A DNA stretch of 64,000 nt from Posidoniimonas corsicana (GTDB lineage: Bacteria; Planctomycetota; Planctomycetia; Pirellulales; Lacipirellulaceae): positions 558,001-622,000 of the forward strand of contig NZ_SIHJ01000002.1 of assembly GCF_007859765.1 (NCBI RefSeq). Direction: 5' to 3'. The notes under the pieces were generated by a model, which saw only the letters and a program-made list of their open reading frames with translations, ran no database searches and was not told the DNA's origin. A program made the translations under genes and the position numbers. Below are positions 1 through 64,000 of this stretch, piece after piece (within the stretch, counting starts at the first letter, position 1; each line of letters starts with the position of its first letter).

Positions 1-1179
1 GAGGCTTCCTTGAGAGAGGCCCGTGAGCAAGCCGAACTCGCGAATCGGTCCAAAAGTGAGTTCCTCGCCAACATGAGTCACGAGATCCGTACGCCGATGA
101 CGGCGATCCTTGGGTATGTGGACCTGATTGGCGAGAGTGCGACGAATGCCGAAGCCCAGCAGCACGTCGCGACCGTCCGCCGAAACGGACTGTACCTCCT
201 GGAGATCATCAACGACATCCTGGACCTGTCGAAGATCGAAGCCGACAAGATCGAGCTGTTCGCCGAGCCGTTCTCTCCTATCAGCGTCGTTGAGGACGTG
301 CGGAGCGTTATGGGCGTTCGCGCTGCCGAAAGCGGCATCAAGTTTGAGCTAGACTGCAGCGACGTACCGGAAGTGATTGTGTCCGACCTTAAGCGATTGA
401 AGCAAATCCTAATCAACCTCATTGGTAACGCGATTAAGTTCACCGACCGCGGCGTAGTGACGCTCTCCGTACGGTACGACAAATCAACCAATCGTATTGA
501 GTTCCAGGTCGCCGATACGGGGATTGGCATGACCAAGCGGCAGATCCATCAGCTGTTCAAGCCGTTCACGCAGGTCGACTCGTCGGTCTCACGACGGTTC
601 GAGGGCACGGGCCTAGGTCTGGCGATTTCGCAGCGTTTGGCCGGATTGATGGGGGGCGATATCGCCGTGCGTAGCGAACCGGGGGTGGGCAGTTGCTTCA
701 CCGCCACGATCGACTGCGGCGACATCGCTGGGGCTCGTCTCATCCCGTTGGACCGGTCGAGCGAGTACGAGCCGCAACCGCTCGCGTCTGAAGGGGCGCC
801 ACTCGCCTGCAGCGTGTTGATCGTCGACGATCGTCGAGAGATTCGGTTTCTCGCCACCCGGCTCTTGGGAAAAGCCGGCGCCAAGATCACCGAAGCCGAA
901 GACGGGCAGCAAGCCGTCGAGATGGTTCAAGAAATGCTGCGGAACGACCGCATCGTCGATATCATCCTGCTTGACATGCAGATGCCAAGGCTGGACGGCT
1001 ATCGAACCGCGGATCAACTACGGCGTCTCGGTTACAACGGACCGATCGTTGCGCTCACTGCAGACGCCATGCAAGGCGACATGAGCCGCTGCATCAAAGC
1101 CGGGTGTGACGACTACTTGAGCAAGCCGATCGACAACGGCCTCTTACTTGAAAAAGTCCGGCGCCTCGTCGCGTCATAG
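1..1179 (+). CDS. Hybrid sensor histidine kinase, C-terminal part (5' end outside window)
   Basis: The reading frame is open from base 1, so the sensor region lies upstream of the window. What remains is a complete HisKA domain with the phospho-accepting H box SHEIRTPM (His codon near 78), then an HATPase_c domain with N box (LINLIGNAIKF), G1 (DTGIGM) and G2 (GTGLGLA). After a short linker comes a C-terminal receiver domain with the acidic pair VDD, the phospho-acceptor Asp in LLDMQMP and the conserved Lys in SKPID. The kinase should autophosphorylate on His and pass phosphate to its own receiver Asp, often the first step of a phosphorelay. Input signal and downstream partner cannot be seen. 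No neighbour is obviously co-transcribed; the next gene is on the other strand. Confidence 0.95.
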   Translation, partial: EASLREAREQAELANRSKSEFLANMSHEIRTPMTAILGYVDLIGESATNAEAQQHVATVRRNGLYLLEIINDILDLSKIEADKIELFAEPFSPISVVEDVRSVMGVRAAESGIKFELDCSDVPEVIVSDLKRLKQILINLIGNAIKFTDRGVVTLSVRYDKSTNRIEFQVADTGIGMTKRQIHQLFKPFTQVDSSVSRRFEGTGLGLAISQRLAGLMGGDIAVRSEPGVGSCFTATIDCGDIAGARLIPLDRSSEYEPQPLASEGAPLACSVLIVDDRREIRFLATRLLGKAGAKITEAEDGQQAVEMVQEMLRNDRIVDIILLDMQMPRLDGYRTADQLRRLGYNGPIVALTADAMQGDMSRCIKAGCDDYLSKPIDNGLLLEKVRRLVAS

Positions 1180-1658
1180 CAGGCGACCCCGGACACACGC
1201 TGCGCCGAAGGCCGCGATTCAACTGCCTGTCTCGTTAATGAATCATAGCGAGGAGGGTGCACGGCTTATGAATCGATGGCATCGCGTACCGTGACATGCT
1301 GATTGTCCGGACCCCGGATGCGGGCGTCTGACGTGTCTGCTTGATTCGGCGCCTTCTGTGGTGCATGCACGGCTAGCAAGTGAGGTCGCTTGCCTTGCTG
1401 GGCCGGGTGCCTAGATGAGACTCTGTGAGGTTGCATCGTTCGCGGCGCCAAAAAACGGTAGCAAACTCGCTGAGGTCGTCACAACCGCCGTCTGAACCGG
1501 GACTTCTGAAGGCGCCGAGATTGTGTACACCTCTGCAGGAAGACTAGCCTCCACAATCCGCGTCGAGCGCTCAGGCGTGACTCTGGTTCGATTTCGGCTT
1601 GGACCAGCCCTTTCGGGGGCGAGAGCACTGGCGGACGCAGGACCCGTCATCGCTCCGC
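1180..1658. other. Intergenic stretch with a dispersed repeat copy
   Basis: This is about 480 bases between a plus-strand kinase and a minus-strand transglutaminase, so the two genes converge. I see no convincing gene. A minus-strand frame (1411-1662) has no recognisable family. Part of it, 1429-1504, recurs at 3930-4005. No clear terminator hairpin with a T-tract was found. Confidence 0.5.
1429..1504 (-). repeat. Dispersed repeat, copy A
   Basis: These 76 bases match 3930-4005 at roughly 80 percent by eye, in the same orientation. Both copies keep a minus-strand reading with shared peptides VVTTSA and LPFFGAA. The pair flanks the transglutaminase and PEP-CTERM genes as direct repeats. It may be a genomic repeat family or the remains of a small mobile unit. 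No terminal repeats or transposase are visible. Confidence 0.6.
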
Positions 1659-2456
1659 TCATGTGGGCGACCCGGGTAGCCGCGCCACACGGACGGTCAT
1701 GCTAACCAGGTCCACCGGTTCGCCAAACTGTGTGTAAACAGCGACGTCCGCGGCGTCGCGGCCGTAAGCAATCGACACGCGTCCCCCATGCAACGCGTCC
1801 TGCGTCGGATCGAAGGTGTACCAGCGGCCGCCCACATACGCCTCGAACCACGCGTGCAGGTCCATTGGCTGAAGCGACTCGAGGTACCCGACGACCATCC
1901 GTGCGGGGATGCTTAACGCGCGGCAGAGGGCGATGCCCAGGTGGGCCATGTCGCCGCAGACCGCCTGCGTTCGGCCATTCACCTCGGCCGCGCTGATGAT
2001 TTGCTGACCGGCGCCGGGCACGTATCGCAGAAAGCCGCGAATGTAGTCGACGATCGCGGAACACTGGTCGTAACCCGCGGCGTACCCGGCGGTGATGGAC
2101 GCTGCCATCTGACTGAATCGGTCCGATTCGCAGTACCGACTTGGAAGCAAGAATGGCAACGCCGCGTCAGGGAACTGCTGCACCTCGACGAAGGGCGCCC
2201 CTGGTGCGAGGTCGGCGGCGTCGGCCGCCTCGATGACGGCGCCAGTATGAATCGAGAAACTCCCGGAAGGAGCAACCAGTCGTTGGCACAAATCGCCAAA
2301 CTGGTCGGTGAATTCAACCGCTGTCACGCTGGGCGTCAGCACGTACTGCTCACTCGCCACCCATTGTTGTGCCCCGCTACGGGGCCGCAGCATCAGCACG
2401 AAAGGCGTGGCCACAGGTGCGTTGAGCGCAAGGGAACAGGAGGTCTCTAACCACAT
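1659..2456 (-). CDS. Transglutaminase-like cysteine protease family protein
   Basis: This 265-residue protein has a bacterial transglutaminase N-terminal domain (about 1-105) followed by a transglutaminase core. The catalytic triad can be placed: Cys167 in QAVCGDMAH, His201 in [10 protein letters not shown] and Asp216 in TFDPTQD, all in the expected order and spacing. No signal peptide is seen, so the protein is probably cytoplasmic. Members of this superfamily act as peptidases, amidases or transamidases; the substrate is not predictable. The ATG at 2456 has only a weak ribosome site. The gene stands alone, 325 bases from the PEP-CTERM gene upstream. Confidence 0.88.
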
Positions 2457-2781
2457 TAAGGGGCCTATGCTTCATGGTGACACCGCCTCTTAGTAGTCAA
2501 GTAATCTTAGATCATCAGGCGCCCCAAGCACTACTGGCCCCCCTGGCCAAAGACAACCCGACCAAACTCAACGCAGCAGCCCGCGGTGTCGGCGAGTGCC
2601 CGTGCAGTCGCCGCTTGCTCCTCCCAGCGTACCATCCGGCCAGGACGGCCCCTCCCGACTTAGCCGCGGAGGCGCCGCCGCCGATCGGGCGCCTCAGCGG
2701 CTCGGGCAGGCGGCTAACTCGCTGAAACTGGTTCAACCTCAGTCGCCTACCGACTGCGCGTGCTTGCAGTGATGGGGGACG
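2457..2781. other. Intergenic stretch
   Basis: About 325 bases between two minus-strand genes. A 73-codon minus frame (2515-2736) has no family likeness and a low-complexity composition; I regard it as chance. No hairpin or promoter pair stands out. Confidence 0.4.
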
Positions 2782-3603
2782 CTAGGAACAAAGAAATTCG
2801 GAGAGGTCGCCGCGGCAGAAGCCACGCCGGCACAGCAAAGCCGGCAGCAGGACCGCCAGCAACCCGGTCAGCGTGCTGGGTTCGGGAACCACGGAACCTA
2901 CCGGACCGACATACCAACTATCTTCGATCTGCCCATCGACGCTGTTGGCCACATACCCGTCGGGGAGCAGGAAGACGGGCGATCCCCCCAGGCTGGCAGT
3001 GAAGCTGGCTTCAATCTGACCGGGCATGCTTTGGAGCGTGGCGCCAATGCCGGCCGTTAGAAAAATCGACAGCGGCGTGTCGACGGGCACCGTCTTGGTC
3101 ACATCCAGCAATCCGTCCCGCGCGCCGTCCAGGTCAAAATCGTCCGAGTTGCCCAGTCCGCCGTTGATGGTAGTCAGGCGGTCTAGGTCGGTGTTTTCGT
3201 CGAAGCTAATCTGAAACGTCGTCTCGACCGTGTCGGGTAGGTTTGGGTCAGTGCGGCTGATGACAACATCGTTGATTTGCAGGTACGCTGAAGCTTTCGC
3301 CGAGACGAATCCCCCACTGGGGAAAGCCCGACTATCGGCGAAGGCGAGGACGTACCCGGAGACGAACCCCGCCGCGCTGCGGGCGCGAGCCGAGCCAGCG
3401 AACAACTTGTCAGCCGTGCTCGCCTGAGCAGTGCGTGTGGTGCCATCCCCGGCGCCATTATCACCCAATCCGCTTCCAGACACCTGAGCGACCTGGGAGT
3501 AGACCGCGGCCGGCGCCGGCGACGCCACGACACCGCAAAGAGGCAGCATCGCAGCCACGAACGAGAGAGTTGCCGATCGATGAGTTGACAGCCGCATTTG
3601 CAT
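2782..3603 (-). CDS. PEP-CTERM sorting-signal secreted protein
   Basis: The N-terminus is a signal peptide (charged start, hydrophobic run, cleavage near SPAPAAVYS). The C-terminus has the sorting signal VPEPST, then a hydrophobic helix and an Arg-containing end. PEP-CTERM proteins are exported and handled by an exosortase, which recognises this signal and delivers them to the envelope or outside. The body (about 35-235) is Ser/Gly/Asp-rich with no recognised domain. About 12 residues follow the Arg cluster, longer than the usual abrupt end. The ATG at 3603 is preferred over the GTG one codon upstream. Function beyond being a surface protein is unknown. Confidence 0.85.
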   Translation of the reverse strand: MQMRLSTHRSATLSFVAAMLPLCGVVASPAPAAVYSQVAQVSGSGLGDNGAGDGTTRTAQASTADKLFAGSARARSAAGFVSGYVLAFADSRAFPSGGFVSAKASAYLQINDVVISRTDPNLPDTVETTFQISFDENTDLDRLTTINGGLGNSDDFDLDGARDGLLDVTKTVPVDTPLSIFLTAGIGATLQSMPGQIEASFTASLGGSPVFLLPDGYVANSVDGQIEDSWYVGPVGSVVPEPSTLTGLLAVLLPALLCRRGFCRGDLSEFLCS

Positions 3604-4317
3604 CACTCGCCAGTGGGACCAGAAGTAAGTGCTACTGAATCTACACCAAAACGAGGGTCCACGCCCAGGAAAGTCGGGGCAATTCTCCCCACGGAGCGAT
3701 CCGTGGAAGTTCTTGCAATCATGTTTCGAAGTGCTCGGGGCGAATCAGACTTTCATCGTTCGGGCAGCGCGTACTCTTACTTCGGGCATTCACCTTGATC
3801 GAGTGATACGAACTTAATTTGGCCGCGATGGCCATACAGCATGCCCGGCCTTGATGCCCCTGATCGCCCATTCCAATCGAAGTCGATTGGACTATCTGCC
3901 CGCTGTCCGCGGGCGCCCCTACCGACGAAGGTTGCATCGCCCGCGGCGCCAAAGAACGGCAGCGAACCCGCTGAGGTTGTCACGACCTCGGTCAGAGTCG
4001 GGACTCGCAAAGCTGCACCGGCTTCATCGACCGACCCACCCCGCGTCGGTCCCAAACTGACCGAACAAACCTGCGGATGACACTCTCCTCCGCCCGCATC
4101 GCCCCCACCACCCCGGCGACCTCCCGCCTGGCAGCTCCTTCAGCTTCCGGTGCAGCTCCGCCGACGCCCCCCAACCGGACGTTGCCCCCGGCGTCCCTAA
4201 TCGGTTGCAAGAGGTCACGCTAGCAAAGGAGTTAGCAGGTGCCTGTCGCGTCCTCTTCCGACGATTCGGTGCTACTTCAAGATTCTTCATGGATTCCACC
4301 CCGCAGATGCCGATTTT
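3604..4317. other. Intergenic stretch with repeat copy B
   Basis: This divergent region lies between the minus-strand PEP-CTERM gene and the plus-strand cluster that begins at 4383. Several short frames exist on both strands but none has a ribosome site or family likeness. It holds the second dispersed repeat copy (3930-4005). Promoters for both flanking transcripts should lie here, but no clear -35/-10 pair could be assigned. Confidence 0.45.
3930..4005 (-). repeat. Dispersed repeat, copy B
   Basis: Second copy of the 76-base repeat at 1429-1504, same orientation, about 80 percent identical by eye. Substitutions are scattered, many at positions that would be synonymous in the shared minus-strand reading. 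This hints that the frame was once under selection, though no intact gene surrounds either copy. Confidence 0.6.
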
Positions 4318-4340
4318 GGAGATACAATAATTGTACCTCC
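4318..4340. promoter_or_regulatory. Palindromic operator-like site
   Basis: GGAGATACAAT, one central base, then ATTGTACCTCC: 10 of 11 positions pair. It ends 43 bases before the proposed ATG at 4383, at the head of the small-gene cluster. It is AT-rich in its core and has no following T-tract, so it fits a dimeric repressor operator better than a terminator. The cognate regulator is not identifiable here. Confidence 0.5.
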
Positions 4341-4382
4341 ACAGCACGCCAGACGCCGGACCCGCTCCACCACCAGGTTCCT

Positions 4383-4898
4383 ATGCCACGCATTAGAGTC
4401 ACCCGCAACGTGTTCCTTGCGGACAAGCAGGGCAAGACGTTTTCAGATGTCGTCAATGACCAGGAACTGCCCTTTGAAGCGGTGCTGGACTTCTTCAACG
4501 ACGCAGAATGCCAGCGGAGGATGGAGGAGTCCGAGATCCACCACGACCGCGCGCCGCTCGCCGGGGTCGTTAGGGAACTGGAGTGCCACCCCCAGATCAA
4601 CGAGTTCTTATCAGGGATTCACGCCCAGCGGTCGCAGCGGCTCCGCCAGGCAATCGGTGTTCTGGTGCGCATCATCATGGAACGCCGTGGCTGGAAGAAG
4701 ACGGGCAAGAAGGGGTCGCTGGGAGTGCGGGCGCCAGCGGCCGCGAACTCGCCCCGCCACAACTCGGGCGGATTGGCCTTCTGGTTCATCCGTGCCGAGC
4801 GGTATGAGCTCTTGGAGGGGATGCCTTTTGAGACAGTCCGTGAAAGGCGGATACGACAACAGGCATTGGAAGTAGAGCCCACAGCCGCCCCTCAATAG
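4383..4898 (+). CDS. Hypothetical protein, first gene of a small-gene cluster
   Basis: A 171-residue protein of unknown family, beginning MPRIRVTRNVFLADKQG. The frame stays open upstream to 4239, but residues before the ATG at 4383 are compositionally odd and overlap the palindrome at 4318, so the later start is preferred despite a poor ribosome site. No membrane segment or signal peptide. The middle (about 60-100) is rich in charged residues and probably helical; a short basic stretch RRGWKKTGKKG follows. It heads a close-packed plus-strand run reaching 6684. Confidence 0.6.
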   Translation: MPRIRVTRNVFLADKQGKTFSDVVNDQELPFEAVLDFFNDAECQRRMEESEIHHDRAPLAGVVRELECHPQINEFLSGIHAQRSQRLRQAIGVLVRIIMERRGWKKTGKKGSLGVRAPAAANSPRHNSGGLAFWFIRAERYELLEGMPFETVRERRIRQQALEVEPTAAPQ

Positions 4899-4910
4899 CC
4901 AGGGCGATTC

Positions 4911-5213
4911 TTGGCTCCAGCAGCCCTCCGTTCAGATTCGTATCTAGTCTTCGACGAAGCCTACGCGTGCCGCGTCGGTGTAAGAGACCTTCAGACGGCG
5001 CGACGGGTCGTGTCGCGCCTCAGTCGTAGTTTTGCTTTTACCACGAGCGAACCGTACCAGCAGCCCCATCAGGGGGGCTGCTTCTTCCGGATCGCCTACG
5101 GTTCTTTCCACACGCCGGAATCGGTGGAGGCGTTAGTCCGAAGCAGCCTCCGCACAGCAGTCGCTCCAGTGCGCGCTAGCGCAGCGACGGACCCGTTGAA
5201 TGCAGACACTTAA
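4911..5213 (+). CDS. Doubtful small hypothetical protein
   Basis: A 100-codon frame fills the gap between two better-supported genes and overlaps the next start by 14 bases. Only a TTG start is available and no ribosome site is seen. A middle stretch (YLVFDEAY, FFRIAYGSFHTPESVEAL) has protein-like composition. I recognise no family. Kept because otherwise the cluster would have a 300-base hole. Confidence 0.35.
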   Translation: MAPAALRSDSYLVFDEAYACRVGVRDLQTARRVVSRLSRSFAFTTSEPYQQPHQGGCFFRIAYGSFHTPESVEALVRSSLRTAVAPVRASAATDPLNADT

Positions 5214-5541
5214 GTGGTTCAGCCTGAGAAGCTCACCCCGGCAGAAAGCCAAGTGGCACTACCGGCGGGGGATGGCGCGTGCAAAGCTGCACCAGCGTGC
5301 ATTGGCGATTGAGGATTACAGGATGGTGATCCAGATGGATGGCGTGCCGCCCGAATTGGTGGCGATGGCGCTCTACAACAGGGCGTTGGTGCGGCTCGCG
5401 ATGGGAGAGCAAGACCAAGCGATAGGCGACCTCAAGGGAGTCCTTGCCATGCCCGGCGCCGCGGTGCGGGTCAAGACGGAGGCGCGCCGGAAACTCCTCC
5501 GCATGGACCGCGCCACGGAACGAATCAACCCGGAAGCCTAG
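5200..5541 (+). CDS. Small TPR-like protein
   Basis: 113 residues with two helix-turn-helix units of tetratricopeptide character: about 20-50 (YRRGMARAKLHQRALAIEDY) and about 56-90 (ALYNRALVRLAMGEQDQAI). TPR repeats mediate protein-protein contacts. There is no signal peptide. The ATG at 5200 overlaps the preceding frame, and the next gene starts 9 bases downstream, so it is probably part of one transcript. Partner unknown. Confidence 0.65.
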   Translation: MQTLKWFSLRSSPRQKAKWHYRRGMARAKLHQRALAIEDYRMVIQMDGVPPELVAMALYNRALVRLAMGEQDQAIGDLKGVLAMPGAAVRVKTEARRKLLRMDRATERINPEA

Positions 5542-5550
5542 GAGATCTCC

Positions 5551-5898
5551 ATGGACGAGTCTGCGGTGCTGATCACAGCCATGGCGGAAAAGTGCAAGAC
5601 GATCGTCGGCGCATGGGACGAGCCCCTCACGATGCTGCCTAGGTCCCTGCAGCCCGCTCACCTGGAGTGGATGTGCGAGCGGATTCAGGACCACGCCGAA
5701 GACTGGCCCGCCACGAAGCTCCACCGCTGGATCGGATTCATCCAGTGCGCCCTGCTCGCCAACGGCATGGTCGACCTCGATGGCGCGAAATCGATGTTCG
5801 ACGCATCCAAGATCGCCCATGGAGTCAGGAGCGATGAATTCCTGGACCACCTCGACCCGGATTGCCAGTTCGAATTCGACATCGGCGGAGAGTCGTAG
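5551..5898 (+). CDS. Hypothetical protein
   Basis: 115 residues, start supported by AGGAG upstream of the ATG. The centre (WMCERIQDHAEDWPATKLHR then WIGFIQCALLANG) resembles small uncharacterised helical proteins that I believe recur in planctomycete accessory regions, but I cannot name a family. No catalytic motif, no membrane segment. It follows the TPR-like gene by 9 bases. Confidence 0.65.
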   Translation: MDESAVLITAMAEKCKTIVGAWDEPLTMLPRSLQPAHLEWMCERIQDHAEDWPATKLHRWIGFIQCALLANGMVDLDGAKSMFDASKIAHGVRSDEFLDHLDPDCQFEFDIGGES

Positions 5899-5935
5899 GC
5901 CCACCTGCGTGAACGACAAGAAAAGGGAATCGACA

Positions 5936-6118
5936 ATGCTCTCCGATGACGAAGCGGTCCGACTCTGGCGCAAACTGTTCCGGGGGCAGGCAGTGACGCT
6001 GCTGACCCTGACGGAAGCGGAAGCCGTGCTGAAATCGATGCGTGCCGGCAGCGACGCCCTCAAGACCCTCTCCAGAGACCTGGAACGACGCAGGTCCATT
6101 CTCGGCGCAAGTCCCTAA
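5936..6118 (+). CDS. Very small hypothetical protein
   Basis: 60 residues starting MLSDDEAVRLWRKLFRGQ, preceded by an AAGGGA-like ribosome site. A GTG at 5909 would add nine residues. It is probably all helical, with a basic C-terminus. Its place in the tight gene run supports it more than its sequence does. Confidence 0.5.
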   Translation: MLSDDEAVRLWRKLFRGQAVTLLTLTEAEAVLKSMRAGSDALKTLSRDLERRRSILGASP

Positions 6119-6155
6119 CGGGGTCTGCTCCGCCCCGTGTGATGTCGAGGAACGA

Positions 6156-6389
6156 ATGAACCGTTTGTTGCCCAAGCCACAACGATCAGTCCTGCGGACG
6201 TTTCATCAGTACCTGATGGAGCCGCGCGAGATGCTCTGTTTCTGGGGCGCAGGCTGGGACAAGCACCACCTAGCGTTAGAAGAGCTAGTGGAGAAGGAAC
6301 TGCTTGTCCGGGAGAAGCGCCCCGGCGCGTACTCTCTGACGAAGGCCGGATTCGAAATGATGCGTGAGTGCGAAAGAACGGGCGCATGA
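6156..6389 (+). CDS. Small winged-helix-like protein
   Basis: 77 residues. The stretch HLALEELVEKELLVREKRPG followed by AYSLTKAGFEMM has the recognition-helix and wing pattern seen at the end of MarR/PadR-type winged-helix domains. The protein is too short for a full domain, so DNA binding is only a suggestion. The ATG at 6156 follows GAGG. Confidence 0.5.
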   Translation: MNRLLPKPQRSVLRTFHQYLMEPREMLCFWGAGWDKHHLALEELVEKELLVREKRPGAYSLTKAGFEMMRECERTGA

Positions 6390-6435
6390 CCCGTCGGGCG
6401 CCGACGCAAACAACCCCCTCAAGAGGTTCGACCCA

Positions 6436-6684
6436 ATGTTCGGCCAAAACCAAGTCCCCGACAGATCGCTGCAGAAGACCGTGAACCAGCGGCTAGAACG
6501 GACGGGGACCGGAGCACAGTCGAAAGTGACCGCCACCGTCCAGCAAGGAACGGTCACACTGAGCGGCGCGCTACAGTACGAGAACCAGCGCAGACCGATC
6601 GTCAAAGCGGTAGGCAATATTGCAGGCGTCCGCCGTGTGGTGGATCAACTCAAGTCCCCGCCCAAACGTCGGCCTCAAAGCTAA
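6436..6684 (+). CDS. BON-domain protein
   Basis: 82 residues, almost entirely one BON domain (about 12-75): an amphipathic helix with VNQRLERTG, the strand VTATVQQGTVTLSGAL, and the closing VKAVGNIAGVRRVVDQL. BON domains bind phospholipid or other ligands and are usually periplasmic or membrane-linked; here no signal peptide is present, so the protein may be cytoplasmic. Start at 6436 is chosen for its GAGG ribosome site; the frame extends upstream to a GTG at 6364 inside the previous gene. Last gene of the plus-strand run. Confidence 0.8.
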   Translation: MFGQNQVPDRSLQKTVNQRLERTGTGAQSKVTATVQQGTVTLSGALQYENQRRPIVKAVGNIAGVRRVVDQLKSPPKRRPQS

Positions 6685-6900
6685 CAGGCACAATAGACCC
6701 CATCGGCTGACAGAGCCCGCAGCCGTGGACTATTCAGCCAGCGGCGTAGCTAGACCAAGGTGGTTCAGTCCCTGCCATCGGTATCCAGTTGAGATCGCCG
6801 CGGCCGCGCAGCTCAGACGCCAGCGAGATCCGCGGCCAACCTAGGGCACGCGGTCGCTGACTCCGAACCAAGTGCTTGACGCCAGGGGCCACTCGAAGCA

Positions 6901-7095
6901 CTACCGATCCCGACGCCTCATCGCCAATCGCTTCCGTACCCGCTCCGCCTTCTCCCGCAGCTGCTCGTCCGTCAGCCACTCGTCGTCCATCGTGACGATC
7001 ACCACCTCCTGGTGGTTCCCACGCACCGTCGCGAACGGCACGCCGATCTGGTACACCACCGGGAACTTGAGCGTGATCTCTCGGTGCCTTGGCAT
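6901..7095 (-). CDS. Small hypothetical protein, end of the left mobile module
   Basis: 64 residues from the ATG at 7095, which follows AGGAGG closely. The first half is beta-like (ITLKFPVVYQIGVPFATV), the second half a charged helix (LTDEQLREKAERVRKRLAMR). No family recognised. It is the last gene of the minus-strand series starting near 11000, so it probably belongs to that module. Confidence 0.55.
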   Translation of the reverse strand: MPRHREITLKFPVVYQIGVPFATVRGNHQEVVIVTMDDEWLTDEQLREKAERVRKRLAMRRRDR

Positions 7096-7189
7096 GGGCC
7101 TCCTGCCTTCCGGTTGCTTCAAACCTGTAAAGTCTCTCGGCATTGGGCGTCGCGCGGGCTCCGGATTGTGGTCCGTCCGCGTTTGTCCG

Positions 7190-7447
7190 CTACAACAGCA
7201 ACGACAAGAGCGCTAGCACAACGGCGAACGACGCGCCGTAGAGGGCGATCGCCATCGCCTCGCTGCGGCACGTGCAGTGGCTGCGGGCGCCGTAGCCGCA
7301 ATTGCAGTACGGCAGGTGGCAGCCCTCTCCTCGCTCGCGAGTGGCGTCGCAACGCGTCGGCTTCTCCTGCGGCTGGGCTTGCTCGCCCTCCCTCTCGAAA
7401 TGCGCCTGCACGCGGTTGACGGGGCGCCACGATGGGTCGCTAGGCAT
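7190..7447 (-). CDS. Small cysteine-rich protein with C-terminal membrane helix
   Basis: 85 residues from the ATG at 7447. A central segment holds six Cys (CDATRERGEGCHLPYCNCGY then CTC), followed by a single hydrophobic helix at the extreme C-terminus (AIALYGASFAVVLALLSLLL). The topology suggests a tail-anchored protein with a metal-binding or disulphide-linked head. No family known to me. Confidence 0.5.
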   Translation of the reverse strand: MPSDPSWRPVNRVQAHFEREGEQAQPQEKPTRCDATRERGEGCHLPYCNCGYGARSHCTCRSEAMAIALYGASFAVVLALLSLLL

Positions 7448-7498
7448 CTGTCCTGCCCTCCCTGACGGGTTCTGGGACAATCGGCAGCAACGTACGCA

Positions 7499-7705
7499 TC
7501 ACGATGGGCCCCCTTCCGACTTGGGCACCAGCTGCGCGTCCGCCTTGCAGACCGGGCAGCGAACCGTCGCCACTTCCGTCTGCTCGCGGACGTCGAACGT
7601 CGGGTTCACCTTGCTGCGGTCCTCCTGCAGCAGCGACTGGCATGTCCGGCAGACGCCCTCGAACACCGTCAGCGGCGCCCTGCCGTGCTTGATCACCTTC
7701 ACCAT
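7499..7705 (-). CDS. Small zinc-ribbon protein
   Basis: 68 residues with two CxxC knuckles, Cys19/Cys22 (CRTC) and Cys50/Cys53 (CPVC), 27 residues apart, the classic spacing of a zinc ribbon. The start at 7705 has a strong GAGGAG ribosome site eight bases upstream. Such proteins are common in phages and plasmids as nucleic-acid or protein adaptors; the specific role here is unknown. It lies 36 bases from the broken gene upstream. Confidence 0.7.
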   Translation of the reverse strand: MVKVIKHGRAPLTVFEGVCRTCQSLLQEDRSKVNPTFDVREQTEVATVRCPVCKADAQLVPKSEGGPS

Positions 7706-7740
7706 GGTTGGCTCCTCGTGGTTGTTTGCCCCGACTGGGG

Positions 7741-7968
7741 CTACTTCGATTGATTGATCTGCTGACTCAGCGTCGCCGCGTCGTACCAATTGAAAGACAG
7801 CTCGTCGTTCGCCGCGAACCGCCCCAACATCCGCCGCACCAGGTCCTGCTGGTGCGGCCAGAACGCGAACATGTACCGCTCGGCGCCTTTTTAGAGGGCG
7901 ATCACCACCACGTGCTCGTCGGAACCGGCCGCGGCGGAGTCGGTTGCGAATTGGTCGAGGCGGTTCAA
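7741..7968 (-). pseudogene. Small phage-type gene interrupted by an in-frame stop
   Basis: The frame opens with TTG at 7966-7968, overlapping the stop of the replication initiator (TTGA), with GAGGGGAG as ribosome site. After 25 codons ending EHVVVIAL, a TAA occurs at 7891-7893, and the same frame then continues as KGAERYMFAFWPHQQDLV to a TAG at 7741. The two halves read naturally as one 75-residue protein, so a nonsense mutation or small indel is the simplest explanation. The downstream half has its own ATG (at 7872) and might still be made alone. Function unknown. Confidence 0.6.
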
Positions 7969-8870
7969 GGCTCCCCTCCCGCGACGCAAAGCCGCTCGCT
8001 CAGGTCAATGGGTGGGGAACGCCGCCGCAACACCTCGGGGACCGACGTCTGGGCCAGCAGTCGGCGCAGGTCCAGCTGCAGGAATTCCCGGGTGTTGTTG
8101 ACCAGCACGCCCCGCCAGAACCTCCAGGGCGTCTTGGGGCTGCCGTGGCGGACCGCCTCCAGGCTCGAGGCGAGCCAGTGCTCGCCAAGCCGCTCGACGC
8201 TCAGCACAGCAATCTTGGCGGCGTACTCCCAGTCGTCCGTGTTGGGGCGGGGCTTCCCGACAGCGGCCAGGATCGCATTGCCCCGCCGGCGGACCTCGTC
8301 CAGGCCGCCCGGCGACAGCCGGCGGCCGAAACCAATGCAAGCTTCTTCGGTCGCGCTCGACCCGTCTCGACTCGAAGAGCTAAGCTTAGAGTTCTCCTCT
8401 ATGGCCGTGCCAAACTGGCACTCAACCTCGGCATCTTGGCACTCACCTAGGGCATTTTGGCACTCACCCGCGCACGACGGGGCCGAGCATGCCGGGATCG
8501 CTGAGCCCAGGCGGGCGAACGCCCCCCAGTCGATCCGCCAGGAGTTAAACGCCCGGCCGCCGTTGGCCCCCTTCCGGACGCGATTCTCGACCTCCAGCAC
8601 ACCGAGCTCCTGGGCGTCCTGGCTGGCACGGAACAGCGTCCGACGCGAGTAGCGGCACTCGTCCGCCAGGCGATCGCTAGACGCCCAGCAGCCGCTCCCC
8701 TGATTGAGGCGGTGCACGGCCGAGAGCAACGCCACGACGTTGTTCCAACGCCGCTGCGACAGGCCGCTGCGGCTGTAGTGGACCGACTCCAGCAGGCGGA
8801 ACCGCTCGGCGTACTCGACGTCCAGCGGCAGCGGCTGCTGACCGGCGGCGGGTTTTCTTCGGTAGGTCAT
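7965..8870 (-). CDS. Replication-initiator-like protein with embedded iterons (left module)
   Basis: 301 residues from the ATG at 8870. The N-terminal part (about 25-120) is a helix-turn-helix/winged-helix domain of the replication-initiator and helicase-loader type (LADECRYSRRTLFRASQDAQ). The C-terminal part (about 180-285) has a conserved block with GFGRRLSPGGLDEVRRRGN and AAKIAVLSVERLGEHWL. It is clearly homologous to the protein at 13609-14529 over its full length. Between the domains the protein has three heptads (GECQNAL, GECQDAE, VECQFGT) encoded by three 21-base DNA repeats, best read as initiator-binding sites within the gene, as in phage lambda O. The initiator assignment is inference from architecture; I recognise no named family. 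Its stop overlaps the next start. Confidence 0.7.
   Translation of the reverse strand: MTYRRKPAAGQQPLPLDVEYAERFRLLESVHYSRSGLSQRRWNNVVALLSAVHRLNQGSGCWASSDRLADECRYSRRTLFRASQDAQELGVLEVENRVRKGANGGRAFNSWRIDWGAFARLGSAIPACSAPSCAGECQNALGECQDAEVECQFGTAIEENSKLSSSSRDGSSATEEACIGFGRRLSPGGLDEVRRRGNAILAAVGKPRPNTDDWEYAAKIAVLSVERLGEHWLASSLEAVRHGSPKTPWRFWRGVLVNNTREFLQLDLRRLLAQTSVPEVLRRRSPPIDLSERLCVAGGEP
8416..8466. repeat. Three 21-bp iterons inside the initiator gene (candidate replication origin)
   Basis: TGGCACTCA recurs exactly at 8416, 8437 and 8458, a strict 21-base period (two helical turns). Units one and two also agree downstream of the core (about 16 of 21). A CTAAGCTTAG palindrome (8380-8389) and a more AT-rich stretch lie next to it on the C-terminal side. 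Iterons plus AT-rich DNA within an initiator gene is the layout of lambdoid origins. Confidence 0.65.
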
Positions 8871-8880
8871 CGTGGTTGCT

Positions 8881-9036
8881 CTAGGCGTCGGGCGCGGAGT
8901 AGTCTTCGTCGTCACAGCGGCAGCGGTTCAGCGGCGCCAGGCAGCAGGGGCACGGCTCGTCGAGCCAGCACTTGCAGTCGTCCAAATACTCGCCGCAGTC
9001 CGCGCAGAACCGGTCATAGTGCGGGCGACTTCCCAT
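8881..9036 (-). CDS. 51-residue cysteine-rich protein
   Basis: MGSRPHYDRFCADCGEYLDD starts a 51-residue protein with eight Cys in CxxC, CKC, CPCC and CRC groups and an acidic tail. It could bind one or two zinc ions. Its ATG shares one base with the stop of the upstream gene (TGATG), so translation is coupled. Found in the gap between larger genes; no family name. Confidence 0.6.
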   Translation of the reverse strand: MGSRPHYDRFCADCGEYLDDCKCWLDEPCPCCLAPLNRCRCDDEDYSAPDA

Positions 9037-9236
9037 CACCACAGCTCCTGGCTCTCTTGTAGATCGTCGTTGCTGACCGGCATCTTCTTGATCGCGAACT
9101 CCAGCGGCTCGCCGGGCGGCATCTGCCGGAACTGCTCCATCAGCTTCTCGCGCAGCGTGTAGGCGGCGATCGCAGAGTCGACCCCCAGCAGGGCGCTCGA
9201 ACCATCGGGGAAACGGATCAGATGGGCTACGGGCAT
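9036..9236 (-). CDS. Small hypothetical protein
   Basis: 66 residues starting MPVAHLIRFPDGSSALLGVD, with GGAG upstream of the ATG at 9236. The opening beta-hairpin and following helix (LREKLMEQFRQM) suggest a small folded domain. No motif recognised. It lies between the HD nucleotidase (19-base gap) and the cysteine-rich gene (one-base overlap) and is likely in the same transcript. Confidence 0.6.
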   Translation of the reverse strand: MPVAHLIRFPDGSSALLGVDSAIAAYTLREKLMEQFRQMPPGEPLEFAIKKMPVSNDDLQESQELW

Positions 9237-9254
9237 GGGGGGTCTCCGGGGGTG

Positions 9255-9848
9255 TCAGTACGCGCCGTCGCCAAACGGCCGCGTGTTGTCGGCTAGTCGG
9301 TTCATGGCGCTTGGGAGCTCGCCCGGCTCATCGCCGACGATCTCCTCGTACCGCCGCAAGAAGTTGCCCGCCGCCCGGGCGGGCAACTCGTAGTAGATCT
9401 CCACCCGTGGGTAGGGCTTCACGTCCCGCAGCGACTCCCACGCCGGCGCCTTCGGCTGCAGCAGGTCGCGCTCGGTCACCAGCAGCCGGTTGTCAACCTC
9501 ACGGACCTCGGCGGGCTTGGGCCACGGGAAGTTGAACCGCTCGGCGATCGCCAGCATCATCCGCGACTCCAGCTCGACGTAGCCGGGCAGCATCTGCTTG
9601 AGCGGCCGCACCAGATCGCCCAGGTACGCCTCGCCGGCGTCGTGCAGCAGCCCACACAGCGCGAGCTCCGGCGGGACCAGCCGCGAGACGATCACCGAGT
9701 GCTGCGCCACAGAGTACGGCTCGTGCGTATGCCCAGCGAACCGGTTCACGCGCGACAGCCCGCGGGCGATGTCCTCGATGGCGAACTGCTCGGGTCGCGG
9801 GTCGACCAGATCCACCCTGCCCCCTTCGTAGAGACCGATCCAGCTCAT
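9255..9848 (-). CDS. HD-domain nucleotide phosphohydrolase (YfbR-like)
   Basis: 197 residues with the HD-superfamily metal site: His in SVAQHSVIV, then His-Asp in GLLHDAGEAYLGD, and a later Asp in VREVDNRLL. The pattern matches YfbR-type 5'-deoxynucleotidases that phages carry to adjust dNTP pools. It overlaps the upstream CsrA-kinase gene by ATGA, so a nucleotide kinase and a nucleotidase are co-translated, which supports a role in DNA precursor metabolism during element replication. No signal peptide. Confidence 0.85.
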   Translation of the reverse strand: MSWIGLYEGGRVDLVDPRPEQFAIEDIARGLSRVNRFAGHTHEPYSVAQHSVIVSRLVPPELALCGLLHDAGEAYLGDLVRPLKQMLPGYVELESRMMLAIAERFNFPWPKPAEVREVDNRLLVTERDLLQPKAPAWESLRDVKPYPRVEIYYELPARAAGNFLRRYEEIVGDEPGELPSAMNRLADNTRPFGDGAY

Positions 9849-10633
9849 GCCGCGCCCTCCGCCGCCTGGTCCGCTTCCCAGAAGGTCTGCACGCAGTCCA
9901 GCACCCGGCGGCAGAGCTGCTCGGGCGAGCCGTCGTTCAGCACCTCGCCGTCGTTCAGCACCTCGCCGTCGTTCAGCACCTCGCCGTCGGTCGGCAGCTC
10001 GCCGATCTGGTCGCTGACGTGGCCGTTGACCGGTCCCACGCCGGGCCGGTGGACGCGGATCAGCCGCCCGCCGAACTCGTCACGCAGCAGCGCGATCTCG
10101 TTGGCGAAGCGCACGTCGGTGACCACCACCGGCCCGCGGCGCCGGGTCTCATCGAGCCGCCGCCGCATCAGGTCGACCCACACGCCCGCGCCGCAGACGT
10201 CACGGACCACGTCGGTCCCGAGACCCTGCATCAGCCGCCGCACGTCCGCGTGCCGCTTGGCGTGGTCCCACCCGAACGTGCCGACCATCCGCGTTAGCTT
10301 CGCGTGCGATCCGTTGTCTAGTCGCACTACCGGGTCGAGCCGCAGCAGCGACTCGCGCAGTGGATCAGCGAACGCCAGCCGCCGCCAGCCCTGCTTGACC
10401 AGCTCCGCCGCGGCGGCGTCTTTGCCGGCGCCGGCGTAGCCGATCAGGCCCAAGAGCGGCGTATCCCGCCGGGCCCGCCGGATCGCGTTGCCGACCTCGC
10501 CGCGGTGCACGGGGACCTCCGGCGGCGCGTCGACCCCGATCCGGACCGTATCGCCGCGGATGTCGACCACGGTCGCCCTGACGTTGTGGCCGACCTCAAT
10601 GGCCTCGTGCATCTTCCGTGAAAGAACCAGCAT
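9845..10633 (-). CDS. CsrA domain fused to deoxynucleoside monophosphate kinase
   Basis: 262 residues from the ATG at 10633, which has AGGAG eight bases upstream. Residues 1 to about 55 are a complete CsrA/RsmA domain: MLVLSRKMHEAIEVG start, VRIGVDAPPEVPVHRGEV with the RNA-contacting Arg, then NAIRR. Directly after it comes a phage-type dNMP kinase: P-loop GYAGAGKDAAA (about 64-74), LAFADPLRESL, RLMQGLGTDVVRD and VVVTDVRFANEIALL. CsrA binds GGA-containing RNA and controls translation or turnover; the kinase phosphorylates dNMPs. I know of no such fusion. Near the C-terminus an 18-base unit is repeated three times (DGEVLN). The joined frame has no stop or ribosome site at the junction, so it looks genuine. 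Confidence 0.85.
   Translation of the reverse strand: MLVLSRKMHEAIEVGHNVRATVVDIRGDTVRIGVDAPPEVPVHRGEVGNAIRRARRDTPLLGLIGYAGAGKDAAAAELVKQGWRRLAFADPLRESLLRLDPVVRLDNGSHAKLTRMVGTFGWDHAKRHADVRRLMQGLGTDVVRDVCGAGVWVDLMRRRLDETRRRGPVVVTDVRFANEIALLRDEFGGRLIRVHRPGVGPVNGHVSDQIGELPTDGEVLNDGEVLNDGEVLNDGSPEQLCRRVLDCVQTFWEADQAAEGAA
9930..9983 (-). repeat. Three perfect 18-bp tandem repeats within the kinase gene
   Basis: CCGTCGTTCAGCACCTCG occurs three times in a row, with a partial fourth. It encodes DGEVLN on the minus strand, in frame. Perfect identity suggests recent slippage; copy number may vary between strains. Confidence 0.85.
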
Positions 10634-10680
10634 GGACTCTGCTCCTGTTGGACTGAAACAAACCGCGTCAAACCACGCCA

Positions 10681-11001
10681 CTACGGACTGGGCTCGCTCT
10701 CGAGCCAATAGATGTTCTCGCCGGGCGACGAGCCCTTGCGGTGCTTAATCACGTAGCCGACCTTCCCGAGCTCTTCGATCCGTGCGCTGTACCGGATGCC
10801 GATCTGGGCGAGCCGGTGGTTGGGTTGCTCGCCCTGCCGCAGCAGCTCGACGATCTCGCGCTGCTGCTTGCCGAGCCGCTTGCGATCGGCGGCCGGCGAC
10901 CGGCAGGGCGCGAGCGGCCCCTCCTCGCGCTCCGGCTCCCGTTGGGGCGGATCGAACAGGGGCAGCCGCTCGCCGCCTTCGGTCGCGGGGTAATCGGACA
11001 T
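10681..11001 (-). CDS. Winged-helix regulator, left module
   Basis: 106 residues from the ATG at 11001. It opens MSDYPATEGGERLPLFDPP, almost the same as the protein at 12996-13358 (MSDYPSSNERLPLFETP). A linker rich in Pro/Glu leads to a winged-helix domain (about 45-100: QQREIVELLRQGEQPNHRLA, then IRYSARIEELGKVGYVIKH). It resembles small MarR/DprA-type wHTH proteins and probably binds DNA near its own promoter, where large inverted repeats lie (11076-11174). First gene of the left minus-strand series. Confidence 0.65.
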   Translation of the reverse strand: MSDYPATEGGERLPLFDPPQREPEREEGPLAPCRSPAADRKRLGKQQREIVELLRQGEQPNHRLAQIGIRYSARIEELGKVGYVIKHRKGSSPGENIYWLESEPSP

Positions 11002-11406
11002 CAAAAAGAGCGGGGCCCGCGCTCGTCCGTGAGAACCACGTCGTGCGTTTCGCGGGCTGGCCGCCTCCTGGTGGGTCACGCCCAGCGTGAGCAGCTCCTA
11101 CTGAGAGGCTCGACCGAAGCCGAGCAGCAGTGTCACGTGCGGCCTTAGATAGGAGCTGCTCACGTCAGGCGTGAGTGTTCATGCACGTGACGAAGAAGAG
11201 CTTAAGGGCCGATCTAAGCCAAATCCGCCAGAGTCCGGCAGTCGCAGCTGAAAGCTCACCAGAATCTTGTAACGAACGTTGACAACGCATTTAGAGCCGA
11301 CCGCCGCCGGCAGCGCCGCCCTACCCTGCAACAAAACTGCAACACTTTGCTGCGCCCAAAGCCTCAAACGGAGACCGCCAAAGAGCTTGGCGGTAGCAGG
11401 AGCACG
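11002..11406. promoter_or_regulatory. Control region beside the attachment site, rich in inverted repeats
   Basis: No gene. It contains a 25-base inverted repeat (11076-11100 against 11150-11174, 22 of 25 paired, inner 15 perfect, spacer 49 bases). A second, staggered inverted repeat is GTCACGTGC (11132-11140) against GCACGTGAC (11183-11191). A hairpin ACCGCCAA/TTGGCGGT lies at 11374-11394. CTGCAAC also occurs twice near 11330-11345. The region abuts the left att copy, so it could hold regulator sites, arm-type recombination sites or a transfer/resolution origin. Confidence 0.55.
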
Positions 11407-12897
11407 CTATTCCGCGAGAAAAAGTCCGCCTCTGTCCGACAGCGTCCGCCCACGACAGGCCGGCACTGATTCGAAATCAGGCGCCCCGCAAGGGGTTGTG
11501 GGTTCGAGTCCCATGCCCTCCGCTTCTACGCCAGACGCAACTCCTAATCTGGCAACTGTTTCAGGCGAGTCTCTATCAACTCGCCCCCGATCCCCCCGCT
11601 TACCGTCTGAGGCCGATTCCGGCCGATGAGAGACACGTTTAGCGCAGCTGTAGCGCAGCTCTTTCGACGCGTCGGCGTCGTCGGTCCCAGTCGCGGCGCC
11701 TGACTCCCGCGAGGCTGCAGGATCGCCAACCACGTCGAGGGCGCCGGCCACGTCGGCCGCCTGCAGGTGGGTGTACCGGCCGAGTGTGAGCTCAATGCTG
11801 GAGTGTCGCGCGAGCTGCTGGGCGATCTTCGGGCTCACGTTGGCCGCCGCCAGCGTGGTGATGAACTGATGCCGCAGGGCGTGGAAGTCGAACACGCGGC
11901 CAGCCTCGTCGGTGTAGGCGATGTCGGCCGCCTCGAGATCGGGCTGCAGCATCTCGGCCGCCCGCCGCGGCCACGAACCCGGAAACAGCTTCTGCGGCGC
12001 CAGGCTCAGCGAGCGGGCCCGCTTCACGTCGAGCCAGGCCTGCAGCTTCTCCGCCAGCCAGGTCGGCAGCGGCTGCTCGTCCTCGCGCCGGCGTTTCGAG
12101 TAGGCCGCCCGCACCACGACGCACGGGGAGTCGCCCTCGAGCTGCAGGCTCGCCGTCGTCAGCGTGGCGAGCTCGTTCGCGCGGAGCCCCGTGGCGATCG
12201 CTAACTGGTAGAGCATCGCCCGGTTGGGCCCATCCAGGCCGCGGAACGGAGTCTCGCTATCGTCAGCGGCGGCGATGAGATCCGCGAGCTGCTTTGCGCG
12301 CAGCACCCGCCGCTCGCGTCGCCGGTCGACCGCCTCGTTCTCTTTCGAGACCGCCTCAAATGGGTTCGCCGGCAGCCGCTTGGTCATGACGCACCACTTG
12401 CCGAACGACTTGAGATCGCCCCGGGCGGCGTTCAGGGTCCGCGCGCTCGCCCCGCCGCCGCGGAGCTCGTTCAGGTAGACCGTGAACCGATCGAGGTTCA
12501 GGTCGCCGAGCTTGTCGGCGTTCATCGCGGTTTGGATCCGCTTGAGCCGCCCGGCGGTCTCGCGAACGTACCGCTCTGAATTGCCCTTGGCCGCCAGGTG
12601 GGATTTGTACGCGGCCAGGTGCTCGGCGAGCGGCGTCTCGAGGTGGTCGCTGCACTCGTGCCGCAAACCCGACCGCGACCACTCGGCCCGCTTCACGAGC
12701 TGGGCGAGCTGCTGCGCGGCGGCGGTCTTGTCGGTCGACAGCTTCACCCGCACGGTTTCGCCGCGGGCGTCCTGGTACCAGCCGTAGTAGCGCTTGGACT
12801 GGTACTGCTTGGGCTTGGCGCCCGGCGCGTCTTTCTTCACGCGTCGGCCGTCGGGCCCCACGTACTTGGTGAACGTGAGCCGCTTGATCGTCGGCAC
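11407..12897 (-). CDS. int: Tyrosine recombinase / integrase
   Basis: 496 codons from the GTG at 12897, chosen for AAAGGAG upstream. An N-terminal basic region and a SAM-like core-binding domain (about 95-200) precede the catalytic domain with Arg in ATGLRANEL, HALRHQF, a second His in LARHSSIEL and the nucleophile Tyr in GRYTHLQ. The catalytic part is intact. The tail looks shifted: near 11660, removing one base of an AAA run would continue into CATAALNVSLIGRNRP and stop at 11544, and this peptide is conserved in the relic at 34.3 kb (CAQAALAVSAIGRNRP). As it stands, the frame runs on through the att copy to 11407, so the last 40 or so residues are tRNA-derived nonsense. It drives integration and excision of the 23-kb element. 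Confidence 0.9.
   Translation of the reverse strand: MPTIKRLTFTKYVGPDGRRVKKDAPGAKPKQYQSKRYYGWYQDARGETVRVKLSTDKTAAAQQLAQLVKRAEWSRSGLRHECSDHLETPLAEHLAAYKSHLAAKGNSERYVRETAGRLKRIQTAMNADKLGDLNLDRFTVYLNELRGGGASARTLNAARGDLKSFGKWCVMTKRLPANPFEAVSKENEAVDRRRERRVLRAKQLADLIAAADDSETPFRGLDGPNRAMLYQLAIATGLRANELATLTTASLQLEGDSPCVVVRAAYSKRRREDEQPLPTWLAEKLQAWLDVKRARSLSLAPQKLFPGSWPRRAAEMLQPDLEAADIAYTDEAGRVFDFHALRHQFITTLAAANVSPKIAQQLARHSSIELTLGRYTHLQAADVAGALDVVGDPAASRESGAATGTDDADASKELRYSCAKRVSHRPESASDGKRGDRGRVDRDSPETVARLGVASGVEAEGMGLEPTTPCGAPDFESVPACRGRTLSDRGGLFLAE
11468..11524 (+). other. Attachment site, left copy: 3' half of tRNA-Ser(CGA)
   Basis: 57 bases identical to 34440-34496. They start at the anticodon loop (TTCGAAA), continue through a long variable arm (CCCC GCAA GGGG), a T arm (GTGGGTTCGAGTCCCAT) and the acceptor strand GCCCTCC plus discriminator G. 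This is the 3' half of a class II tRNA-Ser with anticodon CGA. No matching 5' half precedes it, so it is not a working tRNA gene but the duplicated target of a tyrosine integrase. The integrase gene's frame crosses it on the minus strand. Confidence 0.85.
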
Positions 12898-12928
12898 GGG
12901 GTTGGCTCCTTTGTCGAACGCGCCACGG

Positions 12929-12970
12929 ACGCGTGGGGCCGGGGTTCGACTCCCGACCGCCACGCGCCGC
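12929..12970 (+). other. tRNA-3'-end-like sequence upstream of the integrase
   Basis: GGGGTTCGACTCCC has the T-loop consensus, is followed by CGACCGCCACGC, and is preceded by a small stem CCACG/CGTGG that could be a variable arm. The outer T-stem pairs poorly and no anticodon arm can be built, so it is at best a decayed fragment, possibly a second or older attachment sequence. Confidence 0.3.
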
Positions 12971-12995
12971 AGCAAAGGATTGATCGCTCACGAAA

Positions 12996-13358
12996 CTAAC
13001 ACCCCGCGGCGCCGGTCGTAAGGAGAGGGTCGCGCTCGGCCTTGCCTGCCGCGACCAGCACGCGGGCCGCGTTGCCCGCGGCCGTGCGGCGGGTGCACGA
13101 GGTCTCGCGGATCAGGCCCGCCTTGCACAGCGCCCGGACCCGGGGCCGCGTGCTGTTGCCCGAGATCCCGGTCGCCAGCTCGATCTCTTCGCGGGTGGCG
13201 CCGTGGTCGCCCCGGTCGCGGATGAACTGCAGGATCCGCTCGCGTTGCCGCGAGGCGTTGGACGCGGCCGACTTGGCGGCGGCTCGGCTGGTGTCGCTGC
13301 CGTTGTGGGGCGTCTCGAACAGCGGGAGACGCTCGTTGCTGCTGGGGTAATCGCTCAT
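12996..13358 (-). CDS. Winged-helix regulator, right element
   Basis: 120 residues from the ATG at 13358. It shares its opening (MSDYP and ERLPLF) with the protein at 10681-11001. The core (about 38-95) is a winged helix: RQRERILQFIRDRG, TREEIELATGISGNSTRPRV, RALCKAGLIRETS. This recognition helix resembles those of small phage and plasmid regulators. It lies directly upstream of the integrase, about 100 bases away, and overlaps no gene. A control role over integrase or initiator is inference. Confidence 0.65.
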   Translation of the reverse strand: MSDYPSSNERLPLFETPHNGSDTSRAAAKSAASNASRQRERILQFIRDRGDHGATREEIELATGISGNSTRPRVRALCKAGLIRETSCTRRTAAGNAARVLVAAGKAERDPLLTTGAAGC

Positions 13359-13360
13359 GA

Positions 13361-13615
13361 TCAACGCTTCTTCCGGGAACCGGGGGAAACCTCGTCAAGC
13401 GCGGCGAGCAAGCTAATGCGGTACGCGTGGGGAGCGAAGCGGCGGCCGAGCTCGGCTGCCGCCGCCGAGCGAAACACCAGGCATTCGATCCGGCGTCGGC
13501 CCTTCGCGGGCAATGCGTCGAGGTTGGCGCCGTGGTCGCGCTCGAGCCGCGCCCATTGAGCTCTCTCGGCCGCCATGGTTGGGAACGGACGGGCAACGGG
13601 TGAGGTATTCAGCAT
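13361..13615 (-). CDS. Small hypothetical protein of the right element
   Basis: 84 residues from the ATG at 13615, with GGAGGAG about a dozen bases upstream. Its start overlaps the initiator gene's end by 7 bases and its stop lies two bases from the next start, so it is translationally coupled. Sequence is Ala/Arg-rich and helical (WARLERDHGANLDALPAKGR); no family recognised. Confidence 0.6.
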   Translation of the reverse strand: MLNTSPVARPFPTMAAERAQWARLERDHGANLDALPAKGRRRIECLVFRSAAAAELGRRFAPHAYRISLLAALDEVSPGSRKKR

Positions 13616-14529
13616 GGCTGCTCAACTCCTCCCTCGCGTTTACTTCGCCGTAGGTCCGCAGGCACTCGAGTCCTGGCCAGGGCCGTGTTGAACTTGTTGC
13701 CGCAGAACCCCTTGGCGAACTGGTCGAAGTTGTTCGCCAGGCAGGTCCGCCAATAACGCCAGGGGTCGTCGATCTTCTTGGTGCCCGTGCGCCGCGTCAG
13801 CGCCTCCAGCGAGTCGATGAGCCACGCCTCGCCAAGGTGCTGAACGCTCAGGATCGCGACCTTTGCGGCAAGCTCGAAGTCATCGGAACCGCGGCGCGCG
13901 GGGCCGACCGTCTTGAGGATGAGGTTGCCGCGTCGGCGGCAATCATCGACTTGGGCGTCAGAGAGCCCGAGACCGAAACCAGTGCATACGGTCGCGCTCG
14001 ACCCCTCTCCTCTCGGAGAGGTAGACTCTGATATCTCCTTATTGGCGCTCCAATTCTTGGGATCAACCTCGCAAGAATTGGAATCAACCTCCCCAAAGTT
14101 GGAATCAACCTCCCTCGACCCTGCGAGCGCCGCCACGCGATCCCACTGCACTCGGGTAAGGTTCGGCGCCCGTCCGCCGTTTCCCGTCTTGCGGGTCTGC
14201 GGCGTCTTCTCGAGAAGCTGCAACTCCGTAGCTTCTCGAATGGCGGTCGAAACCGTTGCTTTGCTGTACTCGCATCGGTCGGCGAGCGTCGCCACGGACG
14301 CGAAGCACTCACGATCGCCAGCCAGCCGGTTGTAGACCTTGAGCAGCGTTCGGATGCGCTTCCACTGGCCACGGGTGCAAGGCTTGCCTTCGACCGTGAT
14401 GCGGCGATAGTCGATCGCATCTAGAAGGGCGAAGCGTTCGCGGTAGGTCTCGAACGGAAGCAGGTACTGCTGGGGCGAGTGCTTCTGCCGCGTTTGTCGG
14501 CGGCCAGCCTGGCCGGTAGAATCGCTCAC
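13609..14529 (-). CDS. Replication-initiator-like protein with embedded iterons (right element)
   Basis: 306 residues from the GTG at 14529, preceded by AGGAAGG. The N-terminal winged helix (about 30-125) includes LADRCEYSKATVSTAIREAT. A linker with heptads EVDSNFG, EVDSNSC, EVDPKNW is encoded by three 21-base DNA repeats. The C-terminal block (GFGLGLSDAQVDDCRRRGN and AAKVAILSVQHLGEAWL) matches the left-module protein at 7965-8870. The pair shows that both modules descend from one replicon type, while their iteron sequences have diverged, as expected for separate specificities. It probably binds the iterons and recruits a helicase; this is inferred by analogy with lambda O. Confidence 0.72.
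   Translation of the reverse strand: MSDSTGQAGRRQTRQKHSPQQYLLPFETYRERFALLDAIDYRRITVEGKPCTRGQWKRIRTLLKVYNRLAGDRECFASVATLADRCEYSKATVSTAIREATELQLLEKTPQTRKTGNGGRAPNLTRVQWDRVAALAGSREVDSNFGEVDSNSCEVDPKNWSANKEISESTSPRGEGSSATVCTGFGLGLSDAQVDDCRRRGNLILKTVGPARRGSDDFELAAKVAILSVQHLGEAWLIDSLEALTRRTGTKKIDDPWRYWRTCLANNFDQFAKGFCGNKFNTALARTRVPADLRRSKREGGVEQPC
14057..14112. repeat. Three 21-bp iterons inside the right initiator gene (candidate origin)
   Basis: TTGG(G/A)ATCAACCTC occurs at 14057, 14078 and 14099, exactly 21 bases apart. A more AT-rich segment around 14015-14045 flanks it on the C-terminal side, a candidate unwinding element. The position within the gene matches that of the left-module iterons, but the sequence differs. 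Confidence 0.68.
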
Positions 14530-14592
14530 GGTTCCTTCCTGTCGCCTGTCGAGCCCTCGAAGCCCGGTGGTTGGTTGGTCCTGCGGGCGGCC

Positions 14593-14955
14593 TTAGGGCC
14601 GCCCGCTCTTTTGCGCGGCCCGCCCGGCGTGACGCAGCCAGGCGTCGCGATCGGGGCAGCCGGCGTCGATCCACGCGACCAGCTCGTCACGACGCCAGCG
14701 AACTTTCTTGTGGCCCATCTTGAGCGGCTCGGGGAGATCGCCCTGCAGGTTCATGCGGCGGATCTCGCGTGCTGACACGCCGAGCTGCTCACCCACCTGG
14801 GCGGCAGTCAGCATCAGGGGCAACGCGGTACGCGAGAGCGCCCGCTCAAGCTTCTCGCCGAGCTCCGCCGAGAGCTCGACCGTCGGCGCGGAGCAGAGCC
14901 CGGAATCGGCGAACCTGAGAATCTCATCGTCGGTCAGCGCGTCCGCTTCAGCCAT
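14593..14955 (-). CDS. AlpA/excisionase-type HTH protein
   Basis: 120 residues from the ATG at 14955. The C-terminal half is a MerR/AlpA-like helix-turn-helix: MLTAAQVGEQLGVSAREIRR, then GDLPEPLKMGHKKVRWRRD and a closing helix LVAWIDAG. Such proteins act as excisionases or as activators of integrase genes on satellites and prophages. The N-terminal half is acidic and helical (LTDDEILRFADSG). Its start overlaps the upstream HTH gene by 8 bases. Confidence 0.75.
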   Translation of the reverse strand: MAEADALTDDEILRFADSGLCSAPTVELSAELGEKLERALSRTALPLMLTAAQVGEQLGVSAREIRRMNLQGDLPEPLKMGHKKVRWRRDELVAWIDAGCPDRDAWLRHAGRAAQKSGRP

Positions 14956-15175
14956 CGCGGCCGGCCTCCTGAAGCGTAGAGGCCGGAGAGACCGCCGGCA
15001 GCCAGCCGCGGCGGCGCAGAGCGATCGCAACATCGGCCACGGCGGACCGCGGCAGAGCGCGTTTCCCTCCAAATCGACCCGGCTCAGGTAGGGCGGCGGT
15101 CTCGTAGAGTCGGCGGACCCGCCAGGGCTCGACGCCGAGCAATTCGGCGACCTGCTTCGTCGTTAGAAAATCCAT
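14948..15175 (-). CDS. Small HTH protein (excisionase-like)
   Basis: 75 residues from the ATG at 15175. It opens MDFLTTKQVAELLGVEPWRV, the standard helix-turn-helix of excisionase/DNA-binding family proteins, then a wing (LPEPGRFGGKRALPRSAV). It is the first gene of the right element's replication series and probably regulates excision or transcription. The inverted repeat at 15246-15301, just upstream, is a plausible binding site. Confidence 0.7.
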   Translation of the reverse strand: MDFLTTKQVAELLGVEPWRVRRLYETAALPEPGRFGGKRALPRSAVADVAIALRRRGWLPAVSPASTLQEAGRDG

Positions 15176-15245
15176 CCTGCCTCCCGTTTGCTTGAACACG
15201 GAAGGCAGTTTGACGCTGTGTGCCGGGCAATGCGACGGATCAGTT

Positions 15246-15301
15246 CGGCCGTAACAGCGTTCCGGCCGAAAGAAAGTATGGCCGGAACGCCGTTACGGCC
15301 G
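15246..15301. promoter_or_regulatory. Large inverted repeat between opposing functional blocks
   Basis: Arms 15246-15267 and 15280-15301 pair at 21 of 22 positions around a 12-base spacer (GAAAGAAAGTAT). On the plus strand the hairpin is followed by GTTATTTTT, so it could terminate plus-strand transcripts. On the minus strand it covers the stop codon of the upstream gene and precedes the HTH gene by about 70 bases, so it may also end that transcript or bind the HTH proteins. Confidence 0.6.
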
Positions 15302-16171
15302 GTTATTTTTCCGTCGCTTTAGCTCCTTGCCCACTGACTTGTGAGAAAACTGCCTCTCACCCTCCGGTAGGTTTCGATTGAGGTACCGCACAAGCTGTGA
15401 CACGTTCCCAGGCCCCACGATCTCCAACGCAGTGTCGAGTAGCTCCGCGTTTCTCTTTTGATCAAATCGAGTCACTTCGCCTCGGGCCGCAAAGTCGCGA
15501 GCGACCCTTGCGGCATCACGGTAGCGGTTCCATCGCTCCAAAGCTTCCTTGTGCGCGAACAACAGTTTCGAGAGCGAAACTGGCAACGGTGGGCCGGGCC
15601 CTACGATCAATTCTTCAACGCATTCGATGGCGTACGTGCAGTAGTAGTTGGCGAAGCAAAGATCCTCAAGTTGAGAGTAGAGACGACGCTGCGACCGCCG
15701 ATCTCTCGACTCGGCGGGGTGACTCTTACGGCGCCACCACTTGTATCCAATGAACCTACCAGCGTTTAGGCCATAGATAGTTTGGCGGTCTTGGTTGTCA
15801 GTGAACGCGAAGCTGGTGACATTATTGGGGTGATAGCGCGAGGGCAGGATAACCTCATGAGAGAACTGCCTAGCCGCTGCGGCGGCAATATCAGAGCGCA
15901 GCGTACGAAGATCACGGAGCGCAGAATCTGGCTCAATCGGTCGGGCCCAAACAACAGCGTCGGGCTGGTCCTCACCGGTGGGAACTCGGGCGAGCGCCTG
16001 CTCTAACAGGGAACGCCCACCCCGCTGTGAAGTGACGCCGCGGAACATCGGGCGGCGGCTTGCGTTCTTGGAGAGTCGAGAACGGCGGCCCCGGCCGCTA
16101 TTTGAATTTCCCAAGATATCTACCTCCGATGACGCCGAGCCGGCCGGCGAGCAACGCGGGGGAGGTAGCAC
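15293..16171 (-). CDS. Hypothetical protein of the element
   Basis: 292 residues if it starts at the GTG at 16171; an ATG at 16048 would remove 41 poorly conserved-looking, basic residues. The central part has an aromatic-rich region (FIGYKWWRRK, LCFANYYCTYAIECVEELI) and the C-terminus is basic (VGKELKRRKNNRP). No enzymatic motif is recognised. It ends inside the inverted repeat at 15246-15301. It may be the first cargo gene or a replication accessory; I cannot say which. Confidence 0.6.
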   Translation of the reverse strand: MLPPPRCSPAGSASSEVDILGNSNSGRGRRSRLSKNASRRPMFRGVTSQRGGRSLLEQALARVPTGEDQPDAVVWARPIEPDSALRDLRTLRSDIAAAAARQFSHEVILPSRYHPNNVTSFAFTDNQDRQTIYGLNAGRFIGYKWWRRKSHPAESRDRRSQRRLYSQLEDLCFANYYCTYAIECVEELIVGPGPPLPVSLSKLLFAHKEALERWNRYRDAARVARDFAARGEVTRFDQKRNAELLDTALEIVGPGNVSQLVRYLNRNLPEGERQFSHKSVGKELKRRKNNRP

Positions 16172-16229
16172 CCGTTGTCGCTCGCCAGCCTGTGCGGTTA
16201 ATTACTCCGCGAGCCCGGATCTAAGTTAA

Positions 16230-16424
16230 TCAGTAAGAAACTCCTTGGCGACGCGCTGGCAACGCCAGACCCTCACGACGCAAGAGGTCATGCAGCACCC
16301 TCGCATGGGATACGCGGCGATGCCGGGCGACGCGGTAGAGCGCTACACGGTCTCGGGGCGGCAGACAAACAGCAAAGGGCTCAGACCTGAACCGGCGGAG
16401 CCTTGATCGGCACAGAACATTCAT
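16230..16424 (-). CDS. Ribbon-helix-helix-like small regulator
   Basis: 64 residues from the ATG at 16424. FRSEPFAVCLPPRDRVALYR followed by VARHRRVSHARVLHDLLRRE has the strand-helix-helix pattern of CopG/Arc-type DNA-binding proteins. It lies downstream of the nuclease gene on the same strand and could autoregulate the island. Family assignment is by pattern only. Confidence 0.55.
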   Translation of the reverse strand: MNVLCRSRLRRFRSEPFAVCLPPRDRVALYRVARHRRVSHARVLHDLLRREGLALPARRQGVSY

Positions 16425-16497
16425 GCAGTCGATCCTTATCGATTGCACGGCGGAAGACAATACTTGCCGAGCGGACCACTGTAGGTGGGGTGGCCAA

Positions 16498-17577
16498 TCA
16501 ATCCTCCACCCCAAAGTGTTGTGTCAGACGCTCAATAGTGAAGCTGCTAGTCATCTTGCAGGCGGTGTGCTGCAGGGCGAACAGGCCCTTCTCCCAATAG
16601 GCCTCTTCGCGGGGAACCGTCTTGATCCATTCGACGCGGACGAGGTAGGCGCAGAGCTCGTCGTTGTCCTGGTCGCGATCCATTTCCTGGGCGGCTAGCG
16701 GCGCATCGAGAATCGGAATCGTCTTTCCGTTCACCTCGACTTCAAAGTCTCGGACCGGCGTCGAGGGCCCCACGACTTTGCCAATGCCGACATAGCCCTG
16801 CTTGGGGATGTTCACGAAGACTCGCGCGCCCAGGAACAACGCGTCGAGGGTCTGCGTGTACCACTTGCCGCCGCTTCCGCAGATGAAACCGTACTTTCGG
16901 CAGTCATCCCAGTTCTGGTGCGGGCCTTCTCCCAGCGACACGTAGAAATCGCGGCCATTCCAGGGCTCTCGCCGCTTCTTGGCCGAAGACTTGCTGGTCT
17001 GCACCTCGGCGTCCTGCGGGTCGATCAGCCACGACCGCGTGAGGTACTCGCTGCCATTGTCTCTGAAATAACGGAAGAAGACCGTATTAATTGGCACCCC
17101 ATACCTGCCGCTGAGGTAGGTAATGATCCGCTCGGTGCTGGGGTCCAGCTCGGACGCGACGATGATCATCCGGTGCGATTCGTTCATGTCCTCGGGAAGG
17201 CTGTGGGAGAAGGTCTCGTCGAACCCGACTTCCAACTCCTTACCATCGTTCTTGGCGGCATACAGATCGCCGATGTCGTCGTAGGAAAGCCCCTCCACCC
17301 ACGACGCATAGTCGAGAGCCTGCGCGACCACCTCGCGCGGCGTCTTGTTACGCTTCAGCTCGATCACGACCAGGTTGCCGTCGCGGTCCATCGCCAGCAG
17401 GTCGATGAACTTGCCGTGCGCGGTTGGAATCTGTCGCCCCAGCAGCATCAGCCCCGGCGACAAGACTGACAGGTCCGCCGCGATGGTGTCCTCGAGTTTC
17501 GACTCCGACTCGATCGGCTCAAACTCGATCCGGCTGAGCGTATTGCCGAGCCGCCAGATTCCTACCTCGATCGGCAT
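16498..17577 (-). CDS. NucS-like (DUF91-type) endonuclease domain protein
   Basis: 359 residues from the ATG at 17577, with GGAGGAG five bases upstream. The N-terminal 130 residues hold a PD-(D/E)XK nuclease fold of NucS/DUF91 type: Asp in KFIDLLAMDRDG, Glu-x-Lys in LVVIELKRNK, then a Gln/Tyr helix AQALDYASWVEGL. After it come a mixed region and a C-terminal domain (about 215-330: WNGRDFYVSLGEG, FLGARVFVNIPKQGYVGIG) that resembles a substrate-recognition domain. One of three such nucleases in this island. The target, possibly modified or branched DNA, is unknown. Confidence 0.8.
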   Translation of the reverse strand: MPIEVGIWRLGNTLSRIEFEPIESESKLEDTIAADLSVLSPGLMLLGRQIPTAHGKFIDLLAMDRDGNLVVIELKRNKTPREVVAQALDYASWVEGLSYDDIGDLYAAKNDGKELEVGFDETFSHSLPEDMNESHRMIIVASELDPSTERIITYLSGRYGVPINTVFFRYFRDNGSEYLTRSWLIDPQDAEVQTSKSSAKKRREPWNGRDFYVSLGEGPHQNWDDCRKYGFICGSGGKWYTQTLDALFLGARVFVNIPKQGYVGIGKVVGPSTPVRDFEVEVNGKTIPILDAPLAAQEMDRDQDNDELCAYLVRVEWIKTVPREEAYWEKGLFALQHTACKMTSSFTIERLTQHFGVED

Positions 17578-17610
17578 CACTCCTCCCAAGCTTGCTTCTT
17601 GAAAACCTAC

Positions 17611-18380
17611 CTAGATCTTGTCCACATTGCGCAGCGCGATTCTGATCTCGTACTCCTTCGCGGTCACCTCCGGATCATCAGCGATCGCGTACCGGATCTT
17701 GTCCGTTATCTGTTGGGCGATGATGATCCCCCGCACCGATTGACCGTTGGCCAGATGCCGCTTGACCCAATTCTTGTAGCGCAGGATCTGACCAGCGACC
17801 GAGTCAGGACCACGTGCGACCTTCAGCTCGATCACCACGAAGCCGCCCTGCTCGTCCACGGCCAGGATATCGATTCGCCCGACCTCGGTAATGAATTCGA
17901 CCCCAACCGTCTCGTCGGCGGTAACGTAGAGCTGCAGCCCCGGCTCGATCTCTTCCAGATGCTGGGCAAGGTAGTCTCGAAGGTGAGTCTCGGCCGCGAA
18001 TGCATGACCGGCGTCGTCATCCGCGCTAGGCTGGACCTCGTCGCCGCACTGGCGGACCGAGAACCGCCCTCCGTGGTTTCGAAGAGTTCCCACATCCCGT
18101 GCCGCTCGGGTGCGTAGAGCTCGACCCGCCCCGACTCCGGACGAAAGAAGAGGTCAAACAACGGGTTGTCGCAGACACGCGACCGGACATCGACCCCGTA
18201 GTGCACCCGCGAAGGATGGTTGACCGTGCCGGCGATCATCTGGCACTGAATCGTGGTCTTGTTGGTCCCTGGGTACTTGCCCATAACCCAGCTGGTCACG
18301 TCGACATTCGAGGCCGCGCCTCCCAGGACCTCGATTGCCTCCCGCACCATCTGGCGGACTGTTGGCTTAGCGTCAGACAA
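17611..18380 (-). pseudogene. Frameshifted two-domain NucS-like nuclease
   Basis: Two frames make one protein. The first (from ATG 18380) gives a winged-helix-like N-terminal domain (VRQMVREAIEVLGG, YPGTNKTTIQCQMI) and ends in sense near GMWELFETTEGG. Removing one base in the GGAGGGCGG run near 18065-18075 continues as RFSVRQCGDEV into a NucS/DUF91 nuclease domain: VGRIDILAVDEQG, FVVIELKVARG, GQILRYKNWVKRHL, stopping at 17611. The domain pair in one gene is common, so a single-base frameshift (real or sequencing error) is the best reading. The downstream half has a GTG at 18093 but no clear ribosome site. Confidence 0.7.
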
Positions 18381-18464
18381 GATTCACTCCCTGTTGCTTC
18401 GAACTTCGTCCGCCGCCAAGTACGCGCAGACTGCCGCTGGTTACCGCCTCACGCTGAGCCGCCC

Positions 18465-18995
18465 CTATGCCTGACTCCGCCCCCAGTACAAGACATCCAG
18501 GTGCACCGGGTGCGTACCCATCCGCTTTGCCACGCGCCGGGCGACTGCCTGGTACTGCTCGCTCGCCTCGGGCGTCAGCCGCTTGATGGTGCCCCACTTG
18601 GGCAGGCCCTCGCCCTCTGGCTCCGCGAGCAGCCGTGTGGCAATGTCTCGATCGAGAGGCACCTCGAGCAATGACTCCAGCTTTGCCAGCCCGTACTCCC
18701 GGCACAGGTAGCGGCTGTAGAGGACATCGCGAAGGAAGATGTTGAGCGCCTTGCGAGCGGCGCCCCAGTTCCTCGCGGCTCGGGGGAGACGACGCCGCAC
18801 AAACTCGGTGTGGGCGTCTAGCAGCTCGCCGACCCCCTCCCGCACGGCAGCGCTGTAGTCCTCCAGCGTAAGCAGCTTCAACGCGTCACGGGCGGCCTGC
18901 ACCACGCCAGCATCCCCTTGGTTCCGCAGCGTCGACGGACCGATGGCGACATTGGCTGTGCGGATCAGCAGATGCTTGAAGACGATCTCGTTCAT
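18465..18995 (-). CDS. Unknown protein coupled to a PD-(D/E)XK nuclease
   Basis: 176 residues, starting inside the last codons of the upstream nuclease gene (ATGA overlap), so the two are co-translated. It looks all-helical: LRNQGDAGVVQAARDALKLL, then GVGELLDAHTEFVRRRLPRA, LNIFLRDVLYSRYLCREYG, and a C-terminal part KWGTIKRLTPEASEQYQAVA. No signal peptide, membrane helix or catalytic motif. Its fixed pairing suggests a subunit, sensor or inhibitor of the nuclease. No family recognised. Confidence 0.7.
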   Translation of the reverse strand: MNEIVFKHLLIRTANVAIGPSTLRNQGDAGVVQAARDALKLLTLEDYSAAVREGVGELLDAHTEFVRRRLPRAARNWGAARKALNIFLRDVLYSRYLCREYGLAKLESLLEVPLDRDIATRLLAEPEGEGLPKWGTIKRLTPEASEQYQAVARRVAKRMGTHPVHLDVLYWGRSQA

Positions 18996-20038
18996 TGAGC
19001 GTCCACGCTCCTACTCTGGGACAGCAGGTATTCGAACACACAGACGAACCGCATAAAGCTGGCAGCCAAGGTCACGGCTACCTCTGACTGCACTCCCTGC
19101 AATTGCCGGTAGTTCGTGAACGACATCCTCTTGCCTTCTACCTCGACGGACTTCATCGCCAGCCCAAGCAATGCCGCCCACGCTGGGTAGTCAGCTCTGG
19201 CAAACCATTCTTTCACTGCCTGCGGCGCCTTATCGGCTACCTTGAAATCCAGCTCGACCGCCAAGTCCAGCTGCTCAGCATTCGTGCAATCCGACCCAGC
19301 AGCGAGCACTCGCAGGTTCACGTTGGCGTCACCTTCCGCCAAGTCGGTGTAGAGCCATCGCGCTTCCGGCGAAGGCCATACTTTCAACTTGAGTGGCCTT
19401 GCATCGCCGACCAGCGAGTTGATATTGCCTCGGACTTGGTCAACCAAGGCGACGATGCCACGTTGGTTCTCATCGTCGACAGTCTTCGGCGTCGAACGGC
19501 TCGCAATGATTGTCCGTACTCGCTCGGCTCCACAGGCGATCAAGGATGCGTATAGGTCTTTGCAATCGCCGGTCTCCTGCTCTTCGAGCCAACCCAGAAG
19601 ATCGGGCCAAGCAAGATGAACTTTGGCGTCTCGGCGGGCTGGGTCCAGCGCAAGAGAGGCGAACTCTGTCCCGCCGACACCGCTAGTAGGCGTCAGGTAC
19701 ACAACGGCGATTCGTGCCTGGCCGGCGGGAACGCCCAAGACTTCTTGCCTTTGCGACTTCCGTACTAGCCGACGGTAGTACTTGTTCAACTGTTCGCGGG
19801 TGATGGCGCCCGCAGCGACCTTGTTCTCTACCACAATCAGCCAATCGCCCCAAGCCAACAGCAGGTCGAGCAAGTCCTGTTCGCACACCACGTGACTTGG
19901 TCCGCCGTGCAAAGAGTCCACACCGTCTTCCTCGATAGCTCGCCGGAATTGACTGACGAACGCAGTCTTGAGCGCGTTATCGAATGCTGGATCGAGGAGA
20001 GTGGCCAGCAGCGCACTGGCCCCGGTCTCATTTGCCAC
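18992..20038 (-). CDS. PD-(D/E)XK nuclease superfamily protein
   Basis: 348 residues from the GTG at 20038. The N-terminal half has the fold signature: LLDPAFDNALKTAFV, Asp/Glu in VCEQDLLDLLLAWGDW, then Glu-x-Lys in LIVVENKVAAGAITREQLNK with a following helix. It resembles the PDDEXK_4-type nucleases that occur in defence islands. The C-terminal half (about 190-345) is a separate domain of unknown type. The GTG has no ribosome site. Upstream, the frame is open for 14 more codons to an ATC at 20080 preceded by AGGGGG, and the extra residues (NSDPAPNLLRHL) fit the domain's first helix, so translation may start at that unusual codon or the start may be mutated. Confidence 0.78.
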   Translation of the reverse strand: MANETGASALLATLLDPAFDNALKTAFVSQFRRAIEEDGVDSLHGGPSHVVCEQDLLDLLLAWGDWLIVVENKVAAGAITREQLNKYYRRLVRKSQRQEVLGVPAGQARIAVVYLTPTSGVGGTEFASLALDPARRDAKVHLAWPDLLGWLEEQETGDCKDLYASLIACGAERVRTIIASRSTPKTVDDENQRGIVALVDQVRGNINSLVGDARPLKLKVWPSPEARWLYTDLAEGDANVNLRVLAAGSDCTNAEQLDLAVELDFKVADKAPQAVKEWFARADYPAWAALLGLAMKSVEVEGKRMSFTNYRQLQGVQSEVAVTLAASFMRFVCVFEYLLSQSRSVDAQ

Positions 20039-20276
20039 AAGGTGGCGAAGTAGGTTCGGTGCTGGATCAGAGTTGGCGATGAGAGCCCCCTAGTGGCGTT
20101 GAGAGGATTTGACGCAGTCCGGCGGATGGCCCGATGGGCCAGAAGTGCCTCGGAAATTGCTGGTTTTGCTTCTGAGTTGCAGCCACCCCATCCGAGTACT
20201 AGAATTGCGTACAGCTGGTGGACAAAATTCGGCTCCATGCCGTGTGGGCTTCCTTGGAGGCCCCTATATCCGCCGG

Positions 20277-21107
20277 CTATTTTTTTGCGCGGGCCTCGTG
20301 CGTTAACGGGTTCGCCTGGGTGTAGTAGACCCCGTAGCCTCGCTCGCGGGTGTCGTCGACATCATGCACCAGGCCGGCCTGTGCCCAGATCAGGTTCAGA
20401 AAGCGATCCTCGTCGCGTTCATAGAATCGTTGCAACGCCCACAGGAAGTAATCAACAACCTGCAGGCAAGCCGTCTGGCGTGGCTCGCTCGCGATGATTT
20501 CTATTGAGGCCTCGCTTTCGATACCCCATTTGGACCGAAAGGCTTGTTTGGCGGCTTGCAAGGCGTCGCTGAAGGCCTCGGTCCGGTCCGAGCTGCCGCG
20601 AACGGCAAAACAGATTCTGTAGCCATCATCCTTGTGTAGTCGCTCCTTGAAGAGCTTGCTTACGCATCGGTCGTAGAGTTGATTCGGATGGTACCGGTAC
20701 TCTGGATTGCTCTCGTTTTTGGCGATCACCTTCCGAGCGATAACTTGCTTGTCGTGAACCACCGCATAGAAGCGGATGTCATGGCCCAAGAGCAGCCGAA
20801 ACACTTCGCGGCGCACCTCCGGAACATCGTCCTTCGCGTGAAACGCCAGTGCAGTCTTGCGTTTCTCTACCTGCATCGATGGCACGCCCTTGAAGTAGTC
20901 GTCGGCCAGCAGGCTCTCCCTAAGTTGCTCGAGCTCCCCGCTGAGTGCTATTGGGTCCACCACGTCAACCTTGCCGACGAAGAAGTACGAAGAGCACCCC
21001 GGCGTACCGACGATGACACGTCCCTTGCGGTTAAACAGCGTGGGATCACCGGCCTCATCAACGAAGTAGTGTCGCACCACGGGCGACCGCTGGCCTGCCT
21101 CCGTCAT
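20277..21107 (-). CDS. DUF3800 domain protein
   Basis: 276 residues. The DUF3800 signature is clear: HYFVDEAGDPTLF at the start, an internal LAFHAKDD, and near the end CLQVVDYFLWALQRF. The conserved acidic residues suggest an RNase H-like nuclease or nucleotide-binding fold, though no activity is firmly established. The ATG overlaps the HsdS stop by ATGA, so it is the last member of the restriction operon proper. DUF3800 proteins often accompany restriction and abortive-infection genes. Confidence 0.85.
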   Translation of the reverse strand: MTEAGQRSPVVRHYFVDEAGDPTLFNRKGRVIVGTPGCSSYFFVGKVDVVDPIALSGELEQLRESLLADDYFKGVPSMQVEKRKTALAFHAKDDVPEVRREVFRLLLGHDIRFYAVVHDKQVIARKVIAKNESNPEYRYHPNQLYDRCVSKLFKERLHKDDGYRICFAVRGSSDRTEAFSDALQAAKQAFRSKWGIESEASIEIIASEPRQTACLQVVDYFLWALQRFYERDEDRFLNLIWAQAGLVHDVDDTRERGYGVYYTQANPLTHEARAKK

Positions 21108-22858
21108 GCCGCATCTTCCTCAAGCAACCGGTGCACCATGGCGGCTAGCATCTTCTCGGTGATAGCGACCCTCTTCTCATGCTGCGCCCGTAGTGCGTCG
21201 CAACTAGCCAGCATCTGATCAACCTTGTCAACAATCCGCTGCTGCTCATTCAACGGGGGTACCGGGATCTGAAAAAAAGCCTGCTTCTGAATGCTTACCT
21301 GATTCCGCGTAGTCTGCGACATGATTGCAGCCATCTGCTCTTGCCAAACTTGGCTCCTCAAAACGATGTAGAAGTAGTTGCGGTCTATTGCTGCATCGTT
21401 AAGTCGATAGAATGTAACCGACGTTCCAAGCAGGAACGGTGCAACTTCTCCTTCGACACGCGCGACACGGCCAACTGTCGCGTTATGCGTGAGCAAGACA
21501 TCCCCACCCTGCGACCACCCTTTAACCAGTTGGTTTGCTTTATCTCTATTGAGCTTGCTGCATGTGCTCCATTGCACGCGTCCATCAACGAGGTCTTTGG
21601 CTGAGACGAATATCACACCGCTATTGGCAAACTCATTCTTGCGAGGATAGAGCGAACCGTGATTTCCGTCCGCGAAATCTACAATGATGTTGCGGTCGTA
21701 CAAATCTTGGATGACGGCATACTCCCACGACTCAGGAAGTTCAGCGAACAGACCACTCGGCACGTTCACCGGCGTCTTCTTCACCAGCTTTCGGCCGCGT
21801 TTGTAGTCTTTCGGAAGTACGTAGGTGCGGTCTAGCAGCTTAGACGAAGGCTCATCTTTCGGGTCCTGCTCCACCAGCTTCCCCTGCACCGCCAGCTGCA
21901 GGATCGTCTGCCGCAGGTCGTCGATGGTTTCGGGCGTGTCGTAGAGGGTTTCGAAGTGGTCGTTCAGGCGGCGCCAGGCGGACTGGATCTCGCTGCGGTC
22001 CGTCGCCGCGGTGAGGGCGTGCAGCGAGGCCTGGCTCGCCCGCTGCCGCAGGTCGACCTCCCGCTGCTGCTGAGCCTCGAGCTCGTCGCACATCGACATC
22101 AGGCTGTCGACTTTGGCGACTATGCGGAGCTGCTCGGCGAGGGGGGGAAGTGGGAATGGCGTTTCCGAAAAGTACGCCGTGGGGACCCGCTTCTGGCCGG
22201 CCGAGCCGGTCATCTTCGATACTCCGACTTCTAGGTACGACAACGACTTGAGGTGCAATAGTGCGTACTCTGGGAGAACGGCATCGCCAATCGGGCGAAG
22301 GACGTGCAACTCGGTCGTGCCTGCGCCAACGCCATTCTTGAGCCCTAGAATCACAGCGGACTTGCGATTTTGGAAGCACGGTGTGATTTTCGCCATTGCT
22401 ATATCACCGTCAGCAACGTGCGTGAAACCCTTTTTAACATCTCCCCAACTCCGGACTTCAGGCGAGATCGTTCCCGCATACCCATCGGAAATAGTTGCCA
22501 TCGGCAAGAACGATACCTCCGACGAGTCGTCAATGCTGTTCCGTGGTCCCACCTCACCAAGAATGCTGAAACGAGTCCACTCCCAACCGATCGGTAGCTC
22601 GTGCGGGACTTCTTCATTGCCTGGCGGCGGGGGCACTCTACGCTTTCGCAGCTTGCCATTCTCAACTAGACGCATCCGTTCTAAGCTGACCTGCTCCAAG
22701 AGTTCCGCTGCGGGAGCATCACCTTGGTGCTGCTCAACCAGCTTCCCACGCACGGCCAAGTCGAGAATCATTTCTCTCAGCTTCGCCACCGCGCCCGGAG
22801 CGGCAACGAATGCGTCGAGGTTGTCGAGAAACCTTGGAAGCATTCCGGCGGCAGTCAT
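21104..22858 (-). CDS. hsdS: Type I restriction enzyme specificity subunit
   Basis: 584 residues with two target-recognition domains and their coiled-coil spacers. TRD1 (about 95-255) starts LPIGWEWTRFSILGEVGP and ends LPPLAEQLRIVAKVDSL; TRD2 (about 375-560) starts LPESWEYAVIQDLYDR and ends VPPLNEQQRIVDKVDQML. The two PPLxEQxRIV elements are the hallmark of HsdS helical regions. Each TRD reads one half of a split recognition site. Start overlaps the HsdM stop by ATGA. The N-terminal segment before TRD1 (VAKLREMILDLAVRGKLVEQ) is repeated before TRD2 (IDDLRQTILQLAVQGKLVEQ). Confidence 0.95.
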   Translation of the reverse strand: MTAAGMLPRFLDNLDAFVAAPGAVAKLREMILDLAVRGKLVEQHQGDAPAAELLEQVSLERMRLVENGKLRKRRVPPPPGNEEVPHELPIGWEWTRFSILGEVGPRNSIDDSSEVSFLPMATISDGYAGTISPEVRSWGDVKKGFTHVADGDIAMAKITPCFQNRKSAVILGLKNGVGAGTTELHVLRPIGDAVLPEYALLHLKSLSYLEVGVSKMTGSAGQKRVPTAYFSETPFPLPPLAEQLRIVAKVDSLMSMCDELEAQQQREVDLRQRASQASLHALTAATDRSEIQSAWRRLNDHFETLYDTPETIDDLRQTILQLAVQGKLVEQDPKDEPSSKLLDRTYVLPKDYKRGRKLVKKTPVNVPSGLFAELPESWEYAVIQDLYDRNIIVDFADGNHGSLYPRKNEFANSGVIFVSAKDLVDGRVQWSTCSKLNRDKANQLVKGWSQGGDVLLTHNATVGRVARVEGEVAPFLLGTSVTFYRLNDAAIDRNYFYIVLRSQVWQEQMAAIMSQTTRNQVSIQKQAFFQIPVPPLNEQQRIVDKVDQMLASCDALRAQHEKRVAITEKMLAAMVHRLLEEDAA

Positions 22859-24345
22859 TTACTCACCTTGCTCAATGCTGCGGCGAGTTCATCGCGTAGC
22901 CCTTGCAGCGTGTGACGACTCGCGCCGCGCACCTTCTCCAGCTCGGCGAGCAGCTTGTCTGGATCGCCCGGTCCGTCGTCAGAGCTGTGCGGATTCTTAA
23001 CGTCTAGATTGAAGCCGTTCTCACGGATCTGGTCAGCCGAGACCTTCCACGCGAACTCGCTTTCCTTGCGGCCCTTGAAACCGCCGCGGGTGTCGGGCTT
23101 GCCCCACCACTTCTTCTCGGCCGCGAACTCCTCGATCCGGATCGGCTTGGTCTTGTTGTAGCTCTTGGCGCCGGGCGGGTAGGGGTGCTCGTAGTACCAG
23201 ACCTCCTTGGTGCAGCCGGTCTGGTCCTTCTGGCCCTTGGTAAAGAACAGCAGGTTGGTCTTGATGCCGGTGTACGGGCTGAACACCCCGTTGGGCAGCC
23301 GCACGATGGTGTGCAGGTTGCACTCGTCGAGCAGCTTCTCCTTGATGCGGGTCTTGACCCCCTCGCCGAACAGCGTGCCGTCGGGCAGGACAATCGCCGC
23401 GCGGCCACCGGGCTTCAGCAGCCGCATGATTAGCACCAGGAACAGGTCGGCCGTCTCGCGGGTGCGGAACGCCTGGGGGAAGTTGGCCTCGATGCCGTCC
23501 TCCTCCATGCCGCCGAACGGCGGGTTGGTGACGATCACGTCGACCCGGTCCTTGGGGCCGTAATCGGTGAGCGGGCGGGAGAGCGTGTTCTGGTGCAGGA
23601 TGTTCGACGGCGTGTCGATGCCGTGCAGCAGCATGTTGGTCACGCACAAGAGGTGCGGCAGCTGCTTCTTCTCGATGCCGTGGATCGACTCCTGCAGCAC
23701 ATCGCGGTCGTCGGGCGTCTTGACGTGGTTGGCCCGCACGTGCTCGATGGCGCAGGTCAGGAAGCCGCCGGTGCCGCAGGCGGGGTCGAGCACCTTCTCG
23801 CCAAGCTGCGGCGCGACCTGGTCGACCATGAACTGCGTGACCGCCCGGGGCGTGTAGAACTCGCCCGCGTTGCCGGCCGACTGGAGATCGCGGAGGATCT
23901 GCTCGTAGATGTCGCCGAACAGGTGGCGGTCCTCGGAGCGGTTGAAGTCGAGCCCCTCGACCAGCTTGTTAATCACCTGGCGGAGCAGCTGCCCCGACTT
24001 CATGTAGTTGATGGCGTCGTTGAACACGCCGCGGATCACGTACGCCTGGGGATTGCCGTTGACCCGCAGCTCCTTGAGCTTGGGGAACAGCTTGCCGTTG
24101 ACGAACTCGAGCAGTTCGTCGCCGGTGATGCCCTCGGGGTCGGCGGCCCAGTTCTGCCAGCGGAGGTACTGCGGCAGCGGCGACTTGAAGTCGTCGTCGA
24201 GCAGTTCCTGCTCCTGCTCGCGGTCGTCCAGCACCTTGAGGAACAGCATCCAGACGAGCTGCTCGATTCGCTGGGCATCGCCGTTGATGCCCCGGTCCTT
24301 GCGCATGATGTCCTGAATGGACTTGATCGTGGTCGATAGAGACAT
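22855..24345 (-). CDS. hsdM: Type I restriction enzyme methyltransferase subunit
   Basis: 496 residues from the ATG at 24345. An N-terminal helical domain (IQDIMRKDRGINGDAQRIEQ) is followed by an N6-adenine methyltransferase domain with SAM motif LDPACGTGGFL and catalytic NPPFGG. The C-terminus ends in helices (LDKLLAELEKVRGAS-like region) that contact HsdS. It should methylate adenine in the HsdS-defined site. Nine bases separate it from the nuclease gene upstream; it overlaps hsdS by four bases. Confidence 0.96.
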   Translation of the reverse strand: MSLSTTIKSIQDIMRKDRGINGDAQRIEQLVWMLFLKVLDDREQEQELLDDDFKSPLPQYLRWQNWAADPEGITGDELLEFVNGKLFPKLKELRVNGNPQAYVIRGVFNDAINYMKSGQLLRQVINKLVEGLDFNRSEDRHLFGDIYEQILRDLQSAGNAGEFYTPRAVTQFMVDQVAPQLGEKVLDPACGTGGFLTCAIEHVRANHVKTPDDRDVLQESIHGIEKKQLPHLLCVTNMLLHGIDTPSNILHQNTLSRPLTDYGPKDRVDVIVTNPPFGGMEEDGIEANFPQAFRTRETADLFLVLIMRLLKPGGRAAIVLPDGTLFGEGVKTRIKEKLLDECNLHTIVRLPNGVFSPYTGIKTNLLFFTKGQKDQTGCTKEVWYYEHPYPPGAKSYNKTKPIRIEEFAAEKKWWGKPDTRGGFKGRKESEFAWKVSADQIRENGFNLDVKNPHSSDDGPGDPDKLLAELEKVRGASRHTLQGLRDELAAALSKVSK

Positions 24346-24353
24346 CGTGTCTG

Positions 24354-25400
24354 CTAGGTGGCTTTCTCGAAGGTGATGTGCTGGGGTTTGAAGGTCTCGA
24401 GGAGCTTGAGCATCGCGGTCCTGGTGCGGTTGCCCCACTGATTAGAGAGGGCATAGGTTCTGCCCACATGATGGATCAGCTCGTTGTCTTCGATGAACCA
24501 GCGGGTCGGGTCGAACTTTCCGGAGTATTCCGCGCTAGCCGCGGCGATGAATGCGGCGGAGTCGACCTCCGAGTCGACTGCAACGAACAGGTTAGTGCGC
24601 CAGTCGATCACCTCGCCAATCTGCTCGGGCGAAACGCCGGAGCGGCAAAGCTCGTGGACAACCGTGTGGATCGCTCGCCGCTTCGGCAGGTTCTCGTGCA
24701 CCTGATCACCGACGGTGACATTGAAGCGGGTGTAGTCCCGGTTGGACCGACGAACGCTGCGTTCTTCCTGTTTCTTCTCCCTGACACGGATCTGGTAGTC
24801 TTCGGCCTCCGGCAAAGGTATCACCTGCTGAACATCGAGCAGCACCCGGTCAGCGTCCGCGTAGGGACGGATGCGGACGCAACTGATGTCGAGGCCGTGT
24901 TCGGCGAGCCAGAGCACCGTAGAGGTTAGCTCCTTGGAGAACTCGGCGGAAGCCAGCACGATGCGGACCTCGTTTGCGAAATCGTCCTCCCGGGCTTCGT
25001 CCCATTCGAGGAAGTCGAGCAGGGTCCGCTCCGCATCGCGGCCGTCTTGCCGGGCCGTCAGGTAGGCGGCGAAGATCTCCACCGCTCGGGCGAAGGTCAG
25101 CGTGGAGACCATCGCCGCGTAGCGCACGGCCTGCAGGTCCATGTGCCCGCCGTCCTCGGTGCGTTTGAGTTCGATCACGACCAGGTTCCCCTGCCGGTCT
25201 ACCGCCAGAAGGTCGATCCGGCGGCGGCTTTCTTCCCAATAGCCAAACTCCTCGGCGATCACGAGCGAGCCCGGGGCGATAACGTCGACCCGGTCGCGGA
25301 GGAATCGCTGCAGGTCGTCCCGCTCGCGGATGCCGGCGGCTTGAAAGGTCGTTTGTGGCACCGCGTCGAACGAGTCGCCGCGGATTTGGTAGATCGCCAT
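24354..25400 (-). CDS. NucS-like (DUF91-type) nuclease inside the type I operon
   Basis: 348 residues. The N-terminal part (about 1-130) has the NucS/DUF91 core: SRRRIDLLAVDRQGN, LVVIELKRTEDG, then LQAVRYAAMVSTL with the conserved Gln and Tyr. A central linker rich in charge (REKKQEERSVRRSNRDYTR) leads to a C-terminal domain (about 220-345: KRRAIHTVVHELCRSGVSPE, WFIEDNELIHHVGRTYAL) of unknown role. It lies between the membrane protein and hsdM with gaps of 3 and 8 bases, so it is co-transcribed with the restriction genes. Confidence 0.82.
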   Translation of the reverse strand: MAIYQIRGDSFDAVPQTTFQAAGIRERDDLQRFLRDRVDVIAPGSLVIAEEFGYWEESRRRIDLLAVDRQGNLVVIELKRTEDGGHMDLQAVRYAAMVSTLTFARAVEIFAAYLTARQDGRDAERTLLDFLEWDEAREDDFANEVRIVLASAEFSKELTSTVLWLAEHGLDISCVRIRPYADADRVLLDVQQVIPLPEAEDYQIRVREKKQEERSVRRSNRDYTRFNVTVGDQVHENLPKRRAIHTVVHELCRSGVSPEQIGEVIDWRTNLFVAVDSEVDSAAFIAAASAEYSGKFDPTRWFIEDNELIHHVGRTYALSNQWGNRTRTAMLKLLETFKPQHITFEKAT

Positions 25401-25403
25401 TGG

Positions 25404-26459
25404 TTACGCGGCCTCCGCCAGCAGCTTGGTGTTGCGTTCGATCTTGATGAGTAGTGGAAAAGCAATAAACGCCATGAGAGCGAAGAAGAAGTAGAGGGTA
25501 GCGGTTAAGAATGTGATTGAGAGGGCGTAGGTGCCCGCGTTGCTTAGCGAATCTGAGGCCAGATCGTTATCGTAGGCTTCGCAACGGTCGCAGAACTGCT
25601 GGCAGAAGTAGACAGCCGCCTTGTCGCGGGAACCGGCAGGAATCCTTGGCAGCAAGTCGTCCAAGCCTGCGAGCATCGCGTTGAACTCATCGCCAGTGAG
25701 ATCCTCGGAGATCCGATCAATAAGCGGCGCCACCAGCCGACTAAGCCCGTGCGTTCTGACGAGCGACTCGAGCGGGCTTAGCCCCTCGTCGGAGAATGAG
25801 GCATCTGGTCCGGCTTCGTTGCCATCGTACGATGTTTCACTTTTCTCCAGAAAGGTCTTCACCTCTGCAACAGAAGGCGCCTCAACGGCCGGAGCCTCAA
25901 CAGCGCGTAGCTTCAACAGAATGAGGCCCGACGCGGAAAGCGAGCAGACGATCAGGGCGGCAAGGATCAGTATCGTAGCGACCGAGAACAACTTCGCTAT
26001 TCTAAAGGCGCGATCGAGGACCCGCTCACTAAACGGTCGCCGACCTGCAGGCCGGCCTCTGCCATTGGCCGGCTTTGACGATGGCGGCGGAGATCCCGCG
26101 GGCTGGGGCGGAGGAGGTGGCGGAGGAGGCTCCGCTGCATGTTCCACAGCTGAATGAGCTGCCCCTAGCAACTCTTCGACTGCATCCTCAAATCCAGCCC
26201 CCTCGGGCGCGGGACTCGCCGACGGCGGTTCATCGGGCTGTGGCGGCCTGGGACTCGATGAGCTCTCGCCTTTCGGCATTGGCAGAGGCTTCTTCTTGCG
26301 TTCCTCCTCGCCCGGCACAATGAACACATGCCCGCACTCCGGACAAGAATCTTGCGATCCTGCGTCGGCGAGCTTCGATGTCAATGGAACACCACAACGT
26401 TCACACTCGTACTGTACAGACCGCCCCAGGGGACCTCGCTTAATGCGGTACTTCGCCAT
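25404..26459 (-). CDS. Zinc-ribbon membrane protein between hsdR and hsdM
   Basis: 351 residues. An N-terminal zinc ribbon has two knuckles (YECERCGVPLTS and SCPECGHVFIV), then a long Pro/Ser-rich linker with a run of eight Pro (about 110-117), and a transmembrane helix (about 164-186: FSVATILILAALIVCSLSAS). An extra-membrane domain of about 120 residues with two Cys (FCQQFCDRCEAY) follows, then a second membrane helix (about 315-340: LTATLYFFFALMAFIAFPLL). Nothing like it belongs to standard type I systems. It might anchor the restriction complex to the membrane or act as a toxin-like effector; both are guesses. Confidence 0.75.
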   Translation of the reverse strand: MAKYRIKRGPLGRSVQYECERCGVPLTSKLADAGSQDSCPECGHVFIVPGEEERKKKPLPMPKGESSSSPRPPQPDEPPSASPAPEGAGFEDAVEELLGAAHSAVEHAAEPPPPPPPPQPAGSPPPSSKPANGRGRPAGRRPFSERVLDRAFRIAKLFSVATILILAALIVCSLSASGLILLKLRAVEAPAVEAPSVAEVKTFLEKSETSYDGNEAGPDASFSDEGLSPLESLVRTHGLSRLVAPLIDRISEDLTGDEFNAMLAGLDDLLPRIPAGSRDKAAVYFCQQFCDRCEAYDNDLASDSLSNAGTYALSITFLTATLYFFFALMAFIAFPLLIKIERNTKLLAEAA

Positions 26460-26484
26460 AAACAGCCTCTGAAAGAGAAGATAA

Positions 26485-28905
26485 TCACGCGGCTCCGGCG
26501 TACAGAGCGTTCTCGAGCTCCAGGAGCGCCTTCAGATACCCCTGCTTGCCGCCAAACCTCCGGACGATCTCGATAGGCGTACCGAAGCTCCGAAGCGGCT
26601 CAACCTTGAGCACATCCAGATCTTCGAGGCTTTGTATACCTCCGTCCGAATACTTCTGGAGCAGGGCCTCCAACACCGCGCGGGCCTCGTCACCGTACTT
26701 AGTGAAGTAGTCACGTTTGCGGACTTTGTCGGCCCTCTCTCGCCTCGTCAAAGGCGGCTGGTCGTAGGCTACCTTGCAGATGAGATCGAAGGCGTCGAGG
26801 TCGGCGCCAACCTCATCGGCTAGCGCCTCAAACAGCACGCCCTGTTCTTCGAGCTCATCGATGATGGCTTGCTTTCGCTCAGCGGATGTCCAGGTCTGGA
26901 TGAACGCTTCAAGCGATGCGTACTGGCTGCTGACCCTTGTTCGTGTGTAGTCCTTGAGAGACTCGGTGATCAGCTTACCCGTAGTCGGATCGAAGTACTG
27001 CACACGTTCGGCTGCTACCGAGACTTGGACATCTCCTACGTAGAACTTTCTTGGCTTTGGCGCTGTTGTGTCGATATCGATTCCGCCGACGGGTGGTGGG
27101 TCGTAAATGACCCTAGCGTCCTGATCTTCGTCCGCATCGAGCTCACCGAGACCACCCAGGTCGTCCGGCTCGCTTTGGTTGATATCATCTGGCGGGACTG
27201 GCGTGTCATCGAGCTTTGGCTCGTAGATGCAAATCGGCGGGCCGTCGAAGTCGGGGTCGGCGAACAGCTCGGTCGCCTTCTTAAAGTCCATGATTGTGAA
27301 GAAGTACTTGCCGTAGTCTTCCTTGATGCGAGTGCCCCTCCCGATAATCTGCTTGAACTCGGTCATCGACTGAATGCGGCGGTCCAGCACAACGAGCTTG
27401 CATGTTTGGGCGTCGACGCCTGTAGTCAGCAGCTTGGACGTGGTCACGATGACGGGGTAGCGACTCTCTGGATCAATAAAGTTATCAAGCTCAGCCTTGC
27501 CTTCCGGGTTATCGCCTGTAATCCGCATGACATACTTGCGGTTCTCGGCCACCAGGTCCGCGTTCTCATTTACGATCGCCTGACGCATGCGTTCGGCATG
27601 GTCGATGTCCTCGCAGAACACGATCGTCTTGTCATACCGATCGGTGCCCTTGAGGAATTCAGTGACCTTCTTGGCCACGCCGATAGTCCGCTGATCGAGC
27701 ACCAGCGACCGGTCGAAGTCCTTCTGGTTGTAGATACGGTCCTCGACGACAATGCCGTAGCGATCCTTCTTGCCTTCCTCCGGACGCCAGCCGGTAAGGT
27801 CTTTGTCGAAGTCAATCCGTACGACACGGTAGGGCGCGAGGAAACCATCCTGAATACCCTGCTTGAGCGAGTAGGTGTAGACGGGGTCGCCGAAGTAGTT
27901 GATGTTGGAAACGTAAGTGGTCTCTTTTGGCGTTGCCGTTAGGCCGATCTGGGAGGCCGAGCTAAAGTACTCGAGAATCTCGCGCCACTGGGAATCCTCC
28001 GCCGCGCTCCCCCGGTGACACTCGTCGATGACGATGAGGTCGAAGAAATCCGGCGAGAACTTCTTGAATGTCTTCTTGTCCTCTTCAGTCCCGGTAATTG
28101 CCTGGTAGAGGGCGAGGAAGATCTCAAACGACTTGTCGGCGACGCGTTTCTCGATCTTGGTCATCGCCGCGCCGAACGGCTTGAAGTCATTGACCTTAGT
28201 CTGGTCGACCAGAATGTTCCGATCTGCCAGGAACAGAATCCGTTTCTTCAAACCCGCCTTCCAAAGCCGCCAGATAATCTGGAAGGCCGTGTAGGTCTTA
28301 CCAGTACCGGTGGCCATAACCAGAAGAGCGCGGTCGTCGCCCTTGGCCACTGCTTCGACCGTGCGGTTAATGGCGTTGGCTTGGTAGTAGCGAGGGGACT
28401 TGCCGCTGCCGTCAGAGTAGAACTCCTGGGTTACCGCTCGCTCGGCGGTCTCGGTGAGCTGCTTCCATTCGCAGTAGCGCCGCCAGAGCTCGTCGGGCGA
28501 CGGAAATCGACCAAGGGGTATCTCGCTCTCGGTGGCGTCACCGCTGCGTGTCTTGTCGTGAAAGAGAAACGCATCCCCATTGCTGCTGAATGCGAACGGC
28601 AATGCGAGTGCGTCGCTATCATCTGCGTAGGCTAGCGCCTGCTGCATCCCTGCGCCGACGGCGTGGTTGTTGTCCTTCGCCTCAATCACCGCGATCGGCA
28701 GGTTCGGTCGGTAGTAGAGCACGTAATCGGCACGCTTTGCCTTACCCCGCCTAACTACCCGGCCTTTGACTAAGATCTGGCCGGCCGTGAACGAGACCTC
28801 CTCGCGGACCTGGGTGGCCAACTCCCAACCAGCCCTCTGAAGCGCCGGCGTGATGAACTGAGTGCAGATATCGCGTTCCGACAACGACCTTTTGTCGATT
28901 GGCAT
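26485..28905 (-). CDS. hsdR: Type I restriction enzyme endonuclease/translocase subunit
   Basis: 806 residues. The N-terminal PD-(D/E)XK nuclease is seen in [20 protein letters not shown], followed by SF2 translocase motifs: Walker A in [21 protein letters not shown] box in [18 protein letters not shown], and motif VI near [16 protein letters not shown]-terminal helical region binds the methylase core. The enzyme translocates DNA and cuts unmethylated targets. The ATG at 28905 is the most upstream sensible start. It heads the minus-strand operon and faces the helicase gene across a 314-base divergent region. Confidence 0.96.
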
Positions 28906-29219
28906 CGTTGGCGGACACGGTCAGTAAAGGAGGTGCAATCAGTCAATTTACGGCTTACAGTATGTAGAGCTCGGAGCCAATAATCAAGCAAATCAACGCC
29001 AACCGATTGCCATGGGGAGGTGGCCTCCCTTCGTCAGGCTGGCAAGAGCAAGCGCGGTCGCAAATCCAGTGCGTCCTGGGTCAACCGCGAGCTTCTATGA
29101 CCTCTTCCCCAACCTTGCCTCTGATGAAGACTCCGACAGAACGCGATCCCAGAACTCTCTAAGAATCACCTCGCCTCGAACTGAGCATGCACCACAGCTG
29201 ACACCACCAAAGAGCGGCG
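28906..29219. promoter_or_regulatory. Divergent promoter region between hsdR and the repeat helicase
   Basis: 314 bases without a supported gene. It is AT-richer near 28935-29000, adjacent to hsdR, where TTTACG, TACAGTATG and related promoter-like strings occur, but no pair can be assigned with confidence. A plus-strand frame (29012-29332) overlaps the helicase start in another frame and has no family likeness. Confidence 0.45.
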
Positions 29220-32200
29220 ATGGAAGTACGGTACAAGAAGACGCTTCTGCCAATTGCAAAGTCAGAAGAGGAGTACGAGGTTCACTGCGCCGCAGTGGAG
29301 TGGAGTCTCGCCGACCCTATCGTAATAAGTAGCGTGGACGATGTGCAGTCTCGCGCGCAGTGGAGCGACGACTTCCAACCGTTTCGCCATCAGGTGCAGA
29401 ACCTGATCACTTTCTGCCGGTGCCTGCCAGTGACCCTCGTCGCCGATGATGTCGGTCTCGGAAAGACAATCACTGCCGCGATCATTATCGCGGAACTGAT
29501 GAAGCGGCGTCGAGTCTCAAGGACCTTGATACTCTGCCCGAACATCCTCACAGACCAGTGGCGCGAAGAGCTGGCGGCAAAGGTTGGCGTGGAAGGGACG
29601 GTCGCCAAGGGCGATGAACTTGACAGAGAGTTTCGGGGCAGTTCTCCAGTCGTCATCACGACCTACCAATCTGCCCGCAGTCGGTTAAAACGGCTTCCAC
29701 CGGACGCCTTCGACTTCTTGATCCTCGACGAAGCCCACACGATCAGGAACCTCTATGGCGTTCCAAAACCACCGATCATCGCTTCAGAAGTTCGTCGCGT
29801 ATTAGCCGCGAGATTGTTTACATTTTCGCTAATGCTAACTGCCACCCCGATCCACAACCGGATCTGGGATCTGTACTCGCTCGTTGACTGCCTTACCGTC
29901 GCGAAAGGATCCCCCAACCCACTTGGCACGCCCGATGAATTTCAGGCAAAGTACATCGCAGACAACCCAGTTGCTCGGCGACTTCGCCCAGAAGCTGAAA
30001 CGGAATTCCGCGAGCACCTACGAAAGTATCTTGCGCGCACTCGACGTGCAGATGCCAACCTCGCCTTCCCAACGCGGCACGTAGAGATGTTCCGCGTGCA
30101 GGCGACTTCTCTGGAAGTCCAGTTACTGAGGATTCTAGCTGAGAACATCCGGATGCTCGGAGGATTCCAGCAATCGTCACTCGCGGTCGCCCTCATGAGT
30201 AGCCCGCAGGCTTTCGAAGCTCAACTTAAGAACATGGCGAAACTCACCCCGGTTGCAGCAAAGATGCTCGCGGAGGTGAAGGCCGTCGTGGGCAGCCATA
30301 CGACCACCTACAGCAAGCAAGCCGGACTCTTGCAGATCGTTGAGCAACTTCGCTCACAGCGTCCCGAAGATTGGCGCCTTCTAGTGTTCACAAGTCGAAG
30401 GGAAACGCAGGGGGCGATCGGAAGGCTACTCAGCGCCATAGGGGTGGCTTACGGGTTTATCGCCGGGAGTCAGCCAGCCCAAAACGCTCAGAACATTGCG
30501 GCGTTCTCCTCTACCCTACCTTCGATAAATGTCCTGGTGTCCACAGACGCAGGGGGACAAGGCGTCAACCTTCAGGCGTGCAATGTCTTGGTCAACTACG
30601 ACCTGCCGTGGAATCCCATGGTCGTGGAGCAACGCATCGGACGCGTACAGCGACTCGCCTCCCCACACAAGCATGTAACGGTCTTCAATCTCTGCATTGC
30701 GAATAGCCCGGAAGAACATATTGTCGGACGACTAATTGAGAAGCTGCAAACCATCTTCGCAACAGTCGGCGACATCGACTCTATTCTTCAATCTGCCTTC
30801 CAGGACGATGCACATAGATCTTTCAGCGAACAACTCCTTGATTTGGTAATCAAATCGCTCGAAGGCCAAGACACCGAGCTTGCAGCCCGCCTCGCAGAAG
30901 ATAGCATCGAGAAGGCGAAAGACCTGATGCTGGAGAATGAAAAGCAGATCGATGAGCATCTAGGGCGGCTCGATGAACTCCACACATCTGGGCCTTTCCC
31001 TCCTCAACTTCCCAAGCCAACCCCGCGACTAACAGCTTTCGAGTTCGTCCGTGCTGCGGTCGCAACTGAGGGTGGCGAGCTATGTGACATTGGCAACGGC
31101 CAGTGGATCGTCGAGAGGCCAGGTCAACCGAATGAACGGGCTATATTCGATGAGCGACACTGGAAGGAACTGGAACGCTCTGAGTTCATGGTCGCCCCCC
31201 CTCCGAAGCTCTATCGGAGCGGAAAGCCAGCGTTTGAGAACCTTGTATCGCATTGGTCCCAGAACGGCGCCGCGAAAATTCGGTACGAGCGAGATTCCTG
31301 GCCGAAGCTAGCGAGCAAGGTCGCTTCTTCGTGGTTGACGAGGTTTCCCACGCTAGACGCAGAGAGCGTTGACTTCCACTTGATTGGGATCGCCATAGAG
31401 GGTCACGCGATTGCTCGTGTCACCGCCTCTACTGGGGTGGATGGCTACGAAAAGCTTCTCGAAGTGCCAATTCCCTCCGTAGACGTGACCGCTCCTGACG
31501 CAAACCTGTCGGATATTGAAGAAGCCTCCGACCGAATCTCTCTGGACACCGTTCACATCGGCACAGAAGGACTTGTGGTTCATCAAGTTGAGCAAGACAG
31601 CGACATTAACGCGTTTTGCGATTTCTACGAACAACGACTTCGACAGGAAAGACAACGCGTTGGGGCAATAAGCGGTTCTTCAAAGCAGATCGAGATCGAC
31701 CTGAAGCCCACCGTGGAGGCGTCAATTGTCGCCTTCGCAGGCGAAGCCATTCCAATTGGCAACGTGGTTCTGGATCTCGCGATCGATGGTCACTCTGGCT
31801 ACAGCGCCGTCCTACGGGTGTGCCCGACGCTTGGGCAGGTGGTCTCCTCCCCCGCTCCAGCGAGATGCGAAGAGACCGGCGCCCTAGTACCTGAAGCATG
31901 CCTCTCGCTGTGCGAGGTCTCCCAGAAGCGAGTTCTACCACATCTGCTCATTAGATCCGACGCCTCCGGGCGACGAGGCCTGAAATCGCTCGCGGCCATT
32001 TGCGAAGAGTCAGGCACAACGGTGTTCCGCGAAGAACTCGGCCAATGTGCCCTGTCTGGCAAACAGGTCGCCAAGCATCTGCTTGCTGCGTCAGAGGTGA
32101 CTGGAAAGTTGGCAATCGCTTCCAAGCTTCTAAGGTGCGAAATCACAGGGACCCTTGCACTTCCTGATGAACTGATTGCGAGCGAGATCTCGGGGAGATC

Positions 32201-33893
32201 ATACCGCTCCGACCAGCAGGTCAGCTCATCGATTTCTGGTGTGACGGGGCACCTAACGGAGTTTGCGAAGTGCGAAGAGACCGGCCAGCTTCTCTTGACC
32301 GAAGAGACATTGCTTAGCGACTTCAGTGCTAAGCGGGTGCGCCGCGATCTTCTTGTGGCATCCGGAAGGCCACCTCACCGCAAGGGACTTCAGGCAGAGT
32401 TGACGACCTGTTCAGTAACGGGAAGAAAACTCCTACTGGACGAGGTTGCTTGTTCGGTAGTTTCGGGCAGAGTTGTAGATCGCAGCCTACTGGTACAGAG
32501 CGACAAGAGCGATGGAATGGCGTTGGAAGAGGAGATGGTTTATTGCGAGGTTTCAGGCCACCGTCTACTCCCATCAGAAACCCAGTTGTCGTCGGTCTCC
32601 GGGAAGCGAGCCTGGGGGCCCCTGCTCTTCAAATCGGACTTGTCGAATGCCTTGTGCCTCGAGGATGAATCTTGCCTATGTGCCATCACCGAAACACGTG
32701 TGCTCCATACCGAACTCGCTCTAAGCGAGGTTTCGGGGCTCAAGTTCCGGAAGGACCAGGCGTCCTCGTGTAGCGTTACTGGCAAGGTTGCTCATATCTC
32801 AGAATTGGAGCGCTGCTCGCAGTCCGGCCAGCTTGCGCTACGCGACGAGATGGGGCAATCTGCTATAAGTGGATCGCTATCGATTCGCTCCCTTCTTACC
32901 GCATCTGACCTTAGTGGACGGCTCGGATGTGCGGCGAAGGATGAGGTCGTGAGGTGTGCAGTGACAGGAAAGACTTTGCTCTTGGATGAGGTGTCTCAGT
33001 CTGCCGTCAGTGATCGATATGTCGACCGTCGAATGTTGATTCCATCTGAAGTATCGGGAAAGCTCGCCTTACCTGAGGAGCTCGTCAAGTGCGAGATGAG
33101 TGGGAAGAGTATTCTGCCAATCGAAAGGGAGCAGTGTGAGGTCACGGGTAAACTCGTCGATGCAAGGCTTCTCGCCAAAAGCGAAGTTTCCGGGCGTTCT
33201 GCGTTGGCGTCGCGTCTTTCCCGATGCGACTTGACCGGTCGGATAGCACTACCGAGTGAGCTTGCACGATGCGAAGTAAGCAGTCATCGGGTGGTCGCCG
33301 AACTGCTGGAGGAATGCAGTTTCTCTGCAAAGTCAGCAATCCGCAGCGACATGGTGACTAGTGCCGTTTCGGGACGGTGGCTGATAAAGAGACACGCCAT
33401 CACAACTTACCCGAATGGAGTCATATGCCATCCGGACGAGTCCACCCGCTGCTCATGGATCGGCGAACCGGTGCTGGCAACAGAAGCCTTTGAATGTCAA
33501 TGGACTGGCCTGACCTTCTACAATGCCTATCGTGGGCAATACAGCAGGCTGTCTGCAATTGAAAGCCTGCTGGCGAACCCCGACTACGGGGAGGGGGGTG
33601 CTCACTTGGCCCCCTGGCTGGAACAACAGGTAGGAGGGGCACTCAGGGGATTAACGTCCGTCAGGTTTGTGAGCTCCCCTAATGGTGCCCTAGCCGCATT
33701 CTGCTGCGACATTCAGAAACTATTCAAACTCTCGCCAAGAATCGCAGTGTTCATGGTGAAGACAAGGGAAGGTCGACAAGTCGTAGGAAATGTAGCGATT
33801 CTTAGAGTCCAGAAGCATGAAGCGTTCGTCGAGAAGTCCATAGCGGCTAGCCCTATGCCATCGCCACGAGACCAAGCTGCCCACCGACGATAG
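29220..33893 (+). CDS. Giant SNF2-family helicase with 34 tandem 15-residue repeats
   Basis: 1557 residues. Residues about 50-510 are an SNF2-type helicase: Walker A DVGLGKT (GLGKT at 79-83), DEAH (170-173), LMLTATPIHN (204-213), and the C-lobe with GGQGVNLQ (445-452) and QRIGRVQR (471-478). The middle (about 520-870) is helical then mixed. From Cys883 to about 1395 come 34 units of 15 residues with the pattern C/S-x-x-S/T-G-K-x-x-x-x-x-x-L-x-x. They are grouped in threes: C, C or S, S first residues give a 45-residue super-period, as in CEVTGKLVDARLLAK. The tail (about 1396-1557) keeps two more CxWxG elements, then a globular end. The repeat array is likely a solenoid and may bind metal through its Cys. 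I know no family with this array. It stands alone on the plus strand, opposite the type I operon, at the element's end. Confidence 0.85.
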   Translation: MEVRYKKTLLPIAKSEEEYEVHCAAVEWSLADPIVISSVDDVQSRAQWSDDFQPFRHQVQNLITFCRCLPVTLVADDVGLGKTITAAIIIAELMKRRRVSRTLILCPNILTDQWREELAAKVGVEGTVAKGDELDREFRGSSPVVITTYQSARSRLKRLPPDAFDFLILDEAHTIRNLYGVPKPPIIASEVRRVLAARLFTFSLMLTATPIHNRIWDLYSLVDCLTVAKGSPNPLGTPDEFQAKYIADNPVARRLRPEAETEFREHLRKYLARTRRADANLAFPTRHVEMFRVQATSLEVQLLRILAENIRMLGGFQQSSLAVALMSSPQAFEAQLKNMAKLTPVAAKMLAEVKAVVGSHTTTYSKQAGLLQIVEQLRSQRPEDWRLLVFTSRRETQGAIGRLLSAIGVAYGFIAGSQPAQNAQNIAAFSSTLPSINVLVSTDAGGQGVNLQACNVLVNYDLPWNPMVVEQRIGRVQRLASPHKHVTVFNLCIANSPEEHIVGRLIEKLQTIFATVGDIDSILQSAFQDDAHRSFSEQLLDLVIKSLEGQDTELAARLAEDSIEKAKDLMLENEKQIDEHLGRLDELHTSGPFPPQLPKPTPRLTAFEFVRAAVATEGGELCDIGNGQWIVERPGQPNERAIFDERHWKELERSEFMVAPPPKLYRSGKPAFENLVSHWSQNGAAKIRYERDSWPKLASKVASSWLTRFPTLDAESVDFHLIGIAIEGHAIARVTASTGVDGYEKLLEVPIPSVDVTAPDANLSDIEEASDRISLDTVHIGTEGLVVHQVEQDSDINAFCDFYEQRLRQERQRVGAISGSSKQIEIDLKPTVEASIVAFAGEAIPIGNVVLDLAIDGHSGYSAVLRVCPTLGQVVSSPAPARCEETGALVPEACLSLCEVSQKRVLPHLLIRSDASGRRGLKSLAAICEESGTTVFREELGQCALSGKQVAKHLLAASEVTGKLAIASKLLRCEITGTLALPDELIASEISGRSYRSDQQVSSSISGVTGHLTEFAKCEETGQLLLTEETLLSDFSAKRVRRDLLVASGRPPHRKGLQAELTTCSVTGRKLLLDEVACSVVSGRVVDRSLLVQSDKSDGMALEEEMVYCEVSGHRLLPSETQLSSVSGKRAWGPLLFKSDLSNALCLEDESCLCAITETRVLHTELALSEVSGLKFRKDQASSCSVTGKVAHISELERCSQSGQLALRDEMGQSAISGSLSIRSLLTASDLSGRLGCAAKDEVVRCAVTGKTLLLDEVSQSAVSDRYVDRRMLIPSEVSGKLALPEELVKCEMSGKSILPIEREQCEVTGKLVDARLLAKSEVSGRSALASRLSRCDLTGRIALPSELARCEVSSHRVVAELLEECSFSAKSAIRSDMVTSAVSGRWLIKRHAITTYPNGVICHPDESTRCSWIGEPVLATEAFECQWTGLTFYNAYRGQYSRLSAIESLLANPDYGEGGAHLAPWLEQQVGGALRGLTSVRFVSSPNGALAAFCCDIQKLFKLSPRIAVFMVKTREGRQVVGNVAILRVQKHEAFVEKSIAASPMPSPRDQAAHRR
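31866..33404 (+). repeat. Protein-level repeat array (34 x 15 residues) in the helicase gene
   Basis: The repeats are strict in length: only about two units deviate (16 and 17 residues). They are diverged in DNA, so the array is old and kept by selection on the protein. Seventeen units begin with Cys and the rest with Ser; the C-S-S or C-C-S order persists across nearly the whole array, with one skipped position around unit 20. This periodicity is not a CRISPR or DNA satellite. Confidence 0.88.
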
Positions 33894-34026
33894 GAGTTTC
33901 AAAGTCCGGAGCTTTCGCCGCGAACGCATCTAATACCAGGCCTTACGGCGGCGGCGCTTACTTACTCCAACCCCGGCCCTATTCGCGAAGAAATCCGCGT
34001 CGGTCGCGGGCGGAGCCGCTCGCCCC

Positions 34027-34065
34027 GGGGTCCCCAGCAAAGGACCCCAAGGCCCCTGGGGGGCC
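34027..34065. terminator. Two adjacent GC-rich hairpins after the helicase gene
   Basis: GGGGTCC/GGACCCC (34027-34033 with 34042-34048, 8-base loop) is followed at once by GGCCCC/GGGGCC (34051-34056 with 34060-34065). They lie about 135 bases past the helicase stop. No T-tract follows, so this is a possible terminator or processing site rather than a proven one. The rest of 33894-34156 holds no gene I can support. Confidence 0.4.
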
Positions 34066-34156
34066 TCGCGCACTGGTAACGTAGCGCCAAACGGGCCTAC
34101 GCCCGCTGAAAACGTAGGTGTTTCGCCCTTGGCTCCTGCATTCGGCTCTCGATTGC

Positions 34157-34439
34157 TCAGCCGTTGCCTAACGCGTCGAGCATCGCTCGCGCCTTCTCGA
34201 GCACACTTGCTGCGAGCTCGCGGGAGGGGGGCGACAGGCGATCGCAGACGCGATGCAGCGCCTCGAGCGCCGCGGCGAGTTCGTCACCGGGCTGCTGCGC
34301 TGGTGGCCGATTCCTGCCAATGGCAGACACGGCTAGCGCAGCCTGAGCGCAGCTCGACTCAGCAAGCATGACGGATTTTGCCCCGGAAGTTGAATCGCCA
34401 CTTGAGGTTGCGGCGTCGTCACTCCGCTCCCGCGAAACA
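34157..34439 (-). pseudogene. Relic of an integrase C-terminal tail next to the right att copy
   Basis: The minus-strand frame runs out of the att copy and contains CAQAALAVSAIGRNRP (about 34304-34351), matching CATAALNVSLIGRNRP in the shifted frame at 11610-11657. It then continues through DELAAALEALHRVCDRLSPP to a stop at 34157. No catalytic domain is present. Its upstream (N-terminal) part is missing, replaced by the att sequence. This looks like the tail of a second, related integrase left by an earlier recombination at the same target. Confidence 0.6.
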
Positions 34440-34496
34440 GATTCGAAATCAGGCGCCCCGCAAGGGGTTGTGGGTTCGAGTCCCATGCCCTCCGCT
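34440..34496 (+). other. Attachment site, right copy: 3' half of tRNA-Ser(CGA)
   Basis: 57 bases identical to 11468-11524, ending the 23-kb element. As on the left, no 5' half of the tRNA precedes it (no GGAGGGC acceptor strand in the preceding 100 bases), so neither copy is a functional tRNA gene. Sequence to the right (34497-34644) is short, gene-free and leads into host genes. Confidence 0.85.
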
Positions 34497-34644
34497 CTCT
34501 TAAGCTCTTTGTCGACACAGGCTACGCAATCTACAGGATTGCTGCTCGTGGGCCTCGTGACGCGCTGCTCCCCACGTGGAACGGTCTAGCGCCGTACTCG
34601 GACAACGCAATGCTTCCGCCGGGTTAAGAAGGCTGCGGCCTTGT

Positions 34645-37600
34645 TCATTCACCGCGGCGAACAGAAGTGATCGACGCCTGAACATCGCTCGACAGCGACT
34701 CCGCAACCGTGCGGTGCATCATGGCGGTGTATTGCACTGACCTTTGGCCGGCCGACAGCGGCCCGACATCCACGATAGTGTCGTTCCAAGTGCGGTCTAG
34801 GCTTGCTCTCGCTCGATCGGGCGCTCCCTCCTCATGAGCGGCCCTCGAGCGATTCCATTGGGTCGACTCCGGCGCCACGACAACTTCTACGGGTTCCTGG
34901 CGGGCGGCCATGAATGAACTGCCTGAGAGGCTCGCCGCAAGAGCCCACCTAGGGCGGTGGCTTCGGCTCTCGGGCTGCTGAACCGCCATGCCGGGCCGAG
35001 GTTCGGAAGACTCGACCTCCGTGAAGGATGAAGAGATCTGCTCCGAGGTGAGCGTCGCCCCCAGGTTGTCCCGCCAAACACTGTAATCGGCGGCGTCGAC
35101 GCGCCCGTCGCCGTTGCCGTCGGCGCGGAGGGCGGTCTGGCTGCCCGCCGCCCGGCCGTATTCCTCTCTCCACACGCTGTAGTCGTCCTGGTCGACGACC
35201 TGGTCGAGGTTGTAGTCGCCCTGCAGCGGACTCATCGCTTCCCCGCCTAGACCGCCGCTGCCGGCGGCTTCGAAGAGCGCCCTCCGTAGCCGGAAGGCGT
35301 CGGACGAGTCGACGATCCCGTCGAGGTTGTTGTCGCCGGCCTCCAACGCCTGTTGCGTGGTCAGGCCGGTCGTGGTGGTCAGCCATCCAGACACAAAGTT
35401 GGCGACGTCCGTCGTGTGGTCCACCACGCCATCCTGGTTGGTGTCCGCGAGCGCGTAGCCTGCGACGATGTAGTCCGTCTGTGTCTTCGAGCGTTCTCCT
35501 TGCTCGCTGGTCACGGTCAGTCGGACATCGAACACGCCCTGAGTCGCGTAGGTATGGGCAGGGTTCTGGTCGCTGCTGGTCGAACCATCGCCGAAGTCCC
35601 ACTCCCATTGCGTGGCCCCGACCACCGTCGAGGTGTCGGTGAACTGCACCGTGAGGTCGCCATCCCCCGCCCGGACATCAGAAATGAAATCGGCGGACCC
35701 GGTCGCCAATCCGACGTACCGGACCCGCAGGATGCGGGCGCCGACAGCCGTCGGGTTCTGCATGTCCAGGTCGGCGTACAGGTCAGAGAAGTACAGACCA
35801 TCCGGCCCCGCGGCGATGCCGGCCACGCTCGCCCTGCCCTGCCCCTGATACTCCACAAAGGGGATTGGCCCGTCTGCTAGATCGCCGTTGGCGTCGATCT
35901 CGAACCTAACGATCCGCTTGCCGTTCTCCTGAGGCCCGGCCGCCCAGGTGGGGCCCGACTCGGTGACGAAGGCCGTGTCCTGCACAACGGCGGGGAACGC
36001 GCTGCCGTTGAAGGTCTCCGGCTGGACGAACGCGATATCGACCGGCGCGTGGGGGCGCGTCCAGTTGTAGATGGCGTTCTGTGTCATCGAGGCGCCGGAA
36101 CCGTTCCAGCCGTAGCCTTCGCCGCTCTCGACGCGGGCGAGCCGGTCGTTGTTGCCGGGGCCGTTCTCCACCTCGTAGAGCATGCCGTCCTCGGCGCGCC
36201 AGGCGCCGCCGAACGGGTTGCGGAAGCCATACGCGAATACGAAGTCGCGGGCGGTCAGCCCATCCGCTGGGTCGTAGAAGGGGTTTGTGGCGGCCGGCGC
36301 CCCGTCAAGGTCCAGGCTGAGGATCTTGCCGCGGAACGAGTCGAGGTCTAGCGCGGTGGTCGCGTCGAACCCGTCGCCGTTGTGGACGTAGAGGTTTCCG
36401 TCGGGGCCGATCGAGATGTCGGAGATCTGGTGGGACTGGCCCTGCGTCTCGCCGACCATGTCGAGGATGACGGTCTCGCCCGAGGAAGACCGGCCCTCGT
36501 CCGTGCTGTGCAGGCGGACCACCTGTCCGTGGTGCGGGCCTCCTTCGATTCCGTCCGCGTCGGTAGCGCGCGTTATGAAGACATCGCCCGATGCGGGGTC
36601 GACGACAATGCCGGCGACGCCCTGCTCGCCCGACCCGGGGAAGTTGCCGGTCGGGTTGTAGTTGAGGAGGTCGCTGGCGTACTCACGGACCTCGCCGTTG
36701 TTCAGCACCACTTTGACGCTGCCGTAGAGTTCGGTGACGTAGAACTGCGGGTCGTCTGGGTCGGGACCGGGGTTTGGAACAAACGCGATGTTCACCGGCA
36801 ACCGCAGGCCTTCGGCCGCCACCTCCACCCGGTACCCCGGCTCCAAGGCGACAAAACCGAGGATCGATGCACGCGCCAGGCTAGAGAAGTCGGGATTCTG
36901 CTGACCTTGGGACCCGAAGAACGTGGAGCCGTTCGACGCCACCCACAGGTAGAGCGTCTCACCCGCCGGCAAGTCGACCGCCGGGAGGTAGACCTCGTGC
37001 TCGACGCCATCGGCGCCGACAAAGTGGAGGTCTGTCTCCCCCAGCGTGAGACCGCCGGAGCCACCAAAGAGCGTCAGTCTGACATCGACGTGACCATCGA
37101 GCATCGGCTGCGTTGTCACCGAGTTGCCGGGCGCTCCCGAGGCGTTGATCGCGATCAGTGTCTCGCCGCCGGCCGACTCAAGCAGCAGGTACGGCGACTG
37201 CAGCGCTGGCGACAAGTCGACCTCGCGACCCAGCCCGTCGAGCCAGTGGGGCGGCGGGTCGGCGGCGACCCCCTCTAGCTCCAACGGGAACGCCTCGGTG
37301 GCGGAGCCTGTCAGGAACACCCGCTCGCCCCACGGGCTGACGGCGCCGCCGTCGTCGCGGAAGCGGACCCTCATCAGGTAGCCGGCGCCGAACATGAGAT
37401 CACCGCGGCCACTGTGGGAGTTGACGAATACGCCATCTCCAAGGTGGGTGTGCAGCCGCTCGACGCCGCCGATCCCGATGGTGGTCCAAGCCAGCTCCAG
37501 CGGCGCTCCGGCGCTGTCGGTCGTCCAGATCTCCCAATCTGAATTGGCGTGCAGATTGCCGTCGGGGTCGGCGTAGCCCACCGCTTCCATGTGCACGTCG

Positions 37601-38214
37601 CTAGGATTAACAACCTGCCCCGGAAACGACGGCTCCTGGATGACGGGAGCGGATGGCGCCTGGTTCGAGGCATCGGCCGCGCCCACCACATACACGTAGT
37701 TGACGCACGTGCTGTTGTCTGCGGCTGATGGCGATTGCAGCGTTAGCCGCCCATCGGTGACCGAGATGGTTCCGCCCGCCTGAACGAACTGACCGGCGGC
37801 GGTAGCCTCCCCCGCCAAGAGGCTCTGCCCCTCGGCGAGGAGGTAGTGCACCGCGTCAGCGTTCGGATCGCCGACGCTTACGGTCACCTCGTACTCGCCG
37901 TTGGGGAGCTGCAGCTCCCACACGCCGCCCGGCCTGAACTCGATCAGCGTGTCCAGCCGCTGGTCTGGGCTGGCGTTGCGTTCGGCAGCGGCGTCCGTGT
38001 GGTCTAGGTTCCAGCCGTACCGCAGGTTCCCGTCTTGCGCGCTGAAGGTCTCGCCCGAATCTATCAGGTGACGGGTAGGAGCGAAGGAAGCCTCCGGCTG
38101 GAAGTTGACCAGGAAGACGTCCGCCGTGAGCAGTTGCCTAACCTCTAGTTGCTCGTACGTAAGCCGGCGGGGTTGCCGGGCTCGCAGACTGCCGGCGCGC
38201 TGAGGACGATTCAT
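34645..38214 (-). CDS. Giant secreted protein: planctomycete export motif, sorbosone-dehydrogenase-like propeller, PKD, dockerin
   Basis: 1189 residues. The N-terminus has the planctomycete surface-protein motif LTYEQLEVRQLLTAD. A malectin-like carbohydrate-binding domain (about 32-175) is followed by beta-rich modules. A glucose/sorbosone dehydrogenase-like beta-propeller (about 490-840) contains FRGKILSLDLDG, FAYGFRNPFG and VAGIAAGPDGLYFSDL. Next comes a PKD domain (about 850-930: WEWDFGDGSTSSDQNPAHTY). Then four dockerin-type EF-hand-like repeats such as DTNQDGVVD, DNNLDGIVD and DGNGDGRVDAADYSVW (about 938-1070), and a low-complexity tail. It is probably exported and involved in sugar binding or oxidation at the cell surface. 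Confidence 0.88.
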   Translation of the reverse strand: MNRPQRAGSLRARQPRRLTYEQLEVRQLLTADVFLVNFQPEASFAPTRHLIDSGETFSAQDGNLRYGWNLDHTDAAAERNASPDQRLDTLIEFRPGGVWELQLPNGEYEVTVSVGDPNADAVHYLLAEGQSLLAGEATAAGQFVQAGGTISVTDGRLTLQSPSAADNSTCVNYVYVVGAADASNQAPSAPVIQEPSFPGQVVNPSDVHMEAVGYADPDGNLHANSDWEIWTTDSAGAPLELAWTTIGIGGVERLHTHLGDGVFVNSHSGRGDLMFGAGYLMRVRFRDDGGAVSPWGERVFLTGSATEAFPLELEGVAADPPPHWLDGLGREVDLSPALQSPYLLLESAGGETLIAINASGAPGNSVTTQPMLDGHVDVRLTLFGGSGGLTLGETDLHFVGADGVEHEVYLPAVDLPAGETLYLWVASNGSTFFGSQGQQNPDFSSLARASILGFVALEPGYRVEVAAEGLRLPVNIAFVPNPGPDPDDPQFYVTELYGSVKVVLNNGEVREYASDLLNYNPTGNFPGSGEQGVAGIVVDPASGDVFITRATDADGIEGGPHHGQVVRLHSTDEGRSSSGETVILDMVGETQGQSHQISDISIGPDGNLYVHNGDGFDATTALDLDSFRGKILSLDLDGAPAATNPFYDPADGLTARDFVFAYGFRNPFGGAWRAEDGMLYEVENGPGNNDRLARVESGEGYGWNGSGASMTQNAIYNWTRPHAPVDIAFVQPETFNGSAFPAVVQDTAFVTESGPTWAAGPQENGKRIVRFEIDANGDLADGPIPFVEYQGQGRASVAGIAAGPDGLYFSDLYADLDMQNPTAVGARILRVRYVGLATGSADFISDVRAGDGDLTVQFTDTSTVVGATQWEWDFGDGSTSSDQNPAHTYATQGVFDVRLTVTSEQGERSKTQTDYIVAGYALADTNQDGVVDHTTDVANFVSGWLTTTTGLTTQQALEAGDNNLDGIVDSSDAFRLRRALFEAAGSGGLGGEAMSPLQGDYNLDQVVDQDDYSVWREEYGRAAGSQTALRADGNGDGRVDAADYSVWRDNLGATLTSEQISSSFTEVESSEPRPGMAVQQPESRSHRPRWALAASLSGSSFMAARQEPVEVVVAPESTQWNRSRAAHEEGAPDRARASLDRTWNDTIVDVGPLSAGQRSVQYTAMMHRTVAESLSSDVQASITSVRRGE

Positions 38215-38327
38215 TGGTGCAATTATCGCTGCGTAGGCGTGGAGAGACCGCTCCCGTGATCGCGCAGCGGCCAGCCGGCCGCCGGCCCACTAGGAGCCTG
38301 TTGTGATGCGGTCGCGCGGTGGGCTGA

Positions 38328-39383
38328 TCAGACGCCGTCGCCGGGGACAACTTCCTCGCCGGCGATCGTGCCCAACGCCTGGAAGGCGGCCGGATCGACA
38401 TCGTAGTGGACGGTGTGGACCGAACCGTCGCAGTAGACCATCTGGCACCCGGCTGGGTGCGCGCTGCCAAACACCGACCAGACGTCATCGCCACGGATCG
38501 CGGGCGGGAAATTCTGCGAGTCCGGCATCGGAGGGTGTTTGGTCCAACGGTTGACGTCGACGTCAAAACCAAGGTCCCACCCCTGGTCGTTGCCCGGGGC
38601 GTCGGCCGTGTCGTACTCGCCTACTGGGATGTGCTTCTCGCCAAACAAGATCGTCTGCGAAGTCCCGTCGGTAATCGACGCCATGCGCCGCTCGCTGAGG
38701 GCCAGCACGACACCGTTTCCGGCCCTCGCCTGCCCCCCTTTGGTGGTGGAGTAGAGGGTGTAGTTGTCGTAGTCCCAGGGATCGGGCATGACCGGGTTGC
38801 GGGTCGACACGCCCGGCGGCCCCTCCCAAATCCCGCCCGGGAACAGGCTCCCCGAGTTGGCCGCGTAGTCGTTGCGTCCGAGGATCTCGGGACGGTCGGC
38901 GTTGAAGTAGACCTCGGTGTGCGTGTAGGGGTAGTAGCCGCCGCCGACCCTCGATGGGCAGATAAACAGGTTTACTGAGGTTTCGATGCGCAGCTTGCTC
39001 TGCTGCTTCTGCTCCGGCGTTACCCGGGCGGGGTCGCCATCCTGACCGAGGTCCCGGACGGCGGCGTTCTCTGTGTAGCCAAGTACATTAAAGTACCAGC
39101 CACCGCACTGGTCGCTGCCGTAGCCCCGATCGGGGTCGCCAGACCAGCGCCATCCCCAACCGCCGGTTGGGAAGTGGCGGTGGACATCGTGGTGGTTGAT
39201 GGCAGCCAAGCCCAACTGTTTCAGTTTGTTCTTGCACTCGACTCGCCTTGCGGCCTCGCGAGCGGACTGGACCGCCGGCAGCAGGAGCGCAACCAGGATC
39301 CCGATGATCGCGATGACCACGAGCAACTCGACCAGGGTGAAGCCGATTCGGTTGCCGGCCCGCCGAGTCCTAAGGGGCTGCAT
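38328..39383 (-). CDS. DUF1559 prepilin-like protein
   Basis: 351 residues from the ATG at 39383 (GGAG upstream). The N-terminus is a type IV prepilin/pseudopilin signal: [20 protein letters not shown] followed by [14 protein letters not shown]. The rest is the DUF1559 domain, expanded in planctomycetes, with the C-terminal H-x-GG-like region [20 protein letters not shown] and DGSVHTV. Such proteins are exported, processed by a prepilin peptidase and held at the envelope; exact role unknown. It lies 113 bases downstream of, and on the same strand as, the dockerin gene's neighbour region. Confidence 0.93.
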
Positions 39384-39503
39384 AACCACTCCAACCTCAA
39401 TCCGTCTGTTGAGCATTCGACAACCTGTTCCGAGCTGAGGGCCGAAGCCCCAAGTGGCTACGCATCTGCCCCGTGCGTAGCCACAGGGGCTGGGCCGTGG
39501 GTA

Positions 39504-42212
39504 TCAACGCCGCTTGGCCAACACGCCCGAAGCGCCAAGAACTAGTAGCAGGAGGGCCGCTGGTTCCGGCGCCGACGCGGCCGCCGAGGGCGCCCCCGAG
39601 ACATAGGTGACCTTGCCGAGCACGACCTCTTCGCCAGACCGGTACTCGAAGGCGAGATCCTGGGGGCCGTCGGCGCCTCCGCCGTAGATGTTGCCTAACG
39701 CGATCGACGAGTCGGTGACCGCCGACTCGCCCAGCAGGTAGTACTCCTCGATCTGGAACGAGTTGGGGTTGCCACCCTCCTCCCATCCCAGGCCATCGCC
39801 GCTCCCCTGAGGAAAGCCGGCCACAGGCGTGTCGCGTCCTGCAATGCTGTTCCACTCACCCGAGCCACCGGACTCTCCGCCGTAGTTGGCCCTCCAAAGG
39901 TCGTAGTCGGCCTGCGTAACTGTTGCGGCGCCGGAGCCGTTCCCGTTCAGCACGCCGGCGTCTTCGCCCAGGTTGTCACGCCAGACGGTGTAGTCCGCCG
40001 CGTCCACGCTGCCATCCGCATTGAAGTCTCCCCCTGATCCGCCGACGCCCAGCGCGCCGCTGGCGCTCGAGATCGAGTAGGCGTTGATGTTGATGTTGGC
40101 GCCCGTTCCGTTGGTGATGCTCACCGCGCCGGTCGACTTGTTGACCTGCAGCCCCAGGGTCTCTGGGGTCGGCGCGGTGAAGACGAGAGCCTCTTCGGCC
40201 CCGTCGGTGATTAGCAGGTTGTCGCCGAACTCGTGGTTGCCGCCGGACTGGAAGCGGAGCGACTGCCAAGGGGCGTCGATTGGCCCCTGGCCGGTGATTG
40301 TCGTAGTAGCGGTGGGGGCGCCGACGTCGAAACTATCGACCCAGATGCTGTAGATGGTGTCGTCGCCCGTGGTGTCGATCGCGCCGATAATGGTGTGGAA
40401 CTGGGCGTCGAACGCGACCCCCGAGTCCAGGTCCATGCCGTTCTTGAGATCGAAGCTGTACGAGTTGACGTCGTCCGCCCCCGAGTTGGCGCCGCCGAAG
40501 AACGACTCGTCCCCATTGATATCGGGTCCCTCGAAGAACGCGAACCCGCCCCACGCGGCGCCCGTGCCCTCTTGCTGACGGTAGTCAAACCGGATGTAGG
40601 TAAGCTGGTTGGTGGCGTCGATCGGCGAGGCAAACTGCCGCCCGCTCGCCACGGCGGCGCCGCCCTCTGGGTGCGTGGCCACGACGCCGCTGCTGTCCCA
40701 GCCCTCCCACACGTCGCCCGCGGCCCACCCGGTCCCAGAGTCTGCGGCGCTGAAGTCGTCCTGGACGAAGATGGTGGCTTCGGCCCGTGGCGCGGCACCG
40801 AACAGGAACCCGGCCAGCATTAACACGGGGATCATAGCCACTGCCCTGCGGCCGCGCGCCACCACCACGGCGGCCCCGGCCAGCAACATCACGATCGAAG
40901 CCGGTTCGGGAACGCCGCTGATGGCGGCCTGGAACGCGCCGGCGCCGTTCGCCAGGTCGAAGGCCTCGGCGAACAGATCGTAGTCGGCCAGGTTGCGTTG
41001 GAAGTTCCCGTCGAGGTCCCCGAGCTGGTAGGCCTGAACGGCGGTCAGTGTATTGTTGACGGCGCCCTGCCCCGCCTTGAAGAGCGACCAGTCGTCGAGG
41101 TCGATGTCGTTGTCGCCATCCAGGTCGCCACTCACAGCGGCGGCGCCGGTGTAGACGACCTCAACCGCCAGCGGGACCTCTTGGCCGTTATCATCCACGG
41201 TGATCGTCGCGAAGACGTCCTCAAGCGGAGTCGACGTCCAGGCCGTCCCAAGCGAGATTGGGGTCGCCCCCAGCGCGAGGCCGTCGCCGGTCACGTCGAA
41301 GGTGAACTCGCTCAAGTCCTGCGTGCTGCCGGGATCGGTGAGAACCGTCCAGTCGTCATTGGCGTCGACCGACGCGTCCCCATCGGCGTCTCGGCCGTCG
41401 ATGGTCAGCCAACCAGACTGGCTAAAACTCCCGGCGTTCGACCGCAGACTGTATCCCACGACGCCCGACACTCCCCCGGCACTCGACAGCGTGACCTCCC
41501 CGGTCGATCGGTCGATGGTGACGGTGGCGTCGAACGAGGTCTGAAGCCCAACGTCCGCCGGTGAGTCGGCGATCACCAGGTTGTCGACCCGGATGATGTT
41601 GTCTGGGGCGCCGGAAGCCACACGGAGTGACTGCCACGGGTCATCAACGATGAAGCCCTCGAGCGTGACTTCTTCGTTCGGCACCGCCTGGTTGCGGTTG
41701 TCGACCCACATGCGGTAGATGTCGTTGGTCCCGAACTCGAGCTCGGCGATGATCCGGTGAACCTGGTCGTCTACCGGAACCCCCGAGTCGAGGACGCCCT
41801 GACCCTTGAGGTCGATCGAGTAGTTGGGGAAACCGTTCGCCTTGCCGATGAAAACGGTCTCGTCACCGCCGTCGACCCCCTCGAACAACGCCACCCCTCC
41901 CCAGGCCGCGGCGCTGCTGGTGTAGAAGTCGAACGCGAAGTAGACCGAACCGGACGCCAGACCCGGCGCGTTCAGCGGTGAGTTGAACGCCCGAAACGCC
42001 GGCGTCGCTACCGAGGTGTCGCTCATGCCGTTGGCGAGGTTGCCCCAGGTGTCTCCCGCGAGAAAACCTACGCCGCCTCCCTCCGCCTCAAAATCCTCCG
42101 AAGCCAGAACAACCGCGCTCGCCGCTCCGGGCAGCGCCGCCATCGTCGCAGCGACCGCCAGCACGGCGATCAGAAGGGAGAACCGAGGAACTGGGCAACC
42201 TTGACTAGGCAT
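39504..42212 (-). CDS. Two PEP-CTERM proteins fused in one reading frame
   Basis: 902 residues from the ATG at 42212 (GGAG upstream). Unit one (1-459): signal peptide (FSLLIAVLAVAATMAALPG), an AWGGVALFEGVDG-type beta domain, dockerin-like DGDNDIDLDDW repeats, and a full sorting signal VPEPASIVMLLAGAAVVVARGRR. Without any stop codon, unit two follows (from Met460, base 40835): its own signal peptide (MIPVLMLAGFLFGAAPRAEA), a second copy of the beta domain (AWGGFAFFEGPDI), dockerin-like DGSVDAADYTVW, and a terminal signal APEPAALLLLVLGASGVLAKRR. Either a stop was lost and the gene now makes a fused protein, or translation restarts at Met460, which lacks a good ribosome site. The units are paralogous. 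Confidence 0.8.
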   Translation of the reverse strand: MPSQGCPVPRFSLLIAVLAVAATMAALPGAASAVVLASEDFEAEGGGVGFLAGDTWGNLANGMSDTSVATPAFRAFNSPLNAPGLASGSVYFAFDFYTSSAAAWGGVALFEGVDGGDETVFIGKANGFPNYSIDLKGQGVLDSGVPVDDQVHRIIAELEFGTNDIYRMWVDNRNQAVPNEEVTLEGFIVDDPWQSLRVASGAPDNIIRVDNLVIADSPADVGLQTSFDATVTIDRSTGEVTLSSAGGVSGVVGYSLRSNAGSFSQSGWLTIDGRDADGDASVDANDDWTVLTDPGSTQDLSEFTFDVTGDGLALGATPISLGTAWTSTPLEDVFATITVDDNGQEVPLAVEVVYTGAAAVSGDLDGDNDIDLDDWSLFKAGQGAVNNTLTAVQAYQLGDLDGNFQRNLADYDLFAEAFDLANGAGAFQAAISGVPEPASIVMLLAGAAVVVARGRRAVAMIPVLMLAGFLFGAAPRAEATIFVQDDFSAADSGTGWAAGDVWEGWDSSGVVATHPEGGAAVASGRQFASPIDATNQLTYIRFDYRQQEGTGAAWGGFAFFEGPDINGDESFFGGANSGADDVNSYSFDLKNGMDLDSGVAFDAQFHTIIGAIDTTGDDTIYSIWVDSFDVGAPTATTTITGQGPIDAPWQSLRFQSGGNHEFGDNLLITDGAEEALVFTAPTPETLGLQVNKSTGAVSITNGTGANININAYSISSASGALGVGGSGGDFNADGSVDAADYTVWRDNLGEDAGVLNGNGSGAATVTQADYDLWRANYGGESGGSGEWNSIAGRDTPVAGFPQGSGDGLGWEEGGNPNSFQIEEYYLLGESAVTDSSIALGNIYGGGADGPQDLAFEYRSGEEVVLGKVTYVSGAPSAAASAPEPAALLLLVLGASGVLAKRR

Positions 42213-42794
42213 CGAGAATCTCCGTGATGCAACTCTTGTTCGATACAAAGACGGTGTATGGGGGCCGGCCGGACCTACAGAGCCCCGGTCCATGCCGCCA
42301 TGCCACGAGCACACTGCGTGACGGTGACGCACCCCTGGCAGAGCCGAGTTACTCGTCAGACGACGCCACCGGGGCGACTGCTGCCGAAAAGGAACATTGC
42401 GACCGCAACAGACGGAAAAGCATGCGAAGCACACCAGCGCTCACCGCGACGGACGGGAGCTCTCCCGGCCCGACGAGACATCGCGCTGCGTGTCCACGGC
42501 TGTAGGTCCGCCACGAGGTATCCGCGATTCCCGACGCAACTGTGACAAGAAAAAAACAAAAGTTACTTGGAAAGTTCGACGCGTGCCTGAAACCCGGCTG
42601 CTACCGCCGCCCCAACCTGGTTGCACGCCCGTTGCTTGCTACCGGCGAACGCGGGAAAACGGCTGTAGACGCATGGCCGGCAGCCAGTAACATGAGTTAG
42701 ATCCCTTGCCGCCGCGTAGCGTGCGGCTGCCTCTCCGGATATCGACCACGGCCGATGCAGGCCCGGTTCTCATCCCCCGCCGCAGGCGTGACGC
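42213..42794. other. Divergent intergenic region
   Basis: About 580 bases between the minus-strand PEP-CTERM gene and the plus-strand sigma gene. Short frames on both strands have no ribosome sites or family likeness. An A-rich run (AAAAAAAC near 42550) is the only compositional feature. Promoters for both directions presumably lie here. Confidence 0.4.
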
Positions 42795-43337
42795 GTGAGC
42801 GAACTAACTTCAAGCTGTGCCGACGACCTGAACGCGTCCAGAGCGTTGTTCGTACAACTGCTGTCGAAGCACCAGCGCAAGATCTACGCGTTCATACGTT
42901 CATTGACGCCAACCACTGGCGATGCCGACGACATCATGCAGGACACCAGCTTGGTGCTGTGGGAGAAGTGGGAGCAGTTCGATCAGAGCCGTGACTTCTT
43001 CAAATGGGCCTGTGGATTCGCCAATATCCAGGTGCTCCGCCACCGTCGAAAGTCGGCGACCGACCGGCTCTGGTTCGACGACGAGCTGCTTCAGCTACTC
43101 GCTTCGCAGATGCTCGACCGGGTCGATCTGTTCGATTTGCGACGCGAGGCGCTCGACAAGTGCATCCAGAAGCTCGCGGCCGACGAGCGGACCGTTGTGG
43201 AGCACTACTACAGAGAAGGCATGTCGATCTCCAACGTTGCGGAGAAGGCGGGAACCTCGATGCGCAGCATCCACCGCAAGCTTGCGCGGGCCCGGAGGGC
43301 GCTCCAACGCTGCATCTCCGCGGCGGTTCCTCAGTAG
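42795..43337 (+). CDS. ECF-like sigma-70 factor, planctomycete type
   Basis: 180 residues from a GTG at 42795. Region 2 is seen in LSKHQRKIYAFIRSLTP, ADDIMQDTSLVLWEKWEQF and FFKWACGFANIQVLRHRRK; region 4 in KLAADERTVVEHYYREGMSI and SNVAEKAGTSMRSIHRKLAR. It belongs to the group of short sigma factors common in Rhodopirellula and Verrucomicrobia relatives, usually paired with FecR/anti-sigma genes and surface-protein genes. The FecR-like gene follows 39 bases later, and the upstream PEP-CTERM and DUF1559 genes are candidate targets. Confidence 0.92.
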   Translation: MSELTSSCADDLNASRALFVQLLSKHQRKIYAFIRSLTPTTGDADDIMQDTSLVLWEKWEQFDQSRDFFKWACGFANIQVLRHRRKSATDRLWFDDELLQLLASQMLDRVDLFDLRREALDKCIQKLAADERTVVEHYYREGMSISNVAEKAGTSMRSIHRKLARARRALQRCISAAVPQ

Positions 43338-43376
43338 CTTCCACCCCAACCACTAGGCACAATCACGCACGGCCAC

Positions 43377-46067
43377 ATGCCCCCGGCAGACGACCCTAAA
43401 TCGTTCGGCACGCTGCAACGCTTGATCCAGGCGTGGCTGGATGGCGACATCTCCGCAGACGAGATGTCCCGCCTGAGCGGCATGCTGCGCGAGAGCCGTT
43501 CGGCGCGCGACGTCTTCCTCAACGCCATGCAGATCGACGCGGAACTGTTCTGGCGGTACTCCGCGCAGCCGGAGGTGAACACGCTGCTTTCGATCGCCGA
43601 TGACGGCGTCGCCCACCCCCTGGCGAGCCTCACCGAGGACCAGCTCGCGATCTGGGGCGACCCGGGCTTCCAAGCGGTGTTCGGCCAACTGCAAGGGCAA
43701 GAGCAATCGGTGCACGCCTGGATGCAGGTCTACCCACGCATCCGCGCGAGTGTCTTCCTTTGCATCGAGGACTACGACGCCGCTGAGGGTGTGGTCGGCG
43801 AGATCTGCAAGAGGGTCAACCAGGGCCGTCAGCGTCCTGAGACCGGGCTGGATGTCACCGCCGCCAAGGTCACCCGGCAGACGCTCGCACAACAGCTCCG
43901 AAGCAGGTCTGGGTCCGAAGCCCGGACTTGCTTGCAGCTTGTCGACGTGCTGATGCAGGCGGACGAGCCGTGCGACCCCGCCCCGGTCTACGAGTCGATC
44001 GAGTCGTTCGTGCCGCATCACGTCCCGGCTGATGTGCTCCAGATGCTCTCGCTCCGATACCTGCTCGAAGCGCCCTGCGAGAAGATCGCCGAGTCGCTTG
44101 GACTTGCACCGCAGGCGACCTACGACAGGCTCGCCCGCTCAAGGATGTTTGTCTGGAACCTGTGCGTCCAGCAGCTAGATCAAGCGATGCCCGACGACGC
44201 CGAAGCGTACCTCTCGTTGGCCAATGGTCTGTTCGACCGCCCGCAGACGTCGCACCCGCCCGCCCGACGCCTAGCTCGCTGGCTGCAGGCCGGCCCTCAG
44301 AATCGGCAGTGCTTCCGAACGTTCTGCATGCTCCACGAGTCGCTGTACCGGCAGCTCTCGCTTGGCGTGCTGTTTGATGAGCTTAGCGAACGCAAGGACG
44401 CCGCATTCCGAAGAGTCGTTGAAACGGCCGTCGATGAGTTCGAAGCCCGCTCCAGAGTCGCATCGCACGGACGGTCGCAGACACGCAAGGGAGTTCCATC
44501 GGTCGCCGCGATCGGCTGGGGCGCTGCCACGGCGGCCACCCTGCTCCTCGCGTTAACACTCTACTTCTGGAACGGCCGGGCCGAGGTTGCCCGTACCGAA
44601 ACGCCGTCGCCGCCCCCAGTTCCAACCCACACGCCGTCCGCTACACCGGACGAACCCGTGCCCCCTCCCGCCCCTGAGGTGGCCCCGCCACCCGTGGTGG
44701 GGGTAGTATCGGTGGCGTTGGGGCTTTCGGCTGACGAGCGCGCTCCGCTCATCAAGGGTGAGCCTATCCGCAAGCACGATAGGATTACACTCGACCATGG
44801 GTTCGTACAGTTGGGCACAACCTCCGGCGGCGTGTGGGTCCTCGAGGCGCCGGTTGCGGCCGTGATCGAAGGCGAGAACCAGATCTATCTGGAGACCGGT
44901 CGGATTGTTGGCCGTAACGCAGGGCACGAAACGGCCCTCGTCGTGCGGACGCCAACGACGTCGGTCTACGACCTCGGCACGGAGTTCGGCGTTAGCGTCG
45001 ACGCGGACGCATCGACCCTGGTCGCCGTTTACGAAGGCGCCGTCGAACTGAAAGCGGCGAAGGAAAGCGACGCCGGCCTGCGACCGCCGGCCGTAAGCGT
45101 GTCCGCCGGATTCCAGACGGCCGTTTCGACTGACGCCGTTGCAGGAGGAAAGGTAGTTCCCCTGCCGCACGACCGCGGCTTCGTGCGCCCGGATGAGTTG
45201 CAACTGCGGCAGCAAGCTGTCGACGGTTCCGATGATGCGGCAGAGATGGTGGCGTTCTACGAGCTACTCCGCATCGATGGCCTGCTCGCCTACCAGGGCT
45301 TCCACAACGCGACGAACGGAGAGTCCTACACGATCGGGTTGGCCCAACCAGGCATCCGACCCCAGGGCTCGTTCGCCTTCGGCCCGAAGCTGGCGAAGAA
45401 CGGCGCCGCGTTCGGTCTCTTCGACTCGCTCTCCATCAGGGATCGCCGGGCGGTTTATCTTGACCTCGACGTGGCCGATGGTTCTCGGCTTGCCCAGGCG
45501 GGCCTGCTTGGTCCGGACGGGAAGGTCGGGCAGCGGAATGGAGAGGTCTGGATATCGTGGAGGTCAAGGTGCGACGTGCCTGCCGACGAGCAGCTCTTGT
45601 GGGCAGGCATGTCCTTGATGTTCGGCGACGAACGCAACAAACAGGAGCCGCTGTTCATGGGCGAACCGGCGAGCCTCACCTCGTTTGGAATCCACTCCAA
45701 CATCCGCAAGAACTCGAGCGAGTCACGCATCGAGCTGGACATCGATCCCTCTACCCCCGGCGTCCAACCGCTGCCGAGGGATTCCCTGCCGCACACCCTG
45801 GTCGCCTGCGTTGAAATACGAGCGTCGGGGCAAGCCACCGCAAAGGCTTGGTGCGACGTCGAAGCAGCGCAACTGGCCTCAACGCCACCCCACGCCTCGT
45901 TTGACTTCGACACGTTCCAATTCGATCGACTGCGATTCGAGGTCGCCAGCGAAAACCGCTCGGCGGGCTGCTCCTTCGACGAGGTGATTGTTGCTGCGTC
46001 ACTTCAGTCGCTGGAAGCCGCGGAGGAAGCTCTCGCCACTGCGGCGATCCCGACGACTGCCCATTAG
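43377..46067 (+). CDS. FecR/anti-sigma-like protein with an apparent internal sigma-like domain
   Basis: 896 residues. Residues 10-65 match the N-terminal anti-sigma segment of planctomycete FecR proteins (LIQAWLDGDISADEMSRLSG). A second, similar segment is at about 280-340 (LARWLQAGPQNRQCFRTFCM). Between them, about 115-275, is what reads as a degenerate sigma factor: YPRIRASVFLCIEDYDAAEG like region 2, and VLQMLSLRYLLEAPCEKIAE then SLGLAPQATYDRLARSRMFV like region 4. A transmembrane helix (about 375-397) and Pro-rich linker precede a FecR domain (about 450-560: LVVRTPTTSVYDLGTEFGVS) and a lectin-like C-terminal region (about 640-890). It should sit in the membrane and control the adjacent sigma factor. 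Confidence 0.75.
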   Translation: MPPADDPKSFGTLQRLIQAWLDGDISADEMSRLSGMLRESRSARDVFLNAMQIDAELFWRYSAQPEVNTLLSIADDGVAHPLASLTEDQLAIWGDPGFQAVFGQLQGQEQSVHAWMQVYPRIRASVFLCIEDYDAAEGVVGEICKRVNQGRQRPETGLDVTAAKVTRQTLAQQLRSRSGSEARTCLQLVDVLMQADEPCDPAPVYESIESFVPHHVPADVLQMLSLRYLLEAPCEKIAESLGLAPQATYDRLARSRMFVWNLCVQQLDQAMPDDAEAYLSLANGLFDRPQTSHPPARRLARWLQAGPQNRQCFRTFCMLHESLYRQLSLGVLFDELSERKDAAFRRVVETAVDEFEARSRVASHGRSQTRKGVPSVAAIGWGAATAATLLLALTLYFWNGRAEVARTETPSPPPVPTHTPSATPDEPVPPPAPEVAPPPVVGVVSVALGLSADERAPLIKGEPIRKHDRITLDHGFVQLGTTSGGVWVLEAPVAAVIEGENQIYLETGRIVGRNAGHETALVVRTPTTSVYDLGTEFGVSVDADASTLVAVYEGAVELKAAKESDAGLRPPAVSVSAGFQTAVSTDAVAGGKVVPLPHDRGFVRPDELQLRQQAVDGSDDAAEMVAFYELLRIDGLLAYQGFHNATNGESYTIGLAQPGIRPQGSFAFGPKLAKNGAAFGLFDSLSIRDRRAVYLDLDVADGSRLAQAGLLGPDGKVGQRNGEVWISWRSRCDVPADEQLLWAGMSLMFGDERNKQEPLFMGEPASLTSFGIHSNIRKNSSESRIELDIDPSTPGVQPLPRDSLPHTLVACVEIRASGQATAKAWCDVEAAQLASTPPHASFDFDTFQFDRLRFEVASENRSAGCSFDEVIVAASLQSLEAAEEALATAAIPTTAH

Positions 46068-46515
46068 GCACATCGCCTCTGACCCACGACGGCCTCTCGC
46101 CCTGAGTAGCCCAGCAACTGGAACTCTCTCGCGCCGCCGCAAACAGGGCGAGTGCATCACGGCCGGAGCCACCCGGCCCCTTAGGGCCCTCGTGGGCGCC
46201 TCGGCCGAGCCAACCGCGGTCGTCCAGGCGCCAGGCTGGTTGGCGTCGAATGCACTGTTCTGCCCCTTGGCGAATGACGCCAAACGGGGGATCTCCAACT
46301 CTAATAGCCCGGCGAGATTCTGCACTCTTCCACTAGACCTGAGCACACCAGGACGCAACCGGGCGGTGAAAGCCGTTTTGTTGCCGTTTTTTCCGAGACC
46401 CATACGTTTCCCACTGGGGTATAACGATATGGGTTAACTCGATATTCGCCTGCCAGTGGGCCGCGTGGCGGCAACGCCGCCGTCCGCCACGATTTTTTGC
46501 GGTACCGGAGACGGC
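46068..46515. other. Intergenic region before the large operon
   Basis: About 450 bases. A minus-strand frame (45999-46403) overlaps the end of the previous gene and has no family I can name, so I leave it out. A TATAAC near 46421 is a possible -10 element but no matching -35 is clear. The start of the operon at 46516 has a GGAG ribosome site. Confidence 0.4.
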
Positions 46516-49134
46516 ATGCCTAGGGTTGCTGCTCACGTACTCCTGCTAACAGTAATTGGCGCTAGCGTTGCGCCAAGCCTAGCGGCGACCGTAAGCGAGG
46601 CGGAAAAGCTGCTCCTCAAGGGAAGCTACGAAGAGTGCATCGAGTTGGCGGAGGCGGAAATTGAGGAAGGCATACGCCTCGAACAGTGGAGGCACGTCAA
46701 GGCCGAAGCCGAGCTGGCGATTGGCCGCTACGCGGATGCCATGGCCACTGTCGAGGAGGGCCTGGAGTCCTACCCGCAAAGCATCCGCATGCGGATGCTG
46801 GCTCACCAGGTGTTCCGCTTCAACGGTCGCGACGAGCTCGCCGCAATGCACCTTGGCCGCGTCGGCCAGCTCATCGAGACGCGATCTCGCCGGTACTGGT
46901 CAACGAACGACCTGCTGACTCTCGGCAGGTATCTCCTCATGCAAGGCGAAGACGCCCGGCGGGTGCTCGAACTCTGCTACGACCCGATCACGGCGCAGCA
47001 CCCTGACTTCATCATCGGGCACTTGGCGTCGGCCGAGCTCGCACTCGAGAAGTACGACCACGCGTTGGCGGCCCAAACTCTCGAGTCAGCGCCGGAGGCC
47101 GCCCAGTCCGATCCGCGGTACCACTACTTGCTCGCCCGCGCGTTCGCCGACGGCGACCCTAAGCGGGCGAGTGCGGCCCTCGCCAAAGCGTTAGAGCTCA
47201 ACCCGCGGCACCCCGAAAGTCTGCTGATGCAGGTCGAGAGGCTGATCGACGCCGAGCAATACGTCAATGCGCGGAGCCTGCTAGCTAAAGTCTTGGAGGT
47301 GAACTCCAAGCATCCGGTCGCCAACGCCTACCAATCCGTGCTTCACAACATCGCGGGCGATGAGCAAGGCGAATCGTCCGCGCGGAACGCCGCCCTGTCT
47401 AGCTGGAAGAGCAACCCCGAAGTGGATCACACCATCGGGCGCAAGCTGTCCGACAAGTACCGCTTTAGCGAAGGCGCCGACTACCAGCGTCGCGCGCTGG
47501 AGATGGATAGCGGCTACCTGCCTGCACGGGTGCAGCTGGCGCAAGACCTTCTGCGTTTGGGCGAAGAGGAGGAAGGCTGGCGGTTGATTCAGGAGGTGTC
47601 AGCGACCGACGGTTACAACGTGGTGGCCCACAACCTTGCAACGCTCCACGACAGCCTGGTGAAGCACCAGGTGCTGGCGGATGATGCGTTTTACTTGCGC
47701 ATGGAACAGCACGAAGCCGCCGTGTATGGCGAACGCGTCCTGGACCTACTCTCCAAAGCAAAACAGACAATTTGTGAGAAGTACGACGTTTCGATCGAAG
47801 AGCCTGTGGTGGTCGACATCTTCCCCAACAAGAACGACTTTGCCGTCCGGACGTTCGGAATCCCTGGAGCGGATGGCTTTCTGGGGGTCTGCTTCGGCAA
47901 CGTGATCACCGCCAACAGCCCGGCTGCCCTGGGAGACACCAAGGCCAACTGGCAGGCCGTGCTGTGGCACGAGTTCTGTCACGTAGTCACCCTCAAGAAG
48001 TCGGCGAACAAGATGCCGCGTTGGCTCAGCGAGGGGATCTCAGTCTACGAGGAGCTGGAGCAGGACGAAACGTGGGGGCAGCGGATGACCCCCACCTACC
48101 GCCAGATGGTCCTCGACGGAGAGATGGCGCCCTTGAGCGAGCTCAGCTCGATGTTCCTGGCCCCCAAGAGCCCGCTGCACTTGCAGTTCGCCTACTACGA
48201 ATCGTCAATGGCGGTCCGCTACCTAATCGAGAACTATGGCTTCGAGACTATCAAAATCATCCTCGACGACCTGGCGGCCGGTGTTTCGATCAACGAGGCG
48301 CTGGTGCGTCATGCCGATCCGCTGGGCAAGTTGAATTCCGGGTTCCAAGAGTACCTTACGAGTGAGGCAGAGGGCCTGGCGCCCAAACTGAATTGGGACG
48401 AGTTCGATCTTCCACCAGCGGCCGAAGCGGACGCTGTCGCCGAGTGGCTCGAAGGCCACCCCGACAACTTCTACGGCCTCATCCGCCACGCCCAGACGCT
48501 GCAGAGGTCCGGAGACTGGCAGGCCGCAATCGACCCGGCCAGCCGACTCCGCGAGCTCTACCCGGAGTACACCGGCGCGGGCAATGCTTACACTTTGCTT
48601 TCGCAATCCTACCATGAACTGAACGATGAGGCGTCCGAACGCGAAGCTCTGGAGGCGCTGGCGGCACGCGACAGTGAGGCGACCGGCGCGTTTTTCCGTC
48701 TGGCTGAGATGGCGGAGCAGAACCAGGACTGGGGCGCCGTGTTGCAGAACGCCGAGCGGCTGCTGGCAGTCGATCCCCTCACCCCAATCCCACACCGCTA
48801 CCTGGCACGCGCTGCCGACGCTCTAGAGCAGCCAACAAGCGCGATTGCCGCCTACCGTGCGCTGCTGGAGTTCGAGACCAGCGATCCTGTTAATGCGCAC
48901 TACCGGCTAGCAACGCTTCTGCAGGACGAAGGCCGCCGCGACGAGGCACGGCGCGAGGTGCTGCTTGCGTTGGAGGACGCGCCGCGTTTTCTCGATGCGC
49001 ACAAGCTGCTGTTAGAACTCGTCGACATGAACGACGAAGCACCTTCAACCGACGCGCCGTCGGCCGAGCATGGCGAGCGCGAGTCCGAAGGGCAAACCGC
49101 TGGCGATGCCGAAACCGCATCCGAGGAACCATGA
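46516..49134 (+). CDS. TPR protein with peptidase-MA-like zinc metalloprotease domain
   Basis: 872 residues from the ATG at 46516 (GGAG upstream), with a signal peptide (AAHVLLLTVIGASVAPSLAA). TPR repeats fill about 20-380 and 640-850. Between them is a gluzincin-type metalloprotease: HEFCH (485-489), then the downstream acidic helix WLSEGISVYEELEQD. The conserved FCHVV and SEGIS elements match the peptidase_MA-like family. It acts in the periplasm or at the envelope on an unknown substrate. First gene of the operon running to 61379; it overlaps the next by ATGA. Confidence 0.88.
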   Translation: MPRVAAHVLLLTVIGASVAPSLAATVSEAEKLLLKGSYEECIELAEAEIEEGIRLEQWRHVKAEAELAIGRYADAMATVEEGLESYPQSIRMRMLAHQVFRFNGRDELAAMHLGRVGQLIETRSRRYWSTNDLLTLGRYLLMQGEDARRVLELCYDPITAQHPDFIIGHLASAELALEKYDHALAAQTLESAPEAAQSDPRYHYLLARAFADGDPKRASAALAKALELNPRHPESLLMQVERLIDAEQYVNARSLLAKVLEVNSKHPVANAYQSVLHNIAGDEQGESSARNAALSSWKSNPEVDHTIGRKLSDKYRFSEGADYQRRALEMDSGYLPARVQLAQDLLRLGEEEEGWRLIQEVSATDGYNVVAHNLATLHDSLVKHQVLADDAFYLRMEQHEAAVYGERVLDLLSKAKQTICEKYDVSIEEPVVVDIFPNKNDFAVRTFGIPGADGFLGVCFGNVITANSPAALGDTKANWQAVLWHEFCHVVTLKKSANKMPRWLSEGISVYEELEQDETWGQRMTPTYRQMVLDGEMAPLSELSSMFLAPKSPLHLQFAYYESSMAVRYLIENYGFETIKIILDDLAAGVSINEALVRHADPLGKLNSGFQEYLTSEAEGLAPKLNWDEFDLPPAAEADAVAEWLEGHPDNFYGLIRHAQTLQRSGDWQAAIDPASRLRELYPEYTGAGNAYTLLSQSYHELNDEASEREALEALAARDSEATGAFFRLAEMAEQNQDWGAVLQNAERLLAVDPLTPIPHRYLARAADALEQPTSAIAAYRALLEFETSDPVNAHYRLATLLQDEGRRDEARREVLLALEDAPRFLDAHKLLLELVDMNDEAPSTDAPSAEHGERESEGQTAGDAETASEEP

Positions 49135-49991
49135 AGAGTCGCTACTTTAAGCGGATTGTGTTCTCCGCGGCGATGCTGCTCGTCGCCGGCGTGGGCGGTG
49201 CGCAGTGGATGGATTGGCAGGACGACGACAACATGGATCGGGGTGGCGTTCCCGACTGGGAGAACAACAAGCGGTTCCAGGACGATGTGTTCACTTTTGT
49301 CCGCATCCAGTACAGCTCCGGCGGCCGCGGCGGCTTTGGTTTCCGTGGCAGAGGCGGCCGCGGCGGGGCGTGGCGGACCGACTACCCCGACAGCGACCTC
49401 AACCTGTCTTTCCGCCTGCAGCAGCTCACCTCTCTCAAGGTCGAGCCCCGTCCTATCTACATGCGGCTGACGGACGACCGATTGTTCGACTACCCATTCA
49501 TCTACATTATCGAGCCAGGGCGGCTGGTCTTTAGTGAGGACGAGGTGCAGGCCCTGCGGCGGTATCTCCTCAGCGGCGGCTTCTTGATGGTTGACGACTT
49601 CTGGGGAGATTATGAGTGGAAAAACTTCTACCAGCAGATTAAGCGGGTATTCCCCGACCGGGAGCCAAGCGAGCTGCCGCTAGACCATGACGTCTTTAGC
49701 TGCGTCTACCGCCTTAAGGAGAAGCCGCAGGTTTGTGGCCTCCGCGCGGCCGTGCAGGGGCGTCCGTGGGGCGTCACCTGGGAGGACGGACACGGGGGCG
49801 ACTGCCGCACCGTTCACTACAAGGGCCTGTTCGACGACGACGGCCGTATGATGGCTATCATCTGCCACAACACCGACCTGGGCGACGGCTGGGAGGAAGA
49901 GGGCGTTTCGGAGTGGTACTTCAACGAGTTCGCTGAGAACAAGGCCTACCCCATGGCTATCAACATTATCTTCTACGCGATGACACACTAA
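49131..49991 (+). CDS. DUF4159 domain protein
   Basis: 286 residues with a signal peptide (RIVFSAAMLLVAGVGGAQW) and a glycine/arginine-rich stretch (about 60-85). The DUF4159 domain is recognisable by FTFVRIQYSS, MRLTDDRLFDYPFIYIIEPG, LRRYLLSGGFLMVDDFWGD and YPMAINIIFYAMTH. DUF4159 resembles glutamine amidotransferase-like folds without the catalytic residues, and regularly sits beside MoxR and VWA genes in planctomycetes. Probably periplasmic. It is coupled to the metalloprotease gene by ATGA. Confidence 0.9.
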   Translation: MKSRYFKRIVFSAAMLLVAGVGGAQWMDWQDDDNMDRGGVPDWENNKRFQDDVFTFVRIQYSSGGRGGFGFRGRGGRGGAWRTDYPDSDLNLSFRLQQLTSLKVEPRPIYMRLTDDRLFDYPFIYIIEPGRLVFSEDEVQALRRYLLSGGFLMVDDFWGDYEWKNFYQQIKRVFPDREPSELPLDHDVFSCVYRLKEKPQVCGLRAAVQGRPWGVTWEDGHGGDCRTVHYKGLFDDDGRMMAIICHNTDLGDGWEEEGVSEWYFNEFAENKAYPMAINIIFYAMTH

Positions 49992-50072
49992 TTTGGTGCG
50001 CCGCCTTCCCCCGGAAGTCCAGGCGAGTTAGTTCACGCTTTGTTCACCGATACCTGCGACCTGCCCTACCCT

Positions 50073-51086
50073 ATGAGCATCGACATCGAAAACTACGAAC
50101 AAGAAGAGCAAGTCGTGCAGCAGATCCGCGAGGGAAGCGAGCGGATCCGCGGCGAGCTGTCGAAGGTGATTGTCGGCCAGAAAGAGGTGGTCGAGCAGCT
50201 GCTGATCACGCTATTCGCCGGCGGACACTGCCTGCTGACGGGGGCTCCGGGACTGGCGAAAACGCTGCTGGTGCGATCGATCGCCCAGGTGTTCCACCTC
50301 CGGTTCCAGCGTATCCAGTTCACCCCCGACCTGATGCCCGCCGACATTACCGGAACGGAGATCCTGGAGGAGTCGCCGGACGGGCAGCGAAGGCTGCAGT
50401 TTGTCAAAGGCCCGATATTCGCCAACGTGATCCTTGCCGACGAAATCAACCGCACGCCGCCAAAAACCCAGGCCGCCCTGCTCGAAGCAATGCAGGAGCA
50501 CCAGGTGACCGCGGGCGGGGTGCGTTACCCGCTCGATGAGCCGTTCTTCGTCCTCGCGACGCAGAACCCAATCGAGATGGAGGGAACCTACCCGCTTCCC
50601 GAGGCACAGCTCGACCGCTTCATGTTCAACGTGGTCATCGACTACCTGCCCGAAGACGATGAGGTGCAAGTCGTAACCCAAACAACGTCGTCGAGGCCCG
50701 CTGACATCGAACCGATTTTCTCGAGCGACGATGTGCTCCGATTCCACGAGATGGTGCGGAGGGTTCCGGTAGCGCAGGAAGTCGTCCGCTACGCCGTGCG
50801 GCTGGCGGCGGCCTCGCGTCCCGGCCAGCCGGACACGCCCGACTTCGTCAACGAGTGGGTAAGCTGGGGGGCGGGCATCCGGGCGGGGCAGTACCTGGTG
50901 CTGGGCGCCAAGGCCCGCGCACTTCTGCAGGGCCGGTCACACGTATCGCCGGAGGACATCCGGGCGCTCGCCCACGCAACGCTCCGCCACCGCACGCTGA
51001 TTGGGTACCGGGCGGAGGCCGAGGGCGTGACCGTCGACGATGTTATTGACCGTTTGCTTAAGCATGTCCGCGGCATCGACCGGTAG
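50073..51086 (+). CDS. MoxR family AAA+ ATPase
   Basis: 337 residues from the ATG at 50073; a TTG at 50040 would add eleven. Walker A in LTGAPGLAKTLLV, Walker B in ANVILADEINRTPPK, sensor 1 in FFVLATQNPIEMEGTYPLPE and an arginine-finger region near LDRFMFNV mark a MoxR ATPase. These act as chaperones that activate or assemble partner complexes, typically with VWA-domain proteins; DUF58 and two VWA genes follow here. Cytoplasmic. Confidence 0.95.
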   Translation: MSIDIENYEQEEQVVQQIREGSERIRGELSKVIVGQKEVVEQLLITLFAGGHCLLTGAPGLAKTLLVRSIAQVFHLRFQRIQFTPDLMPADITGTEILEESPDGQRRLQFVKGPIFANVILADEINRTPPKTQAALLEAMQEHQVTAGGVRYPLDEPFFVLATQNPIEMEGTYPLPEAQLDRFMFNVVIDYLPEDDEVQVVTQTTSSRPADIEPIFSSDDVLRFHEMVRRVPVAQEVVRYAVRLAAASRPGQPDTPDFVNEWVSWGAGIRAGQYLVLGAKARALLQGRSHVSPEDIRALAHATLRHRTLIGYRAEAEGVTVDDVIDRLLKHVRGIDR

Positions 51087-51177
51087 GACCTGTGCGGAGC
51101 CGCCCACACCACCGCTTCCGGGCGTGGCGGAGATTTGTCGACCCACACAGTCACACAGGGGATTTAATCGGGTGGCG

Positions 51178-52146
51178 ATGGCGACTGAGAACCAGCGAAC
51201 GGCGCCCTCGGCTCAACGGGGCTTGAGCTTCATTGACCCGCCCGCCCTGATGCGCATCAAGAACCTCCAGATGCGGGCGAAAGTGATCGTAGAGGGCTTC
51301 TACGCCGGAATCCACCGCAGCCCCTACCACGGATTCTCGGTCGAGTTCAGCGAGTACCGCCAGTACTCGCCAGGCGATGACCTGCGCTACCTCGACTGGC
51401 GGCTGCTGGCCCGGACCGACCGCCACTACGTCAAGCGTTTCGAGGACGAGACTAACCTGCTGTGCTACCTGCTCGTTGACACAAGCCGTTCAATGGCGTT
51501 TCAGGCGGGCGGCGTCAGCAAACATGAGTACGCCCGCACGCTGGCGGCTACGATGGGCTACTTCCTCTACCTGCAGCGGGACGCCGTCGGACTGGCCGTA
51601 TTCGACGAAGTGATTCGCGAGTACCTTCCCCCGCGGCGCCGCGCGGGCCACCTCCGCCATTTGATGGCCGCCTTGCAGCGGCAACCCGACGGCATGGGAA
51701 CCAATGTCGCCGAGCCGCTGGAGCAGGTAGCCCGGTCGGTCAAGAAGCGCGGTCTAGTGGTGTTGATCTCTGACCTGATCGCGCCGACCGACCTGCTGAA
51801 GCGTCAGGTGGCCTACCTGCGCTCTCGTGGGCATGAAATGATCATCCTGCGCGTACTCGACCCAGCCGAATTGGCGTTCTCGTTTGACGATGCGAGAATC
51901 TTCCACGACCTCGAGTCCGGCAAGAAGCTCTACATTGATCCCGACGTAGCGAAGCGCAAGTACCTCGACGCGTTCCAGTCGCACGCGGCGACGCTGAGCC
52001 AGGACTGCAAAGAGCTTGGAGTCGAGCTGGTTGTGTGCCCAACCGATCGGCCGCTTGAGCTGTCGCTCTTCGACCTGCTGCGTACGCGGCTCGAACGCGG
52101 CCGCACACCGGCCCGCAACGACCGGATCGCTAGGAGGGCCCGATGA
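51178..52146 (+). CDS. DUF58 domain protein
   Basis: 322 residues from the ATG at 51178. The DUF58 motif is plain: RSPYHGFSVEFSEYRQYSPG, DDLRYLDWRLLARTDRHYVK and RFEDETNLLCYLLVDTSRSM, the last forming a degenerate VWA metal site. DUF58 proteins are the usual partner of MoxR ATPases. No membrane segment. It follows moxR by 91 bases and overlaps the next gene by ATGA. Confidence 0.95.
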   Translation: MATENQRTAPSAQRGLSFIDPPALMRIKNLQMRAKVIVEGFYAGIHRSPYHGFSVEFSEYRQYSPGDDLRYLDWRLLARTDRHYVKRFEDETNLLCYLLVDTSRSMAFQAGGVSKHEYARTLAATMGYFLYLQRDAVGLAVFDEVIREYLPPRRRAGHLRHLMAALQRQPDGMGTNVAEPLEQVARSVKKRGLVVLISDLIAPTDLLKRQVAYLRSRGHEMIILRVLDPAELAFSFDDARIFHDLESGKKLYIDPDVAKRKYLDAFQSHAATLSQDCKELGVELVVCPTDRPLELSLFDLLRTRLERGRTPARNDRIARRAR

Positions 52147-54245
52147 GCGTGCTGGCCCCACTCTACCTGCTCGGCCTGGCGGCCATCTCACTGCCGCTGG
52201 TGTTCCACCTGATCCGGCGGACGCCGCGCCGCGAGACGCAGTTCAGCTCGTTGATGTTCCTGGAGCCGTCGCCTCCGAGAATCACGCGACGCAGCCGTCT
52301 GGACAATCTGCTCCTGCTGCTCCTGCGGGCTCTGGCCATCACGCTGCTGGCAGTTGCGTTCGCACGACCATTCTTCCGCCAATCGGCCAGGACATCGCCA
52401 AGTGACGCCATGGGGGAGCGTGTCGCCGTGTTGGTAGACGCCAGCGCGAGCATGAGGCGCGGCGACCTGTGGCGGCAGGCCGTCGCCGCCGTCGACGAGA
52501 CTCTCAAGCGTTACCGGCCGCAGGACCAGTATTCGCTGTATGCCTTTGATCTATCACTCCGTCCGATCGTGAGCCGACAAGACTTGGCCCAAGTTCCCTC
52601 AGCCCAGCGCCGCGCAACTGCCCTGGCGCGCCTCCGAGAGTTCTCACCGACCTGGGCGGCCACGAGCATCGGCCAAGCGATGGGCGACGCGCTGGCTAGC
52701 CTCGAGGGCGAAGGCGAACCCGACGCTCAAAAGATGGTTGGGCAACGCCGTGTTGTGATCGTAAGCGACCTTCAGCAAGGCGGCCGGCTGAGCGACTTCA
52801 GCCAGTATGAATGGCCCGACGATGCGGTGCTGGAACTCGTTCCGGTGACGACCGGCGCATCAACCAACGCGGGGCTGGCGCTGCTCGGTCAGCGATCGAA
52901 TGAGAGCGAAGAGCCGACAGAGGAGAAGCTACGTGTCCGAGTGATTAACTCGACCGACTCAATCAGCGATAGCTTCCGGCTGGAGTGGCGGAACGCTTCG
53001 GGTGACCCACTCGATGACGCAACCGACGTCTATGTTCCCCCGGGCGAGAGTCGCGTCGCCCGCGTCAGCCTACCGGCTACCCGTGACGAGTACATGCAGC
53101 TATCGCTCACCGGGGACGACTTTGACTTTGATAACACGGTACACTACGTCCGCCCCGAGGTCGATCAGGCTCGTGTCATCTACTCGGGCGTCGACGACGT
53201 AGGGGACGCGGACGGGATGGCCTACTACGTGGCCCGCGCCGTAGAGAGCGTCCCGTTGGGGGCGGCGGTACTCGAACAGGCCCAGCCCGACAGCGCCCTG
53301 CTCACAAACGCGCCCCCTGAGCTCGTAGTAGTGACCGCTCAGCCAACAAAGGCGCAGTGTACTGCTCTCCGTGACTACATGCGAGCGGGGGGCACTACGC
53401 TGTACGTCGTCCAGGAAGGCGACGACGCAGCACTCGGCGCTCTTGTGGGCGGCGACGCAATCGAAGTCACCGAAGCCGATGTGGATGATTACGCGTTGCT
53501 GGGCGAGATAGATTTCAGGCACCCGCTGTTCGCTCCGATGGCGGGTCCCCAATTCAATAACTTCACACAGATCCACTTTTGGAAGCACCGCCAGGTCGAC
53601 AGAGCAGATCTCTCGGACGCGGCGGTTCTCGCCCGGTTTGATTCCGGCGCACCGGCGATCATCGAGCAACGGATCGGGCGGGGGAAGCTGATTGTTTTTA
53701 CGAGCAGCTGGCGGCCGGCCGACAGCCAGCTGGCCCGCTCGTGGAAGTTCCTGCTCATGCTGTCGGCATTGATTAATCAGGGTCGCGGCGACAGCGCGTT
53801 CTCCGGCAGCTACCTGATTGGCGAGCAGGCGCCGCTACCCAACGGCATCGACCTGCCCCAAGACGCATTTTTGACCAAACCGGATGGAACCAGGATACTC
53901 ATCCAAAGCGGCGTTTCCGCCGTTGAAGATACCGACTCACCCGGCGTTTACGCGGTCAGCACGACCGAGAGGCCAGCCATGTTCAGTGTGCACGTCGATC
54001 CGCTCGAGAGCGAAACCGCGCCGCTGCCCCAAGAGGCGTTCGAGCAGCTCGGGTGCCGGCTCGCGGGGGAGTTCGACCCCGCAACAGCCAACGCCGAGTT
54101 GCGTCAGATGCGGGACATTGAACTGGAGGGGCAGCAGAAGGTCTGGAAGTACCTCGTTGCTGTCGCGCTGCTGTTGCTGATTGTCGAAACCCTGCTGGCG
54201 GGCAAGCTGTCGCGACCCACGGCGCCGCAGCCCGCCCCCGCCTAA
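52143..54245 (+). CDS. BatA-like membrane protein with VWA domain
   Basis: 700 residues. The aerotolerance-type N-terminus (APLYLLGLAAISLPLVFHLI, RRTPRRETQFSSLMFL) includes the first membrane helix, and a second is LLLLLLRALAITLLAVAFA. A VWA domain (about 95-280) has the MIDAS start LVDASASMRRGD. The large C-terminal part (about 300-670) is beta-rich with a GATase-like segment, then a final helix (LVAVALLLLIVETLLAG). It probably forms the envelope part of a MoxR-dependent complex. Confidence 0.9.
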   Translation: MSVLAPLYLLGLAAISLPLVFHLIRRTPRRETQFSSLMFLEPSPPRITRRSRLDNLLLLLLRALAITLLAVAFARPFFRQSARTSPSDAMGERVAVLVDASASMRRGDLWRQAVAAVDETLKRYRPQDQYSLYAFDLSLRPIVSRQDLAQVPSAQRRATALARLREFSPTWAATSIGQAMGDALASLEGEGEPDAQKMVGQRRVVIVSDLQQGGRLSDFSQYEWPDDAVLELVPVTTGASTNAGLALLGQRSNESEEPTEEKLRVRVINSTDSISDSFRLEWRNASGDPLDDATDVYVPPGESRVARVSLPATRDEYMQLSLTGDDFDFDNTVHYVRPEVDQARVIYSGVDDVGDADGMAYYVARAVESVPLGAAVLEQAQPDSALLTNAPPELVVVTAQPTKAQCTALRDYMRAGGTTLYVVQEGDDAALGALVGGDAIEVTEADVDDYALLGEIDFRHPLFAPMAGPQFNNFTQIHFWKHRQVDRADLSDAAVLARFDSGAPAIIEQRIGRGKLIVFTSSWRPADSQLARSWKFLLMLSALINQGRGDSAFSGSYLIGEQAPLPNGIDLPQDAFLTKPDGTRILIQSGVSAVEDTDSPGVYAVSTTERPAMFSVHVDPLESETAPLPQEAFEQLGCRLAGEFDPATANAELRQMRDIELEGQQKVWKYLVAVALLLLIVETLLAGKLSRPTAPQPAPA

Positions 54246-54266
54246 GGAAATCGTGAGAACTCGGCA

Positions 54267-57200
54267 ATGATCTACGAATTGCACGAAATGCTCTCGCGGG
54301 TCCGCGACCGGTTACGCGGCGTGCGGCGGGGATGGTCGCTCGCCGTTTGCTGGCTGGCGTGGGCTATCGCCGCGGGTGCGGCCTGGCAGTGGGGTGACGC
54401 CTGGGGCTATTCGGGGCGCCAGCTGGCGGTTGCCATCGCCGTTGCCGCCGTTGCTACCGACATCCTCTGCCGGGTGCTGGTCAACCGCTCCACCGCCGAC
54501 CCTCGTTGGGTCGCGCACCGCATTGAAGACAAGCACCCCGAACTGGGCGCCGGCCTGCTCGCAGCCCTCGAGCAAGCGCCGTCGCCGCAGGATCGTCGGC
54601 TAGGCTACCTGCAATCGTCCGTTGTTCGCGAGGCAGTGACCCACGGGCGCAGCCACAACTGGACGCGGGATGTTTCTGTCGTGCAACTCGGCGCCGCTCG
54701 CCTTGCCAATCTCGGCGCGTTTGGTTTGCTCGTGGCGTCGTGTGTCGTGCTGTTCAATCGCCCCGATTCCATCGCCCATGCTTCGCCCGCTGCCGGCGGA
54801 GATGCGGACCGCATCCTGCTCCTGGTCGACGATGTCCTTGTTGAGCCGGGAGATGCTGAGATTGAACGTGGGACGCCGTTGCTCATCGTTGCGCAGTTCG
54901 GCGGCGTCGTGCCGCCGGAGGCAACCCTGACGATTCTGAATGAGGCGGCCTCCCGTGAAGCCGGCGCCGCCGAGACGCTTTCGATGACCCGCAGCTTCGA
55001 AGACCCAAAGTTCGTCGGCCGCATCCCGTCAGTGAACCACGACTTCACGTACCGCGTCGGATTTGGCAGCCGGCAGACCGAAGCGTATCGGATCTCCGTG
55101 TTCGACTATCCCAGACTCGAACGAGCCGACGTCGAGATCCACTACCCGGACTACACTTCCCTTCAGCCCAAACGTATCGAGGACGTCCGACGCGTGACGG
55201 CCGTCGAAGGGGCCGAGCTGATGATCGAGTGCCGGCTGAACAAGCCGGTGGACGTCGCTCGGCTCGTCGACAGGGATGGGGGAGAGGTTCCGCTCGCTCG
55301 CGTAGATGGCGACTCGCCACACTACAGGGCGACCTTCACACTCGAACGCTCAAGGCGTTTCAAGCTACACCTAGAGGACGCAGCGGGGCGCGCGAACAAA
55401 CTGCCGCCTGAACTGGTGGTGAACGTCACCCCCAACCGGATGCCAAAGCTCAAGATTGCCCGACCTGCGCGCGATTTGCGGGTGTCGCCAATCGAAGAGA
55501 TGGATATCGCCGGTGAGGCGACGGACGACTTTGGGCTGCTTAGCGTTGGCGTCAGCTACTCGATCGGCGGCGGGGAGCCCACCGACGTGCTGCTGTTCGA
55601 TAGCGACTTAGAAAGCCCGCCCGATACTCTCAAGAAACACTCGATTGCACACTCGATCGACTTTGAGGAACTCCACGCAGCCCCTGATCAGCTGCTTTCA
55701 TACTATGTCTGGGCGGAAGACTACGGACCCAACGGCAAGGCCCGGCGGACTCTGAGCGACATGTACTTCGCCGAGGTTCGCCACTTCGAGGAGGTTTTCC
55801 GCCAGGGCGAACAACCCACTGAACAGCAGCAGCGGGAGCAGCAGCAACAACAGCAGAGCCAGACGCAGGGCGCCGCACAGCAGGCGGCCGAGCTTGCCGA
55901 ACTCCAGAAACAGATCATCAGCGCCACGTGGACGCTTGTCCGTCGCGAAGTCGCGGCTGAGCCGTCCGCCGAATTCGCCACGGATGTGGGGGTGATCGCC
56001 GAATCGCAGCAGAACGCCATCCAGCAACTGGAAGAACTCGCAGCAGAGGTTTCCGATGGTGAATCTGCCGGGCACGCCCAGACCGCACGCGAGCAGATGG
56101 AGGAAGCCTTCAGGCGACTGTCGGAAGCGGCGACGGACGCCGCCCACAGCGGCCTCCGCCCAGCGATGTCGTCTGAGCAATCGGCCTACCAAGCACTGCT
56201 GAAGTTGCGGGCGCGGGAGTTCGACGTCATCCAAGCCAGTGCTCAGCAACAACAGGGCTCGCCATCGGGCAGCGCGTCCGGCGCTGGCAGCCGCTCGCAG
56301 CAGCAGCTCAACGAGCTTGAGTTGTCGTCCAGCGAGAACCGCTACGAGACGCAGAGCCGCGCGCGGAGCCAGCAGGAACAAGCCCAGACGGGAACCAACC
56401 AGGCCAGGGAGGTGCTAGACCGACTCCGTGAGCTCGCCCGCAGGCAGGAGGACCTGAACGACCGTGTGCGGCAGCTTCAATCGGAGCTCGAAGCGGCCGA
56501 GAGTGAAGAGGAGCAGGATCAGCTAGAACGCGAGCTGAAACGACTCCGCGACCAGCAGCGCGAGATCCTCCGCGACACAGAAGAACTGCAGAACGACTTG
56601 GAGGGCTCCGAGACCCCAGAGCAAACCCGCGACGCTCAGGAGCAACTCGAGGCGACACGTTCGCGTGTCCAGCAGGCGTCCGAAGCGCTCGAGGAAGGGC
56701 GGCTTAGCGAGGCGGTCACCGAAGGGACCCGCGCAGGCAGCCAGCTCAACCAGCTGCGCGACGAGTTCCGCCGACGCGCCGCCGACCGGTTCTCGGAGGA
56801 GATGCAAGACCTCCGCAGAGCGGCTCAAGACCTCGACTCCCAGCAAGAGCAACTGTCGGACCGCCTTGATGAGCAAGAGCGGCAGCAGAGCCGGTCGCTC
56901 CGGGACAGTGTTGCTCGAGAGGACATCCTGGAGGGTCTCGCAGATCAGCAGCGCAACTATGAGGAACTCATTGAGCGGATGCAGCAAACGGTCCAGGAAG
57001 CCGAAGAGCCCGAACCCCTGCTGGCGAGGGAGCTCTTCGACGCCGTCCGACAGGCCAACGACGATCAGGTAGACCAGGCGCTCGACATTACCCGGCAGCT
57101 TCTTGATGCCGGAGTCGCCCCCGAGGCCGCCGAAGCGATGCGGGCGGCGAACGGTGGGATTGATCGACTGCGGCAGAGCGTCGATCGCGCGGCCGAGAGC

Positions 57201-58025
57201 GTGCTGGGTGACGGGACCGAAGCGTTGCGTCGCGCGGAGCGCGAGCTACAAGACTTGCAGGAGCAACTCGATCAAGAGATCGAGCAGGCGCAGGGCGAAG
57301 CGGGACCTTCAGACGAGCGCGCGACAGAAGGGCGTAGCACCCAGCAAAGAGGGGCGCCGCCTAGCGAAGGTCAACGAAGCAGCCAGAACGCGGACTCGCG
57401 CCCCAGCGCGACGGGGCAGACTGGGCCGGGCGAGCAATCATCGGACGACGCCCCAGAGCCGTTAGAACTGCCGCGGCTGCCTGGGCCAGCCGGCGAGCAA
57501 GCCTCAGACCAGCGATCAGACCAATCGCAGCAGCGTGGTCAGGGCGGTGATCGCCCGACCGGTCAGCAACAAGGTGGTTCCGGCCAGCGTGCGCAACCGG
57601 AGGAAAACCAGCAGCAGCGTGGCGGGGGTCAGGGCGGCCGCGGATGGGACTTGAATGACTTGTTCAACAGCCTGAACACGCCCGGCGGGCCGATCACCGG
57701 CGAGGACTTTCGCGAGTGGAACGACCGCATGCGCGACGTCCAGGATCTTGTTGACGACCCGGAGCTCCGCGCAGAGGTCGCCCGCATCCGTGACAGAGCT
57801 GAGGAGGCCCGTGCCGAGTTCAAGCGGCACTCGAAGGAGCCCGATTGGCAGAAGTTAATCGAAGGGGTGGCGAATCCGCTAGCGGAGGTCCGTCAGCGGA
57901 TACAACAAGAGATACGCCGAAAAGAGTCGCCCGACTCGCTCGTCCCGATCGACCGCGATCCGGTGCCTGTCGATTTCATCGAGACCGTGCGCGAGTACTA
58001 CGAACGCCTGGGGAGCGGCGAATGA
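54267..58025 (+). CDS. Giant membrane-anchored coiled-coil protein (DUF4175-like)
   Basis: 1252 residues. N-terminal membrane helices (about 22-70 and 146-165) are followed by beta-rich extracytoplasmic domains (about 200-500). Then comes a very long Gln/Glu-rich coiled coil (about 515-1060, with EQQQREQQQQQQSQTQG and RLRDQQREILRDTEEL), a low-complexity Ser/Gln/Gly region, and a C-terminal segment (NDLFNSLNTPGGPITGEDFR, ending WNDRMRDVQDLVDDPELR and after). The layout resembles DUF4175 proteins of MoxR-VWA operons. It may span the periplasm or act as a scaffold. The stop overlaps the next start by ATGA. Confidence 0.8.
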   Translation: MIYELHEMLSRVRDRLRGVRRGWSLAVCWLAWAIAAGAAWQWGDAWGYSGRQLAVAIAVAAVATDILCRVLVNRSTADPRWVAHRIEDKHPELGAGLLAALEQAPSPQDRRLGYLQSSVVREAVTHGRSHNWTRDVSVVQLGAARLANLGAFGLLVASCVVLFNRPDSIAHASPAAGGDADRILLLVDDVLVEPGDAEIERGTPLLIVAQFGGVVPPEATLTILNEAASREAGAAETLSMTRSFEDPKFVGRIPSVNHDFTYRVGFGSRQTEAYRISVFDYPRLERADVEIHYPDYTSLQPKRIEDVRRVTAVEGAELMIECRLNKPVDVARLVDRDGGEVPLARVDGDSPHYRATFTLERSRRFKLHLEDAAGRANKLPPELVVNVTPNRMPKLKIARPARDLRVSPIEEMDIAGEATDDFGLLSVGVSYSIGGGEPTDVLLFDSDLESPPDTLKKHSIAHSIDFEELHAAPDQLLSYYVWAEDYGPNGKARRTLSDMYFAEVRHFEEVFRQGEQPTEQQQREQQQQQQSQTQGAAQQAAELAELQKQIISATWTLVRREVAAEPSAEFATDVGVIAESQQNAIQQLEELAAEVSDGESAGHAQTAREQMEEAFRRLSEAATDAAHSGLRPAMSSEQSAYQALLKLRAREFDVIQASAQQQQGSPSGSASGAGSRSQQQLNELELSSSENRYETQSRARSQQEQAQTGTNQAREVLDRLRELARRQEDLNDRVRQLQSELEAAESEEEQDQLERELKRLRDQQREILRDTEELQNDLEGSETPEQTRDAQEQLEATRSRVQQASEALEEGRLSEAVTEGTRAGSQLNQLRDEFRRRAADRFSEEMQDLRRAAQDLDSQQEQLSDRLDEQERQQSRSLRDSVAREDILEGLADQQRNYEELIERMQQTVQEAEEPEPLLARELFDAVRQANDDQVDQALDITRQLLDAGVAPEAAEAMRAANGGIDRLRQSVDRAAESVLGDGTEALRRAERELQDLQEQLDQEIEQAQGEAGPSDERATEGRSTQQRGAPPSEGQRSSQNADSRPSATGQTGPGEQSSDDAPEPLELPRLPGPAGEQASDQRSDQSQQRGQGGDRPTGQQQGGSGQRAQPEENQQQRGGGQGGRGWDLNDLFNSLNTPGGPITGEDFREWNDRMRDVQDLVDDPELRAEVARIRDRAEEARAEFKRHSKEPDWQKLIEGVANPLAEVRQRIQQEIRRKESPDSLVPIDRDPVPVDFIETVREYYERLGSGE

Positions 58026-60382
58026 CCAACTGGGGTCTGTGGGGCGCTCCCGAATGGGCAACCGGCGCCGCTTTGCTGCTGTCGATCGGCGCGGCCGCTC
58101 TGCTGTACAGCTACTTCCGATCGCCGGCCGGTCTGGGACTGCGAACCCTCGCGGCGACGCTGAAGGCTACCGGCTTGGCGGCCCTGGCGATGTGCCTCGT
58201 GGAGCCTCTGGTGACCGCGGTGCGTCCTCGACCGGGGGCCAATCTGTTCGCTATCGCCGTAGATGGCAGTCAAAGCCTACAGATCCGCGACAAGCGAGGC
58301 GGCGCGACGCGGGGCGAACAGCTGAACCAGGCGTTGACGCCCGATTCGGCTTGGCAGACGCGACTCGGACAGGACTTCGACTTGCGTCGCCTTGTATTTG
58401 ACGATCAGCTGCGCGGCGTCAAGGAGTTCGCAACGCTAGAGTTCACAGGCGAATCGACCAACATGGGATCCGCCTTGGCGGCCATCGAAAAACGCTTCCG
58501 CGGGTTGCCCCTGGGCGGCGTCCTGCTGTTCACTGATGGCAACACCACTGATGTGGTAGACCCCGCGATCGACTTGTCCAACCTGCCGCCCGTCTACCCG
58601 GTGGTGATCGGCGCCGACGATGTCCTGCCAGACCTCAGCGTCGAGCGCGTATCGGTACGGCAGACCAATTTTGAGTCGGCGCCCGTTGTGATCCACGCCG
58701 ATATCCGCTCCAGCTGCGTCGACCAGCGCAGGGTCGACGTCCGGGCACTTGACGGCGCGAACCAGGTGATCGAGAAGCAAACCATCGAGTTCGCAGGCGA
58801 CCAAGAACTCGGTGCGGCGCGCTTCCAGATCCGGCCTGAACAGAGGGGCGTCGGCTTCCTCACCGTGCGCGCCTCGCCGGCAGATGCTACGGCCGATAGC
58901 GCGGGGGGAGAAACGGAGAGCCTGGAGGCGACCCAGTCCAACAACGAGCGGAGCGTCGTGCTGGACAACGGCAAAGGCCCGTACCGCGTACTCTACGTCG
59001 CGGGACGCCCGAACTGGGATTTCAAGTTCCTCCGCCGCGCTCTCGACGACGACGATCAGCTCGAACTAGTGGGGCTAGTGCGGATCGCCAAGCGGGAAGC
59101 GAAGTTCACCTTCCGCCGCCGCGGGAGTGGATCGGGGAACCAGCTGTTCGACGGTTTTCGTCGCGACGACGAAGAGACTTCCGAACGCTACGACGAACCC
59201 GTGCTGACGCGTCTGAATACGCGGGACGATGAGGAACTGCGGGACGGCTTCCCCAAGACGGCCGACGAGCTATACCAGTACGACGCAATCATCCTCGACG
59301 ATCTAGAAGCCGAGTTTTTCACACAGGATCAGCTCACGCTGCTGGAGGGTTTCGTCAGTCGCCGAGGTGGTGGTCTCTTGATGCTCGCCGGCGTGGAGTC
59401 GTTTGCCGAGGGCGGTTACCGGCGCACGCCCGTTGCCGACCTGCTCCCGGTCTACCTTGATGCGTCTTCGAACGACCGATCCGCTGTGGTTGAAGATTCG
59501 TACCGCCTGGATCTGACTCGCGAGGGTTGGCTGCAGGACTGGGTGCGCCTGCGTAAGACCGAGCAAGAAGAGCGCGAGCGGGTGGTCGCTATGCCGGAGT
59601 ACAAGACCGTATCCCAAACGGGTCGAGTCAAACCAGGCGCGGCCGAGATGGCTTACGTGACGGACGTTAACGGTGAGAAGCTTCCCGCTCTCGTCGCCCA
59701 ACGGTTTGGCAGGGGGCGAACCGCCGCCTTGCTGATCGCCGACATCTGGCGGTGGGGGCTGCGTCGGTCGGATATCGAGAACGACGATCTGGAAAAGTCG
59801 TGGCGTCAGACGGTCCGCTGGCTGGTGGCCGACGTGCCCGGACGCGTTGAGGTCGAGGTCACGCAAACCAGCGACTCCACCAGCGGCGTTGACGTCCAGG
59901 TACGGGTCCATGATGCGGAGTACCTGCCGCTGGACAACGCCGAAGTGCGAATCGATGTTGCTTCACCAGACGGCAAGCGTTTGGAGCTGCGCGCCGAGCC
60001 CAGCGACGATGAACCGGGCGTGTACGTGACCCGCTACCGCGGCAGCACGGCGGGCCCCCACCGGGCGACAGTTTCAGTGTTTGCGCCGGATGGCTCGGAG
60101 ATGCCACGGCGGCAGACCGGCTGGGTCGCCCAACCCTTGGCCGAGGAGTTCGTGCGCCTGCGTCCCAACCGCGAGCTGCTCGAACAGATCGCCAGCCGGA
60201 CGGATGGTCAGGTCCTGGAGCTTCGCGACCTCAACTCCTTTGTCGACGAACTGCCCAACCGCCGCGTTCCGATTACCGAAACGCAGATCACTCCGCTCTG
60301 GCACCAACCGATGTTCTTCTTGCTGGCCGTCACATGCCTGGTTGGCGAGTGGGGGCTGCGCCGCTGGAAAGGGCTTGCCTAG
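58022..60382 (+). CDS. VWA and glutamine amidotransferase-like membrane protein
   Basis: 786 residues from the ATG at 58022. Two N-terminal membrane helices (about 12-60) lead to a VWA-like domain with the altered MIDAS AVDGSQS (about 76). A GATase1-like module follows (about 320-560: YRVLYVAGRPNWDFKFLRRA, YDAIILDDLEAEFF, RRGGGLLMLAGVESFAEGGY), then beta-rich domains and a last membrane helix (FFLLAVTCLVGEWGL). It is the second VWA component of the operon. Active-site residues of true amidotransferases are not evident, so an enzymatic role is doubtful. Confidence 0.87.
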   Translation: MTNWGLWGAPEWATGAALLLSIGAAALLYSYFRSPAGLGLRTLAATLKATGLAALAMCLVEPLVTAVRPRPGANLFAIAVDGSQSLQIRDKRGGATRGEQLNQALTPDSAWQTRLGQDFDLRRLVFDDQLRGVKEFATLEFTGESTNMGSALAAIEKRFRGLPLGGVLLFTDGNTTDVVDPAIDLSNLPPVYPVVIGADDVLPDLSVERVSVRQTNFESAPVVIHADIRSSCVDQRRVDVRALDGANQVIEKQTIEFAGDQELGAARFQIRPEQRGVGFLTVRASPADATADSAGGETESLEATQSNNERSVVLDNGKGPYRVLYVAGRPNWDFKFLRRALDDDDQLELVGLVRIAKREAKFTFRRRGSGSGNQLFDGFRRDDEETSERYDEPVLTRLNTRDDEELRDGFPKTADELYQYDAIILDDLEAEFFTQDQLTLLEGFVSRRGGGLLMLAGVESFAEGGYRRTPVADLLPVYLDASSNDRSAVVEDSYRLDLTREGWLQDWVRLRKTEQEERERVVAMPEYKTVSQTGRVKPGAAEMAYVTDVNGEKLPALVAQRFGRGRTAALLIADIWRWGLRRSDIENDDLEKSWRQTVRWLVADVPGRVEVEVTQTSDSTSGVDVQVRVHDAEYLPLDNAEVRIDVASPDGKRLELRAEPSDDEPGVYVTRYRGSTAGPHRATVSVFAPDGSEMPRRQTGWVAQPLAEEFVRLRPNRELLEQIASRTDGQVLELRDLNSFVDELPNRRVPITETQITPLWHQPMFFLLAVTCLVGEWGLRRWKGLA

Positions 60383-60383
60383 C

Positions 60384-61379
60384 ATGGGCGTCACCCTCCG
60401 ACTGATTGCCGGGCTGCTCGCGGCCACTCCTGCCCTCAGCGCTGGCGCCGAGCCCAATGAGCGTCGACAGGATGTGATACTCGTCGTTGGCGCCGCCGGC
60501 GCCGAGGAGTACGGCAGTATGTTCACCACCTGGGCGGACAAGTGGCGCGACGCCGCGGAGCGGGCCGGCGCCAACATCGTTCAGATCGGGAGGTCCAAGG
60601 CAGAATCAAGTGATCGCCAGCAGCTAAGAAACACGCTCGAGGCAGGCGGCCGCCCCGATTGTGAACTGCTTTGGATTGTGCTGCTGGGGCACGGAACCTA
60701 CGACGGCACAGCGGCGAAGTTCAATCTCAGAGGCCCCGACGTCACGGCCGCCGAACTGTCCGACTGGGTTACTCCACTCGACACCCCCACGGTAATCATC
60801 AACTGCGCATCATCGAGCGGGCCGTTCGTCAACGTCCTGGCGGCAGAAGACCGCGTCGTCATATCCGCCGCCAAGAGCGGCTTCGAGCTGAACTTCGCCC
60901 GGTTCGGCGGCTTCTTGGCCGACGCCATCACCGACCCTGCGGCCGACCTCGACAAGGACGACCAGGTCTCACTGCTCGAGGCGTACTTGACCGCGTGCCG
61001 CCGCGTGAACGAGTACTACGAGAACGACGACCGCCTCGTCACGGAGCACGCGCTGCTGGACGACAACGGCGACGGGCTCGGGACGCCGGCCAGCTGGTTT
61101 CGCGGGCTACGGGCAACGCAGCGTGCCGAGTCCGGCGCTGAACTCGACGGAACTCGCGCCCACCAGGTCCACCTGCTACCCAGCAGCCGCGAAGCCAACA
61201 TGCCCCGCAATTCGCGTGATCAGCGGGACAACCTCGAAAGACAATTGGCGACTCTGCGTGAGCAAAAGGTTACGATGGACGAATCGGAGTACTTCGCCCA
61301 GCTAGAAGAACTAATGCTGAAGCTTGCAAGACTCTATCACGGCAGGCAAGAGGCCGTCGACCAGAGTGTTGACGAATAA
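60384..61379 (+). CDS. C13/caspase-like cysteine peptidase
   Basis: 331 residues starting one base after the previous stop, with a signal peptide (LRLIAGLLAATPALSAGA). A clan CD peptidase pattern is seen: VILVVGAAGAEEYGSMFTTW, then His-Gly in LWIVLLGHGTYDGTAAKF and Cys in TVIINCASSSGPFVNVLAA, spaced like the His/Cys dyad of legumain-type C13 peptidases. The C-terminal third is helical (RDNLERQLATLREQKVTM). Last gene of the operon begun at 46516, exported together with its other envelope components. Substrate unknown. Confidence 0.78.
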   Translation: MGVTLRLIAGLLAATPALSAGAEPNERRQDVILVVGAAGAEEYGSMFTTWADKWRDAAERAGANIVQIGRSKAESSDRQQLRNTLEAGGRPDCELLWIVLLGHGTYDGTAAKFNLRGPDVTAAELSDWVTPLDTPTVIINCASSSGPFVNVLAAEDRVVISAAKSGFELNFARFGGFLADAITDPAADLDKDDQVSLLEAYLTACRRVNEYYENDDRLVTEHALLDDNGDGLGTPASWFRGLRATQRAESGAELDGTRAHQVHLLPSSREANMPRNSRDQRDNLERQLATLREQKVTMDESEYFAQLEELMLKLARLYHGRQEAVDQSVDE

Positions 61380-61557
61380 TGCTTCGATGCACTTCGTGCC
61401 TGTCGTCCGGTTGATCGCTCTGCTGGATGTGTGCCGTAGCGAGCACTAGGTGCTGCCCCACGACCACCGCCAAGCATAATCTCGGCAAATGCGTTCGTCG
61501 CAGTCGACAAGGTACGGTAGGATCAGCGGCAGGCCACACCCCGGAATCGACGCGGCA
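61380..61557. other. Short gap between two clusters
   Basis: About 178 bases with no gene or hairpin that I can support. It separates the long envelope operon from the second MoxR cluster; a promoter for the latter is expected but not evident. Confidence 0.35.
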
Positions 61558-62220
61558 ATGCCTGCATCCCCGCTCTCCACCTTCGTATCCGCCTTGCTCG
61601 ATGGCGATCCCCTTCGCGTCGACCAGCCTGCGCCGTTGTCTGACTCCGACATCGACGAGGCCGCACGCGTGGTGGTGCAGTTCGAGCAGGGGTACCGTTT
61701 GGAGACGCCCGGCAATGCACCGCGAATTGACGAGCCCGCCGTGCGGTGGTCGGCGGCGGCGTTCTACTTGGCCTGCTCGCTGGCATTGCACCGCGACTTC
61801 ACGGCCGACGCCCTAGAGGGTGAGCTGCCAAGCGAGCCGGATCGGAGTGAGCCGTCACACCACTATTCCGTCGATCTGGTGTTTCGGTTCCTCCCCGCGT
61901 TGGTCAAGCTTGCCAATTCGGCCGCCAGCGACGATCCTCTAGTAGGGCAGCTGATGCGGTGGGCGCGAGAGTGGCCGCTGTCGTCGGTTGGAGTCCCTGG
62001 GGTGGGCGAGGTCGACTCGCGTGTCGTGCTAGGTTGCCCGGCGTTAGCGTCCGTTTATGTTGATCGCGTCCTGGCTACCGCGGACGTCGATCGGCTGCGC
62101 GAAGACCCCGTGCGGGACGCGGTCGCCGCCGCCCTGGGCGACCATCTGGAGCTCTGCCCAAAGGTCGCCAGCAACCTCTCCCCTACCCGCGAACCCGAAG
62201 AGGCCCAGACAAGTGAGTGA
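61558..62220 (+). CDS. Helical protein of a MoxR ternary-type cluster
   Basis: 220 residues from the ATG at 61558. It contains WSAAAFYLACSLALHRDFTA, HHYSVDLVFRFLPALVKLAN and VLGCPALASVYVDRVLATAD, a helical layout like the small accessory proteins of MoxR-vWA-beta-propeller ternary systems. I cannot assign the exact component. It overlaps the next start by eight bases. Confidence 0.65.
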   Translation: MPASPLSTFVSALLDGDPLRVDQPAPLSDSDIDEAARVVVQFEQGYRLETPGNAPRIDEPAVRWSAAAFYLACSLALHRDFTADALEGELPSEPDRSEPSHHYSVDLVFRFLPALVKLANSAASDDPLVGQLMRWAREWPLSSVGVPGVGEVDSRVVLGCPALASVYVDRVLATADVDRLREDPVRDAVAAALGDHLELCPKVASNLSPTREPEEAQTSE

Positions 62221-63382
62221 ATCGATTGAGCCGGACGCGCACCGGCTCGGGCACGCGCTCCGCGCCGACGTGCTCGAGCCGCTCAAGCAGAGCTTTGTCG
62301 GCAAGGATGAGATCATTGACCTGCTGGGCCTCTGTCTGACCGCGCGGGAAAACCTGTTCCTCCTCGGCCCGCCCGGAACGGCGAAGAGCGCGCTGGTGCA
62401 GGCGTTGGCGTCGCGGATCGACGGGCGGGTGTTCGACTACCTCCTCACCCGCTTCACCGAGCCCAACGAGATCTTCGGCCCCTTTGACATCCGCAAGCTA
62501 CGCGACGGCGAGCTGCAGACCAACACCGAAGGCATGCTGCCCGAGGCGGACTTCGTGTTCCTCGACGAGCTGCTCAACGCCAACAGCGCGATCCTTAACA
62601 GCCTGTTGCTGGTGCTCAACGAGCGCGTGTTCCGCAGGGGCCGCGAGACTCGGCCGCTGCCCACCCTGATGGTGGTCGGCGCCAGCAACCACCTGCCCGA
62701 GGACGAGGCGCTGGGGGCCTTGTTCGACCGGTTCTTGATTCGCGTGAACTGCGTCAACGTCCCCGATGAGAGCTTGCGGGAAGTGCTGAACGCCGGTTGG
62801 CGCCTCGACTCGCAATCTTCGAATCAGGAGGCGCCGACCAGCGGGCTGCGAGCAGACGATCTGCGGAGGCTGCACCGGCTGACGCCGCAGGTGTCCATCG
62901 AACAGGTCCTGCCCGCGTACTGCGACCTGGTGATCAAGCTCCGCGGCGCCGGCATCCGGGTCTCGGACCGTCGGGCGGTAAAGCTCCAGCGGCTGGTCGC
63001 GGCTAGCGCCCTGCTGTGCGGCAGGCTCGACGCGAACCGCACCGACCTGTGGGTGCTCCGGTACATCTGGGACACCGAGGACGAGCAGGAGGTGCTCGCG
63101 GCGTTAGTTTCCCAAGCGGTCGACGCAGCAGACGACGAAGAACGGGCGCTTGGCCACCCCCGCTCTCAGGTCGGCGAGGCTCCCGACCCCGAGCAACTGC
63201 ACGCCGACCTGTCCGTGCTCGCCGAGATGATCGAGCGCGCCGGCGGCGTCGAACGTAGCGTTGCGAGGGATCGGCTGACGCTGCTGGCGGCCCGCTGCCA
63301 GTGGGTGCCCGACGCGCAGCAACGGACCTTCATCGAGAACCAGGTGAATGAACTATGGGCCAGGCTCGACTCAGCACCGTAG
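62213..63382 (+). CDS. MoxR/RavA-type AAA+ ATPase of ternary-type cluster
   Basis: 389 residues from the GTG at 62213. Walker A in LFLLGPPGTAKSALVQAL, Walker B in ADFVFLDELLNANSAILN, sensor 1 in LMVVGASNHLPEDEALGALF and the FDRFLIRV arginine region place it in the RavA-like MoxR branch, distinct from the MoxR at 50073. A C-terminal helical extension (about 240-389) follows. It overlaps both neighbours, so the three genes are one transcript. Confidence 0.92.
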   Translation: MSESIEPDAHRLGHALRADVLEPLKQSFVGKDEIIDLLGLCLTARENLFLLGPPGTAKSALVQALASRIDGRVFDYLLTRFTEPNEIFGPFDIRKLRDGELQTNTEGMLPEADFVFLDELLNANSAILNSLLLVLNERVFRRGRETRPLPTLMVVGASNHLPEDEALGALFDRFLIRVNCVNVPDESLREVLNAGWRLDSQSSNQEAPTSGLRADDLRRLHRLTPQVSIEQVLPAYCDLVIKLRGAGIRVSDRRAVKLQRLVAASALLCGRLDANRTDLWVLRYIWDTEDEQEVLAALVSQAVDAADDEERALGHPRSQVGEAPDPEQLHADLSVLAEMIERAGGVERSVARDRLTLLAARCQWVPDAQQRTFIENQVNELWARLDSAP

Positions 63383-64000
63383 CGTCCGGCTGGTGCGCCG
63401 AGGCGCCGCTGAGCGGTCTGGCGCGGCTCGCCACGCTCCGCGGCATCCCCGGCGTTGAGGTCAACTCCGCGTCCGACCGCCGGTTGTGGCTGCGCGGCCC
63501 TGCGCTTACGCCCATGGTTGAGCGCCGCCTGCGAGAGGTGCTCGGGTGCCGGGTCTACCAAGTCTATGCAGGCGACCAGCTGCTAGCCGTCGGCGCCGGA
63601 GTGCCGCGCGGGCACGTTCGCGACGGGGAGTGGAGACCGCTCGACGCGTGGCTCGCCCTCGCTCGACCCGCCAGCAGGTACGCCGCGCCGACGCCGGTGG
63701 CGGCTGTGTCGCTTGCGCGATCGTCGGAGGTCACAACCGCAGGCTTGGCGCTGGCGTCTCGTGCCGCGTGGGCGAAGTACGTAGAAACGGCGCCGCGGGT
63801 CCGGCTTGACCGCCTGTCCTACGCGGCCAGCGACTCGCAAGTCGTGATCGTTGGCAAGCCCCTTCCTCCGCTCCGCGCGGAGCTCTTTCATGTGCAGCAC
63901 GGCGTCGCGGCGCCGGTCGGCTACCACTGGATGCCGAGGCTCGACGCACGTGTTTTGTGTGAAGCCTGGAAGCTCAACCCAGGCGACTACCTGCTGCTAC
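63355..64000 (+). CDS. Ternary-system bpX-like protein, N-terminal part (runs off window)
   Basis: 215 residues are visible from the ATG at 63355, inside the MoxR gene's end; the frame is open at base 64000. The opening (SGWCAEAPLSGLARLATLRG, IPGVEVNSASDRRLWLRGPA) and later blocks (GEWRPLDAWLALARPA, LDRLSYAASDSQVVIVGKPL) resemble the bpX-type proteins encoded beside MoxR in MoxR-vWA-beta-propeller ternary systems. The family is linked to biological conflict or quality control. Exact bpX class not assigned. Confidence 0.65.
   Translation, partial: MGQARLSTVASGWCAEAPLSGLARLATLRGIPGVEVNSASDRRLWLRGPALTPMVERRLREVLGCRVYQVYAGDQLLAVGAGVPRGHVRDGEWRPLDAWLALARPASRYAAPTPVAAVSLARSSEVTTAGLALASRAAWAKYVETAPRVRLDRLSYAASDSQVVIVGKPLPPLRAELFHVQHGVAAPVGYHWMPRLDARVLCEAWKLNPGDYLLL

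Follow-up and report, generated by a model that had tools for sequence, protein, structure and literature searches.

What would a helicase gain from an arm of some 37 short repeats, and what might such a protein do at the far end of a mobile element? The question is raised by a gene in the 64-kb window (the whole stretch of 64,000 nucleotides that was analysed), where an SNF2 helicase with a C-terminal array of 15-residue repeats is encoded on the plus strand at 29220..33893, from an ATG start and over 1557 aa. Its SNF2 motor occupies about residues 50–530 (29367..30809, plus strand) and is followed by a family-specific middle region of residues 535–882, delimited in alignment A2 (30822..31865, plus strand). 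The array itself, of about 37 units of 15 residues, runs from residue 883 to 1440 as judged by unit count and structure prediction (31866..33539, plus strand). Beyond it lies a C-terminal region, residues 1441–1557 (33540..33890, plus strand), which the alignment finds kept in relatives and which is mostly strands in an AlphaFold model of the C-terminal part.

The motor is the easiest part to name. Pfam places an SNF2-rel_dom at residues 72–313 and a Helicase_C domain at 376–479, both above the Pfam cut-offs, and the protein carries the Walker A, DEAH and QxxGRxxR motifs of SNF2 helicases along with these two domains. The motifs start at residues 79 (GLGKT), 170 (DEAH) and 471 (QRIGR), bearing out a preliminary description that had read a complete SNF2 motor at just these residues. 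Outside residues 72–479, no Pfam match was found at E up to 0.1. Six helicase motifs were intact in 11 of 12 aligned members of the family, and GLGKT, DEAH and QRIGR together in 16 of the 17 members that bear repeats; the exception in both cases is L014, whose motor and array lie in different frames and which is represented by its second frame. The array helicase of that locus (L014:10169-14091) is thus split across two reading frames, through a real frameshift or an assembly error. SNF2 motors use ATP to track on double-stranded DNA, and RapA, BrxHII and DrmD are thought to do likewise.

The array is the unusual part of the protein. Its units follow the pattern [C/S]-x-x-[S/T]-G-[K/R] and have L, E and L at later positions, and 34 of the 36 steps between units measure exactly 15 residues, the others being one of 16 and one of 17. 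The preliminary description had counted 34 strict units from residue 883 to about 1395; the start was right and the strictness very nearly so, but the count is 37 and the array extends to 1440. Read in register, these 37 units open with C in 19 cases and with S in 17; they have S or T at position 4 in 34, G at position 5 in 28 and K or R at position 6 in 20, and two of them, at 1048 and 1396, are a poor fit. Within residues 883–1440, [CS]xx[ST]G recurs at a distance of exactly 15 residues in 17 pairs, as against one at most in any of 20,000 shuffles of the same stretch, so that the C/S-x-x-S/T-G-K pattern first described is upheld. A named Pfam repeat family over residues 883–1395 would have spoken against the earlier reading; none was found at E up to 0.1. 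Across the family, 481 units were collected from 17 members with 13–61 units each. Cys stands at position 1 in 270 of these and Ser in 172; position 4 has S or T in 436 and Cys in 1, and G is found at position 5 in 342.

At the DNA level, the units of the window array share on average 37% of their bases and at most 62%, and the serines at position 1 are written with both sets of codons (TCN in 11, AGY in 6). The units are old, and the divergence of their DNA noted in the preliminary description is confirmed. A longer period is superimposed on them, since cysteine or non-cysteine status at position 1 agrees between units three apart at 0.76, above the 95th percentile of shuffles (0.69), and the 45-residue super-period of the preliminary description therefore holds in the window. 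As a rule for the family it fails: in L013, L109 and L110 the period is one of four units (agreement 0.75, 0.77 and 0.88, in every case beyond the 95th percentile for that array), and none of the short arrays in the family has a period above chance. A solenoid with a fixed three units per turn, which the 45-residue period had suggested, was accordingly dropped. The three- or four-unit periods suggest block duplications and, taken with the wide variation in unit number, might be what one would expect if the array were a passive spacer, lengthened by the duplication of units and of little specific function. That reading has a low probability in our view, because units so diverged (37% base identity) have nevertheless kept C/S, S/T and G, in codon sets between which no single step leads, and because a rod-like fold is confidently predicted for them.

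The structural prediction is strongest for the array taken alone. AlphaFold gave the first 256 array residues a pLDDT of 93.8 and a pTM of 0.68, and the whole C-terminal part a pLDDT of 73.1 and a pTM of 0.37, with most of the array well predicted; AlphaFold may be over-confident for repeats. In the model, each unit is a strand, a six-residue turn carrying the CxxSGK motif, a second strand and a three-residue helix, after which the pattern repeats. Searches for known folds of this kind returned little. Foldseek found 0 of 206 PDB matches of the array model at E up to 0.001, the best rows being LRP2/megalin and LIM proteins, and the weak PDB matches (all E > 0.001, Z at most 5.7) were largely to LIM, PHD and FYVE zinc domains. 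Against BFVD, 20 of 516 matches reached E 0.001 with a TM-score of at most 0.36; these are a mixture of adenovirus fibres and uncharacterised proteins from phages and giant viruses, and no relationship was drawn from them. The array profile had a single, chance-level match among solved structures (MfpA, E 0.74), and the C-terminal part had no match among them.

Any resemblance to tandem zinc-knuckle domains such as LIM, PHD and FYVE would lie in short hairpins with a CxxxGK turn, the fold matches being weak (E > 0.001), and the difference lies in the ligands, as the array has one Cys or Ser per unit where those domains have CxxC or its equivalent, in two such pairs to each zinc. This bears directly on the possibility that the array is a metal or redox module, in which cysteines of neighbouring units would share zinc or an iron–sulphur cluster and sense metal or oxidation. 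Its turn is certainly knuckle-like in shape, the weak PDB matches are mostly to LIM, PHD and FYVE, and several cysteines at type-I positions are invariant in the 12-row alignment. Zinc held unit by unit is nonetheless unlikely, because the second knuckle cysteine, at position 4, occurs in just 1 of the 481 units; position 1, moreover, alternates between Cys (270) and Ser (172), and position 1 is not clearly linked to the glutamate at position 12 (P 0.053), a C1–E12 pair that was not used further. Metal-binding knuckles were thus rejected as the default reading, against the earlier suggestion that the array could bind metal, and a metal or redox module as a whole strikes us as improbable. Because 480 of 481 units lack the knuckle's second ligand, the array is read most simply as a metal-free hairpin rod. 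From the models and the composition, we infer that each unit would be a beta-hairpin whose zinc-knuckle-like turn has lost its metal ligands, and that the units would stack as a long, roughly neutral rod. Charged, exposed positions do recur along it (K/R at position 6 in 62% of units, D/E at position 11 in 43% and at position 12 in 46%), and the net charge of the arrays across the family ranges from −3.5 to +4.0 per 100 residues. Strong DNA binding on grounds of charge was discarded for an array so near neutral, and the fixed 45-residue geometry once proposed for it does not survive the four-unit periods of other members.

The 15-residue unit occurs outside the helicase as well. Of 59 genomes related to that of the window, 14 gave short matches to the array and nothing more, and 13 of those 14 are proteins of about 420–520 aa in which a few 15-residue units are followed by a four-cysteine stretch. 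These 13 make up alignment A4, the remaining match (L095) having no ORF that passed the filter. In a profile–profile comparison, A4 matched the array with 97% probability (E 9e-11) over 56 columns, all of them within units. The window's own genome has the gene (C5:4035-5327), and others lie at L132–L140. Its neighbours were viewed at nine loci, with a methyltransferase-like gene at six and a sigma-70-like gene at five, one of each being Pfam-confirmed; as the neighbours are conserved between genomes, the gene looks like a core gene of Pirellulales. The two proteins share units of the same kind and differ in that the small one has no helicase, few units and a four-cysteine ribbon. That its units end in four conserved cysteines (C328, C331, C345 and C348) counts in favour of the metal or redox module considered above. 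Two members scanned gave no Pfam match. Among solved structures, the profile of the small protein matched a cytochrome c555 construct (E 2.2e-5) in the four-cysteine stretch, and this was taken for a match of the cysteine motif. Considering that the small Pirellulales protein also carries the units, the 15-residue unit was probably not an invention of the helicase.

How the whole protein relates to known helicases can be judged from its motor and middle region. RapA-like helicases are components of BREX-related systems, where BrxHII has a RapA-like architecture, according to the accessible part of one report (PMC12839542), and of DISARM and ARMADA according to that of another, which counts ArmA among the BrxHII-like RapA helicases and gives ArmD, a UvrD helicase, a RelE-like N-terminus (PMC12458937). 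Much like these RapA/BrxHII-type proteins (BREX type 3, BR systems, ArmA), the window family has an SNF2 motor, followed by what may be alpha+beta regions, and is found in defence loci. It differs from them in its 15-residue array, in another C-terminal region and in a motor that starts near the N-terminus; such an array goes unmentioned for BrxHII and for ArmA in the accessible portions of the two reports (PMC12839542 and PMC12458937, respectively).

Model scores place the protein near several named families and inside none of them. DrmD of class I DISARM supplies the best PADLOC match (169 bits) and the best NCBIfam match (NF038317, 205.1 bits against a cut-off of 610), both over the motor. 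The score is thus below the DrmD cut-off, DrmA-DrmB-DrmC were seen in the L013 locus only, and PADLOC found neither DrmA nor DrmB among six window neighbours scanned. DpdE (NF041062) has a similar motor, which its model matched at 157.1 bits against a cut-off of 500, and the repeat array falls outside that model. The RapA model (NF003426) scored 101.6 bits over motor residues 67–573 against an equivalog cut-off of 576. Membership in DrmD, DpdE and RapA was rejected on these scores, and because the cut-offs were missed the family is best treated as a variant of RapA-type defence helicases and not as a member of any of the three. At sequence level, its link with RapA appears weak.

The middle region adds a structural hint. 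Its profile had no PDB match at E up to 10, and VIA-align, working on a low-confidence model (pTM 0.37), returned five RapA entries at Z 5.8–7.9 and placed the region on RapA residues 702–968; NTF2-like folds and a designed protein equalled those scores. The middle region may therefore have a fold like the C-terminal region of RapA, as far as the model goes; the RapA/BrxHII architecture itself is defined by an inactive REase-like domain and a C-terminal alpha+beta domain behind the motor. Such a placement, together with the match of the motor to the RapA model and the several RapA-like proteins reported for Planctomycetes in the accessible part of one study (PMC8567305), would also suit a RapA-like factor for transcription or for the recycling of RNA polymerase, for which the island is a mere landing site. 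We hold this to be quite improbable. The motor scores far under the RapA equivalog cut-off of 576 bits, its match starts at about residue 72 and so leaves little space for the N-terminal Tudor pair of RapA (as far as the sources on RapA extend), and the spread of the gene is patchy and mobile, unlike that of a core transcription factor.

That spread was followed in a scan of one genome per species, from which 80 of 150 relatives were listed. Among those, at least 11 (L004–L014) match most of the query, with 35–50% identity in the best segment, and the groups represented include Planctomycetota, Gammaproteobacteria, Elusimicrobia, Peregrinibacteria, Wildermuthbacteria, another group of Patescibacteria and Oligoflexia. 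Further members were taken from whole-genome searches, including L109 and L110 (middle region at E 2.8e-39 and 1.9e-19), which are counted among the 17 repeat-bearing members and stand outside the 15-locus neighbour counts given below. L056, matched up to query residue 1041 and with no ORF that has repeats, was not counted. Among 392 Planctomycetota genomes, 6 matched the profile of the middle region, or linker domain; the window's genome is one of these, and one of the matches is weak. In three groups of genomes, each selected because it already had a known member, the middle-region profile found 2 of 379, 2 of 198 (one of them weak, over 39 residues) and 1 of 240. With so few genomes matching in each group, the family is rare and patchy. 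No match to the C-terminal part was found by tblastn against plasmids or against phages, and in a scan of IMG/VR made from the alignment, 339 stretches fitted a pattern and none encodes a relative. The family and its array appear to be undescribed in the searchable literature, which stops short of subscription papers. Of the original proposal of an undescribed system, then, this part seems to stand, and the motor, which resembles RapA-type defence helicases, is the part that is not new.

The mobility of the window gene can be read from its surroundings. A direct repeat of 60 nt bounds a 23-kb element within the 64-kb window, its left copy (11465..11524, plus strand) being the 3′ part of tRNA-Ser and its right copy (34437..34496, plus strand), 59/60 identical in the repeat search, lying about 540 bp past the SNF2 gene. 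A 49-nt part of the repeat has three exact copies in the genome, all on contig C2 and in the same orientation (at 517860, 569473 and 592445, the last two being those of the window); the first is inside an intact tRNA-Ser(CGA), and the other two are not in an intact tRNA-Ser. It is from these repeat copies and the position of tRNA-Ser that the window is read as holding a 23-kb element that seems to have been inserted directly after one of about 52 kb, the two forming a tandem. The GC content, 0.55–0.57 across the SNF2 gene, is 0.65–0.67 just outside the element.

The cargo comprises a tyrosine integrase (11407..12975, minus strand; PF00589), a type I restriction system, PD-(D/E)XK and NucS-like genes and, at the far end, the SNF2 gene. 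HsdS (21104..22858; Methylase_S), HsdM (22855..24438; N6_Mtase and HsdM_N) and an HsdR of the EcoAI/EcoEI type (26485..28905) are all on the minus strand, and HsdR is divergent from the SNF2 gene, with 314 bp between the two. Repeats, integrase and HsdR/M/S together confirm what had been suspected, namely that the gene lies last in a mobile element, with a type I system as its neighbour. Two ORFs of the window, at 16498-17589 and 24354-25400, have NucS C-terminal-like matches (the second weak) and hold a 63-nt stretch in common at 79% identity.

Other members of the family keep comparable company. The relatives are accessory genes that frequently have defence systems next to them: a named defence system was present in the fetched stretch at 7 of 15 close loci (the window, L108, L013, L004, L010, L114 and L009). 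Besides the type I system adjacent to the SNF2 gene in the window, type I genes lie on the same strand as the array helicase in L108, with HsdM 78 bp before it. The array helicase of L013 is about 4 kb from DrmA-DrmB-DrmC, and that of L004 has a type III methylase, a Z1 helicase and a UvrD helicase near it. L010 has a type IIG system, L114 AbiEi/AbiEii, and L009 McrBC and, about 18 kb off, a type I system. L005 and L008 have a nuclease-like neighbour as their only such gene, which in L008 is an RNase_H_2/Cas4-like gene 9 bp downstream of the array helicase. No recognised defence gene was found in L006, L007, L011, L012, L014 or L111, where one neighbour each was HMM-scanned and the others were judged by the start of their sequence; in L111 the gene stands alone, adjoining a GatC gene. 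The alternative that homologues occur solely among core housekeeping genes thus falls for the helicases, and a shorter run of units does occur in the core-looking Pirellulales gene.

Several loci show further features of their own. In L108, a tRNA-Pro and after it a tyrosine integrase (L108:4361-5723) are separated by about 3 kb from the array helicase with its type I genes; a search for attachment repeats there turned up no flanking repeat as long as 20 nt. An RVT_1 reverse transcriptase gene (L141:3-1442) lies just upstream of a DrmA-DrmB-DrmC cluster and array helicase. In L004, the array helicase lies between two ORFs (9534-9953 and 13674-15905) that have a similar N-terminal stretch, and the second, a UvrD helicase with a weak HigB-like match, recalls ArmD of ARMADA as described in the accessible part of that report (PMC12458937). 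ARMADA is marked by a YprA-like ArmC, a PglX-like ArmB and ArmD in company with the SNF2 gene, and of these an ArmD-like neighbour was noted in L004. Directly after the diverged, four-unit-period member L110 comes a kinase-like gene (L110:9078-12185) that matches the PD-T4-6 models of PADLOC.

Two kinds of neighbour could be weighed against a background. Genes for N6_Mtase lie within 10 kb at 3 of 15 loci, where 0.27 were expected from 29 such genes over about 61 Mb of the 15 genomes (P 0.003). One of the three loci is the window, where a type I system was already known; leaving it out gives 2 of 14. The second kind is DUF2779, a family classed as presumed 3′–5′ exonucleases with a PD-(D/E)XK-like part in the accessible text of one survey (PMC3985635). 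All three DUF2779 genes of the 15 genomes adjoin the SNF2 gene, directly after it in L010 and L114 and directly before it in L005, an arrangement with a chance of about 6e-7. DUF2779 is not a general partner, since 12 of the 15 genomes, the window's among them, have no such gene. The nuclease also has a life of its own, as its plasmid copies occur amid other mobile genes and without an array helicase in the five contexts viewed.

Mobility, restriction neighbours and a linked nuclease together argue for a role against invading DNA, and we consider a mobile, accessory RapA/BrxHII-like defence translocase, whose arm docks partner proteins, to have about an even chance of being right. Within this explanation, the defence role is the stronger part and docking by the arm the weaker. 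As known for the SNF2 family, the motor would consume ATP to track along double-stranded DNA. The hairpin rod, to go by gene order, could serve as a docking arm for nuclease or restriction partners, which might be a DUF2779 or RNase_H_2 nuclease in some lineages and restriction enzymes in others. Partners so held would be kept near the DNA that the motor scans, and the invading DNA would be destroyed. A docking scaffold fits better than a plain DNA binder, because the arm is neutral, is predicted to be rod-like and varies in length.

Another means by which the arm could act is as a sensor, a rod of variable length that triggers the motor once it has bound to something repeated in the invader, be it DNA, RNA or a phage polymer. 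A unit number that ranges from 13 to 61 while the unit pattern is kept would suit such a function, as would the defence surroundings and the exposed charged positions (6, 11 and 12) in every unit. We judge it a rather unlikely reading, as a roughly neutral array does not favour plain nucleic-acid binding and a brief look along the units saw no position that varies like the code residues of TALEs. A bolder combination is conceivable, with a similarly small chance of being correct: the array would be a new kind of metal-free hairpin rod, its length of 13–61 units tuned for reach or for a TALE- or ankyrin-like reading of a repeated invader feature, and the helicase would, in Patescibacteria and Gammaproteobacteria, be one half of a two-gene defence system whose other half is the DUF2779 exonuclease.

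SNF2 motors of the RapA-like kind recur in BREX, DISARM, Dpd and ARMADA, where the question is how each is steered to invader DNA or to its nuclease. The family found in the window offers such a motor with a simple, countable arm, for which nature has provided a length series running from 13 to 61 units, beside restriction systems or a closely linked nuclease gene. Should the arm dock partners or recognise the invader, this series would be a direct test of how motor and effector are coupled. The work also adds a small repeat family, absent from Pfam, that is common to these helicases and to an apparently core protein of Pirellulales.
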